Source: Bordetella genomosp. 1
GTDB taxonomy: Bacteria > Pseudomonadota > Gammaproteobacteria > Burkholderiales > Burkholderiaceae_B
DNA length: 64,000 nt
Assembly (NCBI RefSeq): GCF_002261335.1
Contig: NZ_NEVL01000005.1
Location: forward strand, 124,001-188,000
Reading direction: 5' to 3'
Positions 1-64,000 of the stretch are shown here, one piece after another. The notes under the pieces were generated by a model that saw only the letters and a list, made by a program, of their open reading frames with translations, was not told where the DNA came from and searched no databases. Each line of letters starts with the position of its first letter. Position 1 is the stretch's first letter. Both the position numbers and the translations under genes were made by a program.

Positions 1-737
1 GCACGCCCCTGCCGGCATTGGACCGGCACGACCGAGTGCTGCTGTGCGTGCAGGCGGCGGCCGGCTCGGTGGGCTACACCGCGTTCCTGCTGGCCGGCCT
101 GGCGCGGCTGCCGGCGGCCGATGCCGGGATCGTGCTCGGCACGCTGCCGGCGGTCTCGGCGCTGCTGGCCGCGACGCTGCCGGGCGAGCGCGCGGGCGCG
201 GCCACCTGGCTGGCCGTTGCGCTCGCAACCATGGGCGTGCTGCTCGTGAGCGGGGCGCGCTCGGGTGCGGCGGGCGTGCCGCTCGATCCGGCCGGGCTGG
301 CGCTGGTGCTGGGCGCGGTGGTGTGCGAGGCGGGGTTCATCCTGGGCGCACGGTGGCTGCGCACGCCGCTGCCGCCCGTGCTGCTGTCGACGCTGCTCGC
401 GGCGCTCGGGCTGCCGCTGGCGCTGGCCGGCGCGCTGCTGTTCGAGGCGCCGTGGCGGGCGCGGCCGGACGCGCAGGCCTGGGCAGCGCTGCTGTACTAC
501 GCGCTGGTGCCCACCGTGGCGGGCTTCGTGCTCTGGTACTCCGGGCTGGCGCGGCTGGGCGCGGGCGGCGGCACGCGCGCCGCGGTGTTCACCGCGTTTG
601 CGCCGGTATCCGCGGTGCTGCTGTCGGCGCTGGTGTTGCGCGAGCCCTTGTTGCCCGCGCAACTGGCGGGCATGGGCTGCGTGGCGGCCGCGGCAATGGC
701 TGCCGCGGCCCCGCGGCCTCAGCGGCCGACGGCGTAG
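1..737 (+). CDS. EamA/DMT-family transporter, 5' end missing
   Basis: Inner-membrane drug/metabolite exporter of the EamA family. About 245 residues are visible and the frame is open to the left edge, so roughly 50-60 N-terminal residues lie outside the window; the TTG at 18 is not a convincing start. The visible part has about eight hydrophobic segments rich in Leu, Ala and Gly, typical of the second EamA repeat plus part of the first (AGFVLWYSGLARLG is a family-like stretch). Substrate cannot be told. It converges on the gamma-glutamyltransferase gene and the two stop codons overlap by 19 bp. Confidence 0.85.
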   Translation, partial: TPLPALDRHDRVLLCVQAAAGSVGYTAFLLAGLARLPAADAGIVLGTLPAVSALLAATLPGERAGAATWLAVALATMGVLLVSGARSGAAGVPLDPAGLALVLGAVVCEAGFILGARWLRTPLPPVLLSTLLAALGLPLALAGALLFEAPWRARPDAQAWAALLYYALVPTVAGFVLWYSGLARLGAGGGTRAAVFTAFAPVSAVLLSALVLREPLLPAQLAGMGCVAAAAMAAAAPRPQRPTA

Positions 738-2542
738 GCCTGCATCAGGCGCGGCGTGGCCGCCGCATGCAACAGGCCGTCCGGATCACGGCTGGCGGCG
801 GTGAGCCGGCCGACGCTCCACTCCGGCACTTCCTCGATGCGGTGACCGCGACCGCGCAGGTCGGCGATCACCTCGGCGCCGAACGACGTTTCCACGGCCA
901 GGTGGCCGGGCTTGCGGTCGCGCGGGTAGAACGAGGTCGGGAAATGCAGGGTGTGCGACATCGGCAGGTCGATCGCCTCCTGCAGGTTCAGGCCGTGATG
1001 CACGTGGCGCAGGAACAGCTGCAGCTGCCATTGCTCCTGCTGGTCGCCGCCGGGCGTGCCGAACACCATGTAGGGCGCGCCGTCGCGCAGCGCCAGCGAC
1101 GGCGTGAGCGTGGTGCGCGGGCGCTTGCCCGGCGCGAGCGTGCACGGCAGCTCGGGCACCAGCCAGAACATCTGCGCACGCGTGTTCAGGCCGAAGCCCA
1201 GCCCCGGGATCACCGGCGACGACTGGAACCAGCCGCCCGAGGGCGTGGCCGACACCATGTTGCCCCAGCGGTCGATCACGTCGACGTGCGTGGTGTCGCC
1301 GCGCTTGGCCGAGGCCCGCATGTCGGCCATGGTCGGCTCGTTCGAGGCCGCGCCGATCTGCGTGACCTTGGACAGGCGCGAGAGCGTGTCCATCACGCGC
1401 GCCACCTGCGCCTCGTAGCCGGGCACGATGCCGGGCCGCAACTCGTGCGAGGCCTGCTCGCCGAGCAGCTTGCGGCGCGTGTCGTTGTAGGCGTCGGACA
1501 GCAGCGCATCGAGCGGCACGTCCACGAAGGCCGGGTCGCCGTAATAGGCTTCGCGGTCGGCGAACGCCAGCTTCATGGCCTCGGTCACGCGGTGCACGAA
1601 CTCGGCGCTGGCCGGGCCGGTCGCGCCCAGGTCGCTGCCCTTGAGCAACGCGAGGGTCTGCTGGAACACCGGCCCCTGGCTCCAGGCGCCGGCCTTCGCC
1701 ACGGTGTAGCCGTGGTAGTCGTAGGTCAGCGGCGCCTCGTAGGTGGCGGACCAGCCGGCCATGTCGTCGGCCCTGAGCACGCCGCGATGGGCACGGCCGC
1801 TCTCGTCCATGACCTCGGTGTTGCGCGCGTAGCGGTCGATGGCCTCGGCCACGAAGCCGCGGTAGAAGGCATCGCGGGCCGCGTCGATCTGGCGTTCGCG
1901 GTCGCTGCCCGCGGCCTCGGCCTCGTCGAGCACGCGGCGCCAGGTCTGCGCCAGCGCCGGATTGCGGAACAGCTTGCGCGCCTCGGGCACCGCGCCGCCG
2001 GGCAGGTAGACCTCGGCGGTGGTGGGCCAGTGCTGCCTGAAGAAGTCGGCCAGCCCGGCGATGGTGTTGCTGATGCGGGGCATCAGCGCGTGGCCGTGCT
2101 CGGCGTAGTAGATCGCCGGCTCGAGGGCGTCGCGCACGCGCATCGTGCCGTGGTCGCGCAGCATCAGCATCCAGGCGTCGAACGCGCCCGGGATGACGGC
2201 CGGCAACAGGCCGTTGCCGGGGATCAGGTCGAGGCCGAGCGACTGGTAGTGTTCCAGCGTGGCGCCGGCCGGCGTCGGGCCCTGGCCGCACAGCATTTCG
2301 GTGCGGCCGGTGCGCACCGAATGGAACACGATGGGCACCTCGCCCGCCGGCCCCACCAGGTGCGGCTCGACGACCTGCAGCACGAAGCCGGCCGCCACGG
2401 CGGCGTCGAACGCGTTGCCGCCGCGTTCGAGCAGGCTCATGCCGGCCTGGCTCGCCAGCCAGTGCGTGGAGGTCACCACGCCGAAGGTGCCCAGGATCTC
2501 CGGCCGCGTGGTGAACATGCGATGTCCGGACTGGATCGTCAT
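719..2542 (-). CDS. Gamma-glutamyltransferase family protein
   Basis: 607-residue Ntn-hydrolase of the gamma-glutamyltranspeptidase family, which cleaves gamma-glutamyl bonds after self-processing into two subunits. The processing motif GDTTHVDVID is present, so Thr417 should be the N-terminal nucleophile of the small subunit; the TPGGD oxyanion motif follows. The N-terminus (MTIQSGHRMFTTRPE) has no signal peptide, unlike classical periplasmic GGT, which suggests a cytoplasmic enzyme acting on imported substrate. Its ATG overlaps the stop of the upstream binding-protein gene in an ATGA arrangement, so the two are translationally coupled. A longer reading in this frame (to 3520) runs antisense to nothing but overlaps the binding-protein gene and was not accepted. 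Substrate (glutathione-like, gamma-glutamyl peptide, cephalosporin acylase-like) is undetermined. Confidence 0.9.
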   Translation of the reverse strand: MTIQSGHRMFTTRPEILGTFGVVTSTHWLASQAGMSLLERGGNAFDAAVAAGFVLQVVEPHLVGPAGEVPIVFHSVRTGRTEMLCGQGPTPAGATLEHYQSLGLDLIPGNGLLPAVIPGAFDAWMLMLRDHGTMRVRDALEPAIYYAEHGHALMPRISNTIAGLADFFRQHWPTTAEVYLPGGAVPEARKLFRNPALAQTWRRVLDEAEAAGSDRERQIDAARDAFYRGFVAEAIDRYARNTEVMDESGRAHRGVLRADDMAGWSATYEAPLTYDYHGYTVAKAGAWSQGPVFQQTLALLKGSDLGATGPASAEFVHRVTEAMKLAFADREAYYGDPAFVDVPLDALLSDAYNDTRRKLLGEQASHELRPGIVPGYEAQVARVMDTLSRLSKVTQIGAASNEPTMADMRASAKRGDTTHVDVIDRWGNMVSATPSGGWFQSSPVIPGLGFGLNTRAQMFWLVPELPCTLAPGKRPRTTLTPSLALRDGAPYMVFGTPGGDQQEQWQLQLFLRHVHHGLNLQEAIDLPMSHTLHFPTSFYPRDRKPGHLAVETSFGAEVIADLRGRGHRIEEVPEWSVGRLTAASRDPDGLLHAAATPRLMQAYAVGR

Positions 2543-4041
2543 TGCTTGGCCACCTTCACGTCTTTCAGGCGGATCAGGCCGTCGGGATAGGCCACGAAGC
2601 CTTCCACCTTCTTCTGCACGCCGAAGACCCAGGGCAGGTAGTAGAGGTAGATCTGCGGACGCTCGGCCTGCATCTTCTGCAGCACCTGCGAGTAGAGCGC
2701 ACGGCGCTTGCCCTCGTCGGAGATCGAGCGGGCCTCGTCGAGCAGCTTGTCCACCGCCGGATCGCAGAAGCGGCCGTCGTTCAGGTTGCCCTTGCAGCTC
2801 ACGTACTGGTGGATGTTGCCGCTCGGATCGACGCGGCCCGACCAGCCGGTCTGGCCCACCTCGAAGTCGCCGCGCGACAGCGCCGATTGCAGCGACGCGA
2901 ACTCGAGCGGGCGCAGCGAGATGTCGAAGCCGGCCTCGGCCGCCATGGCCTGGATCAGCTCGTAGACCTGCTGCATGGTGGTGTTGTTGCCGTAGGTCAG
3001 CTCGAACTTGACGCGGTCGTAGCCCGCTTCCTTGAGCAGCGCCTGGGCCTTCTTCGGATCGCGGCCGGCGTGCTCGACGCTCTTGTCGAATGCGAAGCTG
3101 GCGGGCGGGAACGGCTGGTGCGCCGGCTGGAACATGCCCTCGCCCACGACCTGGTTGATCACGTCGCGGTCGATCGCGAGCTCGAGCGCCTGGCGCACGC
3201 GCGCATCCTTGGCCAGCGGCGTCTTGGCGCGCTCGCCGTTGCCGATGTTGACCGCGAACGACTGGAAGCCCAGCCCGGTGACCGAGGCCAGCACCAGGTT
3301 GCGGTCTTCCTTGACGGCCTTGGCGTCGCTCGGCGCGATGCGCTCGACGATGTCCAGCCCGCCCGAACGCAGGTTGTTCAGGCGCACCGTGGCGTCGGGG
3401 ATCGGCGTGAACACCACGCGATCGAAGTGGTAGCTCGCGGCATCCCAGTACTTGGGGAATTTCTCGAGCACGATGCGGTCGTTCTGCACGCGCTCCTTGA
3501 ATTGGTAGGGGCCCGAGCACACCGGCTTGCTGCCGGGGTCTTTGTCGAACGAGGCCGGCGAGATCATCATGCCGGCGCGATCGGACAGTTGCGAGAGCAA
3601 CGAGGCATCCGGCGACTTCAGCGTCAGGACCACGGTCTGCGCATCGGGCGCGGCCACGCTGGCCACGCTGGAAAGCTCGCTCTTGCGGTTGCTGTCGGGC
3701 AGCGACATGGCGCGCTCGAGGTTGGCCTTGACCGAGGCGGCATCGACGGCGCTGCCGTCATGGTAGAAGGCGTTCTTGCGCAGCTTGAACGTGAGGGTCT
3801 TGCCGTCGGCGCCCGTTTCCCAGGACTCGGCCAGTTGCGGCACGAACTTCAGGTCGGGCGTGATGTCGACCAGGCGATCGCACAGCGAGGCGAACACGAT
3901 GCGGCCGACGAAGGTGCGGGCGCGGGCCGGATCGAGCACGTCCGGGTCGTCCTGCAGGCCGATGCGAAGCGTGGATTGGGCCGCGGCGACGCCGCTGGCG
4001 AGAAGGCCGGCCGCAGCCAGCGCGAGACAGATTTTGCGCAT
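2539..4041 (-). CDS. ABC transporter substrate-binding protein, family 5 (peptide type)
   Basis: 500-residue periplasmic binding protein of the DppA/OppA/NikA family (SBP_bac_5). A cleavable signal peptide is clear (MRKICLALAAAGLLASGVAAAQ). The mature part shows family features: LTFKLRKNAFYHDG near residue 85 and a GPYQFKE stretch. A ribosome site (GGGGGA) precedes the ATG. The gene heads a two-gene unit with the gamma-glutamyltransferase, so the likely ligand is a gamma-glutamyl or other small peptide. No permease or ATPase is adjacent, so it must share one encoded elsewhere. Confidence 0.9.
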   Translation of the reverse strand: MRKICLALAAAGLLASGVAAAQSTLRIGLQDDPDVLDPARARTFVGRIVFASLCDRLVDITPDLKFVPQLAESWETGADGKTLTFKLRKNAFYHDGSAVDAASVKANLERAMSLPDSNRKSELSSVASVAAPDAQTVVLTLKSPDASLLSQLSDRAGMMISPASFDKDPGSKPVCSGPYQFKERVQNDRIVLEKFPKYWDAASYHFDRVVFTPIPDATVRLNNLRSGGLDIVERIAPSDAKAVKEDRNLVLASVTGLGFQSFAVNIGNGERAKTPLAKDARVRQALELAIDRDVINQVVGEGMFQPAHQPFPPASFAFDKSVEHAGRDPKKAQALLKEAGYDRVKFELTYGNNTTMQQVYELIQAMAAEAGFDISLRPLEFASLQSALSRGDFEVGQTGWSGRVDPSGNIHQYVSCKGNLNDGRFCDPAVDKLLDEARSISDEGKRRALYSQVLQKMQAERPQIYLYYLPWVFGVQKKVEGFVAYPDGLIRLKDVKVAKQ

Positions 4042-4211
4042 GTGGTGGTTCCCCCGATGTAGCTGTATGGGTGACCGCGCGTCCAGGCCGCGCGGCCAGG
4101 GCCGTAATCACACCACATTTGACCGCCCCGGCATAGTGCGGCGCTGCGCCCGCGCTGCGCCCGCGCTGCACCCACAGCGCGGCCGCGACTGGCTTGCTAA
4201 GATCGAGCGTC

Positions 4212-5024
4212 ATGAACCCCGCCCTTCCCGCCGCCATCGCCGGCCAACTCGCACAAACCCGCCGCCTGCTCGAGCAACACCTCGGCGCCGACCTGCTCGC
4301 GCTGCACCTGTTCGGATCGGCCACCGACGGCGGCCTGCGCCCGGCCAGCGACATCGATCTGCTCGCCACCGTGCGCGCGCCGCTCGCGCCGGCCGCGCGG
4401 CTGGCGCTGATGCGCGCGCTGCTGTCCGTGTCGGCCTGGCCGCGCACGGACCCGGCGCTGCGCGCGCTGGAGGTCACGGTGCTGGTGCGCGACGACGTGG
4501 TGCCCTGGCGCCACCCGGCCCGGCGCGAGCTGCAGTTCGGCGAGTGGCTGCGCGACGACATCCTGGCGGGCCGGATCGAGGCCGCCGACACCGATCCCGA
4601 CCTCGCGATCCTGCTGCGCAAGGCGCGCAGCCACGGCGTGGCCCTGCTCGGCCCGGCCGCCTCGGTCTGGTTCGAGCCGGTGCCGCAGCGCGACTTCGTG
4701 CAGGCGCTGCGCGACACGATTGCGCAATGGCGCGGCCCCGACGACTGGCTCGGCGACGAGCTCACGGTGGTGCTGGCGCTGGCGCGCATCTGGTACAGCG
4801 CCGCCACCGGCGCGATCGCGTCCAAGGACGTGGCCGCGGACTGGGCGCTGGCACGCCTGCCCGCCAGCCTGCGGCCCGTGATGGCGCAGGCGCGCGCGGC
4901 CTACCTGGGCGACGCGCCCGACGAACTGGCCCGCGATCCGGCCGCGCTGCAGGCCTTCGTGCCGCAGGTCCGCGCCGAGATCGAGCGGCTGTTGCCTCCC
5001 CCCTCGACGACAGGAACCCCATGA
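4212..5024 (+). CDS. aadA-like: AadA-like aminoglycoside adenylyltransferase
   Basis: 270-residue nucleotidyltransferase closely resembling ANT(3'')/AadA enzymes, which adenylylate streptomycin and spectinomycin. The nucleotidyl motif GSATDGGLRPASDIDLL (Gly35-Ser36, metal ligands Asp47 and Asp49) is intact; Glu88 in LEVTV matches the catalytic Glu87 of Salmonella AadA, and RRELQFGEW, DLAILLRKAR, RIWYSA and KDVAADWA are all family signatures. ATG at 4212 is preferred over TTG at 4194; a TAAGAT -10-like element lies at about 4197-4202. No attC site or integron gene is nearby and base use matches the neighbours, so this looks like a resident chromosomal gene rather than a cassette. The stop overlaps the next start (ATGA). 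Confidence 0.88.
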   Translation: MNPALPAAIAGQLAQTRRLLEQHLGADLLALHLFGSATDGGLRPASDIDLLATVRAPLAPAARLALMRALLSVSAWPRTDPALRALEVTVLVRDDVVPWRHPARRELQFGEWLRDDILAGRIEAADTDPDLAILLRKARSHGVALLGPAASVWFEPVPQRDFVQALRDTIAQWRGPDDWLGDELTVVLALARIWYSAATGAIASKDVAADWALARLPASLRPVMAQARAAYLGDAPDELARDPAALQAFVPQVRAEIERLLPPPSTTGTP

Positions 5025-5530
5025 CCTCTCCCGCCGCCACGCTCATCGCCCGCCTGGGCCTGCAACCGCATCCCGAGGGCGGCCACTATCTCGAGACCTA
5101 CCGGGCCGGCCTGCGCGTGACGCGGCCCGATGGCGAGGTCCGCGACGCCGCGACCGCGATTCTCTACCTGCTCGACGGCCAGGCCTATTCCGCGTGGCAT
5201 CGCATCCGCAGCGACGAGACCTGGCATTTCCACGCCGGCCACACGCTGCTGGTGCACGTGCTGCAGGCGGACGGCGCCCTCTCGACGCACCGGCTCGGCA
5301 ACACGCTGGAGGACGCGCGCGCGGTGTTCCAGGCCACGGTGCCGGCGGGCTGCTGGTTTGCCGCCGAACTGGAGGCGCCCGCCGGCCCGCGCGCCTACGC
5401 CCTGGCCGGCTGCACGGTGGCGCCCGGTTTCGAGTTCAGCGAGTTCGAGCTGGCGGATGCCGAGGCGCTGGTGCGCGCCCATCCCGCGCACGCGGCGCTG
5501 CTGCGCCGGCTTGCGCCGCGCGCGGGCTGA
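5021..5530 (+). CDS. Cupin-5 (DUF985) family protein
   Basis: 169-residue single-domain cupin of the DUF985 type. Recognised by LGLQPHPEGGHYLETYR at the N-terminus, AILYLLDGQAYSAWHRIRSD and WHFHAGHTLLVHVL, the beta-barrel metal-site region of the family. Fungal homologues bind small ligands but no reaction is established. It is coupled by a 4-bp overlap to the AadA-like gene, so the two are co-expressed; I can infer no shared function. Converges on adenine deaminase with an 11-bp gap. Confidence 0.85.
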   Translation: MTSPAATLIARLGLQPHPEGGHYLETYRAGLRVTRPDGEVRDAATAILYLLDGQAYSAWHRIRSDETWHFHAGHTLLVHVLQADGALSTHRLGNTLEDARAVFQATVPAGCWFAAELEAPAGPRAYALAGCTVAPGFEFSEFELADAEALVRAHPAHAALLRRLAPRAG

Positions 5531-5542
5531 GCGGCCCGCGCT

Positions 5543-7565
<2,023 letters not shown>

Positions 7566-7596
7566 TTCCACGCCGCCCGTTTCCGGAGACATCGTC

Positions 7597-8658
7597 ATGA
7601 CCACGCCGCTCGCCACCCGTCTGGGCCTCGCCCTGCCCGTCATCCAGGCCCCGATGGCCGGCGCCGCGCCGCCCGCGCTGGTGGCCGCCGCCAGCAACGC
7701 GGGCGCGTTCGGCTTCCTGGGCGTGGGTGCGATGAACGCCGAGGGCGCGCGCCAGGCCATCGCCCAGACGCGCGCGCTCACCGACAGGCCGTTCGGCGTG
7801 AACGTGTTCTGCCACGCGCCGGCCCAGGCCGATCCGGTGCGCGAGGCCGCGTGGATCGACTATCTGCGCCCCAGCTTCGCGCGCTTCGGCGCCGAGCCGC
7901 CGGCGGCCCTGCACGAGATCTACAGCACCTTCGTCACCGACACGGCGCTGCTCGACGTGCTGCTCGACACGCGTCCCGCCGTGGTGGGCTTTCACTTCGG
8001 CCTGCCGGGCGCGGACCGCATCCTGGCGCTGAAGCAGGCCGGGATCCTGCTGATGGCCACCGCCACCTCGGTGGCCGAGGGGCTTGCGATCCAGGCGGCG
8101 GGCGTGGACGTGATCGTGGCGCAGGGCATCGAGGCCGGCGGCCACCGCGGCATGTTCGATCCGCAGGCGCCGGACGCCGAGCTCGACACGCTGACGCTGG
8201 TGCGGCAACTGGCCGGTGAAGTGTCGCTGCCGCTGGTCGCGGCCGGCGGCATCATGGACGGGTGCGACATCGCCGCCGCGCTGGACGCGGGCGCGCAACT
8301 CGCGCAGATGGGCACCGCCTTCGTCGCCTGCCCCGAATCCTCGGCCGACGCGGCCTATCGCCAGGCGCTGGCGCAACCCGAGATCCGCACGGCGCTCACC
8401 CGCGCGATCTCGGGCCGGCCGGCACGCGGCATCCACAATGCCCTGATGGCGCTGGGCGAGGCGCCCGGCTGCCCGCCGCTGCCCGACTACCCGATCGTCT
8501 ACGACGCGGGCAAGGCCCTGAACGCGGCCGCCAAGGCGCGCGGTAACAGCGACTACGCGGCGCAATGGGCCGGGCGCAATGCGGCGCGCTCGCGCGCCCT
8601 GCCGGCCGCCGAGCTGATCGCCCTGCTCGGCCAGGAGCTGGCCGCAGCGCGCGCCTGA
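7597..8658 (+). CDS. Nitronate monooxygenase (2-nitropropane dioxygenase family)
   Basis: 353-residue FMN-dependent TIM-barrel enzyme that oxidises alkyl nitronates such as propionate 3-nitronate. Diagnostic features are PVIQAPMAG at the N-terminus, GVNVFCHAP, AQGIEAGGHRG (the conserved GGHRG loop) and LPLVAAGGIMDG for phosphate binding of FMN. The SD-like CCGGAGACAT precedes the ATG. Probably transcribed with the LysR gene. Related family members include enoyl reductases, so the exact substrate is inferred. Confidence 0.88.
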   Translation: MTTPLATRLGLALPVIQAPMAGAAPPALVAAASNAGAFGFLGVGAMNAEGARQAIAQTRALTDRPFGVNVFCHAPAQADPVREAAWIDYLRPSFARFGAEPPAALHEIYSTFVTDTALLDVLLDTRPAVVGFHFGLPGADRILALKQAGILLMATATSVAEGLAIQAAGVDVIVAQGIEAGGHRGMFDPQAPDAELDTLTLVRQLAGEVSLPLVAAGGIMDGCDIAAALDAGAQLAQMGTAFVACPESSADAAYRQALAQPEIRTALTRAISGRPARGIHNALMALGEAPGCPPLPDYPIVYDAGKALNAAAKARGNSDYAAQWAGRNAARSRALPAAELIALLGQELAAARA

Positions 8659-8676
8659 GCCCGGCGCGGCGCGCGC

Positions 8677-9285
8677 TCAGGCGTGCGGCAGCGTGGCCTG
8701 CATCGAGGCGCGCTGGTTGAAGGCCTCGAACCACTTCGCGGTCTGGGGATGGCCGGCGCGCCAGTCGAGATCCGGAAAGCGGAAATCGAGATAGCCCAGC
8801 GCGCAGCCGAAGGTGATGGTGCCGATGTCGACGCGCTCGCCCAGGCCGCCGGCGAGCTGTTCGATGCGCGCCAGGCTGCTGGCGATCTTGTCCATCTGCC
8901 CCTTCATCCAGGCATCCCAGCGCAGCTCGGCCGGACGCATCGCGGTCTCGTAGCGCGCCAGCAGCGCCGCGTCGAGCAGGCCGTCGCCCAGCGCCTGCTG
9001 CGTGAGCGCATGCCAGCGGGCCCGCCCCTCGCGCGGGAACATCCGGCCATCGGCCTCGCTGTCGAGGTATTCGCAGATCACGCGGCTGTCGTACAGCGCC
9101 TCGCCCCCTTCGGTCAGGAAGGTCGGCACCTTGCCCAGCGGATTGCTCGCGACCACGGTCTGGTCACGATTCACGGGGTTGGCCGCGGCCGCCAGCTTTT
9201 CGATGCGGCCGGCGACGCCGAGTTCGAGCGCCACGACCATGCACTTGCGCACATAGGGCGACGCGGGCGAGTAAAAGATCTTCAT
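8677..9285 (-). CDS. Glutathione S-transferase family protein
   Basis: 202-residue cytosolic GST. The N-terminal thioredoxin-like domain starts MKIFYSPASPYVRKCMVVALELG, with Ser/Tyr candidates for the glutathione-activating residue, then NPLGKVPTFL (cis-Pro) and DSRVICEYLD; the C-terminal helical domain has the IGTITFGCALGYLDFRFPD segment. A strong ribosome site (GGAAGGAG) supports the ATG at 9285. Converges with nitronate monooxygenase across 18 bp. Substrate unknown. Confidence 0.9.
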   Translation of the reverse strand: MKIFYSPASPYVRKCMVVALELGVAGRIEKLAAAANPVNRDQTVVASNPLGKVPTFLTEGGEALYDSRVICEYLDSEADGRMFPREGRARWHALTQQALGDGLLDAALLARYETAMRPAELRWDAWMKGQMDKIASSLARIEQLAGGLGERVDIGTITFGCALGYLDFRFPDLDWRAGHPQTAKWFEAFNQRASMQATLPHA

Positions 9286-9599
9286 GCACTGCTCCTTCCG
9301 GGGTGGGCGGGCGCGGCCGTCGCTGCGGCCGTCGCGTCGAGGGCGTGCCGGCGCCGTGGCGCGGGCAACGAGGCATGGTAAGCGCCGTTGCCGCGCGCGC
9401 CAAGCGGATGCGTGCGCAACCGCCGCCGCGCCATACCTGATACACGCGACGCGCGACGCGCCACACGCGACACGCGCGATCATCGCGCGGGCGGACGACG
9501 ACGCCCGCGCGCAACAGCCACCGCGCCGCGCCCCGGCAGGCCGACCCGCCGCACCATATTTGGAATAACATAACGTTCCATTTCGGCCTCGCGCCCGCC
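9286..9599. other. Intergenic region upstream of the putative zinc unit
   Basis: No gene is supported. Around 9440-9490 there is low-complexity sequence built from ACGCG/GCGAC words, which makes shadow ORFs on both strands. The last 50 bases change to AT-rich and carry the inverted repeat annotated at 9561-9580. Confidence 0.6.
9561..9580. promoter_or_regulatory. AT-rich inverted repeat, possible Zur/Fur-type operator
   Basis: TGGAA at 9561-9565 is mirrored by TTCCA at 9576-9580 around AATAACATAAC-like sequence. The reverse strand reads GTTATGTTATTC inside GAAATGGAAC, reminiscent of Zur boxes (GTTATA/TATAAC class). It sits 19 bp before the start of the small secreted protein and so overlaps its likely promoter. 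The assignment rests on AT contrast, symmetry and the zinc-type downstream genes; it has not been tested against a motif model. Confidence 0.4.
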
Positions 9600-10001
9600 A
9601 TGCCCGTGTTCCGTCGCTTCCGTTCGCGCCCGCTGCGCGCCCGCCTTGCCCTGCTGGGCCTGGCGTGGCTGATGCTGTGCGCCGCCGGCATGCCGGTGGC
9701 GGCCGCCTTGCATGCGCTCGGCCATCTGCCCACGGCCGCGGCCGTGCGCGAGGCGCCGCGCCTGCAGGCGGCGCCGGGCCTGGCCGACGCGGCGCGCGAA
9801 CGCGCGGGCGACGGCACCGACGCGTCGCATTGCGACCAGTGCGCCGCCTTCGACGCCTTCGAGGCGGCGCTGCTGCCCGACCTGCCCGTGCTGCCGGCCG
9901 AGCCGCCCCGGCTCGCCGCCCCCGGCTGGACCCCGCGCATCACCGTCACGACCGCGGCACGCTGGTTCGAGCCGCGCGCCCCGCCCCTGCGGCAATCCTG
10001 A
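9600..10001 (+). CDS. Small exported protein with His and CxxC motifs
   Basis: 133 residues. Residues about 14-42 form a hydrophobic signal or anchor (ARLALLGLAWLMLCAAGMPVAAAL), directly followed by HALGH; a second motif SHCDQCAAFDAFEAALLPD gives HxxxH plus H-CxxC as candidate metal ligands. The C-terminal half is Pro/Ala-rich. Position directly before a ZnuD-like receptor and resemblance to small DUF2946-type proteins that accompany metal receptors suggest a periplasmic metal-binding accessory. No ribosome site is seen before the ATG at 9600, so the mRNA may be leaderless or have a short leader. Exact family not recognised. Confidence 0.72.
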   Translation: MPVFRRFRSRPLRARLALLGLAWLMLCAAGMPVAAALHALGHLPTAAAVREAPRLQAAPGLADAARERAGDGTDASHCDQCAAFDAFEAALLPDLPVLPAEPPRLAAPGWTPRITVTTAARWFEPRAPPLRQS

Positions 10002-10071
10002 TTCCGTGCATCGTCTTCATCAATAGCGCGCGGCGCCGCCACCGGCCGCCGCGCCGTTCAGGATTTCCGTC

Positions 10072-12147
10072 ATGTCCCGTCTTTCCGCCCCGCAGCGCGC
10101 GCCCCTGCGCGCGCGTCCGCTCGCACTGGCCTGCGCCGGTGCCCTTGCCCTGCTGTCCGTCCACGCCGCCCGCGCCCAGTCCGACGGCGCCGCCACGCTG
10201 GCGCCCGTCATCGTCACCGGCAATCCGCTCGGCGACACCCTGTCGCAGCCGTCCACGGTGCTGTCGGGCGACACGCTCGACCTGCGCCACGGCGACACGC
10301 TGGGCGACACGCTCAACGGCCTGCCCGGCATCTCCACCACCAGCTATGGCCCGATGGTGGGCCGACCCATCATCCGCGGCATGGACGGCGACCGCATCCG
10401 CCTGCTGAACAATGGCATCGGCTCGCTGGACGCCTCCTCGCTGTCGTACGACCACCAGGTGCCGACCGATCCGATGGCCGCGGACCGCATCGAGATCCTG
10501 CGCGGCCCCGCCGCCCTGCTCTACGGCGGCAATGCCATCGGCGGCGTGGTCAACACCATCGACAACCGCATCCCGACCGAGGCCGTCGACGGCGTGCAGG
10601 GCCAGGTGCAAAGCGAGTTCAACAGCGCCAACGATTCGCGCAGCGGCGGCGCCCGCGTCGAAGCCGGCGACGGCAACTTCGCGCTGCACGCCGATGTGTT
10701 CGGCCGCGAGACCAACGAGCTGCGCATCCCGGGCGACGCGCGTTCGGCGCGCCTGCGCGCCCCCGATCCCGACACGCCCTCCGCCCGCGACCGACTGCCC
10801 AACAGCGACGGCCGCGACAGCGGCGGCGCCATCGGCATGGGCTGGACCGGCGACAGCGGCTACGCCGGCCTGTCGTACAGCGGCTACGACTCGAACTACG
10901 GCTCGGTCGCCGAGCCCGACGTGCGCATCAAGTTGCGCCAGCAACGATTCAACGCCGCCGGCGAGCTGCGCGACCTCGGCGGCCTGTTCACCCGCGTGAC
11001 CGTCGGCTTCGGCTACACCGATTACCAGCACAAGGAAATCGAAGACGGCGAGACCGGCACGATCTTCCAGAACCGCGGCTACGACGCGCGCATCGAGGCC
11101 CAGCATGCCGACATCGGCCCGGTGCGTGGCGTGCTCGGCCTGCAGCTGGGGCAGACGCGCTTCTCCGCGCTCGGCGAGGAGGCGCTGGTGCCCACGGTGG
11201 ACACCGACAGCCTGGCGCTGTTCGACATGGAGAGCTGGAAGGTCAACGAGCGCCTGACCCTGAGCGCCGGCGCGCGCGCCGAGCTCACGCGCCTCTCGCC
11301 CGCGGCGGGCGGCAACGAACGCTTTGCCGGCAGCGGCCGGCGCCGCTTCACCGCCGGCAGCTTCTCGCTGGGCGGCGTCTACCAGCTCGACCCGATCTGG
11401 TCGCTGGCGGCCAACGCCTCGTACACGGAACGCGCGCCCACCTTCTATGAGCTGTATGCCAACGGCCCGCACGAGGCCACCGGGCAATACCTGGTGGGCA
11501 ATGCCGACCTGCGCAAGGAGCGCGCCTGGTCCAGCGACCTGGCGCTGCGCTGGAAGAAGGACGCCAACCGCGGCAGCGTGGGCGTGTTCTACAGCCGCTT
11601 CGGCAATTACCTGGCCGAACTCAACACCGGCCGCCTGCGCGACGACGACGGCGAACCGGTCGCGCCCGGCACCGACGACGCGTTGCCCGAGGCGTTCTAT
11701 CGCGGCGTGCGCGCCGAGTTCTATGGCATCGAGGCGGAGAGCTCCACGCGGCTGTACGCGGGCAACGGCCATGCGCTGGACCTGTCGCTGGGCGGCGACT
11801 ACACCCACGCGCGCAACGCCGACACCGGCGAGCCGCTGCCCCGCATCGCGCCGCTGCGCCTGATGGCCGGCCTGGACTGGCGCCGTGGCGCCTGGGATGC
11901 CGGCGTGTCGGTGACCAAGGCTTTCGCGCAGCACCGCCAGCCCGAGGCCGACGACGCGACCGACGGCTACTACAGCCTCGATGCGCACGCGGGCTATCGC
12001 TTCAAGCTGAGCGCCACGCGCTGGCAGGCCTATGTGCGCGGCATCAATCTGACGAACCAGGAGATCCGCTACGCCACCTCGGTGCTGCGCGACGAGGCGC
12101 CGCAGGGCGGACGCGCCGTGCTGGTGGGCCTGCGCGGCAACTTCTGA
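10072..12147 (+). CDS. TonB-dependent receptor, ZnuD-like
   Basis: 691-residue outer-membrane receptor. Signal peptide ends near residue 35 (HAARAQ). The plug domain carries GDTLSQPSTVLSG, HGDTLGDTLNGLPGIS, GRPIIRGMDGDRIRLLNNG and IEILRGPAALLYGGNAIGGVVN, an arrangement matching ZnuD-type zinc receptors; the barrel ends in GLRGNF with the required C-terminal aromatic. It needs TonB-ExbB-ExbD for uptake. Co-directional with the small His/Cys protein 70 bp upstream, likely one operon. Zinc is inferred from plug similarity and context; heme or another metal is possible. Confidence 0.88.
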   Translation: MSRLSAPQRAPLRARPLALACAGALALLSVHAARAQSDGAATLAPVIVTGNPLGDTLSQPSTVLSGDTLDLRHGDTLGDTLNGLPGISTTSYGPMVGRPIIRGMDGDRIRLLNNGIGSLDASSLSYDHQVPTDPMAADRIEILRGPAALLYGGNAIGGVVNTIDNRIPTEAVDGVQGQVQSEFNSANDSRSGGARVEAGDGNFALHADVFGRETNELRIPGDARSARLRAPDPDTPSARDRLPNSDGRDSGGAIGMGWTGDSGYAGLSYSGYDSNYGSVAEPDVRIKLRQQRFNAAGELRDLGGLFTRVTVGFGYTDYQHKEIEDGETGTIFQNRGYDARIEAQHADIGPVRGVLGLQLGQTRFSALGEEALVPTVDTDSLALFDMESWKVNERLTLSAGARAELTRLSPAAGGNERFAGSGRRRFTAGSFSLGGVYQLDPIWSLAANASYTERAPTFYELYANGPHEATGQYLVGNADLRKERAWSSDLALRWKKDANRGSVGVFYSRFGNYLAELNTGRLRDDDGEPVAPGTDDALPEAFYRGVRAEFYGIEAESSTRLYAGNGHALDLSLGGDYTHARNADTGEPLPRIAPLRLMAGLDWRRGAWDAGVSVTKAFAQHRQPEADDATDGYYSLDAHAGYRFKLSATRWQAYVRGINLTNQEIRYATSVLRDEAPQGGRAVLVGLRGNF

Positions 12148-12154
12148 CGCGGCG

Positions 12155-13972
12155 CTACGCCAGCGCCGCGGCGTCGGGCGCGTCGGGCGCGGCGGCGCCC
12201 GATGCCGGTATGCCCGATGCCGGTATGCCCGATGCCGGTACGCCCGATGCCGGTATGCCCGCCCCGGCGGGCGCGCCGACCTGCAGCACGCGTGCATGCA
12301 GCGCGGCGAGCGACTCGCGATGCGCCACGCTCACCACGGCCGCGCGCGGCAGGCGCGCAAACAGCATCGCGTAGAGCGCCTGCTCGGCGGCCACGTCGAG
12401 CGCCGAGGTGGCCTCGTCGAGCAGCACGCAAGCCGGCCGCAACAGGAACACCCGGGCAAACAGCAGCCGCTGGCGCTCGCCCGGCGACAGCTCGCGCGCC
12501 CATTCGCGCGCTTCGTGCAGGCGCCCCGCGAGCGCGCCCAGCCCGGCATCGTGCAGCGCCGCGCGGCAGGCCGCGTCGGCATGCGATTCGGCCGGGTCGG
12601 GATAGCAGAGCGCCGCCTTGAGCGTGCCGCCCGGCACGTAGGGCGTCTGGGCAAGGAACATCAGGCGCGGCGCGTCGGGCGCCTCGCGCGGCAGCGTGAG
12701 CACGCCGCTCGCATGCGGCCACAACCCCGCCAGCGCGCGCAGCAGCGTGCTCTTGCCCGCGCCGGAGGCGCCGCGCACCAGCCAGCGTTCGCCCGGCCCG
12801 ATGCGGAAGTCGGCCGGCACGTCGAGCCGCCGTCCATCGGGCAGCCACAGCGCGAGCCCGGCCGCCGCGATCGCGTTGCCCTCGTGCCGGATCCGCACGC
12901 CGCCCTCGGGCCGCTCGCGCAGATGGCCATCGAACTCGCCCAGCCGGTTCACGGTGGCGCGCCAGTCGGCCAGCGTGCCATAGCTGTTGATGATCCAGGA
13001 CAGCGCGTCGCTGACCTGGCTGAAGGCATTCTTCAATTGCATCAGCACGCCCAGCGTGAAGGCGCCCGCGAAATAGCGCGGCGCGGCCGCCGCCAGCGGA
13101 ATCACGATGGCGATCTGCGCGTACACCGAGCTGGCGAACACCAGGCGCTTGGTATAGCGCATCACCTCGCGCCAGTTGGCGCGGATGGCGCCGAACGCGC
13201 CGGCCAGCCGCGCCGACTCGGCGGGCGCCCCGCGATAGAACGCGATCTGCTCGGCGTGTTCGCGGATGCGCACCAGCATCACGCGAAAATCGGCCTCGAC
13301 CTGTTGCTGGCGGTAGTTGATGGGCACCAGCCGCCGGCCGGTGCGATGCACCACCCAGGTGCCCGCGATCGCATACAGCGCCGCCACCCACACCATGTAG
13401 CCGGGCACGTCGAGGCCCACGCCGCGCACCGTGAGATGCAGCGCGCCGGAGAGCACCCACAGGATGTGCACGAACGAGAACAGCGTGACCACGGTGGAGA
13501 GCAGGTCGAGCGACAGCGCCAGCGTGTTGCTGGCGAGGCTGCGCAGGTCGTCGGCGATGCGCTGGTCGGGGTTGTCGAGCGGCGCCTGCTGCTCGATCCG
13601 GTGAAACGCGTTGCCCGACAGCCAGCCGGCCAGGAAGCGGCGCGTGAGCCAGCCGCGCCAGCGCAGCTCCAGCATCTGGCGGTAGTAGATGGCGAGCGTG
13701 GAGAGCCCGATGAAGGCGAAGGCCAGGCCGCAGAAGAGCAGCAGGAGATGCTCGAACGCGGGCAGGTCGTGCTTGTCGAGCGCGTCGTAGAAGCGCGCGT
13801 ACCAGTCGTTGAGCCGCACGTTGATGTAGACGATCGCCAGGTTGATGGCGATGACCAGCCCGAGCAGGCCCAGCGCGCGCCCGCGCTCTTCGGAGACCCA
13901 GAATGGCTTGATCAGGGCCCAGGCGCCCGTGGGCGCGGGCCGGCGGACAGCACCGGTGGCGGCATGGGGCAT
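12155..13972 (-). CDS. ABC transporter, fused permease/ATPase (SbmA/BacA-YddA type)
   Basis: 605-residue half-transporter. Residues about 20-330 are an ABC_membrane_2/SbmA-like membrane domain with six helices (FWVSEERGRALGLLGLV, then YRQMLELRWRGWLTRRFLAGWLSG); residues about 370-560 are the ATPase with Walker A GASGAGKST, signature LSPGERQR and Walker B CVLLDEATSALD. Relatives move peptides, cobalamin or long-chain compounds. The C-terminus ends in an unusual tail made of GIPAS/GVPAS pentapeptides encoded by a 15-bp tandem repeat. Only 7 bp separate it from the converging TonB receptor gene. Confidence 0.88.
   Translation of the reverse strand: MPHAATGAVRRPAPTGAWALIKPFWVSEERGRALGLLGLVIAINLAIVYINVRLNDWYARFYDALDKHDLPAFEHLLLLFCGLAFAFIGLSTLAIYYRQMLELRWRGWLTRRFLAGWLSGNAFHRIEQQAPLDNPDQRIADDLRSLASNTLALSLDLLSTVVTLFSFVHILWVLSGALHLTVRGVGLDVPGYMVWVAALYAIAGTWVVHRTGRRLVPINYRQQQVEADFRVMLVRIREHAEQIAFYRGAPAESARLAGAFGAIRANWREVMRYTKRLVFASSVYAQIAIVIPLAAAAPRYFAGAFTLGVLMQLKNAFSQVSDALSWIINSYGTLADWRATVNRLGEFDGHLRERPEGGVRIRHEGNAIAAAGLALWLPDGRRLDVPADFRIGPGERWLVRGASGAGKSTLLRALAGLWPHASGVLTLPREAPDAPRLMFLAQTPYVPGGTLKAALCYPDPAESHADAACRAALHDAGLGALAGRLHEAREWARELSPGERQRLLFARVFLLRPACVLLDEATSALDVAAEQALYAMLFARLPRAAVVSVAHRESLAALHARVLQVGAPAGAGIPASGVPASGIPASGIPASGAAAPDAPDAAALA
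12201..12260. repeat. 15-bp tandem repeat, four units, inside a coding tail
   Basis: Units of GATGCCGGTATGCCC at 12201, 12216, 12231 (one T to C change) and 12246. Read on the minus strand each unit encodes the pentapeptide GIPAS (GVPAS in the variant). Unit length is a multiple of three, so copy-number change would lengthen or shorten the transporter tail without shifting frame. Confidence 0.95.
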
Positions 13973-14083
13973 GGTCGCGCCCTCCAGAAAAACCTCTGGG
14001 TCTGACCGCGCCGGGCGCGAATGGTTGCACGCGCAGGAGTCCGGGAATGCCGGGCCGCGTTCAGCCTGGCGTCAACCCCCGGT

Positions 14084-15721
14084 TCAGGCGCGGGGCGCGG
14101 GCGCCTGGGGGTCGGGCTCGGCCACCGCCACGCCGGGCGGGGGCTGCTGGCCGGCGCTGGCGTACCAGTCGTTGAACTCCTCCGCCGGCATCGGCCGCGC
14201 ATAGAGAAAGCCCTGGATCGAGGCCACGCCGCGCGCGCGCAGGTAGTTGAACTGCGCCACGGTTTCGACGCCTTCGGCCACCAGGCCGAGGTCGAGCCGC
14301 TGCGCCAGGCCGATGATGGCGTCGAGCACCGGCGCGTCGTCGTCCTCGCGCTCGATGGCGCGCACGAAACCGATGTCCACCTTCAGGTAGTCCACCGGAA
14401 AGCGTTCGAGATAGGTGAGCGAACAGTAGCCGGTGCCGAAGTCGTCGATCGCCACCCGCACGCCCTCGCCGCGCACCACCTCGATGTTGTGGCGCGCACG
14501 GCCGGCGTCGTCGACCAGGCTGCGCTCGGTGATCTCCAGCACCAGCGTGGGCTGGCGCGTGGCGGAGGCTTCCATGAAGTTGCGCACGTCGTCGAGCAGC
14601 ACCGGATCCGACAGGTGCGAGGCATGGAAGTTGACCGCCACGCGAAAGCCCGGCGGGATGTCCCATTGCTCCAGGTCGGCGGCGACCAGGCCGAGCAGGT
14701 GCTGCGTGAGCGGCACGATCATGCCCTCGGCTTCGGCCATCGGGATGAACAGGTCGGGGCGGATGGTCTCGCCCGGCCGGAACCAGCGCACCAGCGCCTC
14801 GACGCCCTCGCACTTGCCGCTGGCCAGGCCATAGATCGGCTGGTAGTGCATGCGGAATTCATTGGCGCGGATGGCGCGCGCGATGCGCACGCGCGCGGGG
14901 CTCTCGCTCTGCTGCAGGCGGTAGCAGAGCCACACCAGCAGCGCGCCGATGATGATGCCGACCGGCACGAAGCGCCACAGGGCCTCGGTCCAGCTCTCGC
15001 GCAGCTTCTGGTCGGGCGCCCAGATGCTGATCGCGGTCTCGGTGTATTTGCCGCGCGCGCGCTCCTGGTAGAGCAGCACGTCGGCCACCCGCGGCGCGGC
15101 CTCGCCGCGTGCCGAGCCCGACAGCGTCATGCCCTGGCCGAGCCGCAGTTCGATGCGGTATTCGCCCAGCGGCGCAACCGCGCGCAGCAGGTCGAGCAGG
15201 TATTGGCCGTCGATGATCGCGACCACCGAACGGCCATTCAGGCCGGGCTCGGCCACCAGCAGCGCCGGCCGGTTGGGCGACAGCGCGGTGCCCGGGATCA
15301 GCGCCATCCACTGGCCCGGCATGCGCTCGAGCGGCCAGTTGGGGAAGTCGGTGATGGGCAGGTCGATCATGCCGACCGCGGCCGAGCAATAGGCGCGGTC
15401 GTTCTGCAGCAGCATGAGCGAACGGAAGTAGGGCTCGGAGGTACTCATGCGGCGCAGCTCGGGCAGCGCCGCCGGACACGACAGCGCCGTCAGGGGCACC
15501 AGCTGGTCGACCATGTAGCGCGCCTTGTCGAGGATGTTGTCGACCTGGTTGCGGACCACGTTTGCCGCCACCGCGGCGTCGGCGTGTTCGTGCCGCCGGG
15601 CCTCGACCCAACTCAGCAGCACAGCCAGCATCACCGGCACCAGCGCGGCCAGCAGCAACAGCAGCACGCTGGCGAAAGAGGCGCGAAAGCGGATGGTCCT
15701 TGCGGGCAAAGGCGGCCTCAA
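14084..15721 (-). CDS. CSS-motif EAL cyclic-di-GMP phosphodiesterase
   Basis: 545-residue inner-membrane protein. An N-terminal helix (residues 14-36) and a second near 268-285 bracket a periplasmic CSS-motif domain (Cys at SCPAALPELRR and at YCSAAVG, likely a redox-sensitive pair). The cytoplasmic EAL domain keeps the catalytic set: EALVRW, VNFHASHLSDP, LEITERSL, IDDFGTGYCSL, LKVDIGF and AEGVETVAQF, so it should hydrolyse c-di-GMP to pGpG. Related CSS-EAL proteins respond to periplasmic thiol state through DsbA/DsbB. It stands alone with no GGDEF partner nearby. A TATAAC -10-like sequence is upstream on this strand near 15726-15731. Confidence 0.9.
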   Translation of the reverse strand: MRPPLPARTIRFRASFASVLLLLLAALVPVMLAVLLSWVEARRHEHADAAVAANVVRNQVDNILDKARYMVDQLVPLTALSCPAALPELRRMSTSEPYFRSLMLLQNDRAYCSAAVGMIDLPITDFPNWPLERMPGQWMALIPGTALSPNRPALLVAEPGLNGRSVVAIIDGQYLLDLLRAVAPLGEYRIELRLGQGMTLSGSARGEAAPRVADVLLYQERARGKYTETAISIWAPDQKLRESWTEALWRFVPVGIIIGALLVWLCYRLQQSESPARVRIARAIRANEFRMHYQPIYGLASGKCEGVEALVRWFRPGETIRPDLFIPMAEAEGMIVPLTQHLLGLVAADLEQWDIPPGFRVAVNFHASHLSDPVLLDDVRNFMEASATRQPTLVLEITERSLVDDAGRARHNIEVVRGEGVRVAIDDFGTGYCSLTYLERFPVDYLKVDIGFVRAIEREDDDAPVLDAIIGLAQRLDLGLVAEGVETVAQFNYLRARGVASIQGFLYARPMPAEEFNDWYASAGQQPPPGVAVAEPDPQAPAPRA

Positions 15722-15874
15722 AGGCAGTTATAGGAATCGGACTCGCTAGGCGTCCCGTCGGAACCCGTTACAAGGCTAGCACGGCGGCTGCGTCCTTGGT
15801 GCGACCGTGGCCGCCCCGCGACAGCCGCTTTCCGTGTTAACGTCGCCGGCGTTCGCAAATCTTTCGCTGCGACC

Positions 15875-16618
15875 ATGGCTTTGGTATTGGCACGTTTTCT
15901 CTTCGGGCTTTCGATCACGCTGGCGGCAGTGCTGGTGCTGCTGCTTGCGGCCGCCCTCGGCCTGCGCATGGTGCGCGGCGTCTTCGGCCGCATGCAGGAC
16001 GAGCGCCAGCAGGCGATCGCCAGCGGCGTCCTCATCTTCCTCATCGTGGCCGTGGCGCTGGCCCTGATCTATTTCAGCGGCACCTGGCTGCACGGCGCGC
16101 TGGGCGACTGGCTGGCGCCGGGCACGGCGCATTGGCTGGGCGACGGCGAACACCTGCCGGCCGGCGCGGTGCTGGGCGCGATCGCCGCCATCGGCCTGCT
16201 GGCCTACGCGCCGGCCATCGCGCGGCTGCGCCGCCGCGGCGACGGCGACGACAAGCCCAAGACGGCCGCGCGCAAGACGGCGCAGCAGGGCGAACTCAAG
16301 CTCGAGTCGGGCAAGGCGCGCGCCACGGTCAAGGCCACGCCCCGGAAAAAGGCGGCCGCGCCCGCGCCCAAGGGGCCGCGCGTCGCGGTGCTGGGCCGCA
16401 TCGCCGCCTTCGTGCTGGCGCTCGGCGCGGTGCTGCTCACCTTCTCTTATATCGTCGCGCCCAACGGGCTGCCGCTGCCGCCGGACTGGACGGCGCTGCA
16501 GGCCAGCCCGCTGGCCCAGCGCGCGCGGCCCGTCTACCTGACCGCCTACGTGCTGCTGACCGCGGGCGTCGCCCTGCTCGGCGCCTGGTTCATCATCCGC
16601 CGGCCCGCGCCGCGCTGA
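15875..16618 (+). CDS. Hypothetical inner-membrane protein with basic loop
   Basis: 247 residues, not recognised. Predicted layout: two hydrophobic helices at about 8-30 and 49-69, a weaker one at 93-111, a long Lys/Arg/Ala-rich soluble stretch at 113-168 (KTAARKTAQQ, KATPRKKAAAPAPK), then helices at 171-190 and 219-240. The basic loop resembles cytoplasmic nucleic-acid- or lipid-binding linkers, but no function can be given. The next gene runs the opposite way (converging, 10-bp gap), so it is a single-gene unit. Confidence 0.75.
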   Translation: MALVLARFLFGLSITLAAVLVLLLAAALGLRMVRGVFGRMQDERQQAIASGVLIFLIVAVALALIYFSGTWLHGALGDWLAPGTAHWLGDGEHLPAGAVLGAIAAIGLLAYAPAIARLRRRGDGDDKPKTAARKTAQQGELKLESGKARATVKATPRKKAAAPAPKGPRVAVLGRIAAFVLALGAVLLTFSYIVAPNGLPLPPDWTALQASPLAQRARPVYLTAYVLLTAGVALLGAWFIIRRPAPR

Positions 16619-16628
16619 GCGCGCCTCC

Positions 16629-17600
16629 TCAGCCGATGCGCATCTCCAGCGGCGTGCGCGCCAGGAAGCGCTCGAGCGCCGCCAGGAACACCCGCTCGAC
16701 CGCCGACAGCCGGCGCTGCCGGTGCCAGGCCACGTACACATCGATCTCGGCAACGCTGTGCTCGGGCGGCAGGCGGCGCAGCTCGCCGGCCACCACGTCC
16801 TGGCGGATCATGTGTTCGGGCAGGAAGCTCAGGCCCACGCCGGCCACCACCATGCGGCGGATCTCCTCGATGTGCGGCGAGGTGCCGACGATCCGGCCGC
16901 TGAAGCCCTGCTGGTCGCGGAAGATGGTGAGCGGCGACAGCGTGTCGCCGAGCTGGTCGCTGGCGAAGCACACGAAATTCTGGTCGAGCAGGTCTTCGAT
17001 GCGCACGTGGCGGCGCGAGAACAGCGGATGGTGGCGGCCGCAGACCACCGCGTAGCGGTGCTGCAGGAACAGGCGGCGCTCCAGGCTGTCGATGGCCTTG
17101 CGGCACAGGCACAGCCCGATCGCCGGCGTGCGCTTGGTGAGGGCATCCAGGATGGCGGCGCTCTGCATCACATCGACGTAGAACTCGATCTTGGGATAGC
17201 GGCGGTGGAACTGCGCCAGGAAATCATCGTAGGCCGGGCTCTGGATCTTGCTCATCACCAGCAGCCGCAAGGTGCCCACCACCTCGCCCTCGTCGTCGGC
17301 CGCGGCGCTGTCGATGCGCGCGACCAGCCCGTACATCTCGCGCGCCAGGCCGTAGATCTCTTCGCCCAGGCCGGTGAGCCGGAACTCGCCGCTGCGGCGG
17401 TACAGCAGCACCCCGCCCACCGCCTCCTCGAGCCGCTTGAGCGCCTGGCTCACGGCCGGCTGGCTCAGGTGCAGCGCCGTCGCGGCGCGGCCCACGCCGC
17501 GCTCCTGCACCACGAACATGAAGGTGCGCAGCAGGTTCCAGTCCATCCGTTCGGGCGCGAGCGGCGTGGCGGCGGTCTTGGGCACGAGGGAAGCGGACAT
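16629..17600 (-). CDS. LysR-family transcriptional regulator
   Basis: 323-residue LysR-type regulator with the helix-turn-helix at residues 20-80 (MDWNLLRTFMFVVQERGVGRAATALHLSQ, then AVSQALKRLEEAVG) and a C-terminal effector domain. An extended, proline-containing N-terminus of about 18 residues precedes the usual start; Met19 is an alternative. It is the last gene of a minus-strand series MHS transporter - acetylpolyamine amidohydrolase - lysR, separated from the amidohydrolase by a strong terminator, and is a natural candidate to control that pair. Confidence 0.9.
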   Translation of the reverse strand: MSASLVPKTAATPLAPERMDWNLLRTFMFVVQERGVGRAATALHLSQPAVSQALKRLEEAVGGVLLYRRSGEFRLTGLGEEIYGLAREMYGLVARIDSAAADDEGEVVGTLRLLVMSKIQSPAYDDFLAQFHRRYPKIEFYVDVMQSAAILDALTKRTPAIGLCLCRKAIDSLERRLFLQHRYAVVCGRHHPLFSRRHVRIEDLLDQNFVCFASDQLGDTLSPLTIFRDQQGFSGRIVGTSPHIEEIRRMVVAGVGLSFLPEHMIRQDVVAGELRRLPPEHSVAEIDVYVAWHRQRRLSAVERVFLAALERFLARTPLEMRIG

Positions 17601-17642
17601 GACGATCGGAATACGGAAAGAGGCGGCCAGCGCCGGAAAGAC

Positions 17643-17666
17643 AAAAGGCGGCCGAAGCCGCCTTTG
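17643..17666 (-). terminator. Rho-independent terminator with UUCG loop
   Basis: Perfect 9-bp stem (17644-17652 with 17657-17665) closed by CGAA on the plus strand, UUCG on the minus strand, followed on the minus strand by TTTTGTCTTT. It lies 21 bp after the amidohydrolase stop and before the lysR gene, so lysR transcription is reduced relative to its neighbours or starts separately. Confidence 0.8.
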
Positions 17667-17686
17667 CCACGCCGGCCCTGCCGCGC

Positions 17687-18703
17687 TCAGGCGGCGAAGC
17701 CGCCGAAAAAGCGTTCGGCGTTGTTCTCCAGACCCTCGATATAGTAGCCCCCTTCCTGCACGATCAAGGTCGGCAGCTTGAAGGCGCCCACGGCGCGGCC
17801 GAGGCGTTCGAAGCCGTCGGAGCTCACGGCCACCAGGGCCTGCGGATCCTTCTCGAACACGTCGAAGCCGAGCGACAGCACCAGCGCATCGGGCTGGAAC
17901 AGCTCGATGACGCGCTGCGCCTGCGTCAGCTTGTCGAAGAACACCGACTCGGGCGAGCGGTGCGGCATGGGCAGGTTGACGTTGTAGCCGTAGCCCTCGC
18001 CCTCGCCGCGCTCGTCCTCGAAGCCCGCGACCACCGGGTAGAAGTTCTCGGGATCGCCGTGGATCGACACGTACAGCACGTCGCTGCGGTCGTAGAAGAT
18101 TTCCTGGATGCCCTGGCCGTGGTGCATGTCGGTGTCGAGGATCGCCACGCGGCCGTACTTCTGGCGCAGCATCTGGCCGGCGATCGCGGCGTTGTTCAGG
18201 TAGCAGAAGCCGCCGGCCGCGTCGCGGCGGGCGTGGTGGCCGGGCGGGCGGCAGATCGCGTAGGCGCTCTGGTCGCCGTCGAGCACCGCCTGCGCGCCGG
18301 CGATGGCGCTCTGGGCCGACCAGTAGGCCGAGTGCCAGGTGCGCGGGCCGACCGGGCAGCTGCCGTCGGCCAGGTAGCGCGCGGCCTGGGCCAGCACGCC
18401 GCGCAGCGCGTTGCGCTCGCGCACGAACACGTTCGACACCACCTCGTTGCCCCAGTCGTCGGGCAGGGCCTTCCAGCGCTCGTGCGCGCTCTGCAGGAAC
18501 TGCAGGTAGTCGAGCGAGTGCACCGCCGAGATCGCGCCGGCGCCGGCGTCCACCGGCTGCTGCACGTCGAACTTGAGCGCGCGCGCGGCGTCGACCAGCG
18601 CGTCCAGGCGCGAAGGCACTTCCTGCGGCGTGCGCATCATGCCGCGCGAGAAATAGGTCTGCGGGTGATGCAGTTTCTGGTCGTCGTGGAAAAACGCTTT
18701 CAT
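17687..18703 (-). CDS. Acetylpolyamine amidohydrolase (histone deacetylase family)
   Basis: 338-residue zinc deacetylase of the class II HDAC-like acetylpolyamine amidohydrolase type, releasing acetate from N-acetylputrescine, N-acetylcadaverine and similar polyamines. Tandem His156-His157 (RPPGHHAR), zinc ligands Asp192 and His194 (DTDMHHG) and Asp281 (SLGFDVFEKD), and transition-state Tyr320 (QEGGY) are all present; length fits the bacterial enzyme (about 340). The gene starts 21 bp after the MHS transporter stop, so import or export of a polyamine-like molecule is likely linked. Confidence 0.9.
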   Translation of the reverse strand: MKAFFHDDQKLHHPQTYFSRGMMRTPQEVPSRLDALVDAARALKFDVQQPVDAGAGAISAVHSLDYLQFLQSAHERWKALPDDWGNEVVSNVFVRERNALRGVLAQAARYLADGSCPVGPRTWHSAYWSAQSAIAGAQAVLDGDQSAYAICRPPGHHARRDAAGGFCYLNNAAIAGQMLRQKYGRVAILDTDMHHGQGIQEIFYDRSDVLYVSIHGDPENFYPVVAGFEDERGEGEGYGYNVNLPMPHRSPESVFFDKLTQAQRVIELFQPDALVLSLGFDVFEKDPQALVAVSSDGFERLGRAVGAFKLPTLIVQEGGYYIEGLENNAERFFGGFAA

Positions 18704-18724
18704 GTTGCGATTACCCCTGGTTCA

Positions 18725-20041
18725 TTATTGGGCCGCGGCGCCGCCACGGCGCTGCGACAGGAATATGACCGACACCATCGAGAGCAGCGAGATCACGCTG
18801 AACAGGACGGCGAGCGGCCACCACTGGCCCTTGAATTGCTGGGCCAGGATGGTGCCCAGGATGGGCGTGAGGCCGCCGAAGATGGCGCCCGAGATCTGAT
18901 AGGCCATCGAAATGCCGGTGTAGCGGATGCGGGTCGGGAAGGAGTCGCTCACGTAACCCGCGATCACCGCATAGTAGGCGCCCATGAACAGCACGGCCAC
19001 GCCCACGCCCAGCGTCAGGCTGGTGAGCGAGCCCTGGTCGACCAGCGTGAACATCACGTAGGGCGTGAAGATCGACACGAACGAGGTCAGGAGCAGGAAG
19101 CGGCGGTAGCCGATGCGCGAGGCGATGTAGGCCGACAGCGGCGTGATGATGAACTGCATCACCGACACCAGCAGCAGGCAGTCGAGAATGACCGATCGGC
19201 TCAGGCCCACGTACTGCGTGGTGTAGGCCAGCATGAAGGTGTTGGTGAAGTAGAAGCCCGCGATGCCCAGCACGTTGGCGCCCACGGCCATGGCCAGCAG
19301 GCCCGGCGCGCCGCGCAGCACTTCGAGCAGCGGCGCCTTGTCTTCGGCCGGCTGGGCGGCGGTCTTCTTGCGCTCCTGTTCGGCCAGGAAGTCGGGCGAC
19401 TCGTTCACGCCCATGCGGATGGCGAAGCCCACGATCAGCAGCGCGGCGCTGAACAGGAACGGCACGCGCCAGCCCCAGTCCATGAAGGTGGCGTCGTCGA
19501 GCGAGGTCACGATCTTGAACATGACCATCGACAGGATCAGGCCGGCCGGGCTGCCGAGCTGCGCGAAGGAGGCGAAGAAGGTGCGCTTGTTCTGGTCGGG
19601 CGAGTGCTCGCCGGCCATCAGCACGGCGCCGCCCCATTCGCCGCCCACGGCGATGCCCTGGATGAAGCGCAGCACCACCAGCAGGATCGGCGCCCAGATG
19701 CCGATCGAGGCGTAGGTCGGCAGCAGGCCGATCAGCACGGTGACCGTGCCCATCATCAGCAGCGTGATGACCAGCGACTTCTTGCGGCCGATGCGGTCGC
19801 CGATGTGGCCGAACACGGCGCCCCCCAGCGGACGCGCCAGAAAGCCCACCGCGAAGGTGCCGAACGCGGCCAGGGTGCCGTAGAAGCCGTCGGCCGACGG
19901 GAAGAACAGTTTGCCGAACACCAGCGCCGCGGCGGTGGCGTAGATGTAGAAGTCGTACCACTCGATCATGGTGCCGACGAAGGCGGCGACGGACGCGCGC
20001 ACCGGCTGGTGCTGCGTGGTGGTTTTGGTATTCCCCTGCAT
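18725..20041 (-). CDS. MFS transporter, metabolite:H+ symporter (MHS) family
   Basis: 438-residue, 12-helix inner-membrane symporter. MHS markers: MIEWYDFYIYATAAALVF in helix 1, GHIGDRIGRKKSL between helices 2 and 3, RFIQGIAVGGEWGGAVL, and DSFPTRIRYTGISMAYQI in the second half. Family members carry proline, betaine, shikimate, citrate or ketoglutarate. First gene of a probable operon with acetylpolyamine amidohydrolase, which makes an acetylated polyamine or related cation a possible substrate; this is inference only. An AT-rich promoter region lies upstream. Confidence 0.9.
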   Translation of the reverse strand: MQGNTKTTTQHQPVRASVAAFVGTMIEWYDFYIYATAAALVFGKLFFPSADGFYGTLAAFGTFAVGFLARPLGGAVFGHIGDRIGRKKSLVITLLMMGTVTVLIGLLPTYASIGIWAPILLVVLRFIQGIAVGGEWGGAVLMAGEHSPDQNKRTFFASFAQLGSPAGLILSMVMFKIVTSLDDATFMDWGWRVPFLFSAALLIVGFAIRMGVNESPDFLAEQERKKTAAQPAEDKAPLLEVLRGAPGLLAMAVGANVLGIAGFYFTNTFMLAYTTQYVGLSRSVILDCLLLVSVMQFIITPLSAYIASRIGYRRFLLLTSFVSIFTPYVMFTLVDQGSLTSLTLGVGVAVLFMGAYYAVIAGYVSDSFPTRIRYTGISMAYQISGAIFGGLTPILGTILAQQFKGQWWPLAVLFSVISLLSMVSVIFLSQRRGGAAAQ

Positions 20042-20087
20042 GACTCTCTCGAAATGCGAATGTGGCCGGCCAGAAGTGCCAGAACGT

Positions 20088-20160
20088 CGCCTTTATACGT
20101 CTGGCCCCGGCCATAAGAAAAATTCTAAATAATTATTTTCCACATTGATGGTGCTTATGT
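20088..20160 (-). promoter_or_regulatory. AT-rich promoter/operator region of the MHS transporter
   Basis: The sequence is markedly AT-rich against its surroundings. It includes the perfect 12-bp palindrome AAATAATTATTT (20127-20138), AGAAAAATTCT symmetry at 20116-20126 and a TATAAA hexamer on the minus strand at about 20092-20097. LysR-type activators bind such interrupted palindromes; the downstream lysR gene at 16629 is a candidate. Confidence 0.5.
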
Positions 20161-20292
20161 GAAAGCCCTGTGCGGCGCGCCATCCCGCCCCCTCGGCGAC
20201 ACCCCGGCGAGCCACAATACGCTTTTATATCAAGGCACTGCAAAATACGGCCGGATCCGTGTGCCGCGTTCGCGGGCGGCGCCGCGCGGGCG

Positions 20293-20328
20293 AAAAAAAG
20301 GCGTCCAACCGCGCGGGTTCGACGCCTT
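20293..20328 (-). terminator. Rho-independent terminator after MFS exporter
   Basis: AAGGCGTC (20298-20305) pairs with GACGCCTT (20321-20328), with an inner AACC/GGTT extension, and is followed on the minus strand by seven T. It is 43 bp beyond the stop of the gene at 20371. Confidence 0.85.
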
Positions 20329-20370
20329 CCCTAGGGAAATCCCTGGTGCGCACGCGGCCCGCCGCGGGCC

Positions 20371-21606
20371 TCAGGCGGCGGGCGGATCGAGCGAACGGAG
20401 CCGGCGCAGCTCCGGGAACCACCACATCCACAGCCCCGCCACCAGCATCGTGCCGACCCCGCCCAGTACCACCGCCGGCACGGCGCCGAACAGGGCCGCC
20501 GTCAGGCCCGATTCGAACTCGCCCAGCTGATTCGAGGTGCCGATGAAGAGCGTGTTGACCGCGCTCACGCGGCCCAGCATCTCGTCGGGCGTATGCAGCT
20601 GCACCAGCGAGGACCGCACCACCACGCTGATCGAGTCGGAGGCGCCCAGCACCATGAGCGCCACGATCGAGATCGGCACCGAGCGCGACAGCCCGAAGGC
20701 GATGGTGGCCAGGCCGAACAGGAACAGCGCGCCGAACAGCAGGCGGCCGATGTGGCTGCCCAGCGTCATGCGCGCCAGCACCAGCGACATGAGGGCCGCG
20801 CCGCAGGCGGGCGCCGCGCGCAGCGCGCCCAGCGCCCACGGGCCCGCATCGAGCACGTCCTTCGCGAACAGCGGCAGCAGTGCGGTGGCGCCGCCCAGCA
20901 GCACCGCGAACAGGTCGAGCGACAGCGTGCCCAGCAGGATGCGCCGGCTGGCGATGAAGGAGATGCCGGCGAACAGCGTGCGCCAGGTGGTCGGCGCCTT
21001 GCGCGGCGGCGCGCGCTCGGTGCGCACGCCGGCGATGCAGAGCAGGCCGCCGACATAGAGCGCCGCGGCCACGCAATAGACCCAGCCCGCGCCGGCCGAA
21101 TAGCCGATGCCGCCGAGCGCGGGCCCGGCGATCTGGGCGACCTGGTTGGTGGAAGCCGACATGGCGGTGGCGCGCGCGATCCAGTCGCGCGGCACCAGGG
21201 CCGGGATCAGGGTGGGCAGCGTGGGCGCCTCGAAGGCGCGCGCCGCGCTCATGACGATGACCGTGAGGTAGACCAGGGCCTTGCCGCCCACGCCGTGCAG
21301 GGCGGTGAGCGCGAGCAGCAACGCGGCCAGCGCCTCGACCGCCATGCAGAGCGCCACGATCTTGCGCCGGTCGTAGCGGTCGGCGACGTGGCCGACCACC
21401 AGGGTGAGGCACATCATGGGCAGGAACTGCGCCAGCCCGATCAGCCCCAGGTCGAGCGGACTGCCGGACAGCGCATAGATCTGCCAGCCGACCGCCACCG
21501 ACACGATCTGATAGGACAGCGAGGCGCAGAAGCGCGCCGCGAGAAAGCGCCGGAACGCGGGGCGCGTGAGCGGGTCAGGCTGCGAGGCAGCCGCGAGAGT
21601 CGACAT
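20371..21606 (-). CDS. MFS transporter, MFS_3/EntS-like
   Basis: 411-residue, 12-helix major facilitator of the MFS_3 (DUF894, enterobactin-exporter-like) group. Motif A-like GHVADRYDRRKI follows helix 2; AFEAPTLPTLIPALVPRD and QVAQIAGPALGG are typical of this group, as is VQLHTPDEMLGRVSAVN in the second half. Exports small molecules or siderophores in relatives; no siderophore genes are nearby, so substrate is open. Divergent from opgG across 227 bp and ended by a strong terminator. Confidence 0.85.
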   Translation of the reverse strand: MSTLAAASQPDPLTRPAFRRFLAARFCASLSYQIVSVAVGWQIYALSGSPLDLGLIGLAQFLPMMCLTLVVGHVADRYDRRKIVALCMAVEALAALLLALTALHGVGGKALVYLTVIVMSAARAFEAPTLPTLIPALVPRDWIARATAMSASTNQVAQIAGPALGGIGYSAGAGWVYCVAAALYVGGLLCIAGVRTERAPPRKAPTTWRTLFAGISFIASRRILLGTLSLDLFAVLLGGATALLPLFAKDVLDAGPWALGALRAAPACGAALMSLVLARMTLGSHIGRLLFGALFLFGLATIAFGLSRSVPISIVALMVLGASDSISVVVRSSLVQLHTPDEMLGRVSAVNTLFIGTSNQLGEFESGLTAALFGAVPAVVLGGVGTMLVAGLWMWWFPELRRLRSLDPPAA

Positions 21607-21833
21607 CGGAAGGGGCGGCCGGCGGCCGTGCCGAAAGGACGAGTCGCGGATTGTAGGGAGCCGCGCCTGACGAACGCCCTAAGCCGGCGCCAGCGCGGTG
21701 CGCGCCGCACCACGGCTGTGCGCTTCCTGGTGCGCCGCGCGGGCGGCTCTACACTCGCGGCGCGCACCAGCGCGACTCGCGGCGGCCGTCCCGGCGCGCC
21801 GCCCTCACCCAGCCCGAGCGGCCGAGGAACAAC

Positions 21834-23486
21834 GTGGCATCCGTATTCGGCAGTGCGAGCGCGCGGCGCGGCGGCAAGTGGCGTGGGGTGTTCGGGCGAG
21901 CCTGCGCCGCCACGGCCTGGGTGGCGATTGCATGGGCCGCCCTGGCCGTTCCCGCGGCGCACGCGGCGGAAGCGCCGCCGGCGCCCAAGCCCGCGCCGCC
22001 GCAGTTCGTCGACTTCACCGAGATCGCGCGCCAGGCCGAGGCGCTGGCCGCCGCCCCGTACAAGGCGCCCGTGTCGCAACTGCCCGACAGCCTGGAATCG
22101 CTCAAGTTCGCCGGCTACCAGAACGTGCGCCAGCGCGAGGATCACTTCCTGTGGCGCGACGTCCCGGGCGACTGGCTGCTGGGCTTCTACCACCAGGGCA
22201 TGCACTTCAAGACCCCGGTCCGGATCAACGAGATCGGCCCGGACGGCACTCGGGAAATCGGCTTCGACCCGGCCCACTTCGATTACGGCGGCGTGCCGGT
22301 GGATCCGGCCGCGCTCAAGGGGCTGGGCTACGCCGGCTTCAAACTGCTCTATCCGCTCAACAGCCCGGCCAAGCGCAACGAGGAACTCGCCTCGTTCCTG
22401 GGCGCGAGCTACTTCCGCATGATGGGCCGCGGCCAGGTGTACGGCATCTCGGCACGCGGGCTGGCGCTGGACACGGCGCTGGCCTCGGGCGAGGAGTTCC
22501 CCGCGTTCCGCGAGTTCTGGATCCGGCGGCCCACGCCCGGCCAACCGGCGCTGGTCGTGTATGCCCTGCTGGATTCGCCGCGCGCGACCGGCGCCTACCG
22601 CTTCGACATCCGGCCGGGCGCCACCACCGAGGTGATGGTGCGCATGCGCGTCTACCTGCGCGCGCCGGTCGGCCGCCTCGGCATCGCGCCGCTCACGAGC
22701 ATGTATCTGTACGGCGCCAACCAGCCCTGGCCCAAACCCAACTACCGGCCCGAGATCCACGACTCCGACGGCCTGGCCATCCACACGGGCGGCGGCGAAT
22801 GGCTCTGGCGGCCGCTCAACAATCCGCGCCGGCTGGCGGTCAGCGCATTCGCCGTGACGGCGCCGCGCGGCTTCGGCCTGTTGCAGCGCGCGCGCGAGTT
22901 CTCCCGCTACGAAGACCTCGACGACCGCTACGAAAAGCGGCCGAGCCTGTGGATCGAGCCGGTCGGGGATTGGGGCAAGGGCAGCGTGCAGCTGGTGGAG
23001 ATTCCGACCCGCGACGAGACCAACGACAACATCGTCGCGTTCTGGGTGCCCGACGCGCCGCCCGCGCCGGGCCAGGCGCTGGACCTGAGCTACCGCATGT
23101 CCTGGACCGGCGACGACCCGGTCAGGATGCAGAGCGCGCTGGCGCATGCCGCCCAGACGCGCCGCTCGCGCGAGGAGATCAAGGGACCGGACCTGATCCG
23201 CCGCAGCGACGGCAGCATCACCTACGTGATCGACTTCGTCGGGCCCGCGCTGCGCGGCCTGGCCGCCGCGCCGGCCGTGGAGGCCTGGAGCGATGCCAAC
23301 GGCGAGATCGTGGAGCAGAGCCTGCGCGCCAACGACGCGACGGGCGGGCAGCGGCTCCAGCTGCGCGTGATGCAGAAGGACCCGACGCGGCCGGTGGAGC
23401 TGCGCGCGCGGCTCGCGCAGGACGGCGCCGCGCTCACCGAGACCTGGACCTATCAGGTGCCGGCCCATGACACCGACGCCAAGTGA
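21834..23486 (+). CDS. opgG: Glucan biosynthesis protein G
   Basis: 550-residue periplasmic OpgG/MdoG, which acts on the beta-1,2-glucan backbone of osmoregulated periplasmic glucans (branching or chain-processing step). Signal peptide ends near Ala44 (AAHA-AE). Family stretches include [48 protein letters not shown] and [12 protein letters not shown]. The start is GTG at 21834 with GAGGA seven bases upstream. The gene overlaps opgH by 20 bp, an operon arrangement conserved in proteobacteria. Confidence 0.95.
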
Positions 23487-25911
23487 CCCCGGCACGCTGA
23501 TCCGCGGCTACCTCGACGCCCTGCCCGACGGCGCGGCGCGCGCGGCAATGCTGGCGCGCGGCCTGGAGGCGGCGGCGGCCGGCGCCGAGCCGTGGCGCGC
23601 GCTGCACGAGACCCTCGCCGGCGGCACCGCGCCGGCCGAGGCCTCGCTCGCCTCCGAGGGCGCGCGGCTGGCCCTGCTCCCGGGCGCGGCGCTGCACGAC
23701 TCGGCGCTGTTGCGCGCGGAGGCGGCCGGCGCCACGCTCGCCCCCGCTCCGCGCCTGCACCGCACGCCGATGGCGCCGCGGCCCTGGCAGACCAACCCGT
23801 TCGTGCGCGCCTGGCGGCGCCTGCGCGACGACACGCCGCAGCAGGCCCCCGACACGCGCGCGGCGCGCACCGCCAATGCGGCCGACGCGGGCCAGGCCTG
23901 GCGCCTGGCGGGCAGCCGCCGCCGGCTGGCCCTGATCGCCGCGGTCGCGGCGCAGACCACGCTGGCCACGCTCTATATGAAGAGCGTGCTGCCCTACCAG
24001 GGCGGGCAATGGCTGGAGGTCGCCATCCTGGTGCTGTTCACGCTGCTGTTCGGCTGGGTCTCGGCGGGCTTCTGGACGGCGATGATGGGCTTCGTGCAGC
24101 TCATGATCGGACGCGACCGCCACAGCATCTCCGCCCGCGGCCTGTCGGCCGCGCCGCTCGACGCGCAGGCGCGCTGCGCGCTCGTCATGCCGATCTGCAA
24201 CGAAGACGTGGCGCGCGTGTTCGCCGGGCTGCGCGCCACCTGCGAGTCGCTGGCGCGCACCGATGCGCTGGCGAACTTCGACGTGTTCATCCTGAGCGAC
24301 AGCTATCGCGCCGACGTGTGCGTGGCCGAGCAATCGGCCTGGCTGTCGCTGTGCGAGGCGGTCGACGGCTTCGGCCGGATCTTCTATCGCCGCCGGCGCA
24401 GGCGGGTCAAGCGCAAGAGCGGCAACATCGACGACTTCTGCCGCCGCTGGGGCGCCGACTACCGCTACATGATCGTGCTCGACGCCGACAGCGTGATGAG
24501 CGGCGAGTGCCTGCGCGCGCTGGTGCAGCTGATGGAGGCGCATCCCGACGCCGGCATCATCCAGACCGCGCCACAGGCGGCCGGCATGGACACGCTCTAC
24601 GCGCGCATCCAGCAATTCGCCACGCGCGTCTACGGGCCGTTGTTCACGGCCGGCATGCATTACTGGCAGCTGGGCGAGTCGCACTACTGGGGGCACAACG
24701 CCATCATCCGGCTGGCGCCCTTCATGCAGCATTGCGTGCTGGCGCCGTTGCCGGGCAAAGGCGCCTTCGCCGGCGCCATCCTGTCGCACGACTTCGTCGA
24801 GGCCGCGCTGATGCGGCGCGCCGGCTGGGGCGTCTGGATCGCCTACGACCTGCCCGGCAGTTTCGAGGAGCTGCCGCCGAACCTGCTCGACGAGCTGCAG
24901 CGCGACCAGCGCTGGTGCCACGGCAACCTGATGAACTTCCGCCTGTTCCTCGCCGACGGCTTTCATCCGGTGCATCGCGCCGTGTTCCTGACGGGCGTGA
25001 TGTCGTACCTGTCCGCGCCGCTGTGGTTCCTGTTCCTGGCGCTGTCGACCGCCCTGCTCGCCGTGCACAGCCTGACCGAACCGGCCTACTTCATCGAGCC
25101 GCGCCAGCTGTTCCCGCTCTGGCCGCAATGGCATCCGGACAAGGCCATCGCGCTGTTCAGCACCACCTTCACGCTGCTGCTGTTGCCCAAGGTGCTGGGC
25201 GTGCTGCACGTGATCGCGCGATCGGCCGCCGACTACGGTGGCGCGGCGCGCGCACTGGCGAGCATGCTGCTGGAGATGCTGTTCTCGATGCTGCTGGCGC
25301 CGGTGCGCATGCTGTTCCACACCCGCTTCGTGCTGGCCGCATTCCTGGGGCTGAAGGCGCGCTGGATCTCGCCGGCGCGCGACAACGACGCCACCTCCTG
25401 GCGCGAGGCCCTGCGCCGCCACGGCGGGCAGACGCTGCTCGGCCTGGCGTGGGCGGCGCTGGTGGCCTGGCTCGATCCCGTGTTCCTGTTCTGGATGGCG
25501 CCCATCCTGCTGGCGCTGTTGTTGATCGTGCCGTTGTCGGTGGCATCGAGCCGCGTGGGCCCGGGCCTGCGCGCGCGCGCGGCGGGTCTGTTCTGCATTC
25601 CCGAAGAGACCCGCATGCCCGCCGAGCTGCGCGCCACCCGCGCCTACGTCGAGGCGAGCCGGCAGCGGTCCGCGGGACAGGCGAGCTTCGCGCGGGCGGT
25701 GCACGATCCGCTGCTCAACGCGCTGGTCTGCGCCATGGGCGCGGCGCGGCGCAAAGCGGGCCGCGCGGGCGCCGCCGCGCGCGCCGAACGCGTTGCCGTG
25801 GCGGCCGCCGCCCTGGCCACGTCGGCCCCGCTCGACGACGCGCTGCGGCTCAAGCTGCTGGATGATCCGCTGGCGATGGCGCAGCTGCACCGGCTCGCCT
25901 GGACCCGCTGA
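23467..25911 (+). CDS. opgH: Glucans biosynthesis glucosyltransferase H
   Basis: 814-residue inner-membrane processive GT2 glucosyltransferase that polymerises UDP-glucose into beta-1,2-linked glucan and passes it to the periplasm. GT2 residues are present: LSDSYRADV region, DADS at about 339-342, and RDQRWCHGN at about 479 (the Q/RxxRW motif). Multiple membrane helices flank the catalytic domain (about 155-215 and several after 515). In enteric bacteria OpgH also links UDP-glucose to cell size; that role is not visible here. Its start lies inside the 3' end of opgG; its stop abuts the converging lysE gene (TGATCA). Confidence 0.95.
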
Positions 25912-26538
25912 TCAGGACGTCGACAGCTTCAGCGCGAACGCGATCAGCACGCCGGAGAAGGTCCAGCGCTGCACGGTCTGGGCGCGCGGATGGCGCCTGA
26001 GCCAGCCCGAGAGCCCGGCCGCGCCCAGGCTCAGCGCCACGTCGAACACCACGCCGACGGCCACCAGCACGGCGCCGAGCATCAGCATCTGCGACCACAC
26101 CGGGCCGGCCTGCGGGTCGACGAACTGCGGCAGCAGCACCGAACAGAACAGCAGCGCCTTGGGATTGAGCAGGTTGCCCATCACGCCGCGCAGCATCGAG
26201 GCGCGCCACGCACCCGGCGGCACGCCCACGCCGGCCGCGTCGAGGCGGAACAGCGGCGAGCGGAACACCTGCACGGCGATGTGGATCAGGTAGAGCGCGC
26301 CCACGATGCGCACCGTCTCGTAGAGCCAGGGCGCGCTGCGAAACAGCGCCGCCAGGCCGCAGGCCGACAGCGTGACGTGGGCCGCCCGCGCCAGCGCCAG
26401 CCCGGCCGCGGTAGCCACGCCCTGGCGCACGCCGCGCGTCAGGCTGGACTGCAGCACCAGGGCCATGTCGGGCCCCGGCAGGGCATAGACCACGGCCAGC
26501 GCGCCGATGAAAACCGAGAGAGTGGACAGCGTGATCAT
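25912..26538 (-). CDS. LysE/RhtB-family amino-acid exporter
   Basis: 208-residue inner-membrane exporter with about six helices. The family motif near the N-terminus is VVYALPGPDMALVLQSSLTRG, with GVMGNLLNPKALLFC in the middle. It expels excess amino acids or related metabolites. Divergent from an Lrp/AsnC gene across 135 bp with a palindrome between; in this family the Lrp-type neighbour usually activates the exporter on binding the amino acid. Confidence 0.9.
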   Translation of the reverse strand: MITLSTLSVFIGALAVVYALPGPDMALVLQSSLTRGVRQGVATAAGLALARAAHVTLSACGLAALFRSAPWLYETVRIVGALYLIHIAVQVFRSPLFRLDAAGVGVPPGAWRASMLRGVMGNLLNPKALLFCSVLLPQFVDPQAGPVWSQMLMLGAVLVAVGVVFDVALSLGAAGLSGWLRRHPRAQTVQRWTFSGVLIAFALKLSTS

Positions 26539-26609
26539 GGCGGCTCCGGGCCGGTCCTTCGAGGGGATGTGACGGACGACATGATGCGCCCGCCGGACCC
26601 GGATTTCCC

Positions 26610-26622
26610 GGCAATTTGCCGC
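26610..26622. promoter_or_regulatory. Palindrome between lysE and lrp genes
   Basis: CGGCAA-T-TTGCCG, perfect 6-bp arms around one base, in the AT-richer part of the divergent intergenic region. A likely operator for the adjacent Lrp/AsnC protein, controlling both directions. A TATATCAT stretch (26633-26640) could supply the -10 of the lrp gene. Confidence 0.5.
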
Positions 26623-26673
26623 GGTTTCCTGCTATATCATTGGGGGAATCCGCCAACATTTGACGAATTACGC

Positions 26674-27150
26674 ATGGACAGCACCTTGAATACCCTGGAT
26701 CGCGTGGACCGCGCCATTCTGGCCGTCCTGCAGCGTGACGGCCGGCTGCCGATCAGCCGCCTGGCAGAGCAGGTCAACCTGAGCGAAACCCCGTGCGCGC
26801 GCCGGCTCAAGCGGCTCGAGCAGGAGGGTTTCATCGAGGGCTATCGGGCGGTGCTGTCGCGCCGCACGCTGGACCTCGGCGTGATCGCCTTCGCGCAGAT
26901 CCGCTTCAACACGCACGACCGCACCGTGTCGGAACGCTTCGAGCGCGAGGTGATGGCGCTGCCGCAGATCGTGTCCTGCCACAACATCTCCGGCAGCGCG
27001 GACTACCTGGTGCAGATCGTGTCGCGCGATCTCGAGGCCTATGGCCTGTTCGTGCGCGACGTGTTGCGCACCTTGCCCGGCGTGACCTCGGTGGAGTCGA
27101 TGCTGTCGCTGCGCGAGGTCAAGCGCGACGTGGGCCTGCCGCTGCGCTAG
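26674..27150 (+). CDS. Lrp/AsnC-family transcriptional regulator
   Basis: 158-residue feast/famine regulator. Helix-turn-helix at residues 5-60 (LDRVDRAILAVLQRDGRLPISRLAEQVNLS, CARRLKRLEQEGFIEGYRAVL) and a C-terminal RAM ligand domain (VSCHNISGSADYLVQIVS, LPGVTSVESMLSL). ATG at 26674 gives the usual family length; the longer open frame upstream is antisense to lysE and was not used. Divergent from the LysE exporter and probably its amino-acid-responsive controller. Confidence 0.92.
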   Translation: MDSTLNTLDRVDRAILAVLQRDGRLPISRLAEQVNLSETPCARRLKRLEQEGFIEGYRAVLSRRTLDLGVIAFAQIRFNTHDRTVSERFEREVMALPQIVSCHNISGSADYLVQIVSRDLEAYGLFVRDVLRTLPGVTSVESMLSLREVKRDVGLPLR

Positions 27151-27164
27151 CGGCGGCCCCCGGC

Positions 27165-27326
27165 TCAGGGACCGGTGTCGGGATAGTTGGGGCCGGCGTC
27201 GCGGAAGCCGCCGTTGCTCCAGGGGTTGACGGCGCCGGGGTGCGGCGGGCCGGGCTGGCCGTTGCCGGCGCAACCGGACAGCGCCAGGCTCGCCAGCACC
27301 AGCATCAGGCAATAACGTGCACGCAT
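27165..27326 (-). CDS. Small putative lipoprotein
   Basis: 53 residues, below the usual length cut-off. Reads MRARYCLMLVLASLALSGC as a lipoprotein signal with lipobox LSGC (Cys19), followed by a short Gly/Pro/Asn-rich mature part (PHPGAVNPWSNGGFRDAGP) with no fold I recognise. A GGAG ribosome site stands 7 bases before the ATG. Converges with the lrp gene (14-bp gap). Similar tiny Pro/Gly-rich lipoproteins are common and uncharacterised in Burkholderiales. Confidence 0.65.
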   Translation of the reverse strand: MRARYCLMLVLASLALSGCAGNGQPGPPHPGAVNPWSNGGFRDAGPNYPDTGP

Positions 27327-27437
27327 GATCGTCTCCAGGCGGCGCGCCGGCCGGACCGCCGGGCGCCTGTGTCATTCGATACGGCCATTGTGCGCCTGCC
27401 TCCCGCCGCCGCCAAATCGAAGGTGGAACCAGAGGTA

Positions 27438-27800
27438 TCAGGCCGGGCAGACGCGGATGCGATGGCCGTCGGGGTCGAGCGCCACGAAGGTCAGGCCGAA
27501 CACGTCGGCATGCGGCGGCTGTTCGATCTCGATGCCGCGCGCCACCCAGTCGGCATGCATGCGCGCCACCGCCGCATCGTCGGTCACCGCATACGCCAGC
27601 TCGCCGCGATTGCCGCGCGTGGGCGGCGGCGGCGTGACGCGATGGGTGGCCCACAGGCCCAGCATCAGCCCGCCATCGAGCGCGAACGCCACATAGGCGG
27701 GAAAGGCCTGCGCCGGCTCGCGCCCGAGCAGCTCGCGGTAGAAACGGGCGCTGGCGGCGGGGTCCTGCACATACAGAAGAATCAGGTTGGGACTGCTCAT
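27438..27800 (-). CDS. VOC (glyoxalase/bleomycin-resistance) family protein
   Basis: 120-residue single VOC module (beta-alpha-beta-beta-beta repeats): LILLYVQDPAASARFYRELLG at the start and FGLTFVALDPDGHRIRVCP at the end, with candidate metal ligands Glu/His in those strands. It follows a YafY-type regulator gene by 46 bp on the same strand and is probably controlled by it. Function could be metal-dependent isomerase or ligand binding; none can be chosen. Confidence 0.82.
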   Translation of the reverse strand: MSSPNLILLYVQDPAASARFYRELLGREPAQAFPAYVAFALDGGLMLGLWATHRVTPPPPTRGNRGELAYAVTDDAAVARMHADWVARGIEIEQPPHADVFGLTFVALDPDGHRIRVCPA

Positions 27801-27846
27801 GGACGGACTCCTGTCGAGAAGCCCGCCAGCTTAGGCCCGCCTGCTG

Positions 27847-28569
27847 TCAGTTTCCGTCAGCAGTGACGGCCTTGGGCGCGTGCGTCTCGGCGATGCGCTG
27901 CAGCCGCGTCCATTCGCGCAGCAGCACGTGCTTGCTGCGCGGATAGCGCTCCGGCAAGCCCTGCAGCGCGTTCATGCGGTCGGTGCGGAAGTGACGGAAG
28001 TCGCCGCGCAGCTCGCACCACGCGACCACCACGCGCACCTCGTCGAAGAAGCCGATCGCGATCGGCCAGATCACGCGCGCGCTCTCCCGGCCGTCCACGT
28101 CGGCGTAATCGATGCGCAGCTTGTGCCCCTGGCGGATGGCGCGCCGGATCAGGCTGGCGTCGACCCGATCCACCGCCATCGACTGCCGGGGCGCGACGAA
28201 CAGCGCGTTGGTCTCGACCGACAGCCGCAGGTCGGGCGGCAGCACCGCCACGATCTTGGCCAGCGCGCTGCGCGCCGACTGCGCCAGATGCGGGTCGGCG
28301 CGCTTGGCGACCCAACGCGAGCCCAGCACCAGCGCCTCGATCTCCTCGTCGGAAAACATCAGTGGCGGCAACATGAAGCCCGGCTTGAGCACGTAGCCCA
28401 CGCCGGCCTCGCCCTCGATCCTGGCGCCCTGGGCCTGCAGCGAGGCCACGTCGCGATAGAGCGTGCGCAGGCTCACGCCCAGCTCATCGGCCAGCACGCG
28501 CCCGCTCACCGGCACGCGATGCTGGCGCAGCGACTGCAGCAGGGCGAGCAGGCGTTCCGAACGCGACAT
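27847..28569 (-). CDS. YafY-type HTH/WYL transcriptional regulator
   Basis: 240 residues. N-terminal HTH_11 winged helix (SERLLALLQSLRQHRVPVSGRVLADELGVSLRTLYRDVASLQ, residues 3-45) and a WYL-type ligand domain (LRIDYADVDGRESARVIWPIAIGFFDEVRVVVAWCELRGDFRHFRTDRM). WYL domains sense nucleotides, ssDNA or small ligands. First gene of a two-gene unit with the VOC protein. Confidence 0.88.
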   Translation of the reverse strand: MSRSERLLALLQSLRQHRVPVSGRVLADELGVSLRTLYRDVASLQAQGARIEGEAGVGYVLKPGFMLPPLMFSDEEIEALVLGSRWVAKRADPHLAQSARSALAKIVAVLPPDLRLSVETNALFVAPRQSMAVDRVDASLIRRAIRQGHKLRIDYADVDGRESARVIWPIAIGFFDEVRVVVAWCELRGDFRHFRTDRMNALQGLPERYPRSKHVLLREWTRLQRIAETHAPKAVTADGN

Positions 28570-28585
28570 GGCTTGCGGGCCGGCC

Positions 28586-29323
28586 TCAGGCGCCGGGACC
28601 CGCCACGGCGGCCCCTTCGATCCCGTGGCGCTTCAGGGCCTCGGCCACGAAGCCCTCGGCCTTCATCTGCTCGACGAAAGCCGACAGATAGGCGGCCGCC
28701 GCCTCGCCGCGCGCCTTGCGCAGGCCCATGGCCTGGCGGATCAGCATGAAGTGGCCATCGAGCAGGCGCAGGCCGCCCAGGCGGGCCGCGTCGGCCTGCA
28801 ACTGTTGCTTGACCCCCGCCGCGACCTCGAAGCCGCCGTCGATGAAGGTCTGCACCACGGTCGGCGAGGTCGGCGCGCGTTCGATCGCGGCGTGCTTGAG
28901 TTCACGCGTGAGATAGAGGTCGTAGGCGCTGCCCTTGCCCACCGTCACGCGGTTGCCCGCCACGTCCACCGCGTCGCGCGTGGCGATCGGCGAGTCGTCG
29001 CGCACCAGGTAGGCGCCCTCGATCACCACGTAGGGGCCGGTGAACGCGATCTGCTCGCCGCGCTTCGGGTCGATGGCGAAGAAGCCGATGTCGGCCTGGC
29101 CCTGCTCGACCGCCTGCACCGATTCGCCGGCGGAGGCGAACACCACCAGGTCGAGCGGCAGGCCGAGGCGGCGCGCCAGCTCGCCGGCCAGGTCGACCGA
29201 GACCCCGCCGGCGCGGCCCGCGGCCACGTCGCCGTGCGCCAGGATGGGATTGCCGACGTTGATCGAGGCGCGCAGGCGGCCGGTGGGCGCGAAGGCGTCG
29301 CGCAGCTGCGAATCTTCAGACAT
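28586..29323 (-). CDS. Family-3 solute-binding domain protein lacking a signal peptide
   Basis: 245 residues with the amino-acid-binding (SBP_bac_3) fold: RLRASINVGNPILAHG, GVSVDLAGELARRLGLPLDLVVF, ADIGFFAIDPKRGEQIAFTGPYVVIEGAYLV. The N-terminus MSEDSQLRDAFAPTG is hydrophilic, and a good GGAG site 7 bases before this ATG makes an overlooked signal peptide unlikely, so the protein should stay in the cytoplasm. No permease or ATPase is adjacent. It follows a GntR gene by 19 bp, which suggests a ligand-binding partner of, or catabolic companion to, that regulator rather than an importer component. Confidence 0.85.
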   Translation of the reverse strand: MSEDSQLRDAFAPTGRLRASINVGNPILAHGDVAAGRAGGVSVDLAGELARRLGLPLDLVVFASAGESVQAVEQGQADIGFFAIDPKRGEQIAFTGPYVVIEGAYLVRDDSPIATRDAVDVAGNRVTVGKGSAYDLYLTRELKHAAIERAPTSPTVVQTFIDGGFEVAAGVKQQLQADAARLGGLRLLDGHFMLIRQAMGLRKARGEAAAAYLSAFVEQMKAEGFVAEALKRHGIEGAAVAGPGA

Positions 29324-29342
29324 GGAAGCTCCTTGGACGGGT

Positions 29343-30239
29343 TCAGGATGCCAGCAACGGCCGGATGCCGGCCAGGTTTTCGAGCGTGCGCCCCAGATGG
29401 TGGGCCAGCGCGCGCGAGGCCTCGCGCTGGCGTCCGGCCTCGAGCAGGTCGAGGATCTCGAGATGCTGGTGACAATGTTCGATGTAGCGCTCGCGGTTCT
29501 GCATGGAGCGGTACGACAGCAGGCGCCGCACGCGGTTCACGCGGCGGATCGTGTCGATGAAAAAGGGATTGTGGCTGCCTTCCACCAGCGCCTCGTGAAA
29601 GCGCACGCCGCGATCGTGCAGCTGGTCGGGCGAGTCGGTGCCGATGGCGCCGTCCAGCAGGCGCTGCTCCGCCGCGCGGCAGCGCGCCAGCACCTCGGGC
29701 GCGATGCGGTAGCCCGGCTCCAGCAGCGCCGCGGGCTCGAGCGCGAGCCGCAGCCGGTACGACTGCAGCAGGCTGTCGGGCGTGGTCATCATCTCGGAGA
29801 AGGCCCAGCCGTAGCCCGCCGTGCGTTCGGCCCAGCCCTCCTGCGCGATGCGGGTCAGCAGCGCGGTCACCTGCGCGGCGGTCAGGTCGTAGCGCATGCG
29901 CAACGCGCTTTCGGTGCAGGCGGAAGGCAGGTCGCCGCGCAGCAGGTCTTCGGCAAGCTGGAAATAGACCCGCGTGACCTCGTCGGGCTCGCCCAGGCCG
30001 AGGCGCCGCGTGGCGCGCGCGCTCAACGTGTCGAGCGGCTGCGCCAGAAAGTAGCCGCGATTCGGCACGTGGCGCAGCATGCCCTGCTCCTGCAGCCGCG
30101 CCAGCGCCTCGTTCACGGGCGAACGCGACACGCGCAGGCGGACCGCCAGCTGTTGCGCGGCGAGATGGGTGCCGACCGGCACGTCGTCCTGGCGCAGCAG
30201 GTCGACGATACGGTTCAGGACGGTGGACGGTCCGGACAT
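29343..30239 (-). CDS. GntR-family regulator (FCD) with an apparent second winged helix
   Basis: 298 residues. Residues 1-65 form a GntR winged helix (LAAQQLAVRLRVSRSPVNEALARLQEQGMLRHVPNRGYF). Residues about 90-150 look like another winged helix (LRMRYDLTAAQVTALLTRIAQEGWAERTAGYGWAFS) before a C-terminal FCD ligand domain (LHDRGVRFHEALVEGSHNPFF, HHLGRTL) with candidate metal-binding His/Asp residues. FCD proteins usually have one DNA-binding domain and about 230 residues, so the extra 70 residues are notable. Probably co-transcribed with the signal-less binding protein. Confidence 0.87.
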   Translation of the reverse strand: MSGPSTVLNRIVDLLRQDDVPVGTHLAAQQLAVRLRVSRSPVNEALARLQEQGMLRHVPNRGYFLAQPLDTLSARATRRLGLGEPDEVTRVYFQLAEDLLRGDLPSACTESALRMRYDLTAAQVTALLTRIAQEGWAERTAGYGWAFSEMMTTPDSLLQSYRLRLALEPAALLEPGYRIAPEVLARCRAAEQRLLDGAIGTDSPDQLHDRGVRFHEALVEGSHNPFFIDTIRRVNRVRRLLSYRSMQNRERYIEHCHQHLEILDLLEAGRQREASRALAHHLGRTLENLAGIRPLLAS

Positions 30240-30283
30240 GGAGGGAGGCCTCGACGTTCAGAAGAGCAAGTTACGGCGACGCG

Positions 30284-30307
30284 TTGCGTGCACACGGGCG
30301 TGCGCAA
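30284..30307. promoter_or_regulatory. Imperfect palindrome near the gntR start
   Basis: TTGCG at one end mirrors CGCAA at the other, with 7 of 10 positions symmetric across each arm. It lies 45 bp before the gntR start at 30239 and is a candidate autoregulatory site. Confidence 0.35.
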
Positions 30308-30409
30308 GAATAGCCGGGATTGGTCGGGTGAGCGCGGCCGGCCGGGCCGGCGGCGCCGTCCGGAAGCAGCGCTGGCCGAGGCGCGCGGCGCGCGGGCAAG
30401 GGCGCATTT

Positions 30410-30435
30410 TTGCATTTACCCAAGGTGAAGTGCAA
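30410..30435. promoter_or_regulatory. Imperfect palindrome TTGCA...TGCAA
   Basis: TTGCATTTACC faces GGTGAAGTGCAA across CAA, near-symmetric with one offset base. It is between the gntR gene and the C45 promoter and unlike the TTGGCGCCAA sites, so a different regulator probably binds it. Confidence 0.35.
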
Positions 30436-30531
30436 TCGCATCGCGGCGGGCCTTCCCGCCCGGGCGCCGCTCGCGCGGCCCGGCTCGCGCGTCCAGCATC
30501 GGGAAAAACCCTCAGATTTTTGCGCCCTATA

Positions 30532-30541
30532 TTGGCGCCAA
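30532..30541. promoter_or_regulatory. TTGGCGCCAA operator A (C45-binding protein operon)
   Basis: Perfect 10-bp palindrome, 55 bp before the C45 start codon. It falls between a TTGCGC -35-like hexamer (30520-30525) and TAATCT/TAATAT -10-like hexamers (30544-30554), a position suited to repression. One of four identical copies in this region. Confidence 0.7.
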
Positions 30542-30596
30542 AATAATCTAATATTTTCCTCTTCCATCGTCCCTGCGCAGGCGCCTGCCTTCCACC

Positions 30597-31736
30597 ATGT
30601 CCCAGATCCCGCAGTTTCCCTTCGTGTCCGTGTCCGGCAATCCCGAGGAGCGCGGCCGCTCCTACGGCCAGCAGGCGCGCGAGCGCGTGCGCAAGAGCGC
30701 CGCGATGTACGGCCAGACCCTGGTCGAGCTGGGCTACGACGCCGCCGCGCGCAGCAGCCTGATTGCACATTTCGCACGCGAGATCGAGGCGTTCGCGCCG
30801 CACTACCTCGAGGAAATGCGCGGCATCGCCGCCGGTGCCGACGTGGCGTTCGAAGACGTGGTCATGATCAACGCGCGCACCGAGGTGATCGCCAAGGCGC
30901 GCGCCGAAAAGAAGAAGGCCGCCGAACTCGAGCCGGGCGACGGCTGCACGGGCGCGCTCATCCTGCCGACCCGCTCGGCCAACGGCAACCTGATCCATGG
31001 CCAGAACTGGGACTGGCGCGCCGAGTGCGCCGAGACCGCCATCGTGCTGCGCGTGCGCAACGACAACGGGCCCGACTTCCTCACCTTCGTGGAGGCGGGC
31101 GGGCTGGCGCGTAGCGGCCTGAACAGCGCCGGCGTGTCCATCACCGCCAACTACCTGGAATCCGACCGCGACTTCCGCCAGCTCGGCGTGCCGCTCTCGC
31201 TGATCCGCCGCAAGGTGCTGGAGCAGAGCCATTTCGCGCTGGCGCTCAAGGCGGTGGCCACCACGCCGAAGTCGTGCTCGAACAACATCATGATCGGCAT
31301 GGCGCAGGGCTTCGGCATCGACTTCGAGTGCACCACCGACGAGGCGTTCCCGATCTATCCCGGCAACGACGACCTGATCGTGCACGCCAATCACTGGGTC
31401 AGCGAAGTGGCGCTGGGCAAGCTGCGCGACACCGGCCGCGCCAGCACGCCCGAGAGCGCCTACCGCGACTGGCGCGTGCGCCGCCTGCTCAACGAGCAGG
31501 ACAAGCTCACGCGCGAAGACCTCAAGCGCGCGCTGTTCGACGACTTCGGCGCGCCCTATTCCGTCTGCCGCCCGCCCCGTCCGGGCAGCCACGACAATCT
31601 GTCGGCCACGGTCTCGATGGTCATCATGGAGCCGGCCGCCGGCCTGATGGAGGTGGCGCCGCTGCCCGCGCTCAACCGCACGTTCACGCGCTACAGCCTG
31701 ACCGACGAACCGCAGCTGCTCGCCAGCGCGGCCTGA
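30597..31736 (+). CDS. C45-family acyltransferase/peptidase (AAT-like Ntn hydrolase)
   Basis: 379 residues of the acyl-CoA:6-aminopenicillanate acyltransferase (peptidase C45) family. Autocleavage before Cys117 in EPGDGCTGALI would expose the nucleophile; HGQNWDW, GLARSGLNSAGVSITANYL and HANHW are family stretches. Members hydrolyse or transfer acyl groups on amide bonds, for example of beta-lactams or N-acyl amino acids. There is no signal peptide, so it acts in the cytoplasm, on compounds brought in by the binding protein encoded 67 bp downstream. The natural substrate is unknown. Confidence 0.87.
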   Translation: MSQIPQFPFVSVSGNPEERGRSYGQQARERVRKSAAMYGQTLVELGYDAAARSSLIAHFAREIEAFAPHYLEEMRGIAAGADVAFEDVVMINARTEVIAKARAEKKKAAELEPGDGCTGALILPTRSANGNLIHGQNWDWRAECAETAIVLRVRNDNGPDFLTFVEAGGLARSGLNSAGVSITANYLESDRDFRQLGVPLSLIRRKVLEQSHFALALKAVATTPKSCSNNIMIGMAQGFGIDFECTTDEAFPIYPGNDDLIVHANHWVSEVALGKLRDTGRASTPESAYRDWRVRRLLNEQDKLTREDLKRALFDDFGAPYSVCRPPRPGSHDNLSATVSMVIMEPAAGLMEVAPLPALNRTFTRYSLTDEPQLLASAA

Positions 31737-31803
31737 GGCCGGCACCAGGGTCCGGGGCCGCGCCCCGGCCCGCCTACGACGATATACAAGGGGAACACCG
31801 CCG

Positions 31804-33360
31804 ATGAAACTGAACCGAACCGCCGCCCTGGTGGCGCTCGCGCTCGCGGGCGCCGCCGCGCAGGCCCAGACCGCGCCGCCGCTGCGCATCTCGTTCACCG
31901 CCGACATCCGCTCGACCGAGCCGGGCGTGAACCGCGACAGCAACAGCGACGCGCTGGTGATGCACATCGTGGAAGGCCTGGTGGCCTATGGCGAGGACGC
32001 CGAGGTGCGGCCGATGCTGGCCCGCTCCGTCGAGATCAGCCCCGACGGCAAGACCTACACCTTCACGCTGCGCGAGGGCGTGACCTTCAGCAATGGCGCG
32101 CCGCTCACCTCGGCCGACGTCAAATGGACCTGGGACCACTACATGGCGCCCAAGTCCGGCTGGCGCTGCCTGAGCGAGTTCGACGGCCGCGGCCCGGCCA
32201 AGGTCACCGGCGTGGACACGCCCGACGCCCGCACCGTGGTGTTCCACCTGGAAGCCCCCTCGGGCCTGTTTCTCGCCTCGCTGGCGCGCATCGACTGCGG
32301 CGGCACCGGCATCGTGCACAAGGACTCGGTCAGGCCGGACGGCAGCTGGGACCGGCCCATCGGCACCGGCCCGTTCGTGCTCGACGAGTGGAAGCGCGGC
32401 GAGTACGTCAGCCTCAAGCGCAACCCCAAGTACGCCAATCTCGACGGCAAGCGCGACGGCTATACCGGCTCCAAGCGGCCCCTGGTGGACGCGGTGCGCT
32501 TCGTGATCGTGCCCGACGACGCCACCGCCAAGGCGGCGCTGCAGCGCGGCGACATCGACATCATCGAGGATGTCTCCAACAACGACGTGGCGCCGTTGCA
32601 ATCGCTCAAGGGCGTGACGGTCGCGCATGCGCCGGTGATGAGCGTGACCGGCCTGCTGCTGCAGACGCGCGACCCCTTGCTGGCCGATCCCAGGATGCGC
32701 CAGGCGCTGGCGCACGCGATCGATCATCCGCAGCTCACCGCCGCGGTGAGCGAGGGGCTGGCCAAGCCCAACAACTCGCTGGTGCCGCTGGTCTCGCCCT
32801 ACTACGGCGCGGTCGAGAAAAAGGGCTGGGACTACGATCCCGCACTGGCGCAGCGGCTGCTGAAGGAGGCCGGCTACAAGGGCCAGGAACTGGTCATCAT
32901 CACGACCAAGCGCTACCCGCAGTCGTACAACTCGGCCATCATCATCCAGGCCATGCTGCAGGCGATCGGCGTCAATGCCAGGCTCGAGGTCATGGAATGG
33001 GCCACCCAGCTCGACCGCTACAACGCCGGCAACTACCAGATGATGACCTTCCCGTACTCGGCCCGCCTCGACGCGGCGCTGAGCTACGAGATGGTGACCG
33101 GCGACAAGCAGAAGCAGCCGCGCAAGGTCTGGGACAACCCCAAGGCCATCGCGCTGGTCGAGCAGGCCTCGCGCAGCGCCGACCACGCGGAGCGCCAGCA
33201 GCTGTTCGACCAGCTGCACACGCTGATGCTGGCCGACGTGCCGCTGGTGCCGCTCTACAACGGCCTGGACATCGGCGCCTACCGCAACGACATCAAGGGC
33301 TACACGCCGTGGGCCGTGAAGAAGCCGCGCGCGTGGGAGGTGGAACGCGCCGCGAAGTAG
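31804..33360 (+). CDS. ABC substrate-binding protein, family 5 (paralogue 1)
   Basis: 518-residue periplasmic peptide-type binding protein. Signal peptide MKLNRTAALVALALAGAAAQAQ. Typical stretches: ADIRSTEPGVNRDSNSDALVMHIVEGLVAYG, YTFTLREGVTFSNGAPLTSADVKW, IGTGPFVLDEWKRGEYV and NNSLVPLVSPYYGAVEKKGWDYDP. It is clearly paralogous to the protein at 33489 (ADIRSTxPGVNRD and IGTGPFxxxEWKRGE shared). Second gene of the C45 operon, followed by a strong terminator. Likely delivers substrate to the DppBC-like permease encoded at 37.6-39.4 kb. Confidence 0.92.
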   Translation: MKLNRTAALVALALAGAAAQAQTAPPLRISFTADIRSTEPGVNRDSNSDALVMHIVEGLVAYGEDAEVRPMLARSVEISPDGKTYTFTLREGVTFSNGAPLTSADVKWTWDHYMAPKSGWRCLSEFDGRGPAKVTGVDTPDARTVVFHLEAPSGLFLASLARIDCGGTGIVHKDSVRPDGSWDRPIGTGPFVLDEWKRGEYVSLKRNPKYANLDGKRDGYTGSKRPLVDAVRFVIVPDDATAKAALQRGDIDIIEDVSNNDVAPLQSLKGVTVAHAPVMSVTGLLLQTRDPLLADPRMRQALAHAIDHPQLTAAVSEGLAKPNNSLVPLVSPYYGAVEKKGWDYDPALAQRLLKEAGYKGQELVIITTKRYPQSYNSAIIIQAMLQAIGVNARLEVMEWATQLDRYNAGNYQMMTFPYSARLDAALSYEMVTGDKQKQPRKVWDNPKAIALVEQASRSADHAERQQLFDQLHTLMLADVPLVPLYNGLDIGAYRNDIKGYTPWAVKKPRAWEVERAAK

Positions 33361-33386
33361 CGGCCCGCCCCGCAGCGCCATACTCG

Positions 33387-33410
33387 ACCCGGGCCCGCCC
33401 CGGGTTTTTT
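33387..33410 (+). terminator. Rho-independent terminator of the C45 operon
   Basis: ACCCGGG (33387-33393) pairs with CCCGGGT (33399-33405) across a CCCGC loop and is followed by a run of T to 33410. It is 26 bp past the binding-protein stop. Confidence 0.85.
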
Positions 33411-33439
33411 CATGGGCGCATGCCGTTGCGCGCGCAATG

Positions 33440-33465
33440 AAAACGGCCGCACCGAAGTGCGGCCG
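33440..33465 (-). terminator. Rho-independent terminator with UUCG loop
   Basis: Perfect 9-bp stem CGGCCGCAC/GTGCGGCCG around CGAA (UUCG on the minus strand), followed on the minus strand by TTTT. It ends the second binding-protein gene and stands back to back with the preceding plus-strand terminator. Confidence 0.85.
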
Positions 33466-33488
33466 GTCGCGCCAGCCTGGCGGCAGGC

Positions 33489-35042
33489 TCATTGCCCGAC
33501 GGTGGTCTCCCACGCACGCGGCTTGCCTTCCCAGACGGAGAAGCCCTGCACGCGCGAGGTGTTGGCCCAGGCGTCGGCGCCGTTGTACAGCACGATCAGC
33601 GGCGTCTGCGCCAGCATCAGCGCGTGCATCTTGTCGAAGATGGCCTGGCGCCTGGCCGGATCGGACTCGGCAAAACTGGCGTCGAGCAGCTTGAGCGCCT
33701 CGGGGTCTTCCCAGACCTTGCGCGGCTGCTTGTCCTTGTCGCCGGTGAACTGCTCATAGCTGAGCGCCGGGTCCAGGCGCGACGAGTACGAGAACGAGCT
33801 GATCTGGTACTTGCCGGAGTTGTAGCGGTCGAGCTGGGTGGCCCATTCGATCACCTCGATGCGCGCATTGATGCCCACCGACTGCATCATCGCCTGCGCC
33901 ATCACCGCCACCTGGTAGCTCGGCACGTGGGTGCGCTTGTTGGCATAGATGACGATGGGCTCGCCCTTGTAGCCGGCTTCCTGCAACAGCTTCTGCGCGC
34001 GCGCGGGGTCGTAGTCGTAGCCCTTCTTCTGCGCCGCGTCGAAATAGGCCGAGCTGGTGTGGATGCCGGAATTGTTGAACTGGCCCAGGCCCTCGGAGGC
34101 CGCCAGCACGATCTGCGGCATGTCGAGCGAGGCGGCGATGGCCTGGCGCAGCTTCACGTTCTTCAACAGCGGGTCGCGGGTCTGGAGCAGCAGCACGTGC
34201 TTGGTGGCGTCGTGCGGCACGAACACGTTCACCTTGCCGTTGGCGCGCAGGTCGGCCACGTCGGTGTTGGTGACCTGGCTGGCGTCGATCGCGCCGGACA
34301 TCAGGCCCGCCTTGATGGTGGAGGGATCGGGCACGACCAGGAACTTCACCTCGTCGACCAACGGGCGCTTGCCGCCCAGGAAGCCGTCGGGCTTGCCGCT
34401 GCCGGGCGACTGGTAGTCCTTGAAGGCGGACAGCAGCACGAACTCGCCGCGCTTCCATTCCTTGAACTGGAACGGGCCGGTGCCGATGGGCTTGTCCCAG
34501 GTGCCGTCCGGCTTGAGCGAATCCTTGTGGATGATCGCCGTCATGCCGCAATCGGTGCGGGCCAGGGAGTCGAGGAACACGGCGGACTTGTGGTCGATCT
34601 TCATCACCACCGTGTGCGCGTCGGGCGCGCTCACCTCCGTGACCTTCAGGCCGTTGCGGCCGTCGAAATCGCTGCGGCAGCGCCAGTCGGTGCCGGCGTC
34701 CATGTAGCGCTGCCAGTTCCACAGCACGTCGGCCGAGGTGAGCACCGCGCCGTTGTGGAACTTCACGCCCTCGCGCAGCGCGAAGGTGTAGGTCAGGCCA
34801 TCTTCCGAGACCTCGACCGACCGGGCCAGGAGCGGGCCCACGGTGCCGTTGTCGCGGTAGCCCACCAGCCCTTCCACCATGTTCAGCACCACGCCGTCGG
34901 TGGTGTTGTCGCGGTTCACGCCCGGGTTGGTCGAGCGGATGTCGGCCGGCTGCGCGATGGTGAGCGTGGCGGCGTGCGCGCCCCAGGCGGCCGACAGGGC
35001 CAGGACCAGCGCGAGCGGCCGGGCGTAGGTGGTGAAGGACAT
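33489..35042 (-). CDS. ABC substrate-binding protein, family 5 (paralogue 2)
   Basis: 517-residue periplasmic peptide-type binding protein, signal peptide MSFTTYARPLALVLALSAAWGAHA. Shares long stretches with the protein at 31804: ADIRSTNPGVNRDNTTDG, YTFALREGVKFHNGAVLTSADVLW, IGTGPFQFKEWKRGEF, GYDYDPARAQKLLQEAGYKG. The start at 35042 has a GGAG site 8 bases upstream; longer readings lack one. Monocistronic, with its own TTGGCGCCAA site and terminator. Two binding proteins for one permease suggest two related ligands or induction states. Confidence 0.92.
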   Translation of the reverse strand: MSFTTYARPLALVLALSAAWGAHAATLTIAQPADIRSTNPGVNRDNTTDGVVLNMVEGLVGYRDNGTVGPLLARSVEVSEDGLTYTFALREGVKFHNGAVLTSADVLWNWQRYMDAGTDWRCRSDFDGRNGLKVTEVSAPDAHTVVMKIDHKSAVFLDSLARTDCGMTAIIHKDSLKPDGTWDKPIGTGPFQFKEWKRGEFVLLSAFKDYQSPGSGKPDGFLGGKRPLVDEVKFLVVPDPSTIKAGLMSGAIDASQVTNTDVADLRANGKVNVFVPHDATKHVLLLQTRDPLLKNVKLRQAIAASLDMPQIVLAASEGLGQFNNSGIHTSSAYFDAAQKKGYDYDPARAQKLLQEAGYKGEPIVIYANKRTHVPSYQVAVMAQAMMQSVGINARIEVIEWATQLDRYNSGKYQISSFSYSSRLDPALSYEQFTGDKDKQPRKVWEDPEALKLLDASFAESDPARRQAIFDKMHALMLAQTPLIVLYNGADAWANTSRVQGFSVWEGKPRAWETTVGQ

Positions 35043-35081
35043 GAAGAGACTCCAGGCTGCCGCGCCAGATTTTCCAATAAA

Positions 35082-35091
35082 TTGGCGCCAA
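35082..35091. promoter_or_regulatory. TTGGCGCCAA operator B (second binding protein)
   Basis: Perfect 10-bp palindrome 40 bp before the start at 35042. A CATAAT -10-like hexamer (minus strand, 35103-35108) lies just upstream, which would put the site at the transcription start. Confidence 0.7.
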
Positions 35092-35215
35092 AGAAAGCGC
35101 CTATTATGGGCGGCCCACCGGGGCGTGCCATCCGGGGTATCCCTGAAAGCGGCGCGGCCCGCACGAGGCGGGCCGCAATCGATGCGCATGCGGGCGGCGC
35201 GGGGCCGCGCGCGGA

Positions 35216-35854
35216 TCAGGACACGTCCTGGTTGATGTGGGCCGTGATGACCTTCTGCAGCCGCTTCACGTCGTTGGCCTCGATGGCCTCGACCATCTCG
35301 AAGTGCTCGCGCGCCGACTTCTCGATACGGGCGTGGGTGACCCATTCGCGCGCCACGGCCGACGGGCCGCGGCTACGCATCTCGAGGATCAGCGCGGCCA
35401 GTTCGCGGTTGCGGCACATGTCGTAGACCGCGGCGTGAAAGGCCAGGTTGACCTCGTATTGCTCGAGCAGGGTGCCGGTCTTGAGCAGGCCGTTGAAGCG
35501 CTCGGCCAGCTGCTTGACGAGCCGCAGCTTGGAGGCGGTCACGTTGTTCATCAGATCGGCCGCCGCGCCGGTTTCGAGCAGCAGGCGGATCTCGCGCAGC
35601 TCTTCATGACGCTGCGGGTCCATCGCGAACACGTGATAGCCGCGATTCGGGATGTGGGTGATGAGGCGCTTGCCCGCGAGCTGGTCGAGCGCGCGCCGCA
35701 CGTCCAGGCGCTTGGCGCCATAGCGGTCCTGCAGATCGATCTGCTTGAGCCAGGCGCCCGGGCCGTACATCCCGGCCTGGATGTCCTGGGCGATGCGGTC
35801 GGCCAGATTGGACTGGACGGTTGAGGCCGTTTTCGGCGCGGCCGATTTCGGCAT
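35216..35854 (-). CDS. GntR-family transcriptional regulator (FCD domain)
   Basis: 212 residues. Winged helix at about 10-75 (NLADRIAQDIQAGMYGPGAWLKQIDLQDRYGAKRLDVRRALDQLAGKRLITHIPNRGYHVF) and FCD domain from about 85 (LREIRLLLETGAAADLM, NLAFHAAVYDMCRN, HFEMVEAIEANDVKRLQ). It sits inside the peptide-uptake cluster, between the second binding protein and the ABC operon. Its own promoter carries different repeats (GCATGCA) rather than TTGGCGCCAA, so it may sense the imported compound at other sites or be autoregulated independently. Confidence 0.88.
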   Translation of the reverse strand: MPKSAAPKTASTVQSNLADRIAQDIQAGMYGPGAWLKQIDLQDRYGAKRLDVRRALDQLAGKRLITHIPNRGYHVFAMDPQRHEELREIRLLLETGAAADLMNNVTASKLRLVKQLAERFNGLLKTGTLLEQYEVNLAFHAAVYDMCRNRELAALILEMRSRGPSAVAREWVTHARIEKSAREHFEMVEAIEANDVKRLQKVITAHINQDVS

Positions 35855-35875
35855 GACGTGCTCCCGCGATGTTAG

Positions 35876-35906
35876 GCATGCAATTATCGAGCATGCATTT
35901 TATGCA
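35876..35906. promoter_or_regulatory. GCATGCA direct repeats upstream of gntR
   Basis: GCATGCA occurs at 35876-35882 and again at 35891-35897 (15-bp period, about one and a half helical turns), with a third ATGCA at 35902-35906. Located 22-52 bp before the gntR start, suited to autoregulation. Confidence 0.45.
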
Positions 35907-35934
35907 AAACCCGCCGCCGTCGGATCGGCGGCGG
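35906..35934 (-). terminator. Probable terminator of the ABC importer operon
   Basis: CCGCCGCCG (35911-35919) pairs with CGGCGGCGG (35926-35934) over a TCGGAT loop; on the minus strand it is followed by GTTTTG. It lies 47 bp after the ATPase stop. The T tract is short, so efficiency is uncertain. Confidence 0.6.
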
Positions 35935-35981
35935 CGGGCGGCAATGACGGACGCCAGGGGTGGCGGCGCCGTCACGCGCCG

Positions 35982-37643
35982 TCAGGCCGTGGCCCGCTGG
36001 CCGGCCTGCGCTTCGTCTTCGAGCCGCCAGCGCAGCCGCACGCCGCCGCTCTGGGTGGACTCGAGCGCCGGAATCGCGCGCAGCAGCGAGCGTGTGTAGG
36101 GATCGCGCGGGCGGTCGAAGATCTCGTCGCGCGTGCCCTGCTCGATGATGGCGCCGTCCTTCATCACCACCACCCGGTCGGCCACCTGCTCGACCACGCC
36201 CAGGTCATGACTGATGAACAGGCACGAGAATCCGTGCTTTTCCTGCAGGTCCGCGAACAGGTCCAGCACCTGTGCCCGCACCGTCACGTCGAGCGCCGAC
36301 ACGGGTTCGTCGGCGATCACGAAGGCCGGGCGGCGCACGATGGCGCGCGCGATCGCCACGCGCTGGCGCTGGCCGCCCGACATCTCGTGCGGGTAGCGGC
36401 CGGCGTATTCGGGGCCCAGGCCGACCTCGACCAGCACTTCGTCGACGCGCCGGCGCTTCTCGCCCGCGGTCAGCGAGCCCACCAGCCGCAGCCCTTCGCC
36501 CACGAGCTGGCCGATGGTCATGCGCGGATCGAGTGAGGAATAGGGATCCTGGAACACCATCTGGCAATTGAGCCGATACTCGAGCCAGGCAGGCGAGTCG
36601 CGGCCGACCGGCTGGCCGCGGAACAGAATCTCGCCCGCCGCCGGTTTGAGCAGGCCGGCGATGGCGCGGCCCAGCGTGGTCTTGCCCGACCCCGAGCCGC
36701 CCACCACCGCCACCACCTCGCGCGGCCGCACGGTCAGGTCGATGCCGCCCAGCGCGCGCTTGGCGGCGGTGCGCGAGAACAGCCGCTGGTGGCCGGCGTA
36801 GTCGACCACCAGCTGGCGCACCTCGATGATGGGCGCGTCGGCTGCCGGCGCGCGCGCGGGCAGCCGGCGCGGCATGGCGTCGAGCAGCTTGCGGGTATAG
36901 GGCTCCTGCGGCCGCGCCAGGATGTCGTCGGTGCGGCCCGTCTCGACCACCCTGCCCTGCTGCATCACCACCACGCGCTCGGTGTAGCGCGCCACCATGG
37001 GCAGGTCGTGGCTGATCATGAGCACCGCGGTGTTGTGCTCGCGGGTGAGCGCCACCATCAGCTCGAGCACGTCGCGCTGCACCACCGCGTCGAGCGCGGT
37101 GGTCGGCTCGTCGGCGATCAGGAGCGCGGGCTCGAGCAGCATCACCGAGGCCAGCATCATGCGCTGGCGCATGCCGCCGGAAAACTCGTGCGGCCAGGCC
37201 GACAGCGCGGCCAGCGGATCGCGGATGCCGACGCGGCCGAGCATGTCGAGGATGCGGGCGCGGCGCGCCGCCGCGTCCAGGTCGCGCCGGTGCAGCCTGA
37301 GGCCCTCGTCGAGCTGGCGGCCGATCTGCATCGAGGGATTGAGCGAGGTCATGGGCTCCTGGAACACCATGCCGATGCGCGCGCCGCGCAGCGCCCGCAA
37401 GGCGCGCGGCGAGGCCTGCGTCACGTCGGTGCCCTCGAACAGGATCGCCCCGCCGGCACACACCAGCGGCGGCGGCGTGAGCCCCATGATGGCGCGGGCG
37501 GCCTGCGTCTTGCCGCTGCCCGATTCGCCCACGATGCCCACCATCTCGCCCGGCGCCACCTCGAACGACACGTCGCTGACGATCTGCCGGCCGCCCTCGC
37601 CCACCGTGAGCGTCAGACCGGAAACGGAAACCAGTGCGGCCAT
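35982..37643 (-). CDS. Peptide ABC importer ATPase, two fused ATP-binding domains
   Basis: 553-residue protein with DppD- and DppF-like domains in one chain, as in GsiA/YejF. Domain 1 (about 1-260): Walker A GESGSGKTQ, signature FSGGMRQRM, then LLIADEPTTALD. Domain 2 (about 285-550): GGSGSGKTT, signature MSGGQRQRV, FVIADEPVSALD. Each half ends with the oligopeptide C-terminal extension. Energises the DppBC-like permease encoded directly upstream; start and upstream stop overlap by one base (TGATG), so translation is coupled. Confidence 0.93.
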   Translation of the reverse strand: MAALVSVSGLTLTVGEGGRQIVSDVSFEVAPGEMVGIVGESGSGKTQAARAIMGLTPPPLVCAGGAILFEGTDVTQASPRALRALRGARIGMVFQEPMTSLNPSMQIGRQLDEGLRLHRRDLDAAARRARILDMLGRVGIRDPLAALSAWPHEFSGGMRQRMMLASVMLLEPALLIADEPTTALDAVVQRDVLELMVALTREHNTAVLMISHDLPMVARYTERVVVMQQGRVVETGRTDDILARPQEPYTRKLLDAMPRRLPARAPAADAPIIEVRQLVVDYAGHQRLFSRTAAKRALGGIDLTVRPREVVAVVGGSGSGKTTLGRAIAGLLKPAAGEILFRGQPVGRDSPAWLEYRLNCQMVFQDPYSSLDPRMTIGQLVGEGLRLVGSLTAGEKRRRVDEVLVEVGLGPEYAGRYPHEMSGGQRQRVAIARAIVRRPAFVIADEPVSALDVTVRAQVLDLFADLQEKHGFSCLFISHDLGVVEQVADRVVVMKDGAIIEQGTRDEIFDRPRDPYTRSLLRAIPALESTQSGGVRLRWRLEDEAQAGQRATA

Positions 37644-38461
37644 CAGGCACCCCTCATGCGCGGATCGAGGCGGTCGCGCACGGCGTCGCCCAGCAGGTTG
37701 ATGCCCAGCAACGCCAGCGCGATGCACAGACCGGGAAAGATCGAGAGATAGCTGGCCTGCGCCATGAACGGACGCGCGGCGGCCAGCATGTTGCCCCAGG
37801 TGGGCGCGGGCGGCGGCACGCCGAGGCCGAGGAACGACAGCGCGCTCTCGGCCAGGATGACCCAGCCGAACATCGACGTGGCCAGCACGGTGATGGGCGC
37901 CACGCAGTTCGGCAGCACGTGGCGGAACATGGTGTAGAGCTCGGAGTTGCCCAGCACGCGCGAGGACTCGATGAACTCCTTTTCGCGCAGGGACAGCACG
38001 GTGCCGCGCACGATGCGGGTCACCGAAGGCGTGTAGGCCAGCCCGAGCGCCAGGATGATGCCGTACTTGTTGGCGCCCACGACGGCCAGCAGGCCGAGCG
38101 CCAGCAGCAGGCCCGGAAACGCCAGCAGGGCGTTGTTGAAGGCCATGATGATGCGGTCGGTCCAGCCCCGCACGAAACCCGTCAGGGTGCCGATCAGGGT
38201 GCCGGCCACGATGGCGAAGCCCACCGTGAGCAGGCTGATGAGCACGCTCGACGAGGCGCCCGCCAGCAGGCGCGACAGCTCGTCGCGGCCGAACTCGTCG
38301 GTGCCGAGCAGGAACGTGGCGCTGGGCGGCTTCAGGCGCGAGACGAAATTGATCTTGAGCGGATCGTGGGGCGTCCAGACCGCGCCCATGATGGCGGCGA
38401 TCACCACGATGGCCACGATGGTGCCGCCGATCAGGGCATTGGCTGCGGTGCGTTTTTTCAT
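37643..38461 (-). CDS. Peptide ABC importer permease, DppC type
   Basis: 272-residue inner-membrane permease. The start MKKRTAANALIGG fits family length; helices at about 10-30, 80-105, 120-145, 195-215 and 240-262. Family features are HDPLKINFVSRLKPPSATFLLGTDEFGRDELSRLL at the N-terminal loop and the EAA coupling loop REKEFIESSRVLGNSELYTMFRHVLPN. Overlaps the upstream DppB-type gene by 4 bp (ATGA). Confidence 0.93.
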   Translation of the reverse strand: MKKRTAANALIGGTIVAIVVIAAIMGAVWTPHDPLKINFVSRLKPPSATFLLGTDEFGRDELSRLLAGASSSVLISLLTVGFAIVAGTLIGTLTGFVRGWTDRIIMAFNNALLAFPGLLLALGLLAVVGANKYGIILALGLAYTPSVTRIVRGTVLSLREKEFIESSRVLGNSELYTMFRHVLPNCVAPITVLATSMFGWVILAESALSFLGLGVPPPAPTWGNMLAAARPFMAQASYLSIFPGLCIALALLGINLLGDAVRDRLDPRMRGA

Positions 38462-39402
38462 TCTGCCGTCACCCGGGGGTCGAAGAGCGGATAGCACAGG
38501 TCGATGATCAGGTTGACCACCACGTAGATCACGGCCACGAACAGCAGGCAGCCCTGGATCACCGGGTAGTCGCGCGCGAAGATCGAATCGACCAGCAGGC
38601 GGCCGAGGCCGGGGATCGTGAACACGGTCTCGACCACGGCGATGCCGCCCAGCAGGTTGCCCAGCACCAGGCCGATCAGGGTCCAGGTGGGGCCGAAGGC
38701 GTTGCGGAAGGCGTGGTGGATCAGCACCGACGACTCCGACAGACCCTTGGCGCGGGCATGCGTGATGTAGTCCAGCCGCAGCACCTCGAGCGTGCTGGCG
38801 CGCGCCATGCGCATCAGCACGCCGATCTCGTGCAGGAACAGCGTGAGCACCGGCATCACCAGGTACAGCAGGCCCGCCTTCCAGTCGGTGCTGAGCGAGA
38901 CGTAGCCCACCACCGGCAGCCAGTCGAGCTTCAGGCCGAAGAACAGCAACAGCAGCAGGCCGAGCCAGAAGGTGGGAATCGAGACCAGCAGCGTGGCGCC
39001 CGCGACCAGGATCAGGTCGGGCGCGCGGTTCTGCTTCCAGGCCGCGATCATGCCGGCCGGCACGGCCACCAGCGTGGCGAACAGCACCGCGGCCAGCACG
39101 ACGCGCGCGCTCACCACGAAGCGGTCCCACACCAGGCCCAGCACTGGCTGGCCGGTGTTGATCGAGGTGCCGAGATCGCCGTGCAGCGCGTAGTTGCCCC
39201 AGAGGCCGAACTGGGTCACCCAGTCCTTGTCGAGGCCGAGTTTGGCACGCAGGTCGGCCAGCGCCGCCGGCGTGGCCATGTCGCCCAGCATCAGCTGGGC
39301 GGCGTCGCCGGGAATGAGCCGGATCAGCACGAACACCGCCACGGCCACGATCAGCAGCGTGGGGATGGCCATGACGATACGGGCGAGCGCGAAACGTAGC
39401 AT
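38458..39402 (-). CDS. Peptide ABC importer permease, DppB type
   Basis: 314-residue inner-membrane permease with six helices. N-terminal RFALARIVMAIPTLLIVAVAVFVLIRLIPGDAA is characteristic of DppB; the EAA loop is ASTLEVLRLDYITHARAKGLSESSVLIHHAFRNAF; the C-terminus ends in CYPLFDPRV. Forms the translocation channel with the DppC-type protein. It follows the alpha/beta hydrolase gene by 52 bp in the same operon. Confidence 0.93.
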   Translation of the reverse strand: MLRFALARIVMAIPTLLIVAVAVFVLIRLIPGDAAQLMLGDMATPAALADLRAKLGLDKDWVTQFGLWGNYALHGDLGTSINTGQPVLGLVWDRFVVSARVVLAAVLFATLVAVPAGMIAAWKQNRAPDLILVAGATLLVSIPTFWLGLLLLLFFGLKLDWLPVVGYVSLSTDWKAGLLYLVMPVLTLFLHEIGVLMRMARASTLEVLRLDYITHARAKGLSESSVLIHHAFRNAFGPTWTLIGLVLGNLLGGIAVVETVFTIPGLGRLLVDSIFARDYPVIQGCLLFVAVIYVVVNLIIDLCYPLFDPRVTAE

Positions 39403-39454
39403 GGCACTCTCCTATGACTGCGCCGCGGCGCGGCGGAAACGGGCGGGCACCGGG

Positions 39455-40324
39455 TCAGCCCTGGGGCGCGCGCATCTGGCGCAGCACGCCGGCGAGGAAG
39501 TCCTGTACCTCGGCGCAACACTTCAGGCCGTCGTGCGGCACGTTGTCGACCATATCGAGCGTGACGTTGACGCCCGCGGCCATGAACGAACGGCGCAGCG
39601 ATTCCAGGCGCTCGGGGCGGTTGCGGCCGGCATCGTTGGCGCCCGGCATGAAGAACTTGCCGCCCTCGCGGTGGGTGATTTCCCAGGTCTCGAGGTCGGC
39701 CTTGCCCACCACCATGTGCACCGGCAGGGCGCGCAGCGCGTCCAGGTCGATCGCCTTGCCGAAGCGCGCCTGCACGTCGCGCGTGCCGACCCACCAGTCC
39801 TGCTCGGGGTCGAGCAGCGTGACCGAGCCCGGCGCGCCGATCGAGCTGGCCCACAGGCGGTCCGGGTGCAGCAGCGTGAAGCGGTTCACGTATTGCCCGC
39901 CGCCCGAGTAGCCGAACAGCGCGAAGCGCTGGAAGTTGCGGCCGAACTTCTCGCCCACCTCGCCCACCATGTCGAGCAGCAGCTGGTCGTAGCGGATCTC
40001 GCCTTCGCGCAGCTGCTTGAAGCCGTCGCGGTTGCCGTCGCCCAGCACGCCCACGGGAAACAGCGGGCACAGCACGATGCAGTCGTTCCAGCGCGCGAAC
40101 TCGGCGAACGCGTCGCGGTATTCCACGAAGGCGCGGCCGGTGCCGTGCACGATCACGACCAGTTCCATCGGATGCTGCGCGGCGTCCAGGTGCGGCGGCA
40201 CATACATGCAATAGGAGAAACGCGGGTCGCTGCGCGACGCGAAGATGGTGCTGTGGCCCAGATCGTAGATGGCGCGCGCGCGAGCTTGATCGAGCGGAGA
40301 GACGGTTGCGGCTTCGGCCTGCAT
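39455..40324 (-). CDS. Alpha/beta hydrolase (esterase/PHB-depolymerase-like)
   Basis: 289-residue serine hydrolase. Oxyanion-region VVIVHGTGR, nucleophile elbow FGYSGGGQ, and candidate catalytic His in NVPHDG (with an Asp or Glu in the KADLETWE region) make a complete triad plausible. No signal peptide, so cytoplasmic. First gene of the permease-ATPase operon and directly controlled by the palindrome at 40437. Alongside the C45 enzyme it gives the module a second bond-cleaving activity (ester or amide) on imported material. Precise substrate unknown. Confidence 0.82.
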   Translation of the reverse strand: MQAEAATVSPLDQARARAIYDLGHSTIFASRSDPRFSYCMYVPPHLDAAQHPMELVVIVHGTGRAFVEYRDAFAEFARWNDCIVLCPLFPVGVLGDGNRDGFKQLREGEIRYDQLLLDMVGEVGEKFGRNFQRFALFGYSGGGQYVNRFTLLHPDRLWASSIGAPGSVTLLDPEQDWWVGTRDVQARFGKAIDLDALRALPVHMVVGKADLETWEITHREGGKFFMPGANDAGRNRPERLESLRRSFMAAGVNVTLDMVDNVPHDGLKCCAEVQDFLAGVLRQMRAPQG

Positions 40325-40389
40325 GGAAATCCTCGTGATGCGTGAAAAAGGGAAACGGCGGCGCCTGGCGCGGCGGCGGTTCCCGGGTT

Positions 40390-40431
40390 GCGGCGTAATG
40401 GTTGCGACGTAATGGTTGCGACGTAATGGTT
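40390..40431. repeat. Three 14-bp tandem repeats in a promoter leader
   Basis: Units GCGGCGTAATGGTT, GCGACGTAATGGTT and GCGACGTAATGGTT run head to tail at 40390, 40404 and 40418, ending beside the 40437 operator. They lie in the expected 5' leader of the hydrolase-importer mRNA, 66 bp or more upstream of its start. Confidence 0.95.
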
Positions 40432-40436
40432 GCGTA

Positions 40437-40450
40437 AATTGGCGCCAATT
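40437..40450. promoter_or_regulatory. TTGGCGCCAA operator C (hydrolase-importer operon)
   Basis: The palindrome extends to 14 perfect bases, AATTGGCGCCAATT. A TAGAAT -10-like hexamer on the minus strand (40448-40453) overlaps its edge, so bound protein would block RNA polymerase. Confidence 0.75.
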
Positions 40451-40500
40451 CTAGAGAGAGGTGCGCCCCGGCGGCAACGGGGTAATCCCGTAGGGCCCGC

Positions 40501-40926
40501 TCAGTCGGCCTTGTAGCTCTTGAGGTGGATGCTGGTTTCGGTGGCCGCGATCCCCTTGATCAGCCGTACCCGCTCGAGCACTTCCGACATCTGGCCGATG
40601 CTGCCCACGCGCAGCTCGGCGAGCAGGTCCCAGCGCCCATTGGTGTCGTGCAGCCCCGCCACCGCCGGTTCGCCGAGCAGCAGGTTCACCACGCGGCGGG
40701 TCTCGTGGCCGTCGATCGCGATGCTCATCCAGGCCACGATCTCCTCGGGCACGGCATCGGGCCGCAGGCGCGCGCTGTAGCCCACGATCACGCCGCTGGT
40801 CTCGAGCCGGGCGAGCCTGTTGTTGATGGTGCCGCGCGACACGCCGAGCCGGCGCGCCAGGGTGGCGACGGGCGCGCGCGCATCGGCGCGCAGCATGCCC
40901 AGCAGTTGTTGGTCCAGCGTGTCCAT
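40501..40926 (-). CDS. AsnC/Lrp-family regulator, likely controller of the TTGGCGCCAA regulon
   Basis: 141 residues. Helix-turn-helix at 1-55 (LDQQLLGMLRADARAPVATLARRLGVSRGTINNRLARLETSGVIVGYSARL) and RAM ligand domain (VVNLLLGEPAVAGLHDTNGRWDLLAELRV, VRLIKGIAATETSIHLKSY). ATG at 40926 gives normal family length. It is next to the importer operon, and its own upstream region has a 14-bp version of the palindrome, consistent with autoregulation. The GntR at 35216 is the alternative controller. Confidence 0.9.
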   Translation of the reverse strand: MDTLDQQLLGMLRADARAPVATLARRLGVSRGTINNRLARLETSGVIVGYSARLRPDAVPEEIVAWMSIAIDGHETRRVVNLLLGEPAVAGLHDTNGRWDLLAELRVGSIGQMSEVLERVRLIKGIAATETSIHLKSYKAD

Positions 40927-41008
40927 GAGTGCGGGGGAAAAAGAGGAAGGCGGCGAACGACGCCAGGGCGGCGCGGCACGGCCCGCCGGCATGCGTCGCG
41001 GCCGCGAT

Positions 41009-41022
41009 AATTGGCGCCAATT
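41009..41022. promoter_or_regulatory. TTGGCGCCAA operator D (lrp promoter)
   Basis: A second 14-bp perfect copy, AATTGGCGCCAATT, 83 bp before the lrp start. On the plus strand the same bases could act as a -35 (TTGGCG, then TATGCC 17 bases on) towards the GST gene, so the site may serve both directions. Confidence 0.72.
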
Positions 41023-41196
41023 TTGGAGAGAATTATGCCAGCCCGGCGGGCCGCGCGGGCAGTGGCGTATTCCCTGAGCGCCACGCAGCCCCCAGCGCGC
41101 CCCCGCCCCGCAACGCGCTGTTATGCCCCGCGACAGGGCAGACTGTGCCTGCTCCCGCACCTCGCGACGGCGCTAGACTGCGAGCGCGCGGACGTC

Positions 41197-41217
41197 GCGC
41201 GATGCGCGATGCGCGAT
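41197..41217. repeat. 7-bp tandem repeat across a start region
   Basis: GCGCGAT three times in a row, ending two bases into the ATG at 41216. Each unit contains an ATG but in shifting frames; only the ATGs at 41216 and 41225 are in frame with the GST. Confidence 0.9.
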
Positions 41218-41224
41218 GCCCCTC

Positions 41225-41875
41225 ATGATCCAGATCCTCGGCAAGGCCGCCTCCATCAACGTGCGCAAGGTCCTGTGGGCCTGCGACGAACTCGGGCTGC
41301 GCTACACGCGCGAAGATTGGGGCGCCGGCTTCCGGCCGACCTCCGACCCGGCGTTTCTCGCGCTCAATCCCAACGCCATGGTCCCGGTGCTGCGCGACGG
41401 CGACTTCGTGCTGTGGGAGTCCAACACCATCCTGCGCTATCTCGCCAACCGCCACGGCGCGCACGCCCCGGCGCTCTACCCCGCCGAGCCGCAGGCCCGT
41501 GCGCACGTGGATCAATGGATGGACTGGCAGGCGAGCGACCTGAACACGGCGTGGCGGCCGGCCTTCATGGGACTGGTGCGGCGGCATGCCGACTTTCTCG
41601 ACGCGGCCGGCATCGCGGCTTCGCTCGTCGCCTGGGCGCGCTACATGCAGGTGCTGGAGGGCAGGCTCGAGCGCACCGCCGCCTATGTGGGCGGCGCGGC
41701 CTTCACGCTGGCCGACATTCCCATCGGCCTGTCGGTGACACGTTGGTATCGCACCCTGGAGGTGGCCGGCGCCGCCGGCGCGGCGGCCCCCGCGCTGCCG
41801 GCGGTGCGTGACTACTTCACGCGCCTGCGCGCACGCCCGGGATTCCGGGCCCACGCCGACAATGGCGAACCCTGA
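41225..41875 (+). CDS. Glutathione S-transferase family protein
   Basis: 216 residues from ATG 41225 (219 from 41216; neither has a clear ribosome site). N-terminal thioredoxin-like domain [31 protein letters not shown] with the Ser-Ile-Asn motif seen in GstB-like enzymes, [27 protein letters not shown] for glutathione binding, and a helical C-terminal domain ([16 protein letters not shown]). Cytosolic conjugation or reduction is expected; substrate unknown. Ends against the converging motB-like gene with no gap. Confidence 0.88.
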
Positions 41876-43012
41876 TCACTGCGCCGGCGAGGCGACGCTT
41901 GCGGGCGCGACCGTCGCCACGGGCGCGGCGACGACGGCAGGCTCGGCCGTGGCAGGCGCCTGCGCGGCGGAAGCTGCCGCGGGCGCAGTCACGACGGGCG
42001 AACCTGCGGCGGGCGATCCCGCGGCGGGCGCTCCCGAGGCGGGCGTGGCAGCCGGCTTCGCCGCCGCGGGCACGCCCGCGGCCTTCGCGGCAGCGGCAGG
42101 CAGACGCTCCACCGGCTCGCTGTGCGGCGTGATTTCCATGATCAGCTCGACCCGGCGGTTGGCGGCGCGCGCCGCCGGCGTGCTGCCCGCTTCGAGCGGC
42201 CGCGTGTCGGCGTAACCCACCGCGCGCAACCGCGAGCCGGCCACGCCGTCGCGCGTGAGCTCGCGCAGTACGCTGGTGGCGCGGCTGCTCGACAGCTCCC
42301 AGTTCGACGGGAACTGGCGCGTCTGGATCGGCACGTTGTCGCTGTGGCCCTCGACGGAGACCGGATACTCGGAACGCTTGAGCACCTCGGCCACCTTCTT
42401 GATCACGTCCAGGCCGCCCGGGCTGAGCGTCGCCTGGCCCGACGGGAACAGCAGCTCGTTGCTGATGCGGAAGCTGATGGTCTTGTCGTTGACGATCACG
42501 TCGATCGACTTGCCCAGGTCGTCCAGCCCGAGCTGGTCCTTGGTGGGCAGGGCGAGCGCGGGCTCGGCCGGGGCGGGTTCGACCGGCGCGGGCGCGTAGG
42601 TGTCGAACACCATGAAAGGCTGGTCTTCCGCGATCGCGGGCAGGCCGAGCCAGCGGCCGGCCTGGCTGGCATCGGGATCGTTGCCGGCGGGCGGCATCGG
42701 CGCGGCCACGGCGGCGTTCACCGAGCCGACCAGGTCGATGGACGAAGGCGTGGGCGTGAGCGGCGCGCCGCTCAGGCGGGCCACGGCCAGCAGCACCACG
42801 AACAGCGCCAGCAGCAGCGTGATCAGGTCGAGATACGTGACCAGCCAGCCCTCGGACTCGTGATCCTGGTTTTCCGGCACATGCCAGCGTTCGAAGCGGG
42901 CGGTACCCGCCGCGCGCGCCACCTTGGCGGCGCGCTCGCGTTCGGCGGCCTCCTGGCGCTTGCGGGCCGCCTCGATCCGGTCGGCCAGCGTGGACGAGAT
43001 CGCGAGGCTCAT
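41876..43012 (-). CDS. MotB-like stator protein with OmpA domain and Ala/Pro-rich tail
   Basis: 378 residues. One transmembrane helix (about 57-78) with the proton-path Asp62 (TYLDLITLLLALF), a linker with APVEPAPAEPA, then an OmpA/peptidoglycan-binding domain at about 165-305 (LLFPSGQATLSPGG, VEGHSDNVPI, NWELSSSRATSVLREL, NRRVELIMEI). After it comes about 65 residues of Ala/Pro/Val-rich low complexity (GAPAAGSPAAGSP and similar), absent from standard MotB. Co-translated with the MotA-like gene (ATGA). No other flagellar gene is in the window, so this may be an accessory stator (MotCD type) or another energised system. Confidence 0.87.
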   Translation of the reverse strand: MSLAISSTLADRIEAARKRQEAAERERAAKVARAAGTARFERWHVPENQDHESEGWLVTYLDLITLLLALFVVLLAVARLSGAPLTPTPSSIDLVGSVNAAVAAPMPPAGNDPDASQAGRWLGLPAIAEDQPFMVFDTYAPAPVEPAPAEPALALPTKDQLGLDDLGKSIDVIVNDKTISFRISNELLFPSGQATLSPGGLDVIKKVAEVLKRSEYPVSVEGHSDNVPIQTRQFPSNWELSSSRATSVLRELTRDGVAGSRLRAVGYADTRPLEAGSTPAARAANRRVELIMEITPHSEPVERLPAAAAKAAGVPAAAKPAATPASGAPAAGSPAAGSPVVTAPAAASAAQAPATAEPAVVAAPVATVAPASVASPAQ

Positions 43013-43902
43013 TTGCGCGGCGCGCTGGGTGCGTTGGCGGCACGCGCGCCGCCCAGGATCGGCGGCATGCGCAGCGGACCGCGCGCCGGCTTGGCCGGCT
43101 TGGCGGCCGCGCGGGCGGCGGCATCGGCCGAGCCGTCATCGATTTCGTCTTCGATGTGCGCCACGAAGGAATTGAGCGTCTCGCGCACCACGGCCGGGCC
43201 GCGGCGCTCGCACATCATCGCGATGCCCTGCAGCACCATGTTCATCACTTCCACGCGCTGCGCGGTGCGGCGCTCGAGCTTGACGGCGATCGGCTTGAAC
43301 ACCAGGTTGGCCAGCAGGATGCCGTAGAAAGTGGTGATCAGGCCCACCGCGAGCTGCTCGCCGATCTGCTGCATCGTGCCGGTGCCGAGCACCGACATCA
43401 TGTTGACCAGGCCCACCAGGGTGCCGAGCATGCCGAAGGCAGGCGCGAAGCCCGCCATGACGCGGAACATCTGCGCCTCGGCGTGTTCCCGCGCGCGCAG
43501 GCGGGCGATGCGCCATTGCAGCAGCTCGATGATCTGGTCTTCGGGCGTGTTGTCGATCACCAGTTGCACACCCGTGCGCAGGAACGGATTGGACACGTTC
43601 TTGAGCGCGGCCTCGACCTTGCGCACATCGTTGTTCATCCACAGCTGCGCCAGCGACACCAGCTCCTCGATGTCGCGCTCGGTGTCGAGCTTGTCGTGGC
43701 GGAACACGGTGGTCACGAGGCGGAACACGCGGCGCACCTCGCGCAGCGGATAGGCCAGGAACAGCGCGGCCGCGGTGCCGCCCACGACGATGGCCAGGCC
43801 CGGCGCATTGAAGTAGATGGACGGCGAGGTGGCCGACAGTGCCACCACCAGGATCAACGTGACCACGCCAACGGCGGCGCCGATCAGGGTCGAAGGATTC
43901 AT
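43009..43902 (-). CDS. MotA-like stator protein
   Basis: 297-residue inner-membrane MotA/TolQ/ExbB-family protein. Start MNPSTLIGAAVGVVTLILVVAL with AGGGG-like ribosome site. Four helices: about 5-25, 33-50, 150-172 and 182-205 (FRVMAGFAPAFGMLGTLVGLVNMMS; GLITTFYGILLANLVFKPIAVKLE). The cytoplasmic loop contains the RKVEAALKNVSNPFLRTG region that meets the flagellar rotor in MotA proteins. The C-terminal 40 residues are Ala/Pro/Lys-rich. Forms the ion channel with the downstream MotB-like protein. Confidence 0.88.
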   Translation of the reverse strand: MNPSTLIGAAVGVVTLILVVALSATSPSIYFNAPGLAIVVGGTAAALFLAYPLREVRRVFRLVTTVFRHDKLDTERDIEELVSLAQLWMNNDVRKVEAALKNVSNPFLRTGVQLVIDNTPEDQIIELLQWRIARLRAREHAEAQMFRVMAGFAPAFGMLGTLVGLVNMMSVLGTGTMQQIGEQLAVGLITTFYGILLANLVFKPIAVKLERRTAQRVEVMNMVLQGIAMMCERRGPAVVRETLNSFVAHIEDEIDDGSADAAARAAAKPAKPARGPLRMPPILGGARAANAPSAPRK

Positions 43903-44155
43903 GGGTGCTTGCCCCTGTAGAGAATGCGGTACGGAAAGGCGCGGCCCCGAGGCGGACGGCGCGGGCTGCGGCCGCGGCGCGCGCTGGCGCACCCCGGGCA
44001 GGATGGAAGGAATTCTAGGCGGGGCGGCCGGTCGCCAATCGGCCGGATAAAGGCAGGAAATCCGGGTAGCCGGCGCCTTTGTGTTTCAGCGAAAAATAAG
44101 GGACGCAATTCGCGCGGCGCGGCACGCCGGCGCGGGCTACGGTAAAGTGGCGCCC

Positions 44156-44542
44156 ATGAGCAGAAACAAGCAAAAACCCGCCCCCAAGGGCGGTGGCCGG
44201 TCGCCCAATTCGTTCTACGACGCCGAGGCGATCGAGCAATTCATGGCCCTCCTCGGGCTCGAGTGGAAACCGGGCACGGTGCAACGCGCCGAGGTGCGCG
44301 CCAGCTATCGCCTGGGCACCGCGCGCCCGCTGAACATCGAGCAGACCGAAGTCGAATTCCATTGCGACCCGCGCAAGGCGCGCGTCTGGGTGCCGGAATT
44401 CCAGCGCACCAGCTTTCACCAGTGGTTCGAGATCACGTTCCAGGAATTCGAATACACACCCGGCGGCTCGATGCTCAAGATCAAGGCCGCCGCGCGCGGC
44501 AATGCGCCCGCCTACAGCGTGGGCCTCAAGCCGCCGGCCTGA
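44156..44542 (+). CDS. Conserved-type hypothetical protein
   Basis: 128 residues from ATG 44156. A basic, disordered start (MSRNKQKPAPKGGGRSPNS) is followed by a short helix (AEAIEQFMALLGLEWKPG) and a strand-rich remainder (NIEQTEVEFHCDPRKARVWVPEF, WFEITFQEFEYTPGGSMLKIKAAA). I do not recognise a family. A TAAAGT -10-like hexamer is close upstream at about 44142-44147. Its last 17 bases overlap the converging GNAT gene. Confidence 0.7.
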   Translation: MSRNKQKPAPKGGGRSPNSFYDAEAIEQFMALLGLEWKPGTVQRAEVRASYRLGTARPLNIEQTEVEFHCDPRKARVWVPEFQRTSFHQWFEITFQEFEYTPGGSMLKIKAAARGNAPAYSVGLKPPA

Positions 44543-45077
44543 GCGCCCCGGCCGGCAGCACCTTGTACATGATGGTCGTGGCGTCGAGCCGCGGCCCATC
44601 GGCCGCCCGCGCATAGCCCGGGATCCGGCCCGCCTCCACATAGCCCAACGACCGGTACAGCGGCTCGGCATGATCGCCGCTGCGCGTGTCGAGCGTGAGC
44701 AGCGTGCGCCCCCGCTGCGCCGCGTCCGCCTCGACCGCGGCCATCAGCGCCCGCGCGATCCCGCCCCGCCGCGCCGCCGGATGCACCAGCAGCTTGCGCA
44801 CTTCGGCGCGGTGCGGCTGGTTGGCCGGCGTGTCGCAGTCCAGCTGCACCGTGCCCACCACCCTGCCCGCGACACGCGCCACCAGCAACGCGACGCCGCC
44901 CGTGCGCACGCCCGGCAGCACGCGGCGCTGCCAGTAGGCAAGACTGTCTTCGGGCGTGAAGGGCGCGATGAAGCCCACGCTCGCGCCCTGCGCCACGCAG
45001 GCATGCAGCACGTCGGCCAGGTCGGGCAGCACGGCGCAGGCGGCGTCGCCCGCCACCCGTTCGATGTCGATGCTCAT
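44526..45077 (-). CDS. GNAT-family N-acetyltransferase
   Basis: 183-residue acetyl-CoA-dependent transferase. Core strands and the pyrophosphate loop are visible: VALLVARVAGRVVGTVQL, EVRKLLVHPAARRGGIARALMAAVEADA (R/QxxGxG/A motif), TLLTLDTRSGDHAEPLYRSLGYVEAGRIPGYA, and a final DATTIMYKVL. Relatives acetylate antibiotics or small amines. Second gene of a unit with an XRE-cupin regulator 8 bp upstream, which probably adjusts it to its substrate. Confidence 0.88.
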   Translation of the reverse strand: MSIDIERVAGDAACAVLPDLADVLHACVAQGASVGFIAPFTPEDSLAYWQRRVLPGVRTGGVALLVARVAGRVVGTVQLDCDTPANQPHRAEVRKLLVHPAARRGGIARALMAAVEADAAQRGRTLLTLDTRSGDHAEPLYRSLGYVEAGRIPGYARAADGPRLDATTIMYKVLPAGALRPAA

Positions 45078-45085
45078 GACGTGCC

Positions 45086-45649
45086 TCACACGATGAAAAG
45101 AAAGTAGCGCGCGCCCTGCCCCGCCGGCGTCTCGAACGCGCTGGGGCCGTGCAGTTGATAGCGCAGGCAGTCGCCGGGCGCGAGCTCGTGCGGCGTGCCC
45201 TCGATCTCCACGCGCAGGCGCCCCTCGACCAGCAACAGATGGTGTTCCATGCCGGGTCGCGGCGACGCCGCGTAGTCGATGCGCTGGCCCGGGCCGATCT
45301 CGCAGCCCAGCACCTCGCCGGCCAGCGCCTGCGCCGGCGGCGAGACCTGGCGGCGCTCGAAGGCCACCGAGGGGTCGCGCCACACCGGCTGCGTCTCGCG
45401 CCGCACCACCGGCGGGTAGGCGCTCTCGACCATGTGCAGCAGGCGCGACATCGGCAGGCCGAAGGCCGCGCACAGCCGGCCCAGCGCCTGGGCCGTGGGA
45501 CTCACCTCGGCGTTCTCGATGCGGGAGAGCGTCGCGCGGCTCAGTCCGCTGGCCTCGGCAAGCTGGTCCAGCGGCCAGCCGCGCTCGGCGCGCAACTGGC
45601 GCAGGCGCTCGGCCAGGGCCGCCGTCATCGGTTCGGTTGAATTTTCCAT
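45086..45649 (-). CDS. XRE-family regulator with cupin sensor domain
   Basis: 187 residues from ATG 45649. Helix-turn-helix at about 8-65 (LAERLRQLRAERGWPLDQLAEASGLSRATLSRIENAEVSPTAQALGRLCAAFG) and a cupin_2 domain (GCEIGPGQRIDYAASPRPGMEHHLLLVEGRLRVEIEG, LAPGDCLRYQLHGPSAFE). Start choice: a TTGACA-N17-AATTAT promoter places the transcript start at about the ATG, so the mRNA is probably leaderless; the longer ATG at 45685 lies inside the promoter. A palindrome over the -10 suggests autorepression. Controls the downstream GNAT. Confidence 0.88.
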   Translation of the reverse strand: MENSTEPMTAALAERLRQLRAERGWPLDQLAEASGLSRATLSRIENAEVSPTAQALGRLCAAFGLPMSRLLHMVESAYPPVVRRETQPVWRDPSVAFERRQVSPPAQALAGEVLGCEIGPGQRIDYAASPRPGMEHHLLLVEGRLRVEIEGTPHELAPGDCLRYQLHGPSAFETPAGQGARYFLFIV

Positions 45650-45653
45650 AATC

Positions 45654-45685
45654 GGGATAATTTCCCAAATATGAAATGGTGTCAA
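45654..45685 (-). promoter_or_regulatory. Promoter and overlapping operator of the XRE-GNAT unit
   Basis: On the minus strand TTGACA (45680-45685) is a consensus -35, followed after 17 bases by AATTAT (45657-45662). The palindrome GGGA-TAATT-TCCC (45654-45666) covers the -10. The start codon at 45649 is about at +1. Confidence 0.65.
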
Positions 45686-45747
45686 GCGCCCCTGTCGGAT
45701 CTCGATGGCGCAGCCGCGCCCACGCGCGATGCCGCCGCTTCCGAGCG

Positions 45748-47820
45748 CTACGCCCGATACGGCTGCGCGTCGCCGAAGAAGGCGAGCCGCAGGCCGGACA
45801 GCGCGGCCAGGATCTCCGCGCGGCCGCGCGCGGGCGGGTCGCGGCGCACCTGCGTGAGGGCGGCGTCGAGCAGCGTGAGCGCCGCATCGGCGGCATCGGC
45901 GCCATCGCGGCGGCGCTTGCGCGCCTCGAACAGGCGCGCCAGCGCGCCCAGCAGATCGTCCAGCACGGCGCGTCCTGCGAGCGGCAGTTGCGCACGCAAT
46001 CGTTGCAGCTCGGCCAGGTTGACGGCCGCGCCGAACTCGAAGCTGGCGCGCAGGGCCTTGGCGCGCACCGCGGGTGCCGCGCCGCCGGCGCGCGGCGCCA
46101 TCAACGCCACGCGGTCATACATGCGGCGCGCCAGATGGTCGCGCGACACCAGGCGCCGGCCGCGCGCCACCTCGGCGATCTCGGCCCAGCCGCCCGCCAT
46201 GAGGCGGCGCACGCTGGTGTCCGGATTCATCGAGCGCACGAAGTAGATCACCAGCGTCGGGATCGCAAAGCCGATCACCGACGCGATGCCCCCGTTGAGA
46301 TAGGCGTCGAAGGCTTCGTTCTGCACGTTGTGCAGGTTCAGCAGCAGGATGAAGTTGGCGATCATGGGCAGCGCGATGCCGAAGTGCGCGAGCGAGGCCT
46401 GCATCATGCCCATCGGGAGCAGGAACAGCGCCATCACCAGCACCAGCATCGGGAAATGCGTGAGGGCCGGCAGGATGCCGAACAGATACAGCGCCACCAC
46501 GAACACCGACAGCACGGTGCATTGCAGAAAGGTCTTGAGCGCGGGCACGGGGTCGTCCATGAACGACAGGATGCACGATCCCACCGACGCCATCTGCACC
46601 GCCATCACGCCCGAGCTCCAGCCCAGGCCGATCCAGATCAGCGCGCAGAAGGCCACCGACAGCGCGGCGGCCGCGCCGCAGCGCAGCGCGATGCCGTGGT
46701 CGCGCAGCTCGCCCACCGGGCGCGAACGCCGCAGCGGCCGCGCCACCGGGCGGCCGCGCACGATGTGGCGCCAGAGATCGTGCGCGTCGCGGCGCAGCTC
46801 GACCAGCCGTTCGAGCCGCAGCGCCAGGCTGGCGCGCAGGATCGCCGGCCAGGCCGCCCCGGCGTCCTCGGTGGCGGCCGCGCCGCCGGGCACGGCGGCC
46901 GGACCGCCCTGCCCGCGCAGGCGCGCGATGTGGCGGCGCAGGTCGGCCAGCGCCGCGTCGGCGTCGTCCTGCGGCGCGGGCCGCAGCCAGCGCTCGAGCG
47001 CCGTCACCAGTACGTCGATGTCGGCGTGCGGGCCCGGCAGGGCGCGCAGCGCATTCACCCGGTCGGCGATGGCGCCGATGATGGGCAGCATCAGCGACAT
47101 CCGGTCGTGCAGCGCGTGCAGCACCCGCTCGCCGCCGCGCAGCTGCGGCTTCTCGTAGGCCAGGTGCACGAACAGGGTGCGCAGCTCCGACACGCTGGCG
47201 GCGAGCCGGTGCAGGTCATGCGGCAGGCGGCGCACGCCCTCGGCGCCGTGCAGGCTGTCGATCAGCAGGGTGGCGGAATCGCGCAGCCAGGTCTCGACCC
47301 GCATCGACACCAGACCGCCCACGTGGCGCGGCAGGAGCAGATGGCTGACCAGCGTGGCGCACAGGATGCCGAGCGTGATCTCCTCGCAGCGCGCGATCGC
47401 GGTGTCGAACACCAGCAGCGGATCCGACACGCTGGAGAAGCCCACGATGGCGGCCGTGTAGCCGGCCAGCATGAAAATGTAGCTGCGCGGGCGGCGGTCG
47501 AGCATGGAGATGTAGAGGCACAGCCCCACCCAAAGCGCGAGCGCGCCCGACAGCAGCACCGGCGCGTTCACCATGGCCGGCACCATCATCACCGCCACCG
47601 CCGCGCCGAACACCGTGCCGATCACGCGGTAGACCGCCTTGGAAGTCAGCGCGCCCGACAGCGGATGGGCAATGATGTAGGCCGTGGCCATGGCCCAGGC
47701 CGGCCGCTGGAAATCGAGCTGCAGCGAGATGTACAGCGCCAGCATCGCGGCAATGAAATTCTTGGCCGAAAAGATCGCGTCATTGACGCTCGGCCGGTAA
47801 GTCAGGGCCTGCAGGATCAC
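45748..47820 (-). CDS. FUSC-family efflux protein (AaeB/YccS-like)
   Basis: 690-residue inner-membrane protein with two helix bundles (about 18-165 and 395-530) each followed by a cytoplasmic region, typical of fusaric-acid-resistance/aromatic-acid exporters. Stretches: FSAKNFIAAMLALYISLQLDFQRPAWAMATAYIIAHPLSG at the start and AVQMASVGSCILSFMDDPVP in the second half. Start is GTG at 47820, overlapping the marR stop (GTGA); longer readings run through marR in another frame. Expels aromatic or weak acids in relatives and is likely under the adjacent MarR. Confidence 0.9.
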   Translation of the reverse strand: MILQALTYRPSVNDAIFSAKNFIAAMLALYISLQLDFQRPAWAMATAYIIAHPLSGALTSKAVYRVIGTVFGAAVAVMMVPAMVNAPVLLSGALALWVGLCLYISMLDRRPRSYIFMLAGYTAAIVGFSSVSDPLLVFDTAIARCEEITLGILCATLVSHLLLPRHVGGLVSMRVETWLRDSATLLIDSLHGAEGVRRLPHDLHRLAASVSELRTLFVHLAYEKPQLRGGERVLHALHDRMSLMLPIIGAIADRVNALRALPGPHADIDVLVTALERWLRPAPQDDADAALADLRRHIARLRGQGGPAAVPGGAAATEDAGAAWPAILRASLALRLERLVELRRDAHDLWRHIVRGRPVARPLRRSRPVGELRDHGIALRCGAAAALSVAFCALIWIGLGWSSGVMAVQMASVGSCILSFMDDPVPALKTFLQCTVLSVFVVALYLFGILPALTHFPMLVLVMALFLLPMGMMQASLAHFGIALPMIANFILLLNLHNVQNEAFDAYLNGGIASVIGFAIPTLVIYFVRSMNPDTSVRRLMAGGWAEIAEVARGRRLVSRDHLARRMYDRVALMAPRAGGAAPAVRAKALRASFEFGAAVNLAELQRLRAQLPLAGRAVLDDLLGALARLFEARKRRRDGADAADAALTLLDAALTQVRRDPPARGRAEILAALSGLRLAFFGDAQPYRA

Positions 47821-48305
47821 GCGCCGGGCTCCTGCGCGTTGAGCTGCTCGAGCCGCGCGTTGACCGCGGCCAGCACGCGTTCGGCCACGGCCAGCTCGGC
47901 CTGGGGCAGACCCTCGATCACCTCGGCGCGCACCTCGTCGACGATGCGCGCGATCTCGCCCGCCTTCGCCGCGCCGGCCGGGCTCAGGCCGACACAGCGC
48001 GCGCGCCGGTCGTGCGCATCGGGCAGGCGTTCGATCAGCCCGGCTTCGTCCAGCGCATCGATCACGCGCACCAGCGAAGCCCCCTCGACCCCGATCTCCT
48101 CGGCCAGCACACCCTGGCGCAAGGGCGCGCCGTGGGTGCGCAGCACCAGCAGCGGCCAGGCGGTGGCCTGGGACAGGCCGTGCGCCTGCAGCGCCTGGTC
48201 GATGCGCTTGCGCCACTGGCGGCCGCCGACGACGAGCAGGCGACCGATGGAGACGGGAGGACGGAACGATTCCATGGGAGGGGCGCGCCGGGACCGGCGC
48301 GTCAT
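47817..48305 (-). CDS. MarR-family transcriptional regulator
   Basis: 162 residues from ATG 48305 (Met at 48275 is an alternative; neither has a ribosome site). Winged helix at about 55-110: QATAWPLLVLRTHGAPLRQGVLAEEIGVEGASLVRVIDALDEAGLIERLPDAHDRRARCVGLS. A perfect palindrome 10 bp upstream is a typical MarR operator. Coupled by GTGA to the FUSC exporter, forming the standard autorepressed marR-efflux operon relieved by phenolic or aromatic ligands. Confidence 0.9.
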   Translation of the reverse strand: MTRRSRRAPPMESFRPPVSIGRLLVVGGRQWRKRIDQALQAHGLSQATAWPLLVLRTHGAPLRQGVLAEEIGVEGASLVRVIDALDEAGLIERLPDAHDRRARCVGLSPAGAAKAGEIARIVDEVRAEVIEGLPQAELAVAERVLAAVNARLEQLNAQEPGA

Positions 48306-48314
48306 TTATTTAGA

Positions 48315-48331
48315 ATGCTAAATATTAGCAT
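48315..48331. promoter_or_regulatory. MarR-type palindromic operator
   Basis: ATGCTAA-ATA-TTAGCAT, perfect 7-bp arms with a 3-bp centre, in an AT-rich pocket directly upstream of marR. Spacing and symmetry suit a MarR dimer. Confidence 0.7.
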
Positions 48332-48431
48332 GACAGACACCATGACTTCGTCCGAATCGCGCCCGCTCCCCGCGTGGTAACGACCATCCTTTTGGGCTAT
48401 TCCCCGAATTGAACGCTTCAGGCATCATGTA

Positions 48432-48447
48432 AATTGTTATTACAATT
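48432..48447. promoter_or_regulatory. Inverted repeat before an unknown membrane protein gene
   Basis: AATTGT-TATT-ACAATT, perfect 6-bp arms, 38 bp before the proposed start at 48485. A TAACAT -10-like hexamer follows at about 48470. The bound regulator is unknown; the sequence differs from the MarR site. Confidence 0.45.
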
Positions 48448-48484
48448 CGTCGTTAGCCATAACATTGCCAGGCCGGAGTCGCTG

Positions 48485-49498
48485 TTGCGCAAGCGTTTGT
48501 TTTCCTTTCTCCGTGCGGGCCCCCTCGACCGCTGGGCCGATCCCAGCCCGGCGCTGCGGCAAGTCACCCACGCCGCCGCCCTCGCCGTGCTGGTGGCCGC
48601 CAGCGCGGAAGCGCTGCTGCGCAGCCACAGTCCCCTGCAAGCCTTCGTGGCCGCCTGTACCCAGGCCTTCATCGTCCTGCTCCTGCTGATCGTCACCTTC
48701 ATCTGGAAGCGCCTGCGTTCCCCGCGCGCGCAATACCGGGTGGTGCTGGTCGCCTGCCTGGTGCTGCTGCCCCTGTCGGTGATCGACGTGGTGCGCGGCA
48801 TGGATGGCAGGCAGCAACGCCAGGTCTACGGCGACGCGCTCAAGCTCACGCAGCAGCGACTCGAGACGGCGCTGCGCACGGCCGACTGGCGCAAGATGCC
48901 CGAGGTCGACGCCGCGCCGCAGGCCAGCGGCGCCTTCGGCGAATACGAGCGGCTGGCCAGGTCGTTGATCGGCCGCGCGCTGGATCGGCAGCGCGACTAC
49001 GCGCGCGCGCTCGAGGCGCTCGACCTGACCCGCGCCCTGGCGCCCGCCAGCCTGGCGGCGAACGTGGGCGTGGATCGGGCCGGCGAACAGCTGCGGCAGG
49101 CGCACACGCTGGCCTCGCGCCATCGCGACGGCTGGCTCAAGGATCTGGACGACGGCACGGCGCTGGCGGGGCAGCTGCGCCTGCCGCGCGCCGAGCGCGA
49201 CCGGCTGCAGGAACTGCTGGGCGAGCAGGCGGCGCGGCAGCGCGGCGCGGTCGAGCAGAGCTGGCAGGCCGATGCGCGCTATCTCGAACAGGCCCAGGCC
49301 ATCGTGGCGCTGCTGGACCGCACCCAGGGCCGCTGGCGCCTCGACGCGCAGGCGGGCCTGCGCTTCCAGGATGCCTTTGCCCAGGAGCTCTACGACGATT
49401 GGCGCACCCGCCTGGCCGAGCTCGACGAGACCAGCCAGACGCAGCGCCTGGCGCCGCTGCAACAGCTCGCCGCCTCGCAGGCCTGGCCGCTGCTGTGA
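48485..49498 (+). CDS. Hypothetical membrane protein with large soluble domain
   Basis: 337 residues if started at TTG 48485, supported by a GGAG site 7 bases upstream; the open frame continues to 48434 without a better start. Three hydrophobic helices lie at about 30-45, 53-75 and 87-103 (HAAALAVLVAASAEALL, FIVLLLLIVTFIW, VVLVACLVLLPLSVIDVV). The remaining 230 residues are helical and charged with TPR-like spacing (AFGEYERLARSLIGRALDRQRDYARALEALD). No family recognised. Converges with the next gene. Confidence 0.7.
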   Translation: MRKRLFSFLRAGPLDRWADPSPALRQVTHAAALAVLVAASAEALLRSHSPLQAFVAACTQAFIVLLLLIVTFIWKRLRSPRAQYRVVLVACLVLLPLSVIDVVRGMDGRQQRQVYGDALKLTQQRLETALRTADWRKMPEVDAAPQASGAFGEYERLARSLIGRALDRQRDYARALEALDLTRALAPASLAANVGVDRAGEQLRQAHTLASRHRDGWLKDLDDGTALAGQLRLPRAERDRLQELLGEQAARQRGAVEQSWQADARYLEQAQAIVALLDRTQGRWRLDAQAGLRFQDAFAQELYDDWRTRLAELDETSQTQRLAPLQQLAASQAWPLL

Positions 49499-49507
49499 GC
49501 GCGCGCC

Positions 49508-50026
49508 TCAGCGCTTGAGCAGGTCGGTGTAGTAGTCGGCCACGCTGTAGTCGGCCCCGCGCGTGATGCGCTCGTACACCCGGCCGCTCGGCCACACCAC
49601 GCGGCCCGCGCGCGTGCGCACGCCGGGAAAGCGCCTGGCCTCCAACCGCACCCAGCCCCAGTCGCCGCCGTGATTCTGGCGGTAGATCTCGCCCACGTAG
49701 GCGCCGAAGCGCTGCGCGAACGTCATCACTTCTTCATCGGAAGGCTTGGGCTCGACGCTGGCATAGGCCGCGCTCAACCGGGCCAGCGTCTGCTCCACCT
49801 GTTCGATGCTGGCCTCGGTGCCGTCGAGCGCGATGTCGTAGCGGCGCCAGGCGAACTGCACGGCCTCGCGCGCCATCGGCACCGCCTCGCGCTGCACCTG
49901 CGCGTCGGCGCTGAAGTCGGGCTCGTCGGTGCCCGCGCCCGCCGCGTCGAGCACGGTCAGCGCCAGGGCCGCGAACAGCATCGCGGCCCGCGCGCGGCGC
50001 GGCGGCAGGCGTTTGGACCGGTGCAT
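49508..50026 (-). CDS. Hypothetical exported protein
   Basis: 172 residues from ATG 50026 with a GAGGGAG ribosome site 6 bases upstream. Arg-rich n-region and hydrophobic core (RARAAMLFAALALTVLDAAGA) form a signal peptide. The mature part has helices (IEQVEQTLARLSAAYASVEP) and a compact C-terminal strand region (FAQRFGAYVGEIYRQNHGGDWGWVRLE, VWPSGRVYERI). I do not recognise it. Divergent from the phospholipase D lipoprotein gene across 92 bp. Confidence 0.72.
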   Translation of the reverse strand: MHRSKRLPPRRARAAMLFAALALTVLDAAGAGTDEPDFSADAQVQREAVPMAREAVQFAWRRYDIALDGTEASIEQVEQTLARLSAAYASVEPKPSDEEVMTFAQRFGAYVGEIYRQNHGGDWGWVRLEARRFPGVRTRAGRVVWPSGRVYERITRGADYSVADYYTDLLKR

Positions 50027-50118
50027 GGGGGCTCCCTCGACGCAATGGTCCGGCCGCGCCGCAATTGGCGTGCCCGCGTGCGCAGAGCGTGTCGTCGGCT
50101 TCGTGCACAATAGCGGGC

Positions 50119-51675
50119 ATGTTTCGGGCGCCCTTTCCTTCCTGGCTGGCCGCCGCGCTCGTCCTGTGCGCGGGCCTGCTCGCGGGCTGCGCCCTGCCGT
50201 CCCAGGAGAACCGCAGCGTGACCCACGCGCTCGACGCCGACCAGGCCCGCGACACGCCGCTGGGCCGCGCCATCGCGCCGCTGGCCGACCAGCACCCCGG
50301 CGATGCCGGCATCCACGCGCTCGCGCAGGCGCAGGACGCCTTCGCCGCGCGCATGCTGCTGGCCCACGCCGCCACGCGCACGCTCGACGTGCAGTACTAC
50401 ATCTGGCACGGCGACATGACCGGCACGATGCTGCTCGAGGCCCTGCACCTCGCGGCCGACCGCGGCGTGCGCGTGCGGCTGCTGCTCGACGACAACGGCA
50501 CCTCGGGCCTGGACGCCGTGCTGGCCGCCCTGGCCGAGCATCCCCACATCGAAGTGCGGCTGTTCAACCCCTTCGTGGTGCGCCGGCCGAAGTTCATCGG
50601 CTACCTCACCGACTTCTCGCGCCTGAACCGGCGCATGCACAACAAGTCGTTCACGGCCGACAACCAGGCCACCATCATCGGCGGCCGCAACATCGGCGAC
50701 GAGTACTTCGGCGCCACCGACGACGTGCTGTTCGCCGACCTGGACGTGCTCGCCATCGGCCCCGTCGTCCACGACGTCTCGGCCGACTTCGACCGCTACT
50801 GGAACAGCGAATCGGCCTATCCGGTGGAGCGGCTGGTGCCCGCCGCCGCGCCCGATGCGCTCGAGCGCCTGGCCCGCGAGGCCGGTGCGATCCAGGCCGA
50901 TCCGCGCGCCTCGGCCTATGCGCTGGCGCTGCGCGACTCCGCCTTCATCCGCAAGCTGATGGCCAGCGAGCTCGAGTTCGAGTGGGCGCCGACCCGCATG
51001 GTGAGCGACGATCCGGCCAAGGTGCTGGACCGCGCGCCGCCCGAGGCGTCGGTGGCCCATCAGCTCGAAAACATCATCGGCGTGCCCGAGACCGTGCTCG
51101 ACCTGGTCTCGCCGTATTTCGTGCCGACCGAGAGCGGCACGCGCGCGCTCGGCGAGATCGCGCAGCGCGGCGTGAAGGTGCGGGTGCTGACCAACGCCCT
51201 CGAAGCCACCGACGTGGCGGTGGTGCATTCCGGCTATGCCAAGCGCCGGCGCGACCTGCTGAAGGCCGGCATCGAGCTGTGGGAAATGCGCGCGGGCGCG
51301 AACGAGCCCGAACGCAGCAAGGGCCTCGGGCCGTTCGGCAGCTCGGGCTCGAGCCTGCACGCAAAGACCTTTGCCGTGGACGACCGCCGGGTGTTCGTGG
51401 GCTCGTTCAACTTCGACCCGCGCTCGGCCAATCTGAACACCGAACTGGGCTTCGTGATCGACAGCCCGCTGCTGGCGCGCCGCATCGACGAGGTCTTCCT
51501 GGAGGGCATCCCGCGCACCGCCTACCGCGTCTGCCTGGACGAGCGCGACCGTCTCTACTGGCTCGAGCAGCGCGACGGCAAGACCCTGCGCCACGACACC
51601 GAACCCGGCACGACGTGGTGGCAGCGCACCTCGGTCTGGTTCATCTCGCTGCTGCCCATCGAGCACCTGCTGTGA
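50119..51675 (+). CDS. Phospholipase D-family lipoprotein, ClsC-like
   Basis: 518 residues from ATG 50119. Lipoprotein signal with lipobox LAGC (Cys24). Two HKD motifs: His174-Lys176-Asp181 (MHNKSFTADNQ, then GGRNIGDEYFG) and His414-Lys416-Asp421 (LHAKTFAVDD, then GSFNFDPRS), so both catalytic halves are intact. Closest in layout to cardiolipin synthase C/YmdC-type enzymes, which move phosphatidyl groups between phospholipids; here it would act at the periplasmic face of a membrane. Plain phospholipase activity is an alternative. Confidence 0.87.
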   Translation: MFRAPFPSWLAAALVLCAGLLAGCALPSQENRSVTHALDADQARDTPLGRAIAPLADQHPGDAGIHALAQAQDAFAARMLLAHAATRTLDVQYYIWHGDMTGTMLLEALHLAADRGVRVRLLLDDNGTSGLDAVLAALAEHPHIEVRLFNPFVVRRPKFIGYLTDFSRLNRRMHNKSFTADNQATIIGGRNIGDEYFGATDDVLFADLDVLAIGPVVHDVSADFDRYWNSESAYPVERLVPAAAPDALERLAREAGAIQADPRASAYALALRDSAFIRKLMASELEFEWAPTRMVSDDPAKVLDRAPPEASVAHQLENIIGVPETVLDLVSPYFVPTESGTRALGEIAQRGVKVRVLTNALEATDVAVVHSGYAKRRRDLLKAGIELWEMRAGANEPERSKGLGPFGSSGSSLHAKTFAVDDRRVFVGSFNFDPRSANLNTELGFVIDSPLLARRIDEVFLEGIPRTAYRVCLDERDRLYWLEQRDGKTLRHDTEPGTTWWQRTSVWFISLLPIEHLL

Positions 51676-51809
51676 CGCGCACGCGTGCTGAGCGCACGCA
51701 TGCTAAGGTAGCGCGGCCGCGCGGCTGAACTTTTCGCGCGCGGCCCGGCCAAACAGGCCGGGCGCCACGCCACCGGCGCCCTGATACCAACAAGGATAGC
51801 CGTCTCAGC

Positions 51810-53033
51810 ATGTTCCGTATTTCTTCCGCGCGCCGCCTGGCGCTGGCCGCCTGCGTGGCGCTGGCCTGGCCCCTGCCCGCCGCCGTCGCCGCCGCCCCCC
51901 AGTCTCCCGTCGCACTCGCCGCCCCGTCTTCCGCCGCGCACTCGCCGGCCGCGCCCACGCTCACCGCGCGGGCCTGGCTGCTGCTCGATGCCACCAGCGG
52001 GCAGGTGCTGGGCGCACAGAACGCCAGCGCGCGCATCGAACCCGCCTCGCTCACCAAGATCATGACCGCCTACGTGGTGTTCCAGGCGCTCGCCGCCAAG
52101 GAGATCACGCTGGAGCAGCAGGTCACGATCTCCACCCGCGCCTGGAAAGTGGCGCCGGGCAGCTCGCGCATGTTTCTCGAGCCCAACAAGCAGGTCAGCA
52201 TCGACGCCCTGCTCTACGGCCTGATGGTGCAGTCCGGCAACGACGCCGCGGTGGCGCTGGCCGAGGCCGTGAGCGGTTCGGTCGAGGCCTTCGTGGCGCG
52301 CATGAACCAGCAGGCGCAGGCCATGGGCCTGGCCGGCACGCACTTCAACAGCCCGAGCGGCCTGCCCGACGCGCAGACCTACTCCACCGCCGCCGACCTG
52401 GGCACGCTGGCCGCACGCATGTCGCGCGACTTCGGCCAGACCGCGCGACGCTACGACACCACGCGCGAGTACACCTACAACAACATCCGCCAGCCCAATC
52501 GCAACCGCCTGCTCTGGGCCGATCCCAGCGTGGACGGCATGAAGACGGGCCACACCGAATCGGCCGGCTACTGTCTGATCGGCAGCGCCTCGCGTGCCGA
52601 GGGCGGCCTGCAGCGCCGCCTGATCGCGGTCGTGATCGGCACCGACTCCGACAAGACCCGCACGCAGGAAGCGCGCACGCTGCTCGAATGGGGCTATGGC
52701 GCGTTCCGCACCGTGCGCCTCTACCAGGCCGGCGAGGCCGCCGGCGAGCAGCAGGTCTGGAAGGGCCAGGCCGACGTGGTGCCGGTGGGCTATGCCCAGG
52801 ACTTCTACCTCACCACCCCGGCCGGCGCGCGTATCGAGCGCTCGGTCCAGCCGGTCGCGACGCTGGTGGCGCCGGTCACGGCGCAGCAGCAGGTCGGCGT
52901 GGTGCAGATCACGGTCGATGGCAAGCCCGCCATGCAGGTGCCGCTGGTGGCCAAACAGCCCGTGCCCGAGGCCGGCATCGCCGGTCGCGCCTGGGACAGC
53001 ATGCGCCTGTGGTGGCGCGACACCGTCGGCTGA
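51810..53033 (+). CDS. dacC: D-alanyl-D-alanine carboxypeptidase (PBP5/6 type)
   Basis: 407-residue low-molecular-weight penicillin-binding protein that trims the terminal D-Ala of peptidoglycan stems. Signal peptide to about Ala28. Active-site motifs: Ser80-Leu-Thr-Lys83, Ser142-Gly-Asn144 and Lys245-Thr-Gly247. A C-terminal PBP5 domain (LYQAGEAAGEQQVWKG onwards) and a terminal amphipathic segment (IAGRAWDSMRLWWRDTV) for membrane attachment complete the family layout. The dacC symbol is by family resemblance; dacA is equally possible. Confidence 0.9.
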   Translation: MFRISSARRLALAACVALAWPLPAAVAAAPQSPVALAAPSSAAHSPAAPTLTARAWLLLDATSGQVLGAQNASARIEPASLTKIMTAYVVFQALAAKEITLEQQVTISTRAWKVAPGSSRMFLEPNKQVSIDALLYGLMVQSGNDAAVALAEAVSGSVEAFVARMNQQAQAMGLAGTHFNSPSGLPDAQTYSTAADLGTLAARMSRDFGQTARRYDTTREYTYNNIRQPNRNRLLWADPSVDGMKTGHTESAGYCLIGSASRAEGGLQRRLIAVVIGTDSDKTRTQEARTLLEWGYGAFRTVRLYQAGEAAGEQQVWKGQADVVPVGYAQDFYLTTPAGARIERSVQPVATLVAPVTAQQQVGVVQITVDGKPAMQVPLVAKQPVPEAGIAGRAWDSMRLWWRDTVG

Positions 53034-53135
53034 TCGGCCACGATCAGCCCGGGCGCGCGCCGTCGGCGCCGCCCGCCGGCCCGGCGTCTTTCCGCTCATC
53101 TTTCCGGGCGTCTGTCTGTTCGGCACCTGATCGCT

Positions 53136-53195
53136 GCTGAGCGCGCGCCTGCTAAGCGCGCGCCTGCTGAGCGCGCGCCTGCTGAGCGCGGGCTT
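53136..53195. repeat. 15-bp tandem repeat spanning a stop codon
   Basis: GCTGAGCGCGCGCCT repeats at 53136, 53151 (GCTAAG variant), 53166 and, partly, 53181. In the sigma-factor frame (minus strand) each unit encodes QARAQ-like residues; the variant unit turns CAG into the TAG stop at 53152-53154. Confidence 0.92.
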
Positions 53196-54441
53196 CCAGC
53201 AACGTCCGGTCGGCTTGGTTGCGCGTCAGCGCCGCGGCCCGCAGAAAGGCCGTGGCCGCCTCCTCCCCGCGTCCCAGCCGCGCCAGCAGATCGCCGCGCG
53301 CGCTCCACCACCACGGATACTGCGCCATCGCCGGCGACTGCCCGAGCGCGTCCACCAGCACGAGCGCGGCCTCGGGGCCTTGCGCCATGCCGACCGCCAC
53401 GGCGCGATTGAGCGCCACCACCGGCGAGGGCAGGCAGGCATACAGCGCGTCGTACAGCCGCACGATCTCTGCCCAGTCGGTGTCGGCCGCACGCGCCGCG
53501 CGCGCATGGCAGGCCGCCAGCGCCGCCTGCAACACATAGGGGCCGGCCGGGCCGCAGGCCAGTGCCTGCGCCAGCGCCGCGAGGCCGCGGCGGATCAGCA
53601 GGCGGTCCCAGCGGCCGCGGTCCTGGTCCAGCAACAGCACCGGGCGGCCCTGCGCATCCACGCGCGCCGGCAGGCGCGAGGCCTGCAATTCCAACAGCGC
53701 GGCGAGGCCCAGCACCTCGCCCTCCTGCGGCATCAACGCGGCCAGCACGCGCGCCAGCCGCAGCGCCTCGTCGCACAGCGCGGGGCGCGTCCATGCGTCG
53801 CCGGCGGTCGCGGCATGGCCCTCGTTGAAGATGAGATAGATCACCTCCAGCACCGCGTCCAGCCGCGCATGCCGCGCCTCGCCGCGCGGCACCTCGAACG
53901 GCACGCCGGCCGCGCTGAGCGTGCGCTTGGCGCGCACGATGCGTTGCGCCACGGTGGCCTCCGATTGCAGGCAGGCGCGCGCGATCTCGGCGGTGGAGAG
54001 CCCGCCCAGCAGCTTCAGGGTGAGCGCCACCCGCGCATCGGCCGAGAGCACCGGATGGCAGGCCGTGAAGATCAGCCGCAGCATGTCGTCGCCGATGTCG
54101 TCGGCGCGGCGCGCGTCGATCGCATCGGCGATGTCGGGTTCGAACGCGGCGCCGAGCGCCTCGGTCTCGCGCGCCAGCGCATCGCCGCCGCGCGCCTGGG
54201 CCGCCGCCTGGCGCAGCATGTCGAGCGCGCGGTGGCGGGCGGCGGTCATGAGCCAGGCCGCCGGGTTGGCGGGCACCCCGTCGCGCGGCCAATGCTCGAG
54301 CGCGGCCACCAGGGCATCCTGGGCGGCCTCCTCGGCCAGGGCCACGTCGCGCAGGTAGCGCGCGGCGTGCGCCACCACCTTGGGCGACTCGATGCGCCAG
54401 ACGGCGTCGATCGCATGGCGAACCTCGTCCTGCGCCGTCAT
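53152..54441 (-). CDS. ECF42-type RNA polymerase sigma factor
   Basis: 429 residues. Sigma region 2 at about 8-85 (VAHAARYLRDVALAEEAAQDALVAALEHWP, AAWLMTAARHRALDMLR) and region 4 at about 125-180 (LTLKLLGGLSTAEIARACLQSEATVAQRIVRAKRTL), followed by a 240-residue helical, TPR-like extension (IYLIFNEGHAA, ALNRAVAVGMAQGPEAALVLVDALG) that marks ECF42. It is the last gene of a minus-strand series with two VOC and two DGPF/YCII proteins, the usual ECF42 setting. The C-terminus is formed by a tandem repeat ended by a stop within a repeat unit. Confidence 0.9.
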   Translation of the reverse strand: MTAQDEVRHAIDAVWRIESPKVVAHAARYLRDVALAEEAAQDALVAALEHWPRDGVPANPAAWLMTAARHRALDMLRQAAAQARGGDALARETEALGAAFEPDIADAIDARRADDIGDDMLRLIFTACHPVLSADARVALTLKLLGGLSTAEIARACLQSEATVAQRIVRAKRTLSAAGVPFEVPRGEARHARLDAVLEVIYLIFNEGHAATAGDAWTRPALCDEALRLARVLAALMPQEGEVLGLAALLELQASRLPARVDAQGRPVLLLDQDRGRWDRLLIRRGLAALAQALACGPAGPYVLQAALAACHARAARAADTDWAEIVRLYDALYACLPSPVVALNRAVAVGMAQGPEAALVLVDALGQSPAMAQYPWWWSARGDLLARLGRGEEAATAFLRAAALTRNQADRTLLEARAQQARAQQARA

Positions 54442-54443
54442 CG

Positions 54444-54854
54444 TCAGGCCGCCGGCGGCTCGGCGTCGGGGTCCATGTAGACCAGCTCCCAGATGTGGCC
54501 GTCCGGATCCTCGAAGCCGTGCGAGTACATGAAGCCGTAGTCCTGGGGCGGGCGCGGCGCGGTGCCGCCGGCGGCGAGCGCGCGGCGCACCACCTCGTCG
54601 ACCTCCTCGCGGCTTTCGCACGAGAGCGCCACCATCACCTCGGTGGCCTGGCGCGCATCGGCCACCGGCCGGCCGGAGAAACCCTGGAAGAAGTCGTGGA
54701 CCAGCAGCATGGCGTAGAGGTTTTCGCCGATGACGAGGCAGGCCGCCTGTTGGTTGGTGAACTTGGGGTTGAAGCGCAATCCCAGGCCGCTGAAGAAGGC
54801 CTGCGAGCGCGGCAGGTCGGCCACGGGAAGATTGACGAAGATCTGCTTGTGCAT
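54444..54854 (-). CDS. VOC-family protein of the ECF42 cluster
   Basis: 136-residue VOC protein: KQIFVNLPVADLPRSQAFFSGLGLRFNPKFTNQQAACLVIGENLYAML and HGFEDPDGHIWELVYMDP, the latter matching DGPF-associated glyoxalase-like proteins. Only 2 bp precede the sigma-factor start, so co-translation is likely. Metal-dependent catalysis is possible but not demonstrated for this subgroup. Confidence 0.85.
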   Translation of the reverse strand: MHKQIFVNLPVADLPRSQAFFSGLGLRFNPKFTNQQAACLVIGENLYAMLLVHDFFQGFSGRPVADARQATEVMVALSCESREEVDEVVRRALAAGGTAPRPPQDYGFMYSHGFEDPDGHIWELVYMDPDAEPPAA

Positions 54855-54915
54855 GGAAAACTCCTGGCGGCGGCGCGCAGCGACCGGCCGCGTGATGGGT
54901 GGGGCGCGTGGGCGT

Positions 54916-55296
54916 TCAGGCGCGGGTGGCGGGCGGGAAATCCTCGGCCTCGAACACCTGGCGGACTTCGATCTCGCCGTCGCGGTCGGGTCCGAACGGC
55001 GCCGGATAGCGGCGCGCCCAGGCCAGCGCCTCGGCGCGGTCGCGCACCTGGATCAGCGTGAAGCCGGCGATGAGCTCCTTGGTTTCGGCGAACGGGCCGT
55101 CGATGACCGTGGCCCGCCCGCCCTGATGGCGCACGCGAAAGCCGCGACTGCTGGGTTGCAGCCCCATGGCGTCGAGCAGCACGCCGGCGGCCGCGAGTTC
55201 TTCGTGGAAGGCGCCCATCGCCTCGAGCAGGCTGGCCTCGGGCAGCGCGCCCGACTCGCTCATGGCGTTGGCCCGGACGATGATCATGAATCGCAT
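54916..55296 (-). CDS. YCII-related (DGPF) protein
   Basis: 126 residues. MRFMIIVRANAMSESG start, then FHEELAAAGVLLDAMGLQPSS and VIDGPFAETKELIAGFTLIQV, where DGPF is the signature of proteins linked to ECF41/ECF42 sigma factors. A small ferredoxin-like fold is expected; biochemical role is unknown, perhaps redox or stress related. A TGTCGA-N17-CGTC promoter-like element stands upstream and an AGGAG ribosome site precedes the ATG. Confidence 0.87.
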   Translation of the reverse strand: MRFMIIVRANAMSESGALPEASLLEAMGAFHEELAAAGVLLDAMGLQPSSRGFRVRHQGGRATVIDGPFAETKELIAGFTLIQVRDRAEALAWARRYPAPFGPDRDGEIEVRQVFEAEDFPPATRA

Positions 55297-55348
55297 CGGA
55301 TCTCTCCTGGAGCGGCCGGCCGCGGGATGCGCCGGTCCGTATCGACAC

Positions 55349-55375
55349 GACGTGCGAGCGGCCGCGTTCTCGACA
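55349..55375 (-). promoter_or_regulatory. Candidate ECF42-dependent promoter
   Basis: On the minus strand TGTCGA (55370-55375) is followed after exactly 17 bases by CGTC (55349-55352). TGTCGA is, from memory, the -35 motif reported for ECF42 targets. Predicted start falls about 45 bp before the DGPF gene at 55296. A second TGTCGA (55342-55347) has no suitable -10. Confidence 0.55.
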
Positions 55376-55410
55376 CGCGGACACGCGACCTAGGGTAAAT
55401 ACCTATGCGA

Positions 55411-55764
55411 TTACAGAAAGCAGGGGCCCAGCTCGCGTAACTCGACCGTGCACCACCGCGCCGCGGGACAGGCCCGCGCGATCTCCAGCGCCTCGGCCCG
55501 GCTGGCGCAGTCGAGCAGGAAAAAGCCGCCCACCATCTCCTTGAGCTCGGCGTAGGGGCCATCGAGCAGGCGCGTCTCGCCCTCGCGCACCTGCACCCGC
55601 ACGGCCTGCTCCTGCGACAGCAGCGACTGGGCCTCGCGCAGCACGCCGCGCGCGCGCAGGCCGGCGGCGAACTCGAGCATGCTGGCGTACAACGCCTCGC
55701 CCTCGGCGGCGCTGCGGCTGGCGCGCTGGCCCACGGGTTCGACGATCAACAAGGCATAGGGCAT
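55411..55764 (-). CDS. YCII-related (DGPF-like) protein
   Basis: 117 residues from ATG 55764: MPYALLIVEPVGQRASRS start, FAAGLRARGVLREAQSLLSQ and LLDGPYAELKEMVGGFFLLDCASRAEALEIARACPA, with DGPY in place of DGPF. Same fold and setting as the protein at 54916, probably an old duplication. An AGGAG ribosome site precedes the start. Confidence 0.85.
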   Translation of the reverse strand: MPYALLIVEPVGQRASRSAAEGEALYASMLEFAAGLRARGVLREAQSLLSQEQAVRVQVREGETRLLDGPYAELKEMVGGFFLLDCASRAEALEIARACPAARWCTVELRELGPCFL

Positions 55765-55867
55765 GGCTTCTCCTGGGGCGCCGGGGTCCGGCGCCGCCCC
55801 AGTATAGGGAGCGCGGCGCGGGCCTCCAAGGGGTGCCGGCCGGCGCGCCGCCCGGGGCGCCGCGCGC

Positions 55868-56254
55868 TCAGGCCGGACGGTGGCAGACCGCCTCGACGTT
55901 GTAGCCGTCGGGGTCGAGGATGAAGGCGCCGTAGTAGTTGGCGTGGTACTGCGGGCGCAGGCCGGGCGCGCCGTTGTCGCGGCCGCCGGCGGCCAGCGCC
56001 GCGCGATGGAAGGCATCGACCTCGGCGCGGCTGCGGGCCCGAAAGGCCACGTGCACGCGCGGCGTGCTGGGGGTGCCCTCGTGGATCCAGAACTCGCCGC
56101 CCGGGTCGTCGGCCTCGTCGACCTCGCCCGGGCCGAACCCCATGTCGGTATCGAAGGTCTTGCGCGGCACGTAGCCCATCGCGGCCAGCGCACTCAGATA
56201 GAAGGCGCGGCTACGCGCGAAATCGCTGAAATGCAGCGCGACATGGTCCAACAT
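55868..56254 (-). CDS. VOC-family protein
   Basis: 128 residues: MLDHVALHFSDFARSRAFYLSALAAMGY at the start and YYGAFILDPDGYNVEAVCH at the end, a complete VOC module with candidate ligands His4 and Glu near the C-terminus. First gene of the minus-strand ECF42 series; 103 bp separate it from the next gene, so it may have its own or a shared promoter. Divergent from the metallophosphoesterase. Confidence 0.85.
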   Translation of the reverse strand: MLDHVALHFSDFARSRAFYLSALAAMGYVPRKTFDTDMGFGPGEVDEADDPGGEFWIHEGTPSTPRVHVAFRARSRAEVDAFHRAALAAGGRDNGAPGLRPQYHANYYGAFILDPDGYNVEAVCHRPA

Positions 56255-56419
56255 GGGCGGCTCCTCGTGGTGGCGGATTCACGCACCAGCATAGGCCAGC
56301 CGCCCCGGCGCAAGCGCTTCAGTGTGCAACACGCGGCGGGAACCTTGCCGCCACCCGGCGCTCAGAAGGGCTCGCCCCGCCCTAGAATGGCGGCTGACGT
56401 TTCCGACCCGAGTGCGACC

Positions 56420-57574
56420 GTGGCCCTGCGCAAGTCTTCCTTCTTCGTCCGTTTCATCGCCCTCGGGCTCGCGGCCCATGCCTACGTGGGCCTGCGCCTC
56501 CTCCCGGACCTGGGCGTGGGCCTGCCGGGCGCGCTCGTCGGCGCCCTCTTGCTGCTGGCGAGCTGCATCGTGATCCCGCTCGGCATGTTGAGCCGCTCGT
56601 CCGGCCGCCAGCCCTTCGGCGACCGCATGGCCTGGATCGGGCTGCTGGCCATGGGCTTCTTCTCGTCGCTGTTCGTCCTGACCGTGATCCGCGACGCCGC
56701 GCTGCTGCTTGCCTGGTTCGCCGCGCTCGGCGGCCTGAGCGTGCCGTGGCCCGGCCTGCGCCAGGGCAGCGCGATCGCGGTGCCGGCGCTGGCGCTGCTG
56801 GCCAGCGCGGTGGGCTTCTACAACGCGCGCCGCCGTGCCCCGGTGGTCGACGTGGACCTGCCGATCGCCGACCTGCCCGCCGCGCTGGAGGGCTACACCA
56901 TCGTGCAGCTCAGCGACATCCACGTGGGACCGACCATCAAGCGCGGCTATGTGCAGGCCATCGTGGACGCGACCAACGCGCTCGCCCCCGACCTGATCGC
57001 GATCACCGGCGACGTGGTGGACGGCAACGTGGCGCAGCTGCGCGACCACGCCGCCCCGCTCGGGCAGCTGCGCGCGCGCCAGGGCGTGTACCTGGTGACC
57101 GGCAACCATGAATACTATTCCGGCGCCGCGCCCTGGGTCGCGGAGTTTCGCCGCCTCGGCCTGCACGTGCTGCAGAACGAGCACGTAAACCTGAAGACGC
57201 AGGACGCGACGCTGGTCGTGGCGGGGGTGACCGACTACAGCGCCGGCGCCTTCGACCCGCAACAGCGCAGCAATCCGGTGCGCGCGCTGGCGGGCGCCCC
57301 CGCGGCCGCCGTGCGGATCCTGCTCGCGCACCAGCCGCGCAGCGCCGTCGCCGCGGAGCCGGTCGGCTACGACGTGCAGCTCTCGGGCCACACGCACGGC
57401 GGCCAGTTCTTGCCGTGGCGCTTTTTCGTGCGGCTGCAGCAGCCATACGTGGCCGGCCTGCACCGCCACGGCCGCATGTGGCTCTACATCAGCCGCGGCA
57501 CCGGCTACTGGGGCCCGCCGAAACGCCTGGGCGCCTCCTCCGAGATCACCCGGCTGCGGCTGCGCCGGGCCTGA
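56420..57574 (+). CDS. Membrane-anchored metallophosphoesterase
   Basis: 384 residues from GTG 56420; an ATG at 56387 would add 11 residues but overlaps a TAGAAT -10-like hexamer (56383-56388), so GTG is preferred. Four hydrophobic helices in residues 1-140, then a calcineurin-like phosphoesterase domain: QLSDIHVG (DxH), ITGDVVDG (GDxxD), VTGNHEYY (GNHE), LAHQPR and LSGHTHGGQF. Two-metal active site complete. Relatives (YaeI-like) hydrolyse phosphodiesters or UDP-linked lipids; substrate undetermined. Confidence 0.85.
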   Translation: MALRKSSFFVRFIALGLAAHAYVGLRLLPDLGVGLPGALVGALLLLASCIVIPLGMLSRSSGRQPFGDRMAWIGLLAMGFFSSLFVLTVIRDAALLLAWFAALGGLSVPWPGLRQGSAIAVPALALLASAVGFYNARRRAPVVDVDLPIADLPAALEGYTIVQLSDIHVGPTIKRGYVQAIVDATNALAPDLIAITGDVVDGNVAQLRDHAAPLGQLRARQGVYLVTGNHEYYSGAAPWVAEFRRLGLHVLQNEHVNLKTQDATLVVAGVTDYSAGAFDPQQRSNPVRALAGAPAAAVRILLAHQPRSAVAAEPVGYDVQLSGHTHGGQFLPWRFFVRLQQPYVAGLHRHGRMWLYISRGTGYWGPPKRLGASSEITRLRLRRA

Positions 57575-57596
57575 CCCGGCCGGCGCGCCGCGCGGC

Positions 57597-57902
57597 TCAG
57601 GCCGGGCGCGCGGCCCCGCACTGCCAGCACACCGTGAACTGCGGCTCGAGCCGCTCGCCGCACCCGGCGCAATGCCAGGGCAGCGCCCCTGCGGGCGCTC
57701 CCTCATGGATCAGCGCGCGTGCGGCCTCGAGGTCGCGCTCGTGTTCGATCCAGACCTCCGGTCCGCACTGATCCACCGGGATCTCTCCCAGCGCCCCCTG
57801 CAGATACTGGTTGTGCAGCTCGCACGGAATGCGCGCCTGCGCCAGCAGATTGACCCAATGCTGCGCCAGCAACAGGCTGGGCGCGCGGGCGAGCCTGATC
57901 AT
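57597..57902 (-). CDS. DUF2007-type protein with C-terminal zinc ribbon
   Basis: 101 residues from ATG 57902. Residues 1-65 have the DUF2007 (putative signal-transducing) ferredoxin-like pattern: MIRLARAPSLLLAQHWVNLLAQARIPCELHNQYLQGALGEIP, VWIEHERDLEAARALI. Residues about 78-97 form a zinc ribbon, CAGC...CWQC. Role unknown. Converges with the metallophosphoesterase and diverges from the BCCT gene. Confidence 0.82.
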   Translation of the reverse strand: MIRLARAPSLLLAQHWVNLLAQARIPCELHNQYLQGALGEIPVDQCGPEVWIEHERDLEAARALIHEGAPAGALPWHCAGCGERLEPQFTVCWQCGAARPA

Positions 57903-57977
57903 CGTGACCCTCGCATGGCATGTCGACAGCGTCGATACTCGCCCGCGCGGCGCGCGCTGGCAAGCCCCCGCCAACGG

Positions 57978-58008
57978 TTGCAGGCATCGCACGGGCTGCG
58001 GTACTAAT
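57978..58008 (+). promoter_or_regulatory. Likely promoter of the BCCT transporter
   Basis: TTGCAG (57978-57983) and TACTAA (58002-58007) with an 18-bp spacer, 47 bp before the start codon. Confidence 0.4.
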
Positions 58009-58054
58009 AGGAGGCTCGCGCAGCGCAGTCCAGAAAAACCGGCCGGAGAAGCCC

Positions 58055-60028
58055 ATGAGTCAAAGCAAGTTCCGCATGAAGGTCAACAAGCCCGTGTTCT
58101 ACACCTCCGGGCTTTTCATCGTGGCCCTGGTGATATTCGCGGCCACCGCGCCCGACGCGGCGCAGAGCCTGTTCGGCAGCATGCAGGCCTGGATCTTCGC
58201 CAACGCCAGCTGGTTCTACATGCTGGCCGTCGCCGTGATCGTGCTGAGCATGCTGTACGTCACGTTCAGCCGTTTCGGCGACATCAAGCTCGGCCCCGAC
58301 CACTCCGAGCCCGACTACCGCGACCTGACCTGGTACTCGATGCTGTTCGCCGCCGGCATGGGCATCGGCCTCATGTTCTTCGGCGTGGCCGAGCCGGTCA
58401 TGCACTTTCTCGAGCCGCCGTTCGGCGCCGGCGGCACGCCCGAGGCGGCGCGCGACGCGCTGTCGATCACCTTCTTCCACTGGGGCCTGCACGGCTGGGC
58501 GATCTACGCCAGCGTGGCGCTCATCCTGGCCTACTTCGGCTACCGCCACGGCCTGCCCCTGACGCTGCGCTCGGCGCTCTATCCGCTGCTCGGCGAACGC
58601 ATCCACGGCCCCATCGGCCACGCGGTCGACATCTTCGCCGTGATCGGCACCGTGCTGGGCGTGGCGACCTCGCTCGGCCTGGGCGTGGCGCAGATGAACG
58701 CCGGCCTCACCTATCTGTTCGACATTCCCAACGGCATTCCGATCCAGATCGGCCTGATCGTGCTGGCCTGCGCGCTGGCCACGCTGTCGGCGGCCAGCGG
58801 CCTCGACAAAGGCGTGCGCTACCTCTCCGAAGGCAACATGGTGCTGGCGGTGCTGCTGCTGGCCTTCGTGGTCGTCGTGGGCCCGACGCTGTTCCTGCTC
58901 CAGACCTTCGTCGAGAACATCGGCGTCTATCTCTCGGGCCTGGTGTCGCGCACCTTCAACCTCTACGCCTACAACCCGACCGACTGGATCGGCGGCTGGA
59001 CCCTGTTCTACTGGGGCTGGTGGATAGCGTGGTCGCCCTTCGTGGGCGTGTTCATCGCGCGCATCTCGCGCGGCCGCACCATCCGCCAGTTCGTGGGCGG
59101 CATGCTGCTGATCCCCACCGGCTTCACGCTGCTCTGGATGACGGTGTTCGGCGACACCGCGATCTATCACATCCTGTTCAAGGGTGCGACCGGCCTGGCC
59201 GAGGCGGTGCAGAGCGACAGCACGCTGGCGCTGTTCGTGTTCCTCGAGCAGTTCCCGTGGGCGCGCGTGATCTCGGGCTTTGCCGTGCTGATGGTGCTGG
59301 TGTTCTTCGTGACCTCGGCCGACACCGGCGCGCTGGTCGTCGACATGCTGGCCTCGGGCGGCGCCGACGACGCGCCGGTCTGGCAACGCGTGTTCTGGTC
59401 GGTGCTGATGGGGCTGGTCGCCATCGCGCTGCTGCTGGCCGACGGGCTCAAGGCGCTGCAGACCGCCACGGTGGCGAGCGCCCTGCCCTTCTCGATCGTG
59501 ATCCTGGTGTCGCTCTGGGGGCTGTTCCGCGCCCTCAAGCAGGACACCACCAAGCGGCGCCTGCGCTACCGCACGGTCAGCCGCGCCGCGGCCGGCGGCA
59601 GCGCCGAGCCGTGGCAGCGCCGCCTGCGCAACATGATCATGATGCCCAAGCGCTCGCACGTGCAGCGCTACATCAGCGACGTGGTGCGCCCGGCCATGGA
59701 AGACGTGGCCACCGAACTCACGCGCGAGGGCTACGAGACCGCGCTGGAGCCGGGCGACGACGGCCAGCTCACGTTCCGCGTGGGTCACGGCGAGCACCTG
59801 GACTTCTCCTACACCGTCTATCCCATGGCCGAGGTGCGGCCCAGCCTCACGCCCGAGGAGGCGCGCAACGAAGAAGAGCGGCGCTACTTCCGCGCCGAGG
59901 TGCACCTGCGCGAGGGCGGCCAGGACTACGACATCATGGGCTGGAGCCGCGACGAGGTGATCGGCGACATCCTCGACCAGTACGAGCGCCATCGCCACTA
60001 CCTGTCGCTCACCTACGGCGCTTCCTGA
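58055..60028 (+). CDS. betT: BCCT-family choline/betaine transporter
   Basis: 657-residue secondary transporter for choline or betaine, used in osmoprotection. Twelve helices in about 15-505; the GMGIGLMFFGVAEPVMHF stretch (helix 3 of the core), the Trp-rich FYWGWWIAWSPFVGVFIARISRGRTIR substrate region and VTSADTGALVVDML are diagnostic. The cytoplasmic C-terminus is long (about 145 residues, to GWSRDEVIGDILDQYERHRHYLSLTY), as in BetT, where it sets osmotic response. GGAG ribosome site before the ATG. betT is chosen for the tail; a betaine carrier is possible. Confidence 0.9.
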   Translation: MSQSKFRMKVNKPVFYTSGLFIVALVIFAATAPDAAQSLFGSMQAWIFANASWFYMLAVAVIVLSMLYVTFSRFGDIKLGPDHSEPDYRDLTWYSMLFAAGMGIGLMFFGVAEPVMHFLEPPFGAGGTPEAARDALSITFFHWGLHGWAIYASVALILAYFGYRHGLPLTLRSALYPLLGERIHGPIGHAVDIFAVIGTVLGVATSLGLGVAQMNAGLTYLFDIPNGIPIQIGLIVLACALATLSAASGLDKGVRYLSEGNMVLAVLLLAFVVVVGPTLFLLQTFVENIGVYLSGLVSRTFNLYAYNPTDWIGGWTLFYWGWWIAWSPFVGVFIARISRGRTIRQFVGGMLLIPTGFTLLWMTVFGDTAIYHILFKGATGLAEAVQSDSTLALFVFLEQFPWARVISGFAVLMVLVFFVTSADTGALVVDMLASGGADDAPVWQRVFWSVLMGLVAIALLLADGLKALQTATVASALPFSIVILVSLWGLFRALKQDTTKRRLRYRTVSRAAAGGSAEPWQRRLRNMIMMPKRSHVQRYISDVVRPAMEDVATELTREGYETALEPGDDGQLTFRVGHGEHLDFSYTVYPMAEVRPSLTPEEARNEEERRYFRAEVHLREGGQDYDIMGWSRDEVIGDILDQYERHRHYLSLTYGAS

Positions 60029-60048
60029 AGCGCCGCGCAGAGGCTGGC

Positions 60049-60054
60049 TACAAT
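60049..60054 (+). promoter_or_regulatory. -10 element of hutG
   Basis: TACAAT, near consensus, preceded by CTGAAG 18 bases upstream as a weak -35; it lies 57 bp before the hutG start. Confidence 0.45.
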
Positions 60055-60110
60055 GGGGGCTCGACAGTCCCCGGCGCGCGCGTGCGCTGCGCGCGCCCCC
60101 AGCCTCTCCC

Positions 60111-60905
60111 ATGACCGACACTCCGTTTCATTTCAAGGCCGGCTCCGCGCCGCTGTTCATCTCGATCCCTCACCTGGGCCAGGACATCCCGGCCGCGCTG
60201 CGCTCGCGCATGACGCCCGTCGCCCAGACGGTGGCCGACACCGACTGGCACCTGGACCGGCTCTACGCCTTCGCCGAAGCCATGGGCGCCTCGATCCTGG
60301 GCGCGCGCTATTCGCGCTACGTGATCGACCTGAACCGTCCGCCCGACGACGAATCGCTCTATCCCGGCCAGACCAAGACCGGCCTGTGCCCGGCCGCCTC
60401 GTTCCGCGGCGAGCCGCTCTATCTCGAGGGCGCCGCCCCCGACGCCGCCGAGCAGGCCCGGCGCCTGGCCGACTACTGGCAGCCTTACCACGACCAGCTC
60501 ACGCGCGAGATCGCGCGCATCAAGGCCGCGCACGGCCACGTGCTGCTGTGGGAGGCCCACTCCATCGCCAGCGTGCTGCCGCGCCTGTTCGACGGCAAGC
60601 TGCCCGACCTGAACATCGGCACCTCCGACGGCAAGACCTGCGCCCCTGCGCTGCAGGAGGCGGTGCAGCGCGAGCTCGAGGCCAATGGCGACTACACCTG
60701 GGCGGTGAACGGCCGCTTCAAGGGCGGCTACATCACGCGCCACTACGGCAACCCGGGCCAGGGCGTGCATGCGATCCAGCTCGAGATGTGCCAGTCCACC
60801 TACATGGACGAGACCTTCCCGTTCGGCTATCGCGACGACCTGGCCGGCCGCGTGCAGCCGCTGGTGCAACGCATGGTGGCGGCCGCCGCAAAGGCGCTCG
60901 GCTGA
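60111..60905 (+). CDS. hutG: N-formylglutamate deformylase
   Basis: 264-residue N-formylglutamate amidohydrolase, releasing formate and glutamate in the five-step histidine degradation route. Recognised by LFISIPHLGQDIP at the N-terminus, ADTDWHLDRLYAF, SRYVIDLNRPPDD, LLWEAHSI and GGYITRHYGNPGQGVHAIQLEMCQSTYMDE. No other hut gene is present; it stands alone with its own promoter and terminator, so the pathway genes must be elsewhere. Glutamate release next to an osmolyte transporter may be coincidence. Confidence 0.92.
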   Translation: MTDTPFHFKAGSAPLFISIPHLGQDIPAALRSRMTPVAQTVADTDWHLDRLYAFAEAMGASILGARYSRYVIDLNRPPDDESLYPGQTKTGLCPAASFRGEPLYLEGAAPDAAEQARRLADYWQPYHDQLTREIARIKAAHGHVLLWEAHSIASVLPRLFDGKLPDLNIGTSDGKTCAPALQEAVQRELEANGDYTWAVNGRFKGGYITRHYGNPGQGVHAIQLEMCQSTYMDETFPFGYRDDLAGRVQPLVQRMVAAAAKALG

Positions 60906-60934
60906 GCCGCGCCCATCACGCGCGAGCGCCCCGG

Positions 60935-60958
60935 AAACCCCGCCACGGCGGGGTTTTT
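60935..60958 (+). terminator. Rho-independent terminator of hutG
   Basis: AAACCCCGC (60935-60943) pairs with GCGGGGTTT (60948-60956) over CACG and continues into TTTTT. Located 30 bp after the stop. Confidence 0.9.
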
Positions 60959-61008
60959 CATGCCCGCGCCCTCCTCGCGCCGCCGTGCCCCGCGGCGCGG
61001 GCCGACGC

Positions 61009-61638
61009 TCAGTGCACGAAGGGCAGGGCCGCGCCGATCAGCGCGAACAGCACCCCGCAGGCCATGTTGAAGCGGCGGCCGGCGCGCTCGATCCACGGGC
61101 GGATGCGGTGCGTGAGGCTCGCCAGGCCGAACTCCACCAGCGCCTCGGTGACGGCGAAGGTGAGCGCCATCACCACGAACTGCGGCCACAGATCGCGCCC
61201 CGGCGCGATGAACTGCGGCAGGAAGGCGCCATAGAACAGCAGCACCTTCGGATTCGAGATCGCCGCCAGCAGGCCCTGGCGCAACAGGGTGCGCCCGCGC
61301 ACCCGGGGTCGCGACACCGGGCCCGCCGCGTCCGCAGCGACGCCCAGCACCAGCGCCGGCGCGCGCCAGAGCTGCCAGCCCAGCCACAGCAGATAGGCGC
61401 CGCCGACGAACTTGAGCGCCACCAGCGCAGCCGGCGAGGCCTGCAGCAAGGCACCGATGCCGGCCATCGACAGGGCGATCAGCGCAACAAAGCCCAGCGC
61501 GCCGCCGGCGATGGTCCACAGGGTGCGGCGATGGCCGTGCAGCGCGCCGTGCGCGATCACCAGCAGGCTGTTGGGCCCCGGCGTGAGCGACAGGCCCAGC
61601 ACCGCCACCGCATAGACCAGCCAGGTTTTCCATTCCAC
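61009..61638 (-). CDS. LysE/RhtB-family exporter
   Basis: 209 residues from GTG 61638, chosen because a GGGAG site stands about 6 bases upstream and the length matches the family; the ATG at 61698 would add 20 hydrophilic residues. Six helices; LGLSLTPGPNSLLVIAHGALHG and GLLAAISNPKVLLFYGAFLPQFI are signatures. Exports an amino acid or related compound. Divergent from a GlxA-type AraC regulator gene across 112 bp, its likely controller. Confidence 0.88.
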   Translation of the reverse strand: MEWKTWLVYAVAVLGLSLTPGPNSLLVIAHGALHGHRRTLWTIAGGALGFVALIALSMAGIGALLQASPAALVALKFVGGAYLLWLGWQLWRAPALVLGVAADAAGPVSRPRVRGRTLLRQGLLAAISNPKVLLFYGAFLPQFIAPGRDLWPQFVVMALTFAVTEALVEFGLASLTHRIRPWIERAGRRFNMACGVLFALIGAALPFVH

Positions 61639-61714
61639 CGCCGCGCTCCCGAATCCCGTATCGAAGGCCGCCAGTCTAGCCAGGGCGAAGCGCCGCACAG
61701 GGATCGCATCTGGC

Positions 61715-61720
61715 TAGAAT
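61715..61720 (+). promoter_or_regulatory. -10 element of the GlxA-type regulator gene
   Basis: TAGAAT, 30 bp before the start codon; the preceding TGGC matches the context of the hutG -10 (TGGCTACAAT). Confidence 0.4.
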
Positions 61721-61750
61721 GAATCCGGATCTGGACTTGAACGTGCCGCC

Positions 61751-62731
61751 ATGCCTTCCGACCCGACCGCGCCCGTCCTGCGGCTGCTGCTGTTGCCGCT
61801 GCCCGACTTCGCGCTCCTGCCTTTCGGCGCCTTCATCGACAAGCTGCGTTTCTCGGCCGATGACGACGACCGCAGCCGCCAGCGGCATTGCCGCTGGTCG
61901 CTGCTCGGCCTGGACGACGGGCCGGTCGCATCCAGCAGCGGCGTGTCCGTCAACCTCGACCTGCGCGCCGACGCGGCGGACTTCGGCGCCTACGATTACC
62001 TCGTGATCTTCGGCAGCCGCAGCGCCGAGGCCGCCCGCGCGCTTGCGCCGCGCTACGCCCCCCTGCTGCGGGCGGCGCGCCGCCATGGCCTGCCGCTGGT
62101 CAGCATCGACAACGGCAGCTTCCTGCTGGCGCAGGCGCGCCTGCTCGACGGCTATCGCGTGGCGCTGCACTGGCGCCACGTCGACGAGTTCCGCCAGGCC
62201 TTCCCGCGCATCGCGGTGGCGCCGGACGCGCTCTATTGCTTCGACCGCGACCGCATCAGCTGCGCGGGCGGCACCGCCGCCATCGACATGGCGGTGGCGC
62301 TGCTGGCGCGCCACTGCGGCGCGGCGCGCGCCAGCAAGGGGCTGGCCGACATGCTGGTCGACGGCGTGCGCCCGCTGTCGCACCGCCTGCGCTCGCACGG
62401 CGGCGCGCCGCACACCAATCGCTATCTCGCGCGCGCGCTCACGCTGATGCGCGAGACCCTGCGCGACGCCCCCACGGTCGACGCGCTGGCGCGGCAATGC
62501 GGCGTGGGCCGGCGCCACCTCGACCGCCTGTTCCAGGCCGAGTTCGGCATGAGTGCACATGCCTACCTGCAAGGCATGCGCATGGAGATCGCGCACTGGC
62601 GCCTGCTCAACTCCGCGCACAGCGTGGCCGCGATCGCCGACGAGATCGGCCTGGGCAATGCCGGCAGCCTGCGCCGGTTGTATGCGCAACATTACGGCTG
62701 CACGCCGGGCGAGGCGCGCCGGCGCGGCTGA
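61751..62731 (+). CDS. GlxA-family transcriptional regulator (DJ-1/PfpI plus AraC HTH)
   Basis: 326 residues. N-terminal DJ-1/PfpI-like amidotransferase domain (about 8-190: LLLPLPDFALLPFGAFIDKLRF, DYLVIFGSRSAEAA, LPLVSIDNGSFLLAQARLLDGYR, ISCAGGTAAIDMAVALL) and C-terminal double HTH AraC domain (about 225-325: LALTLMRET-like start, CGVGRRHLDRLFQAEFGMSAHAYLQGMRMEIAHWRLL, SVAAIADEIGLGNAGSLRRLYAQHYGCTPGEARR). The position of the usual Cys nucleophile is Asn (DNGSF), normal for sensor rather than enzyme members. Homologues regulate arginine, carnitine or betaine use. Confidence 0.9.
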   Translation: MPSDPTAPVLRLLLLPLPDFALLPFGAFIDKLRFSADDDDRSRQRHCRWSLLGLDDGPVASSSGVSVNLDLRADAADFGAYDYLVIFGSRSAEAARALAPRYAPLLRAARRHGLPLVSIDNGSFLLAQARLLDGYRVALHWRHVDEFRQAFPRIAVAPDALYCFDRDRISCAGGTAAIDMAVALLARHCGAARASKGLADMLVDGVRPLSHRLRSHGGAPHTNRYLARALTLMRETLRDAPTVDALARQCGVGRRHLDRLFQAEFGMSAHAYLQGMRMEIAHWRLLNSAHSVAAIADEIGLGNAGSLRRLYAQHYGCTPGEARRRG

Positions 62732-62889
62732 GCGCGGCCTGAAAGCCCTGCTGCGCATCGGGGCAATCACGCCCGCCTATGGCCGCGATTGAAACATTCG
62801 ACTGGACGCGAGCCGGCGCTGGGGCGGACCATGGTCGTTCGTTGCCGCCGCTGGCCCCGGCCCGGCGGCCATCGCAACACTGCTGTTCT

Positions 62890-62904
62890 GGAACCCCGGG
62901 TTCC
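62890..62904 (+). promoter_or_regulatory. Inverted repeat beside a strong ribosome site
   Basis: GGAACC-CCG-GGTTCC, perfect 6-bp arms, ending one base before the AGGAGGG ribosome site of the small ORF at 62916. In RNA it could form a hairpin controlling access to that site; as DNA it could be an operator. Confidence 0.45.
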
Positions 62905-62915
62905 TAGGAGGGAAC

Positions 62916-63062
62916 ATGACAAGTCTGATCGAAGGCCTCATCACGGCCGAACTGCATCTGTTGGGCGTGGACGCGCCCGCCGACGCCCCCGCCATCGAAG
63001 GCGACGAGGCGGCGCCCGAGGCCGGCTTCGGCGTGGCCGAATACCGCAGCGCCGCCGGCTGA
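62916..63062 (+). CDS. Small acidic hypothetical protein
   Basis: 48 residues, too short for normal ORF listing. Supported by the best ribosome site in the window (AGGAGGG, 3 bases before the ATG), codon bias like real genes and a hairpin terminator 27 bp after the stop. Sequence begins MTSLIEGLITAELHLLGVD and continues as an Ala/Pro/Glu/Asp-rich stretch ending VAEYRSAAG; net charge is clearly negative. No signal peptide, Cys or membrane helix. Function unknown; antitoxin-like, RiPP-precursor-like or regulatory small protein are all unproven. Confidence 0.62.
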   Translation: MTSLIEGLITAELHLLGVDAPADAPAIEGDEAAPEAGFGVAEYRSAAG

Positions 63063-63088
63063 GCGGCACGCCCCCGGCGGCAAACCAA

Positions 63089-63110
63089 AGGCCCACCTCG
63101 CGGTGGGCCT
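63089..63110. terminator. Bidirectional terminator hairpin
   Basis: AGGCCCACC pairs perfectly with GGTGGGCCT over a TCGC loop. On the minus strand it is followed by TTGGTTTG and serves the autotransporter gene; on the plus strand by CGTTCATT after the small ORF. T tracts are weak on both sides. Confidence 0.65.
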
Positions 63111-63135
63111 CGTTCATTGCGGCGCAAGCCGGCGC

Positions 63136-64000
63136 TCAGAACCTCCAGCGCAGGCCGCCGTTGAAGATCCAGCCGTCGATGCCGCTGCCCCCGAGGGCCT
63201 GCTGGCGCGCCACCTGACCATAGAGCGACAGGCGGTCGCTCACCGTGCCGGTCACGCCCAGCGAGAACTGCAGCGAGTCACCATACTGGCCGGTGCGCAT
63301 GCGCGTGTCGCCGATCTTCACGTCGCTAGCGCCGTTGAAGGCGTGCAGCACGTCCACCCCCACATACGGCGTGACGCGGCCGCTGTCGAGATCGAACGGG
63401 CGCGTGAGCCGCGCGCCCAACCGGCCCAGCACCTGGGTCTGCGAACCGAGGTCGACCGAGAGGCCGTCCACGTCGGTGCCGCGGTTGAAGCGCAGATGCT
63501 GCGCGATCACCTGCGCCTGCGGTTCCAGGTTCAGGCCGGCGCCCAAGGGGCGCGGATAACCCGCTTCCACCGACGCGGCGTAGCTCTGGCCGTGCAGGCC
63601 GAGGGCCTTGCCGCGCGCATCCGTGCGCACGTCGCCGTTGAACCAGCCGTACGACACGATGCTGTCCACATACCAGCCCTGCGTGCTCTGGTAGGTGGCG
63701 TAGCCCGAGGCGCGGTAGGTGTCTGCACGCGTGCGGCTGTTGCCGTCGACCGCGTCCGGGCGGTACTGCAGCCAGCCCAGCGAGCCGGCCACGCCGAAGC
63801 GCCAGATGCCGGTGTCCGAGGCGGCGGTGTAGAGATTGCCGCCCAGCTGGACGGCGCCGTAGTCGCCCTTGAAGTCGTAGCCGTAGTCGCGCCAGGCGCG
63901 GTTGCTGCCGTAGGAGAAGTCGCCGCCATAGGCGCGGAAGAAGGCTTCGCCGTTACCGCCATCGAGGCCGAGCGCGCGGTCATCGCGGATTTCGCCGAGG
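63136..64000 (-). CDS. Autotransporter C-terminal beta-barrel, 5' part outside window
   Basis: The last 287 residues of a larger outer-membrane protein; the frame is open to the right edge (GEIRDDRALGLDGGNGEAFFRAYGGDFSYG is the leftmost part seen). Alternating strands with aromatic girdles (GYATYQSTQGWYVDSIVSYGWFNGD, GAGLNLEPQAQVIAQHL, GRVTPYVGVDVLHAF) and the C-terminal WIFNGGLRWRF with final Phe, recognised by the Bam machinery, identify the pertactin-like autotransporter barrel. The passenger that would define function is not visible. Terminated by the hairpin at 63089. Confidence 0.88.
   Translation of the reverse strand, partial: LGEIRDDRALGLDGGNGEAFFRAYGGDFSYGSNRAWRDYGYDFKGDYGAVQLGGNLYTAASDTGIWRFGVAGSLGWLQYRPDAVDGNSRTRADTYRASGYATYQSTQGWYVDSIVSYGWFNGDVRTDARGKALGLHGQSYAASVEAGYPRPLGAGLNLEPQAQVIAQHLRFNRGTDVDGLSVDLGSQTQVLGRLGARLTRPFDLDSGRVTPYVGVDVLHAFNGASDVKIGDTRMRTGQYGDSLQFSLGVTGTVSDRLSLYGQVARQQALGGSGIDGWIFNGGLRWRF

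Follow-up and report, generated by a model that had tools for sequence, protein, structure and literature searches.

The window, by which we mean the whole 64,000-nucleotide stretch of Bordetella genomosp. 1 DNA analysed, contains two operons, a single transport gene and several regulatory genes that concern us here. On the plus strand, a gene for a C45-family autoproteolytic acyltransferase/hydrolase (30597..31736; above the cut-off of NCBIfam NF040521, no Pfam match) is followed in the same operon by a family-5 peptide/nickel-type binding protein (31804..33360; Pfam SBP_bac_5). On the minus strand lie a second family-5 binding protein (33489..35042; family assigned by reading of the translation), a GntR/FCD regulator, P0002 (35216..35854; Pfam GntR and FCD), and a hydrolase-importer operon. 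The latter begins with a hydrolase that matches poly(aspartic acid) hydrolase-1 (39455..40324; 6ve6, E 7.8e-10; no Pfam match) and continues with a DppB/NikB-type permease (38458..39402; NCBIfam Opp2B/NikB matches below cut-off), a DppC-type permease (37643..38461; typed by its position, which is beside DppB in 29/29 clusters) and a fused two-domain ABC ATPase of the importer (35982..37652; NCBIfam DppD/DppF/NikD/NikE-type matches). An AsnC/Lrp-type regulator, P0001 (40501..40926, minus strand; Pfam HTH_AsnC-type and AsnC_trans_reg), lies beyond the hydrolase.

The exact palindrome TTGGCGCCAA occurs at 30532, 35082, 40439 and 41011, the four positions given in the initial annotation, and a scan of the window gave no further exact copy; three one-mismatch copies lie at 19275, 35712 and 38070. 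These putative operators precede the C45 acylase-binding protein operon (copy 1, 30532..30541), the second family-5 binding protein (copy 2, 35082..35091), the hydrolase-importer operon (copy 3, 40437..40450) and the AsnC/Lrp gene (copy 4, 41009..41022). The last two have the perfect 14-bp form AATTGGCGCCAATT, also as annotated, from which copies 1 and 2 deviate by three and two mismatches, respectively. Across the whole genome (5,595,001 bases in 7 contigs) there are only six exact copies of TTGGCGCCAA, four of them in this cluster. The fifth (L014) adjoins ribosomal-protein genes and by our reading falls within the elongation factor G gene; the sixth (L009) lies between genes that we read as MFS-type and MacA-like. 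A genome total of six is ordinary, because base composition, taken from the window, predicts about five. The clustering is not ordinary: by a binomial estimate, the probability that at least four of six random copies fall inside one 10.5-kb stretch anywhere is about 1e-7.

The palindrome centres lie 44-119 bases upstream of the first matched codon of the downstream gene. Scanning 30300-41300 for sigma-70-like promoters returned two, at the 40439 and 35082 sites, and none at the 30532 and 41011 sites; this count is weak by itself because shuffled sequences average 0.8. Copy 2 starts 11 bases past a -10-like hexamer, CATAAT (hexamer end at 35103), and copy 3 overlaps a second one, TAGAAT.

We compared the window's cluster with 28 related ones, 17 of the resulting 29 being Achromobacter clusters that are not independent. 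Exact TTGGCGCCAA was found upstream of the hydrolase-importer operon in 28/29 clusters, of the second binding protein in 26/27 and of the C45 acylase in 13 of the 16 that were testable, five C45 promoters cut by the locus end (0-5 bases present) having been left out. The sites are thus kept at orthologous promoters. Most clusters were found through GntR or AsnC homologues and only G001 and G005 through the palindrome itself; without these two the first two counts become 26/27 and 24/25. When all 1024 ten-base palindromes were scored upstream of the hydrolase, the next best occurred in 4/29 clusters versus 28/29 for TTGGCGCCAA. The palindrome stood before none of four other cluster genes scored in the 29-cluster comparison and directly before the second gene of the C45 operon in 0/21; two Candidimonas clusters (L068, L069) lack a site at the C45 operon. 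The gene comparison left out tblastn matches below 48% identity or below 30% coverage, and the printed site alignment left out copies flanked by less than 30 bases on one side or the other. Local clustering and conserved positions together confirm that the palindrome is real and strongly conserved, and they strongly support the annotated idea of one regulator acting on a local regulon in both directions. Two outcomes that the annotation named as refuting, many scattered genomic copies and a lack of conservation at orthologous loci, were looked for and neither was seen.

The initial annotation had proposed either the Lrp protein (40501) or the GntR protein (35216) as the reader of the palindrome. 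Comparative evidence favors GntR and speaks against Lrp, which appears to be a target instead; the most likely reader of TTGGCGCCAA is thus the GntR/FCD protein at 35216-35854 and not the AsnC/Lrp protein at 40501-40926. P0002 has an N-terminal GntR winged helix-turn-helix (PF00392, 39.6 bits against a cut-off of 27) and a C-terminal FCD domain (PF07729, 74.2 bits against 24.3). Some members of the VanR group of FCD regulators hold a metal site made of three His and an Asp or Asn, and Asn136, His140, His184 and His206 of P0002, invariant in a six-sequence alignment, were tentatively assigned to such a site by eye. According to the accessible part of PMC7797058, this group has six C-terminal helices instead of seven, and an AlphaFold2 model of P0002 (mean pLDDT 77.5 from six input sequences; residues 164-171 under 50) has six helices in residues 80-207.

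GntR is the sole regulator always present in the compared clusters (29/29, many of which were found by GntR). No cluster with sites but without GntR turned up in a hydrolase search of 121 genomes, although sampling through GntR or AsnC could miss such clusters, and five related hydrolase-importer clusters that lack this GntR hold no copy of TTGGCGCCAA. These comparisons establish that the sites exist, that they are conserved and that they are linked to the GntR gene. A wider GntR search across 300 genomes of the order returned only the window's own protein at E 1e-45 among the candidates scored; for many genomes these were the best 10 (wider search) or the best 25 (earlier search), and distant or low-ranked GntRs may therefore be missed. 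The GntR gene itself is preceded by a site in 0/29 clusters and, in the window, by a terminator-like hairpin (35934-35911), so GntR autoregulation is not supported.

In one lineage (G069), operator and protein change together. Its GntR is the most diverged, at 58% identity, and stands alone among the 29 in having private recognition-helix changes, which fall in two columns; each of the three operators there has the sequence TTGGCACCAA. One of the changed columns is domain position 39. A survey of the FadR subfamily, in the accessible part of PMC4494728, correlates this position with the bases at the site centre but states no rule for a Leu or Pro there. A one-base operator change combined with helix changes offers a ready test of how FCD proteins read site centres.

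A complementary case is Achromobacter pulmonis LMG 26696, a single genome of unstated completeness, in which neither a GntR orthologue nor the hydrolase was found at E 1e-25 (control genomes, 3/3 with hydrolase). Its AsnC is identical to that of A. dolens (141/141), and both remaining operators are broken: the one at AsnC reads GGCTGGGGCCAATT, and in the hydrolase promoter remnant the break falls inside the operator.

Since the AsnC/Lrp gene lies between two sites, has a perfect one in its own promoter and belongs to a family in which autoregulation is common, position had made AsnC the first guess as a reader that would repress both its own gene and the cluster. Comparison led us to reject it, and we regard it as highly improbable. 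Within the sequence available around each gene, no exact copy of TTGGCGCCAA was present at 74/80 AsnC homologue loci, so the operator does not follow AsnC. The sites are kept in many clusters that have no adjacent AsnC, such as G001 and G005, where the best whole-genome AsnC is 40% and 39% identical, respectively. In A. pulmonis an unchanged AsnC stands alongside a broken site. Furthermore, 14 genomes combine a GntR cluster that has a site upstream of the hydrolase with a 65-74% identical AsnC homologue located elsewhere without a copy; the GntR check of AsnC loci left out L094 and L097. A different motif, 15 bp long and close to TTGCCATTTTGGCAA, accompanies the more distant AsnC homologues (at most four mismatches in 53/59, versus 3% of shuffles). 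This motif occurs in 1/9 of the lineage with AsnC beside the cluster, but it is also missing from most Achromobacter AsnC genes that lie outside the cluster (present in 3/14), and an exchange of one operator for the other is therefore unsupported.

A regulator encoded elsewhere in the genome is an unlikely reader too, if slightly less so than AsnC. The sites are tied to the cluster GntR by genetic linkage only, and a few off-cluster copies are shared in Achromobacter, which would fit such a regulator; against it, A. pulmonis lost sites and GntR together, and the G069 sites change along with the GntR recognition helix. The window's other GntR/FCD protein (29343-30239) is of the right family and lies near copy 1, but a search at E 1e-15 located it next to no cluster apart from the window's own; for this reason we reject it as the reader, giving it hardly any weight. 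We give equally little to the idea that the repeats are a chance or structural element and no operator: a GC-rich palindrome with six genomic copies where about five are expected could suggest this, yet four of the six lie within 10.5 kb and their position is conserved at all three promoters.

We looked for additional targets among 35 off-cluster copies of TTGGCGCCAA in five Achromobacter genomes (7 in G156, 11 in G157, 6 in G160, 4 in G161 and 7 of 9 expected in G159) and found most of them (26/35) unshared between genomes. The shared copies form three groups, one overlapping the last codons of a gene, one found in two genomes (L222/L237) and one upstream of an alpha-glucosidase-like gene. 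An open frame of at least 177 codons covers every off-cluster copy, intergenic ones included, and this measure therefore cannot separate coding from non-coding copies.

Taken together, it is very probable from these sequence comparisons that TTGGCGCCAA, often as AATTGGCGCCAATT, is the operator of the GntR protein at 35216-35854, through which that protein would repress three units and, here, AsnC as well. Site position alone suggests repression. A GntR dimer would most likely occupy each palindrome, in the interval from the -10 box to the start region, and block RNA polymerase, keeping off the hydrolase-DppB-DppC-ABC ATPase unit, the second binding protein and the C45 acylase-binding protein unit, plus the AsnC gene in the window's lineage. 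A small molecule imported or released by the module may then free the operator. The result would be a compact regulon of two hydrolases, one importer and two binding proteins, common to Achromobacter, Candidimonas, a Bordetella and further relatives, and this GntR/FCD regulator, so far uncharacterised, can now be provisionally given a specific operator. A reporter strain built on that operator could reveal the substrate of the module.

AsnC would be a GntR target found only in some lineages. The operator upstream of AsnC genes is exact in 7/8 scored (L078 is not among the eight), and the eighth (L079) has one mismatch in the 10-mer. In four Achromobacter genomes the AsnC promoter holds two operators 116-118 bp apart (about 11 helical turns), a spacing that would allow looping, and in a fifth it holds one. 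A possible but rather doubtful reading is that the cluster GntR captured AsnC as a second, unrelated regulator, in a recently evolved two-tier circuit with a loss in A. pulmonis; the AsnC sensor would then come on only once GntR senses its substrate.

Open literature searches returned 13 papers that contain TTGGCGCCAA and no bacterial-regulation title among them, which fits the annotation's description of the regulon as previously unlinked, and no paper pairing a GntR regulator with it; one bacterial paper contains TTGGCGCCAA twice, in a passage that, in the part available, is a primer. The top Foldseek match of P0002 is McbR/YncC of E. coli (4p9f, E 5.5e-9), which shares the GntR plus FCD fold but is 22% identical and has a different role. 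VanR of Caulobacter, a GntR-family regulator of vanillate genes, has the operator ATTGGATCCAAT. These letters are present in construct sequences in the accessible part of PMC6538847, while the accessible parts of PMC4920640 and PMC10229424 contain no VanR operator letters. The operators alone being compared, VanR's has the same half-sites (ATTGG/CCAAT) and 2-base centre as TTGGCGCCAA, that centre being AT rather than CG. PdhR/LldR-type members of the FadR subfamily have the consensus AATTGGT-N3-ACCAATT, with the outer half-site AATTGG/CCAATT of the cluster operator but a 3-nt GT-AC spacing in place of 2 nt. The FadR-subfamily box given in the accessible part of PMC4494728 is TKGT/ACMA, whose GT and AC stand 2 or 3 nt apart; TTGG-CG-CCAA agrees with it in spacing (2 nt) and in having G at position 3, and departs from it at one base per half (G/C for T/A).

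A close parallel is Atu1419 of Agrobacterium fabrum, a tetrameric GntR/FCD repressor of the VanR group described in the accessible part of PMC7797058. Its operator, ATGTATACAT, is repeated three times without change across adjacent promoters of a catabolic cluster; two of the repeats are placed at -10 boxes, and the third lies between the -10 and -35 elements. Atu1419 differs from P0002 in its operator letters, in its regulon (hydroxycinnamate breakdown) and in most of its sequence (18-19% identity over Foldseek alignments). The two would nevertheless share the pairing of an FCD protein with a perfect palindrome of 10 bp whose centre is 2 bases long, and Arg45 of Atu1419, which reads the G at position 3 of its operator, is matched in our own alignment by Arg49 of P0002 and by G3 of the cluster operator.

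The initial annotation described four exact copies of the palindrome TTGGCGCCAA, two of them extended to 14 perfect bases, and we recovered all four at 30532, 35082, 40439 and 41011, with the extension present at two copies and no fifth copy in the window. Copy 1 lies upstream of the C45 acylase gene. The second binding protein gene has CATAAT as its -10-like hexamer, and copy 2 starts 11 bases after it; at the hydrolase-importer operon, copy 3 overlaps a -10-like hexamer, TAGAAT. Copy 4 lies upstream of an AsnC/Lrp regulator gene (AsnC, 40501-40926, minus strand). Only two sigma-70-like matches occur in 30300-41300, those at copies 2 and 3 (shuffled sequences average 0.8). The proposed genome-wide search, run with the exact word, returned six copies, an ordinary total because composition predicts about 5 per genome; four of the six fall inside 10.5 kb (chance ~1e-7). 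One off-cluster copy adjoins ribosomal-protein genes and, by our reading, is inside the elongation factor G gene, and the other is intergenic, before a MacA-like gene.

The cluster encodes a C45 autoproteolytic acyltransferase/hydrolase, two family-5 binding proteins (one scored against Pfam), a DppB/DppC/ABC importer (DppB and the ATPase scored against NCBIfam), a hydrolase (39455-40324) related to poly(aspartic acid) hydrolase-1, and two regulators assigned by Pfam, AsnC and a GntR/FCD protein (GntR, 35216-35854, minus strand). A second GntR/FCD gene adjoins the cluster beside a family-3 binding protein (28586-30239); it was not found with the other clusters compared.

Conservation was assessed in 29 GntR-bearing clusters, one in the window and 28 in other genomes (17 belong to Achromobacter and are not independent), by scoring the exact word within 300 bases upstream of each gene. 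As shown by these counts, the site precedes the hydrolase in 28/29 clusters and the second binding protein in 26/27 (26/27 and 24/25 without genomes G001 and G005, whose clusters were located only through the palindrome), which bears out the conservation in related genomes that had been put forward as a check. It precedes C45 in 13/21 clusters (13/16 after setting aside five loci cut at the gene) and AsnC in 7/8, one of the eight, locus L082, being apart from its cluster. Within the same 300 bases it was found before none of 21 downstream binding protein genes, nor before the GntR, DppB or ATPase gene in any of 29 clusters. When all 1024 ten-base palindromes were scored as a control, the next best lay upstream of the hydrolase in 4 clusters. 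In the L082/L175 genome AsnC is separated from the cluster; a ~290-bp stretch recurs inverted within the cluster region (L080 10524-10808, L175 6990-7282), and rearrangement at these repeats perhaps caused the split.

The initial annotation claimed one local regulator and left Lrp or GntR as candidates; comparison of sequences strongly favors GntR as the reader of the operator and disfavors AsnC. Sites are kept without an adjoining AsnC, for example in G001 and G005, where the best AsnC match lies elsewhere in the genome (40% and 39% identical), and the exact word is absent from 74 of 80 AsnC homologue loci (stretches up to 20 kb). In 14 genomes (12 Achromobacter, 2 Candidimonas) the AsnC homologue and the GntR cluster are apart; there the locus of the 65-74% AsnC homologue has no copy and the GntR cluster has the site before the hydrolase. 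Three of these pairs (L095/L067, L155/L068, L128/L069) were recognized from coordinates and scores that agreed exactly. No copy occurs in five related hydrolase-importer clusters that lack this GntR, where the closest stretch before the hydrolase has 4 to 6 of 14 bases mismatched; one of the five carries a 33% identical GntR instead. Related clusters of this kind in several relatives (L200-L204) have another regulator or none found.

In A. pulmonis LMG 26696, AsnC is identical in all 141 residues to that of A. dolens and A. ruhlandii. Searches at E 1e-25 found no GntR orthologue (genome completeness is not stated) and no hydrolase, which is present in three control genomes. The AsnC promoter of this genome gives a gap-free alignment around the operator, whose left half is altered. 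A hydrolase-promoter remnant (L078 10540-10680) runs into the operator and breaks inside it, a deletion scar of the cluster.

The GntR of genome G069 is the most diverged of the set (58%), and all three G069 promoters carry TTGGCACCAA. At six alignment columns this protein alone departs from an otherwise uniform residue, and two of these columns fall in the recognition helix; the other 28 GntR proteins show no private recognition-helix changes. A survey of GntR regulators, in its available portion, links domain position 39 to the bases at the center of the site, under a rule that concerns Asn and Thr (PMC4494728). By our own alignment, position 39 would be Leu50 of the window GntR, which is Pro in G069.

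AsnC genes beside the cluster carry the operator, with two copies 116-118 bp apart in four Achromobacter genomes and one copy in a fifth; the site at locus L079 has one mismatch. Distant AsnC homologues have a motif near TTGCCATTTTGGCAA (up to 4 mismatches) in 53/59 promoters (shuffles 3%), a descriptive count since the consensus was derived from the same promoters. The motif occurs in 1/9 of the cluster lineage and 3/14 of other Achromobacter. This 15-bp motif, seen upstream of AsnC at L101, L106 and other loci outside Alcaligenaceae, is perhaps the AsnC protein's own operator. A possible two-tier circuit, in which AsnC would be switched on only once GntR senses substrate, becomes slightly less likely given that the AsnC-type motif is also missing from most AsnC genes of other Achromobacter. 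In an AsnC tree built on few columns, cluster-borne genes do not form one clade.

An alpha-glucosidase-like gene also has the exact palindrome ~200 bp before it in all eight GntR-cluster Achromobacter genomes examined (L212 701-710, L209, L229, L233, L246, L248, L249 and, by position only, L250); A. pulmonis (L247), without GntR, has TTGGCGCCAG there. This gene is a possible distant target of GntR, though the copy may be unrelated to the regulon because the conserved block extends past the palindrome.

An AlphaFold2 model of GntR (six sequences; mean pLDDT 77.5, pTM 0.59) has a winged helix-turn-helix and six C-terminal helices. Its best PDB matches are GntR-family regulators, with McbR at the top and Atu1419, alone and with its palindrome, among the others. 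TM-scores reach only about 0.5 to 0.6 and rmsd is large, for which a hinge between domains is probably responsible; the matches support family membership, nothing finer. We propose that a GntR dimer would read TTGG/CCAA of the two half-sites and cover the stretch from -10 to start in each unit; with that stretch occupied, GntR should repress. The importer's substrate or product would release it. Autoregulation is not claimed because GntR lacks its own site and a terminator-like hairpin (35934-35911, minus strand) lies between the ABC ATPase and GntR genes.

A literature search found no paper on this regulon, for which the comparative evidence is unusually clean. Control of local catabolic operons by GntR/FCD regulators through short palindromes is well known. 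TTGGCGCCAA resembles the VanR operator, ATTGGATCCAAT, with another center. The likeness to Atu1419 is that of an FCD repressor which, in the available portion of its description, acts likewise at 10-bp palindromes (PMC7797058).
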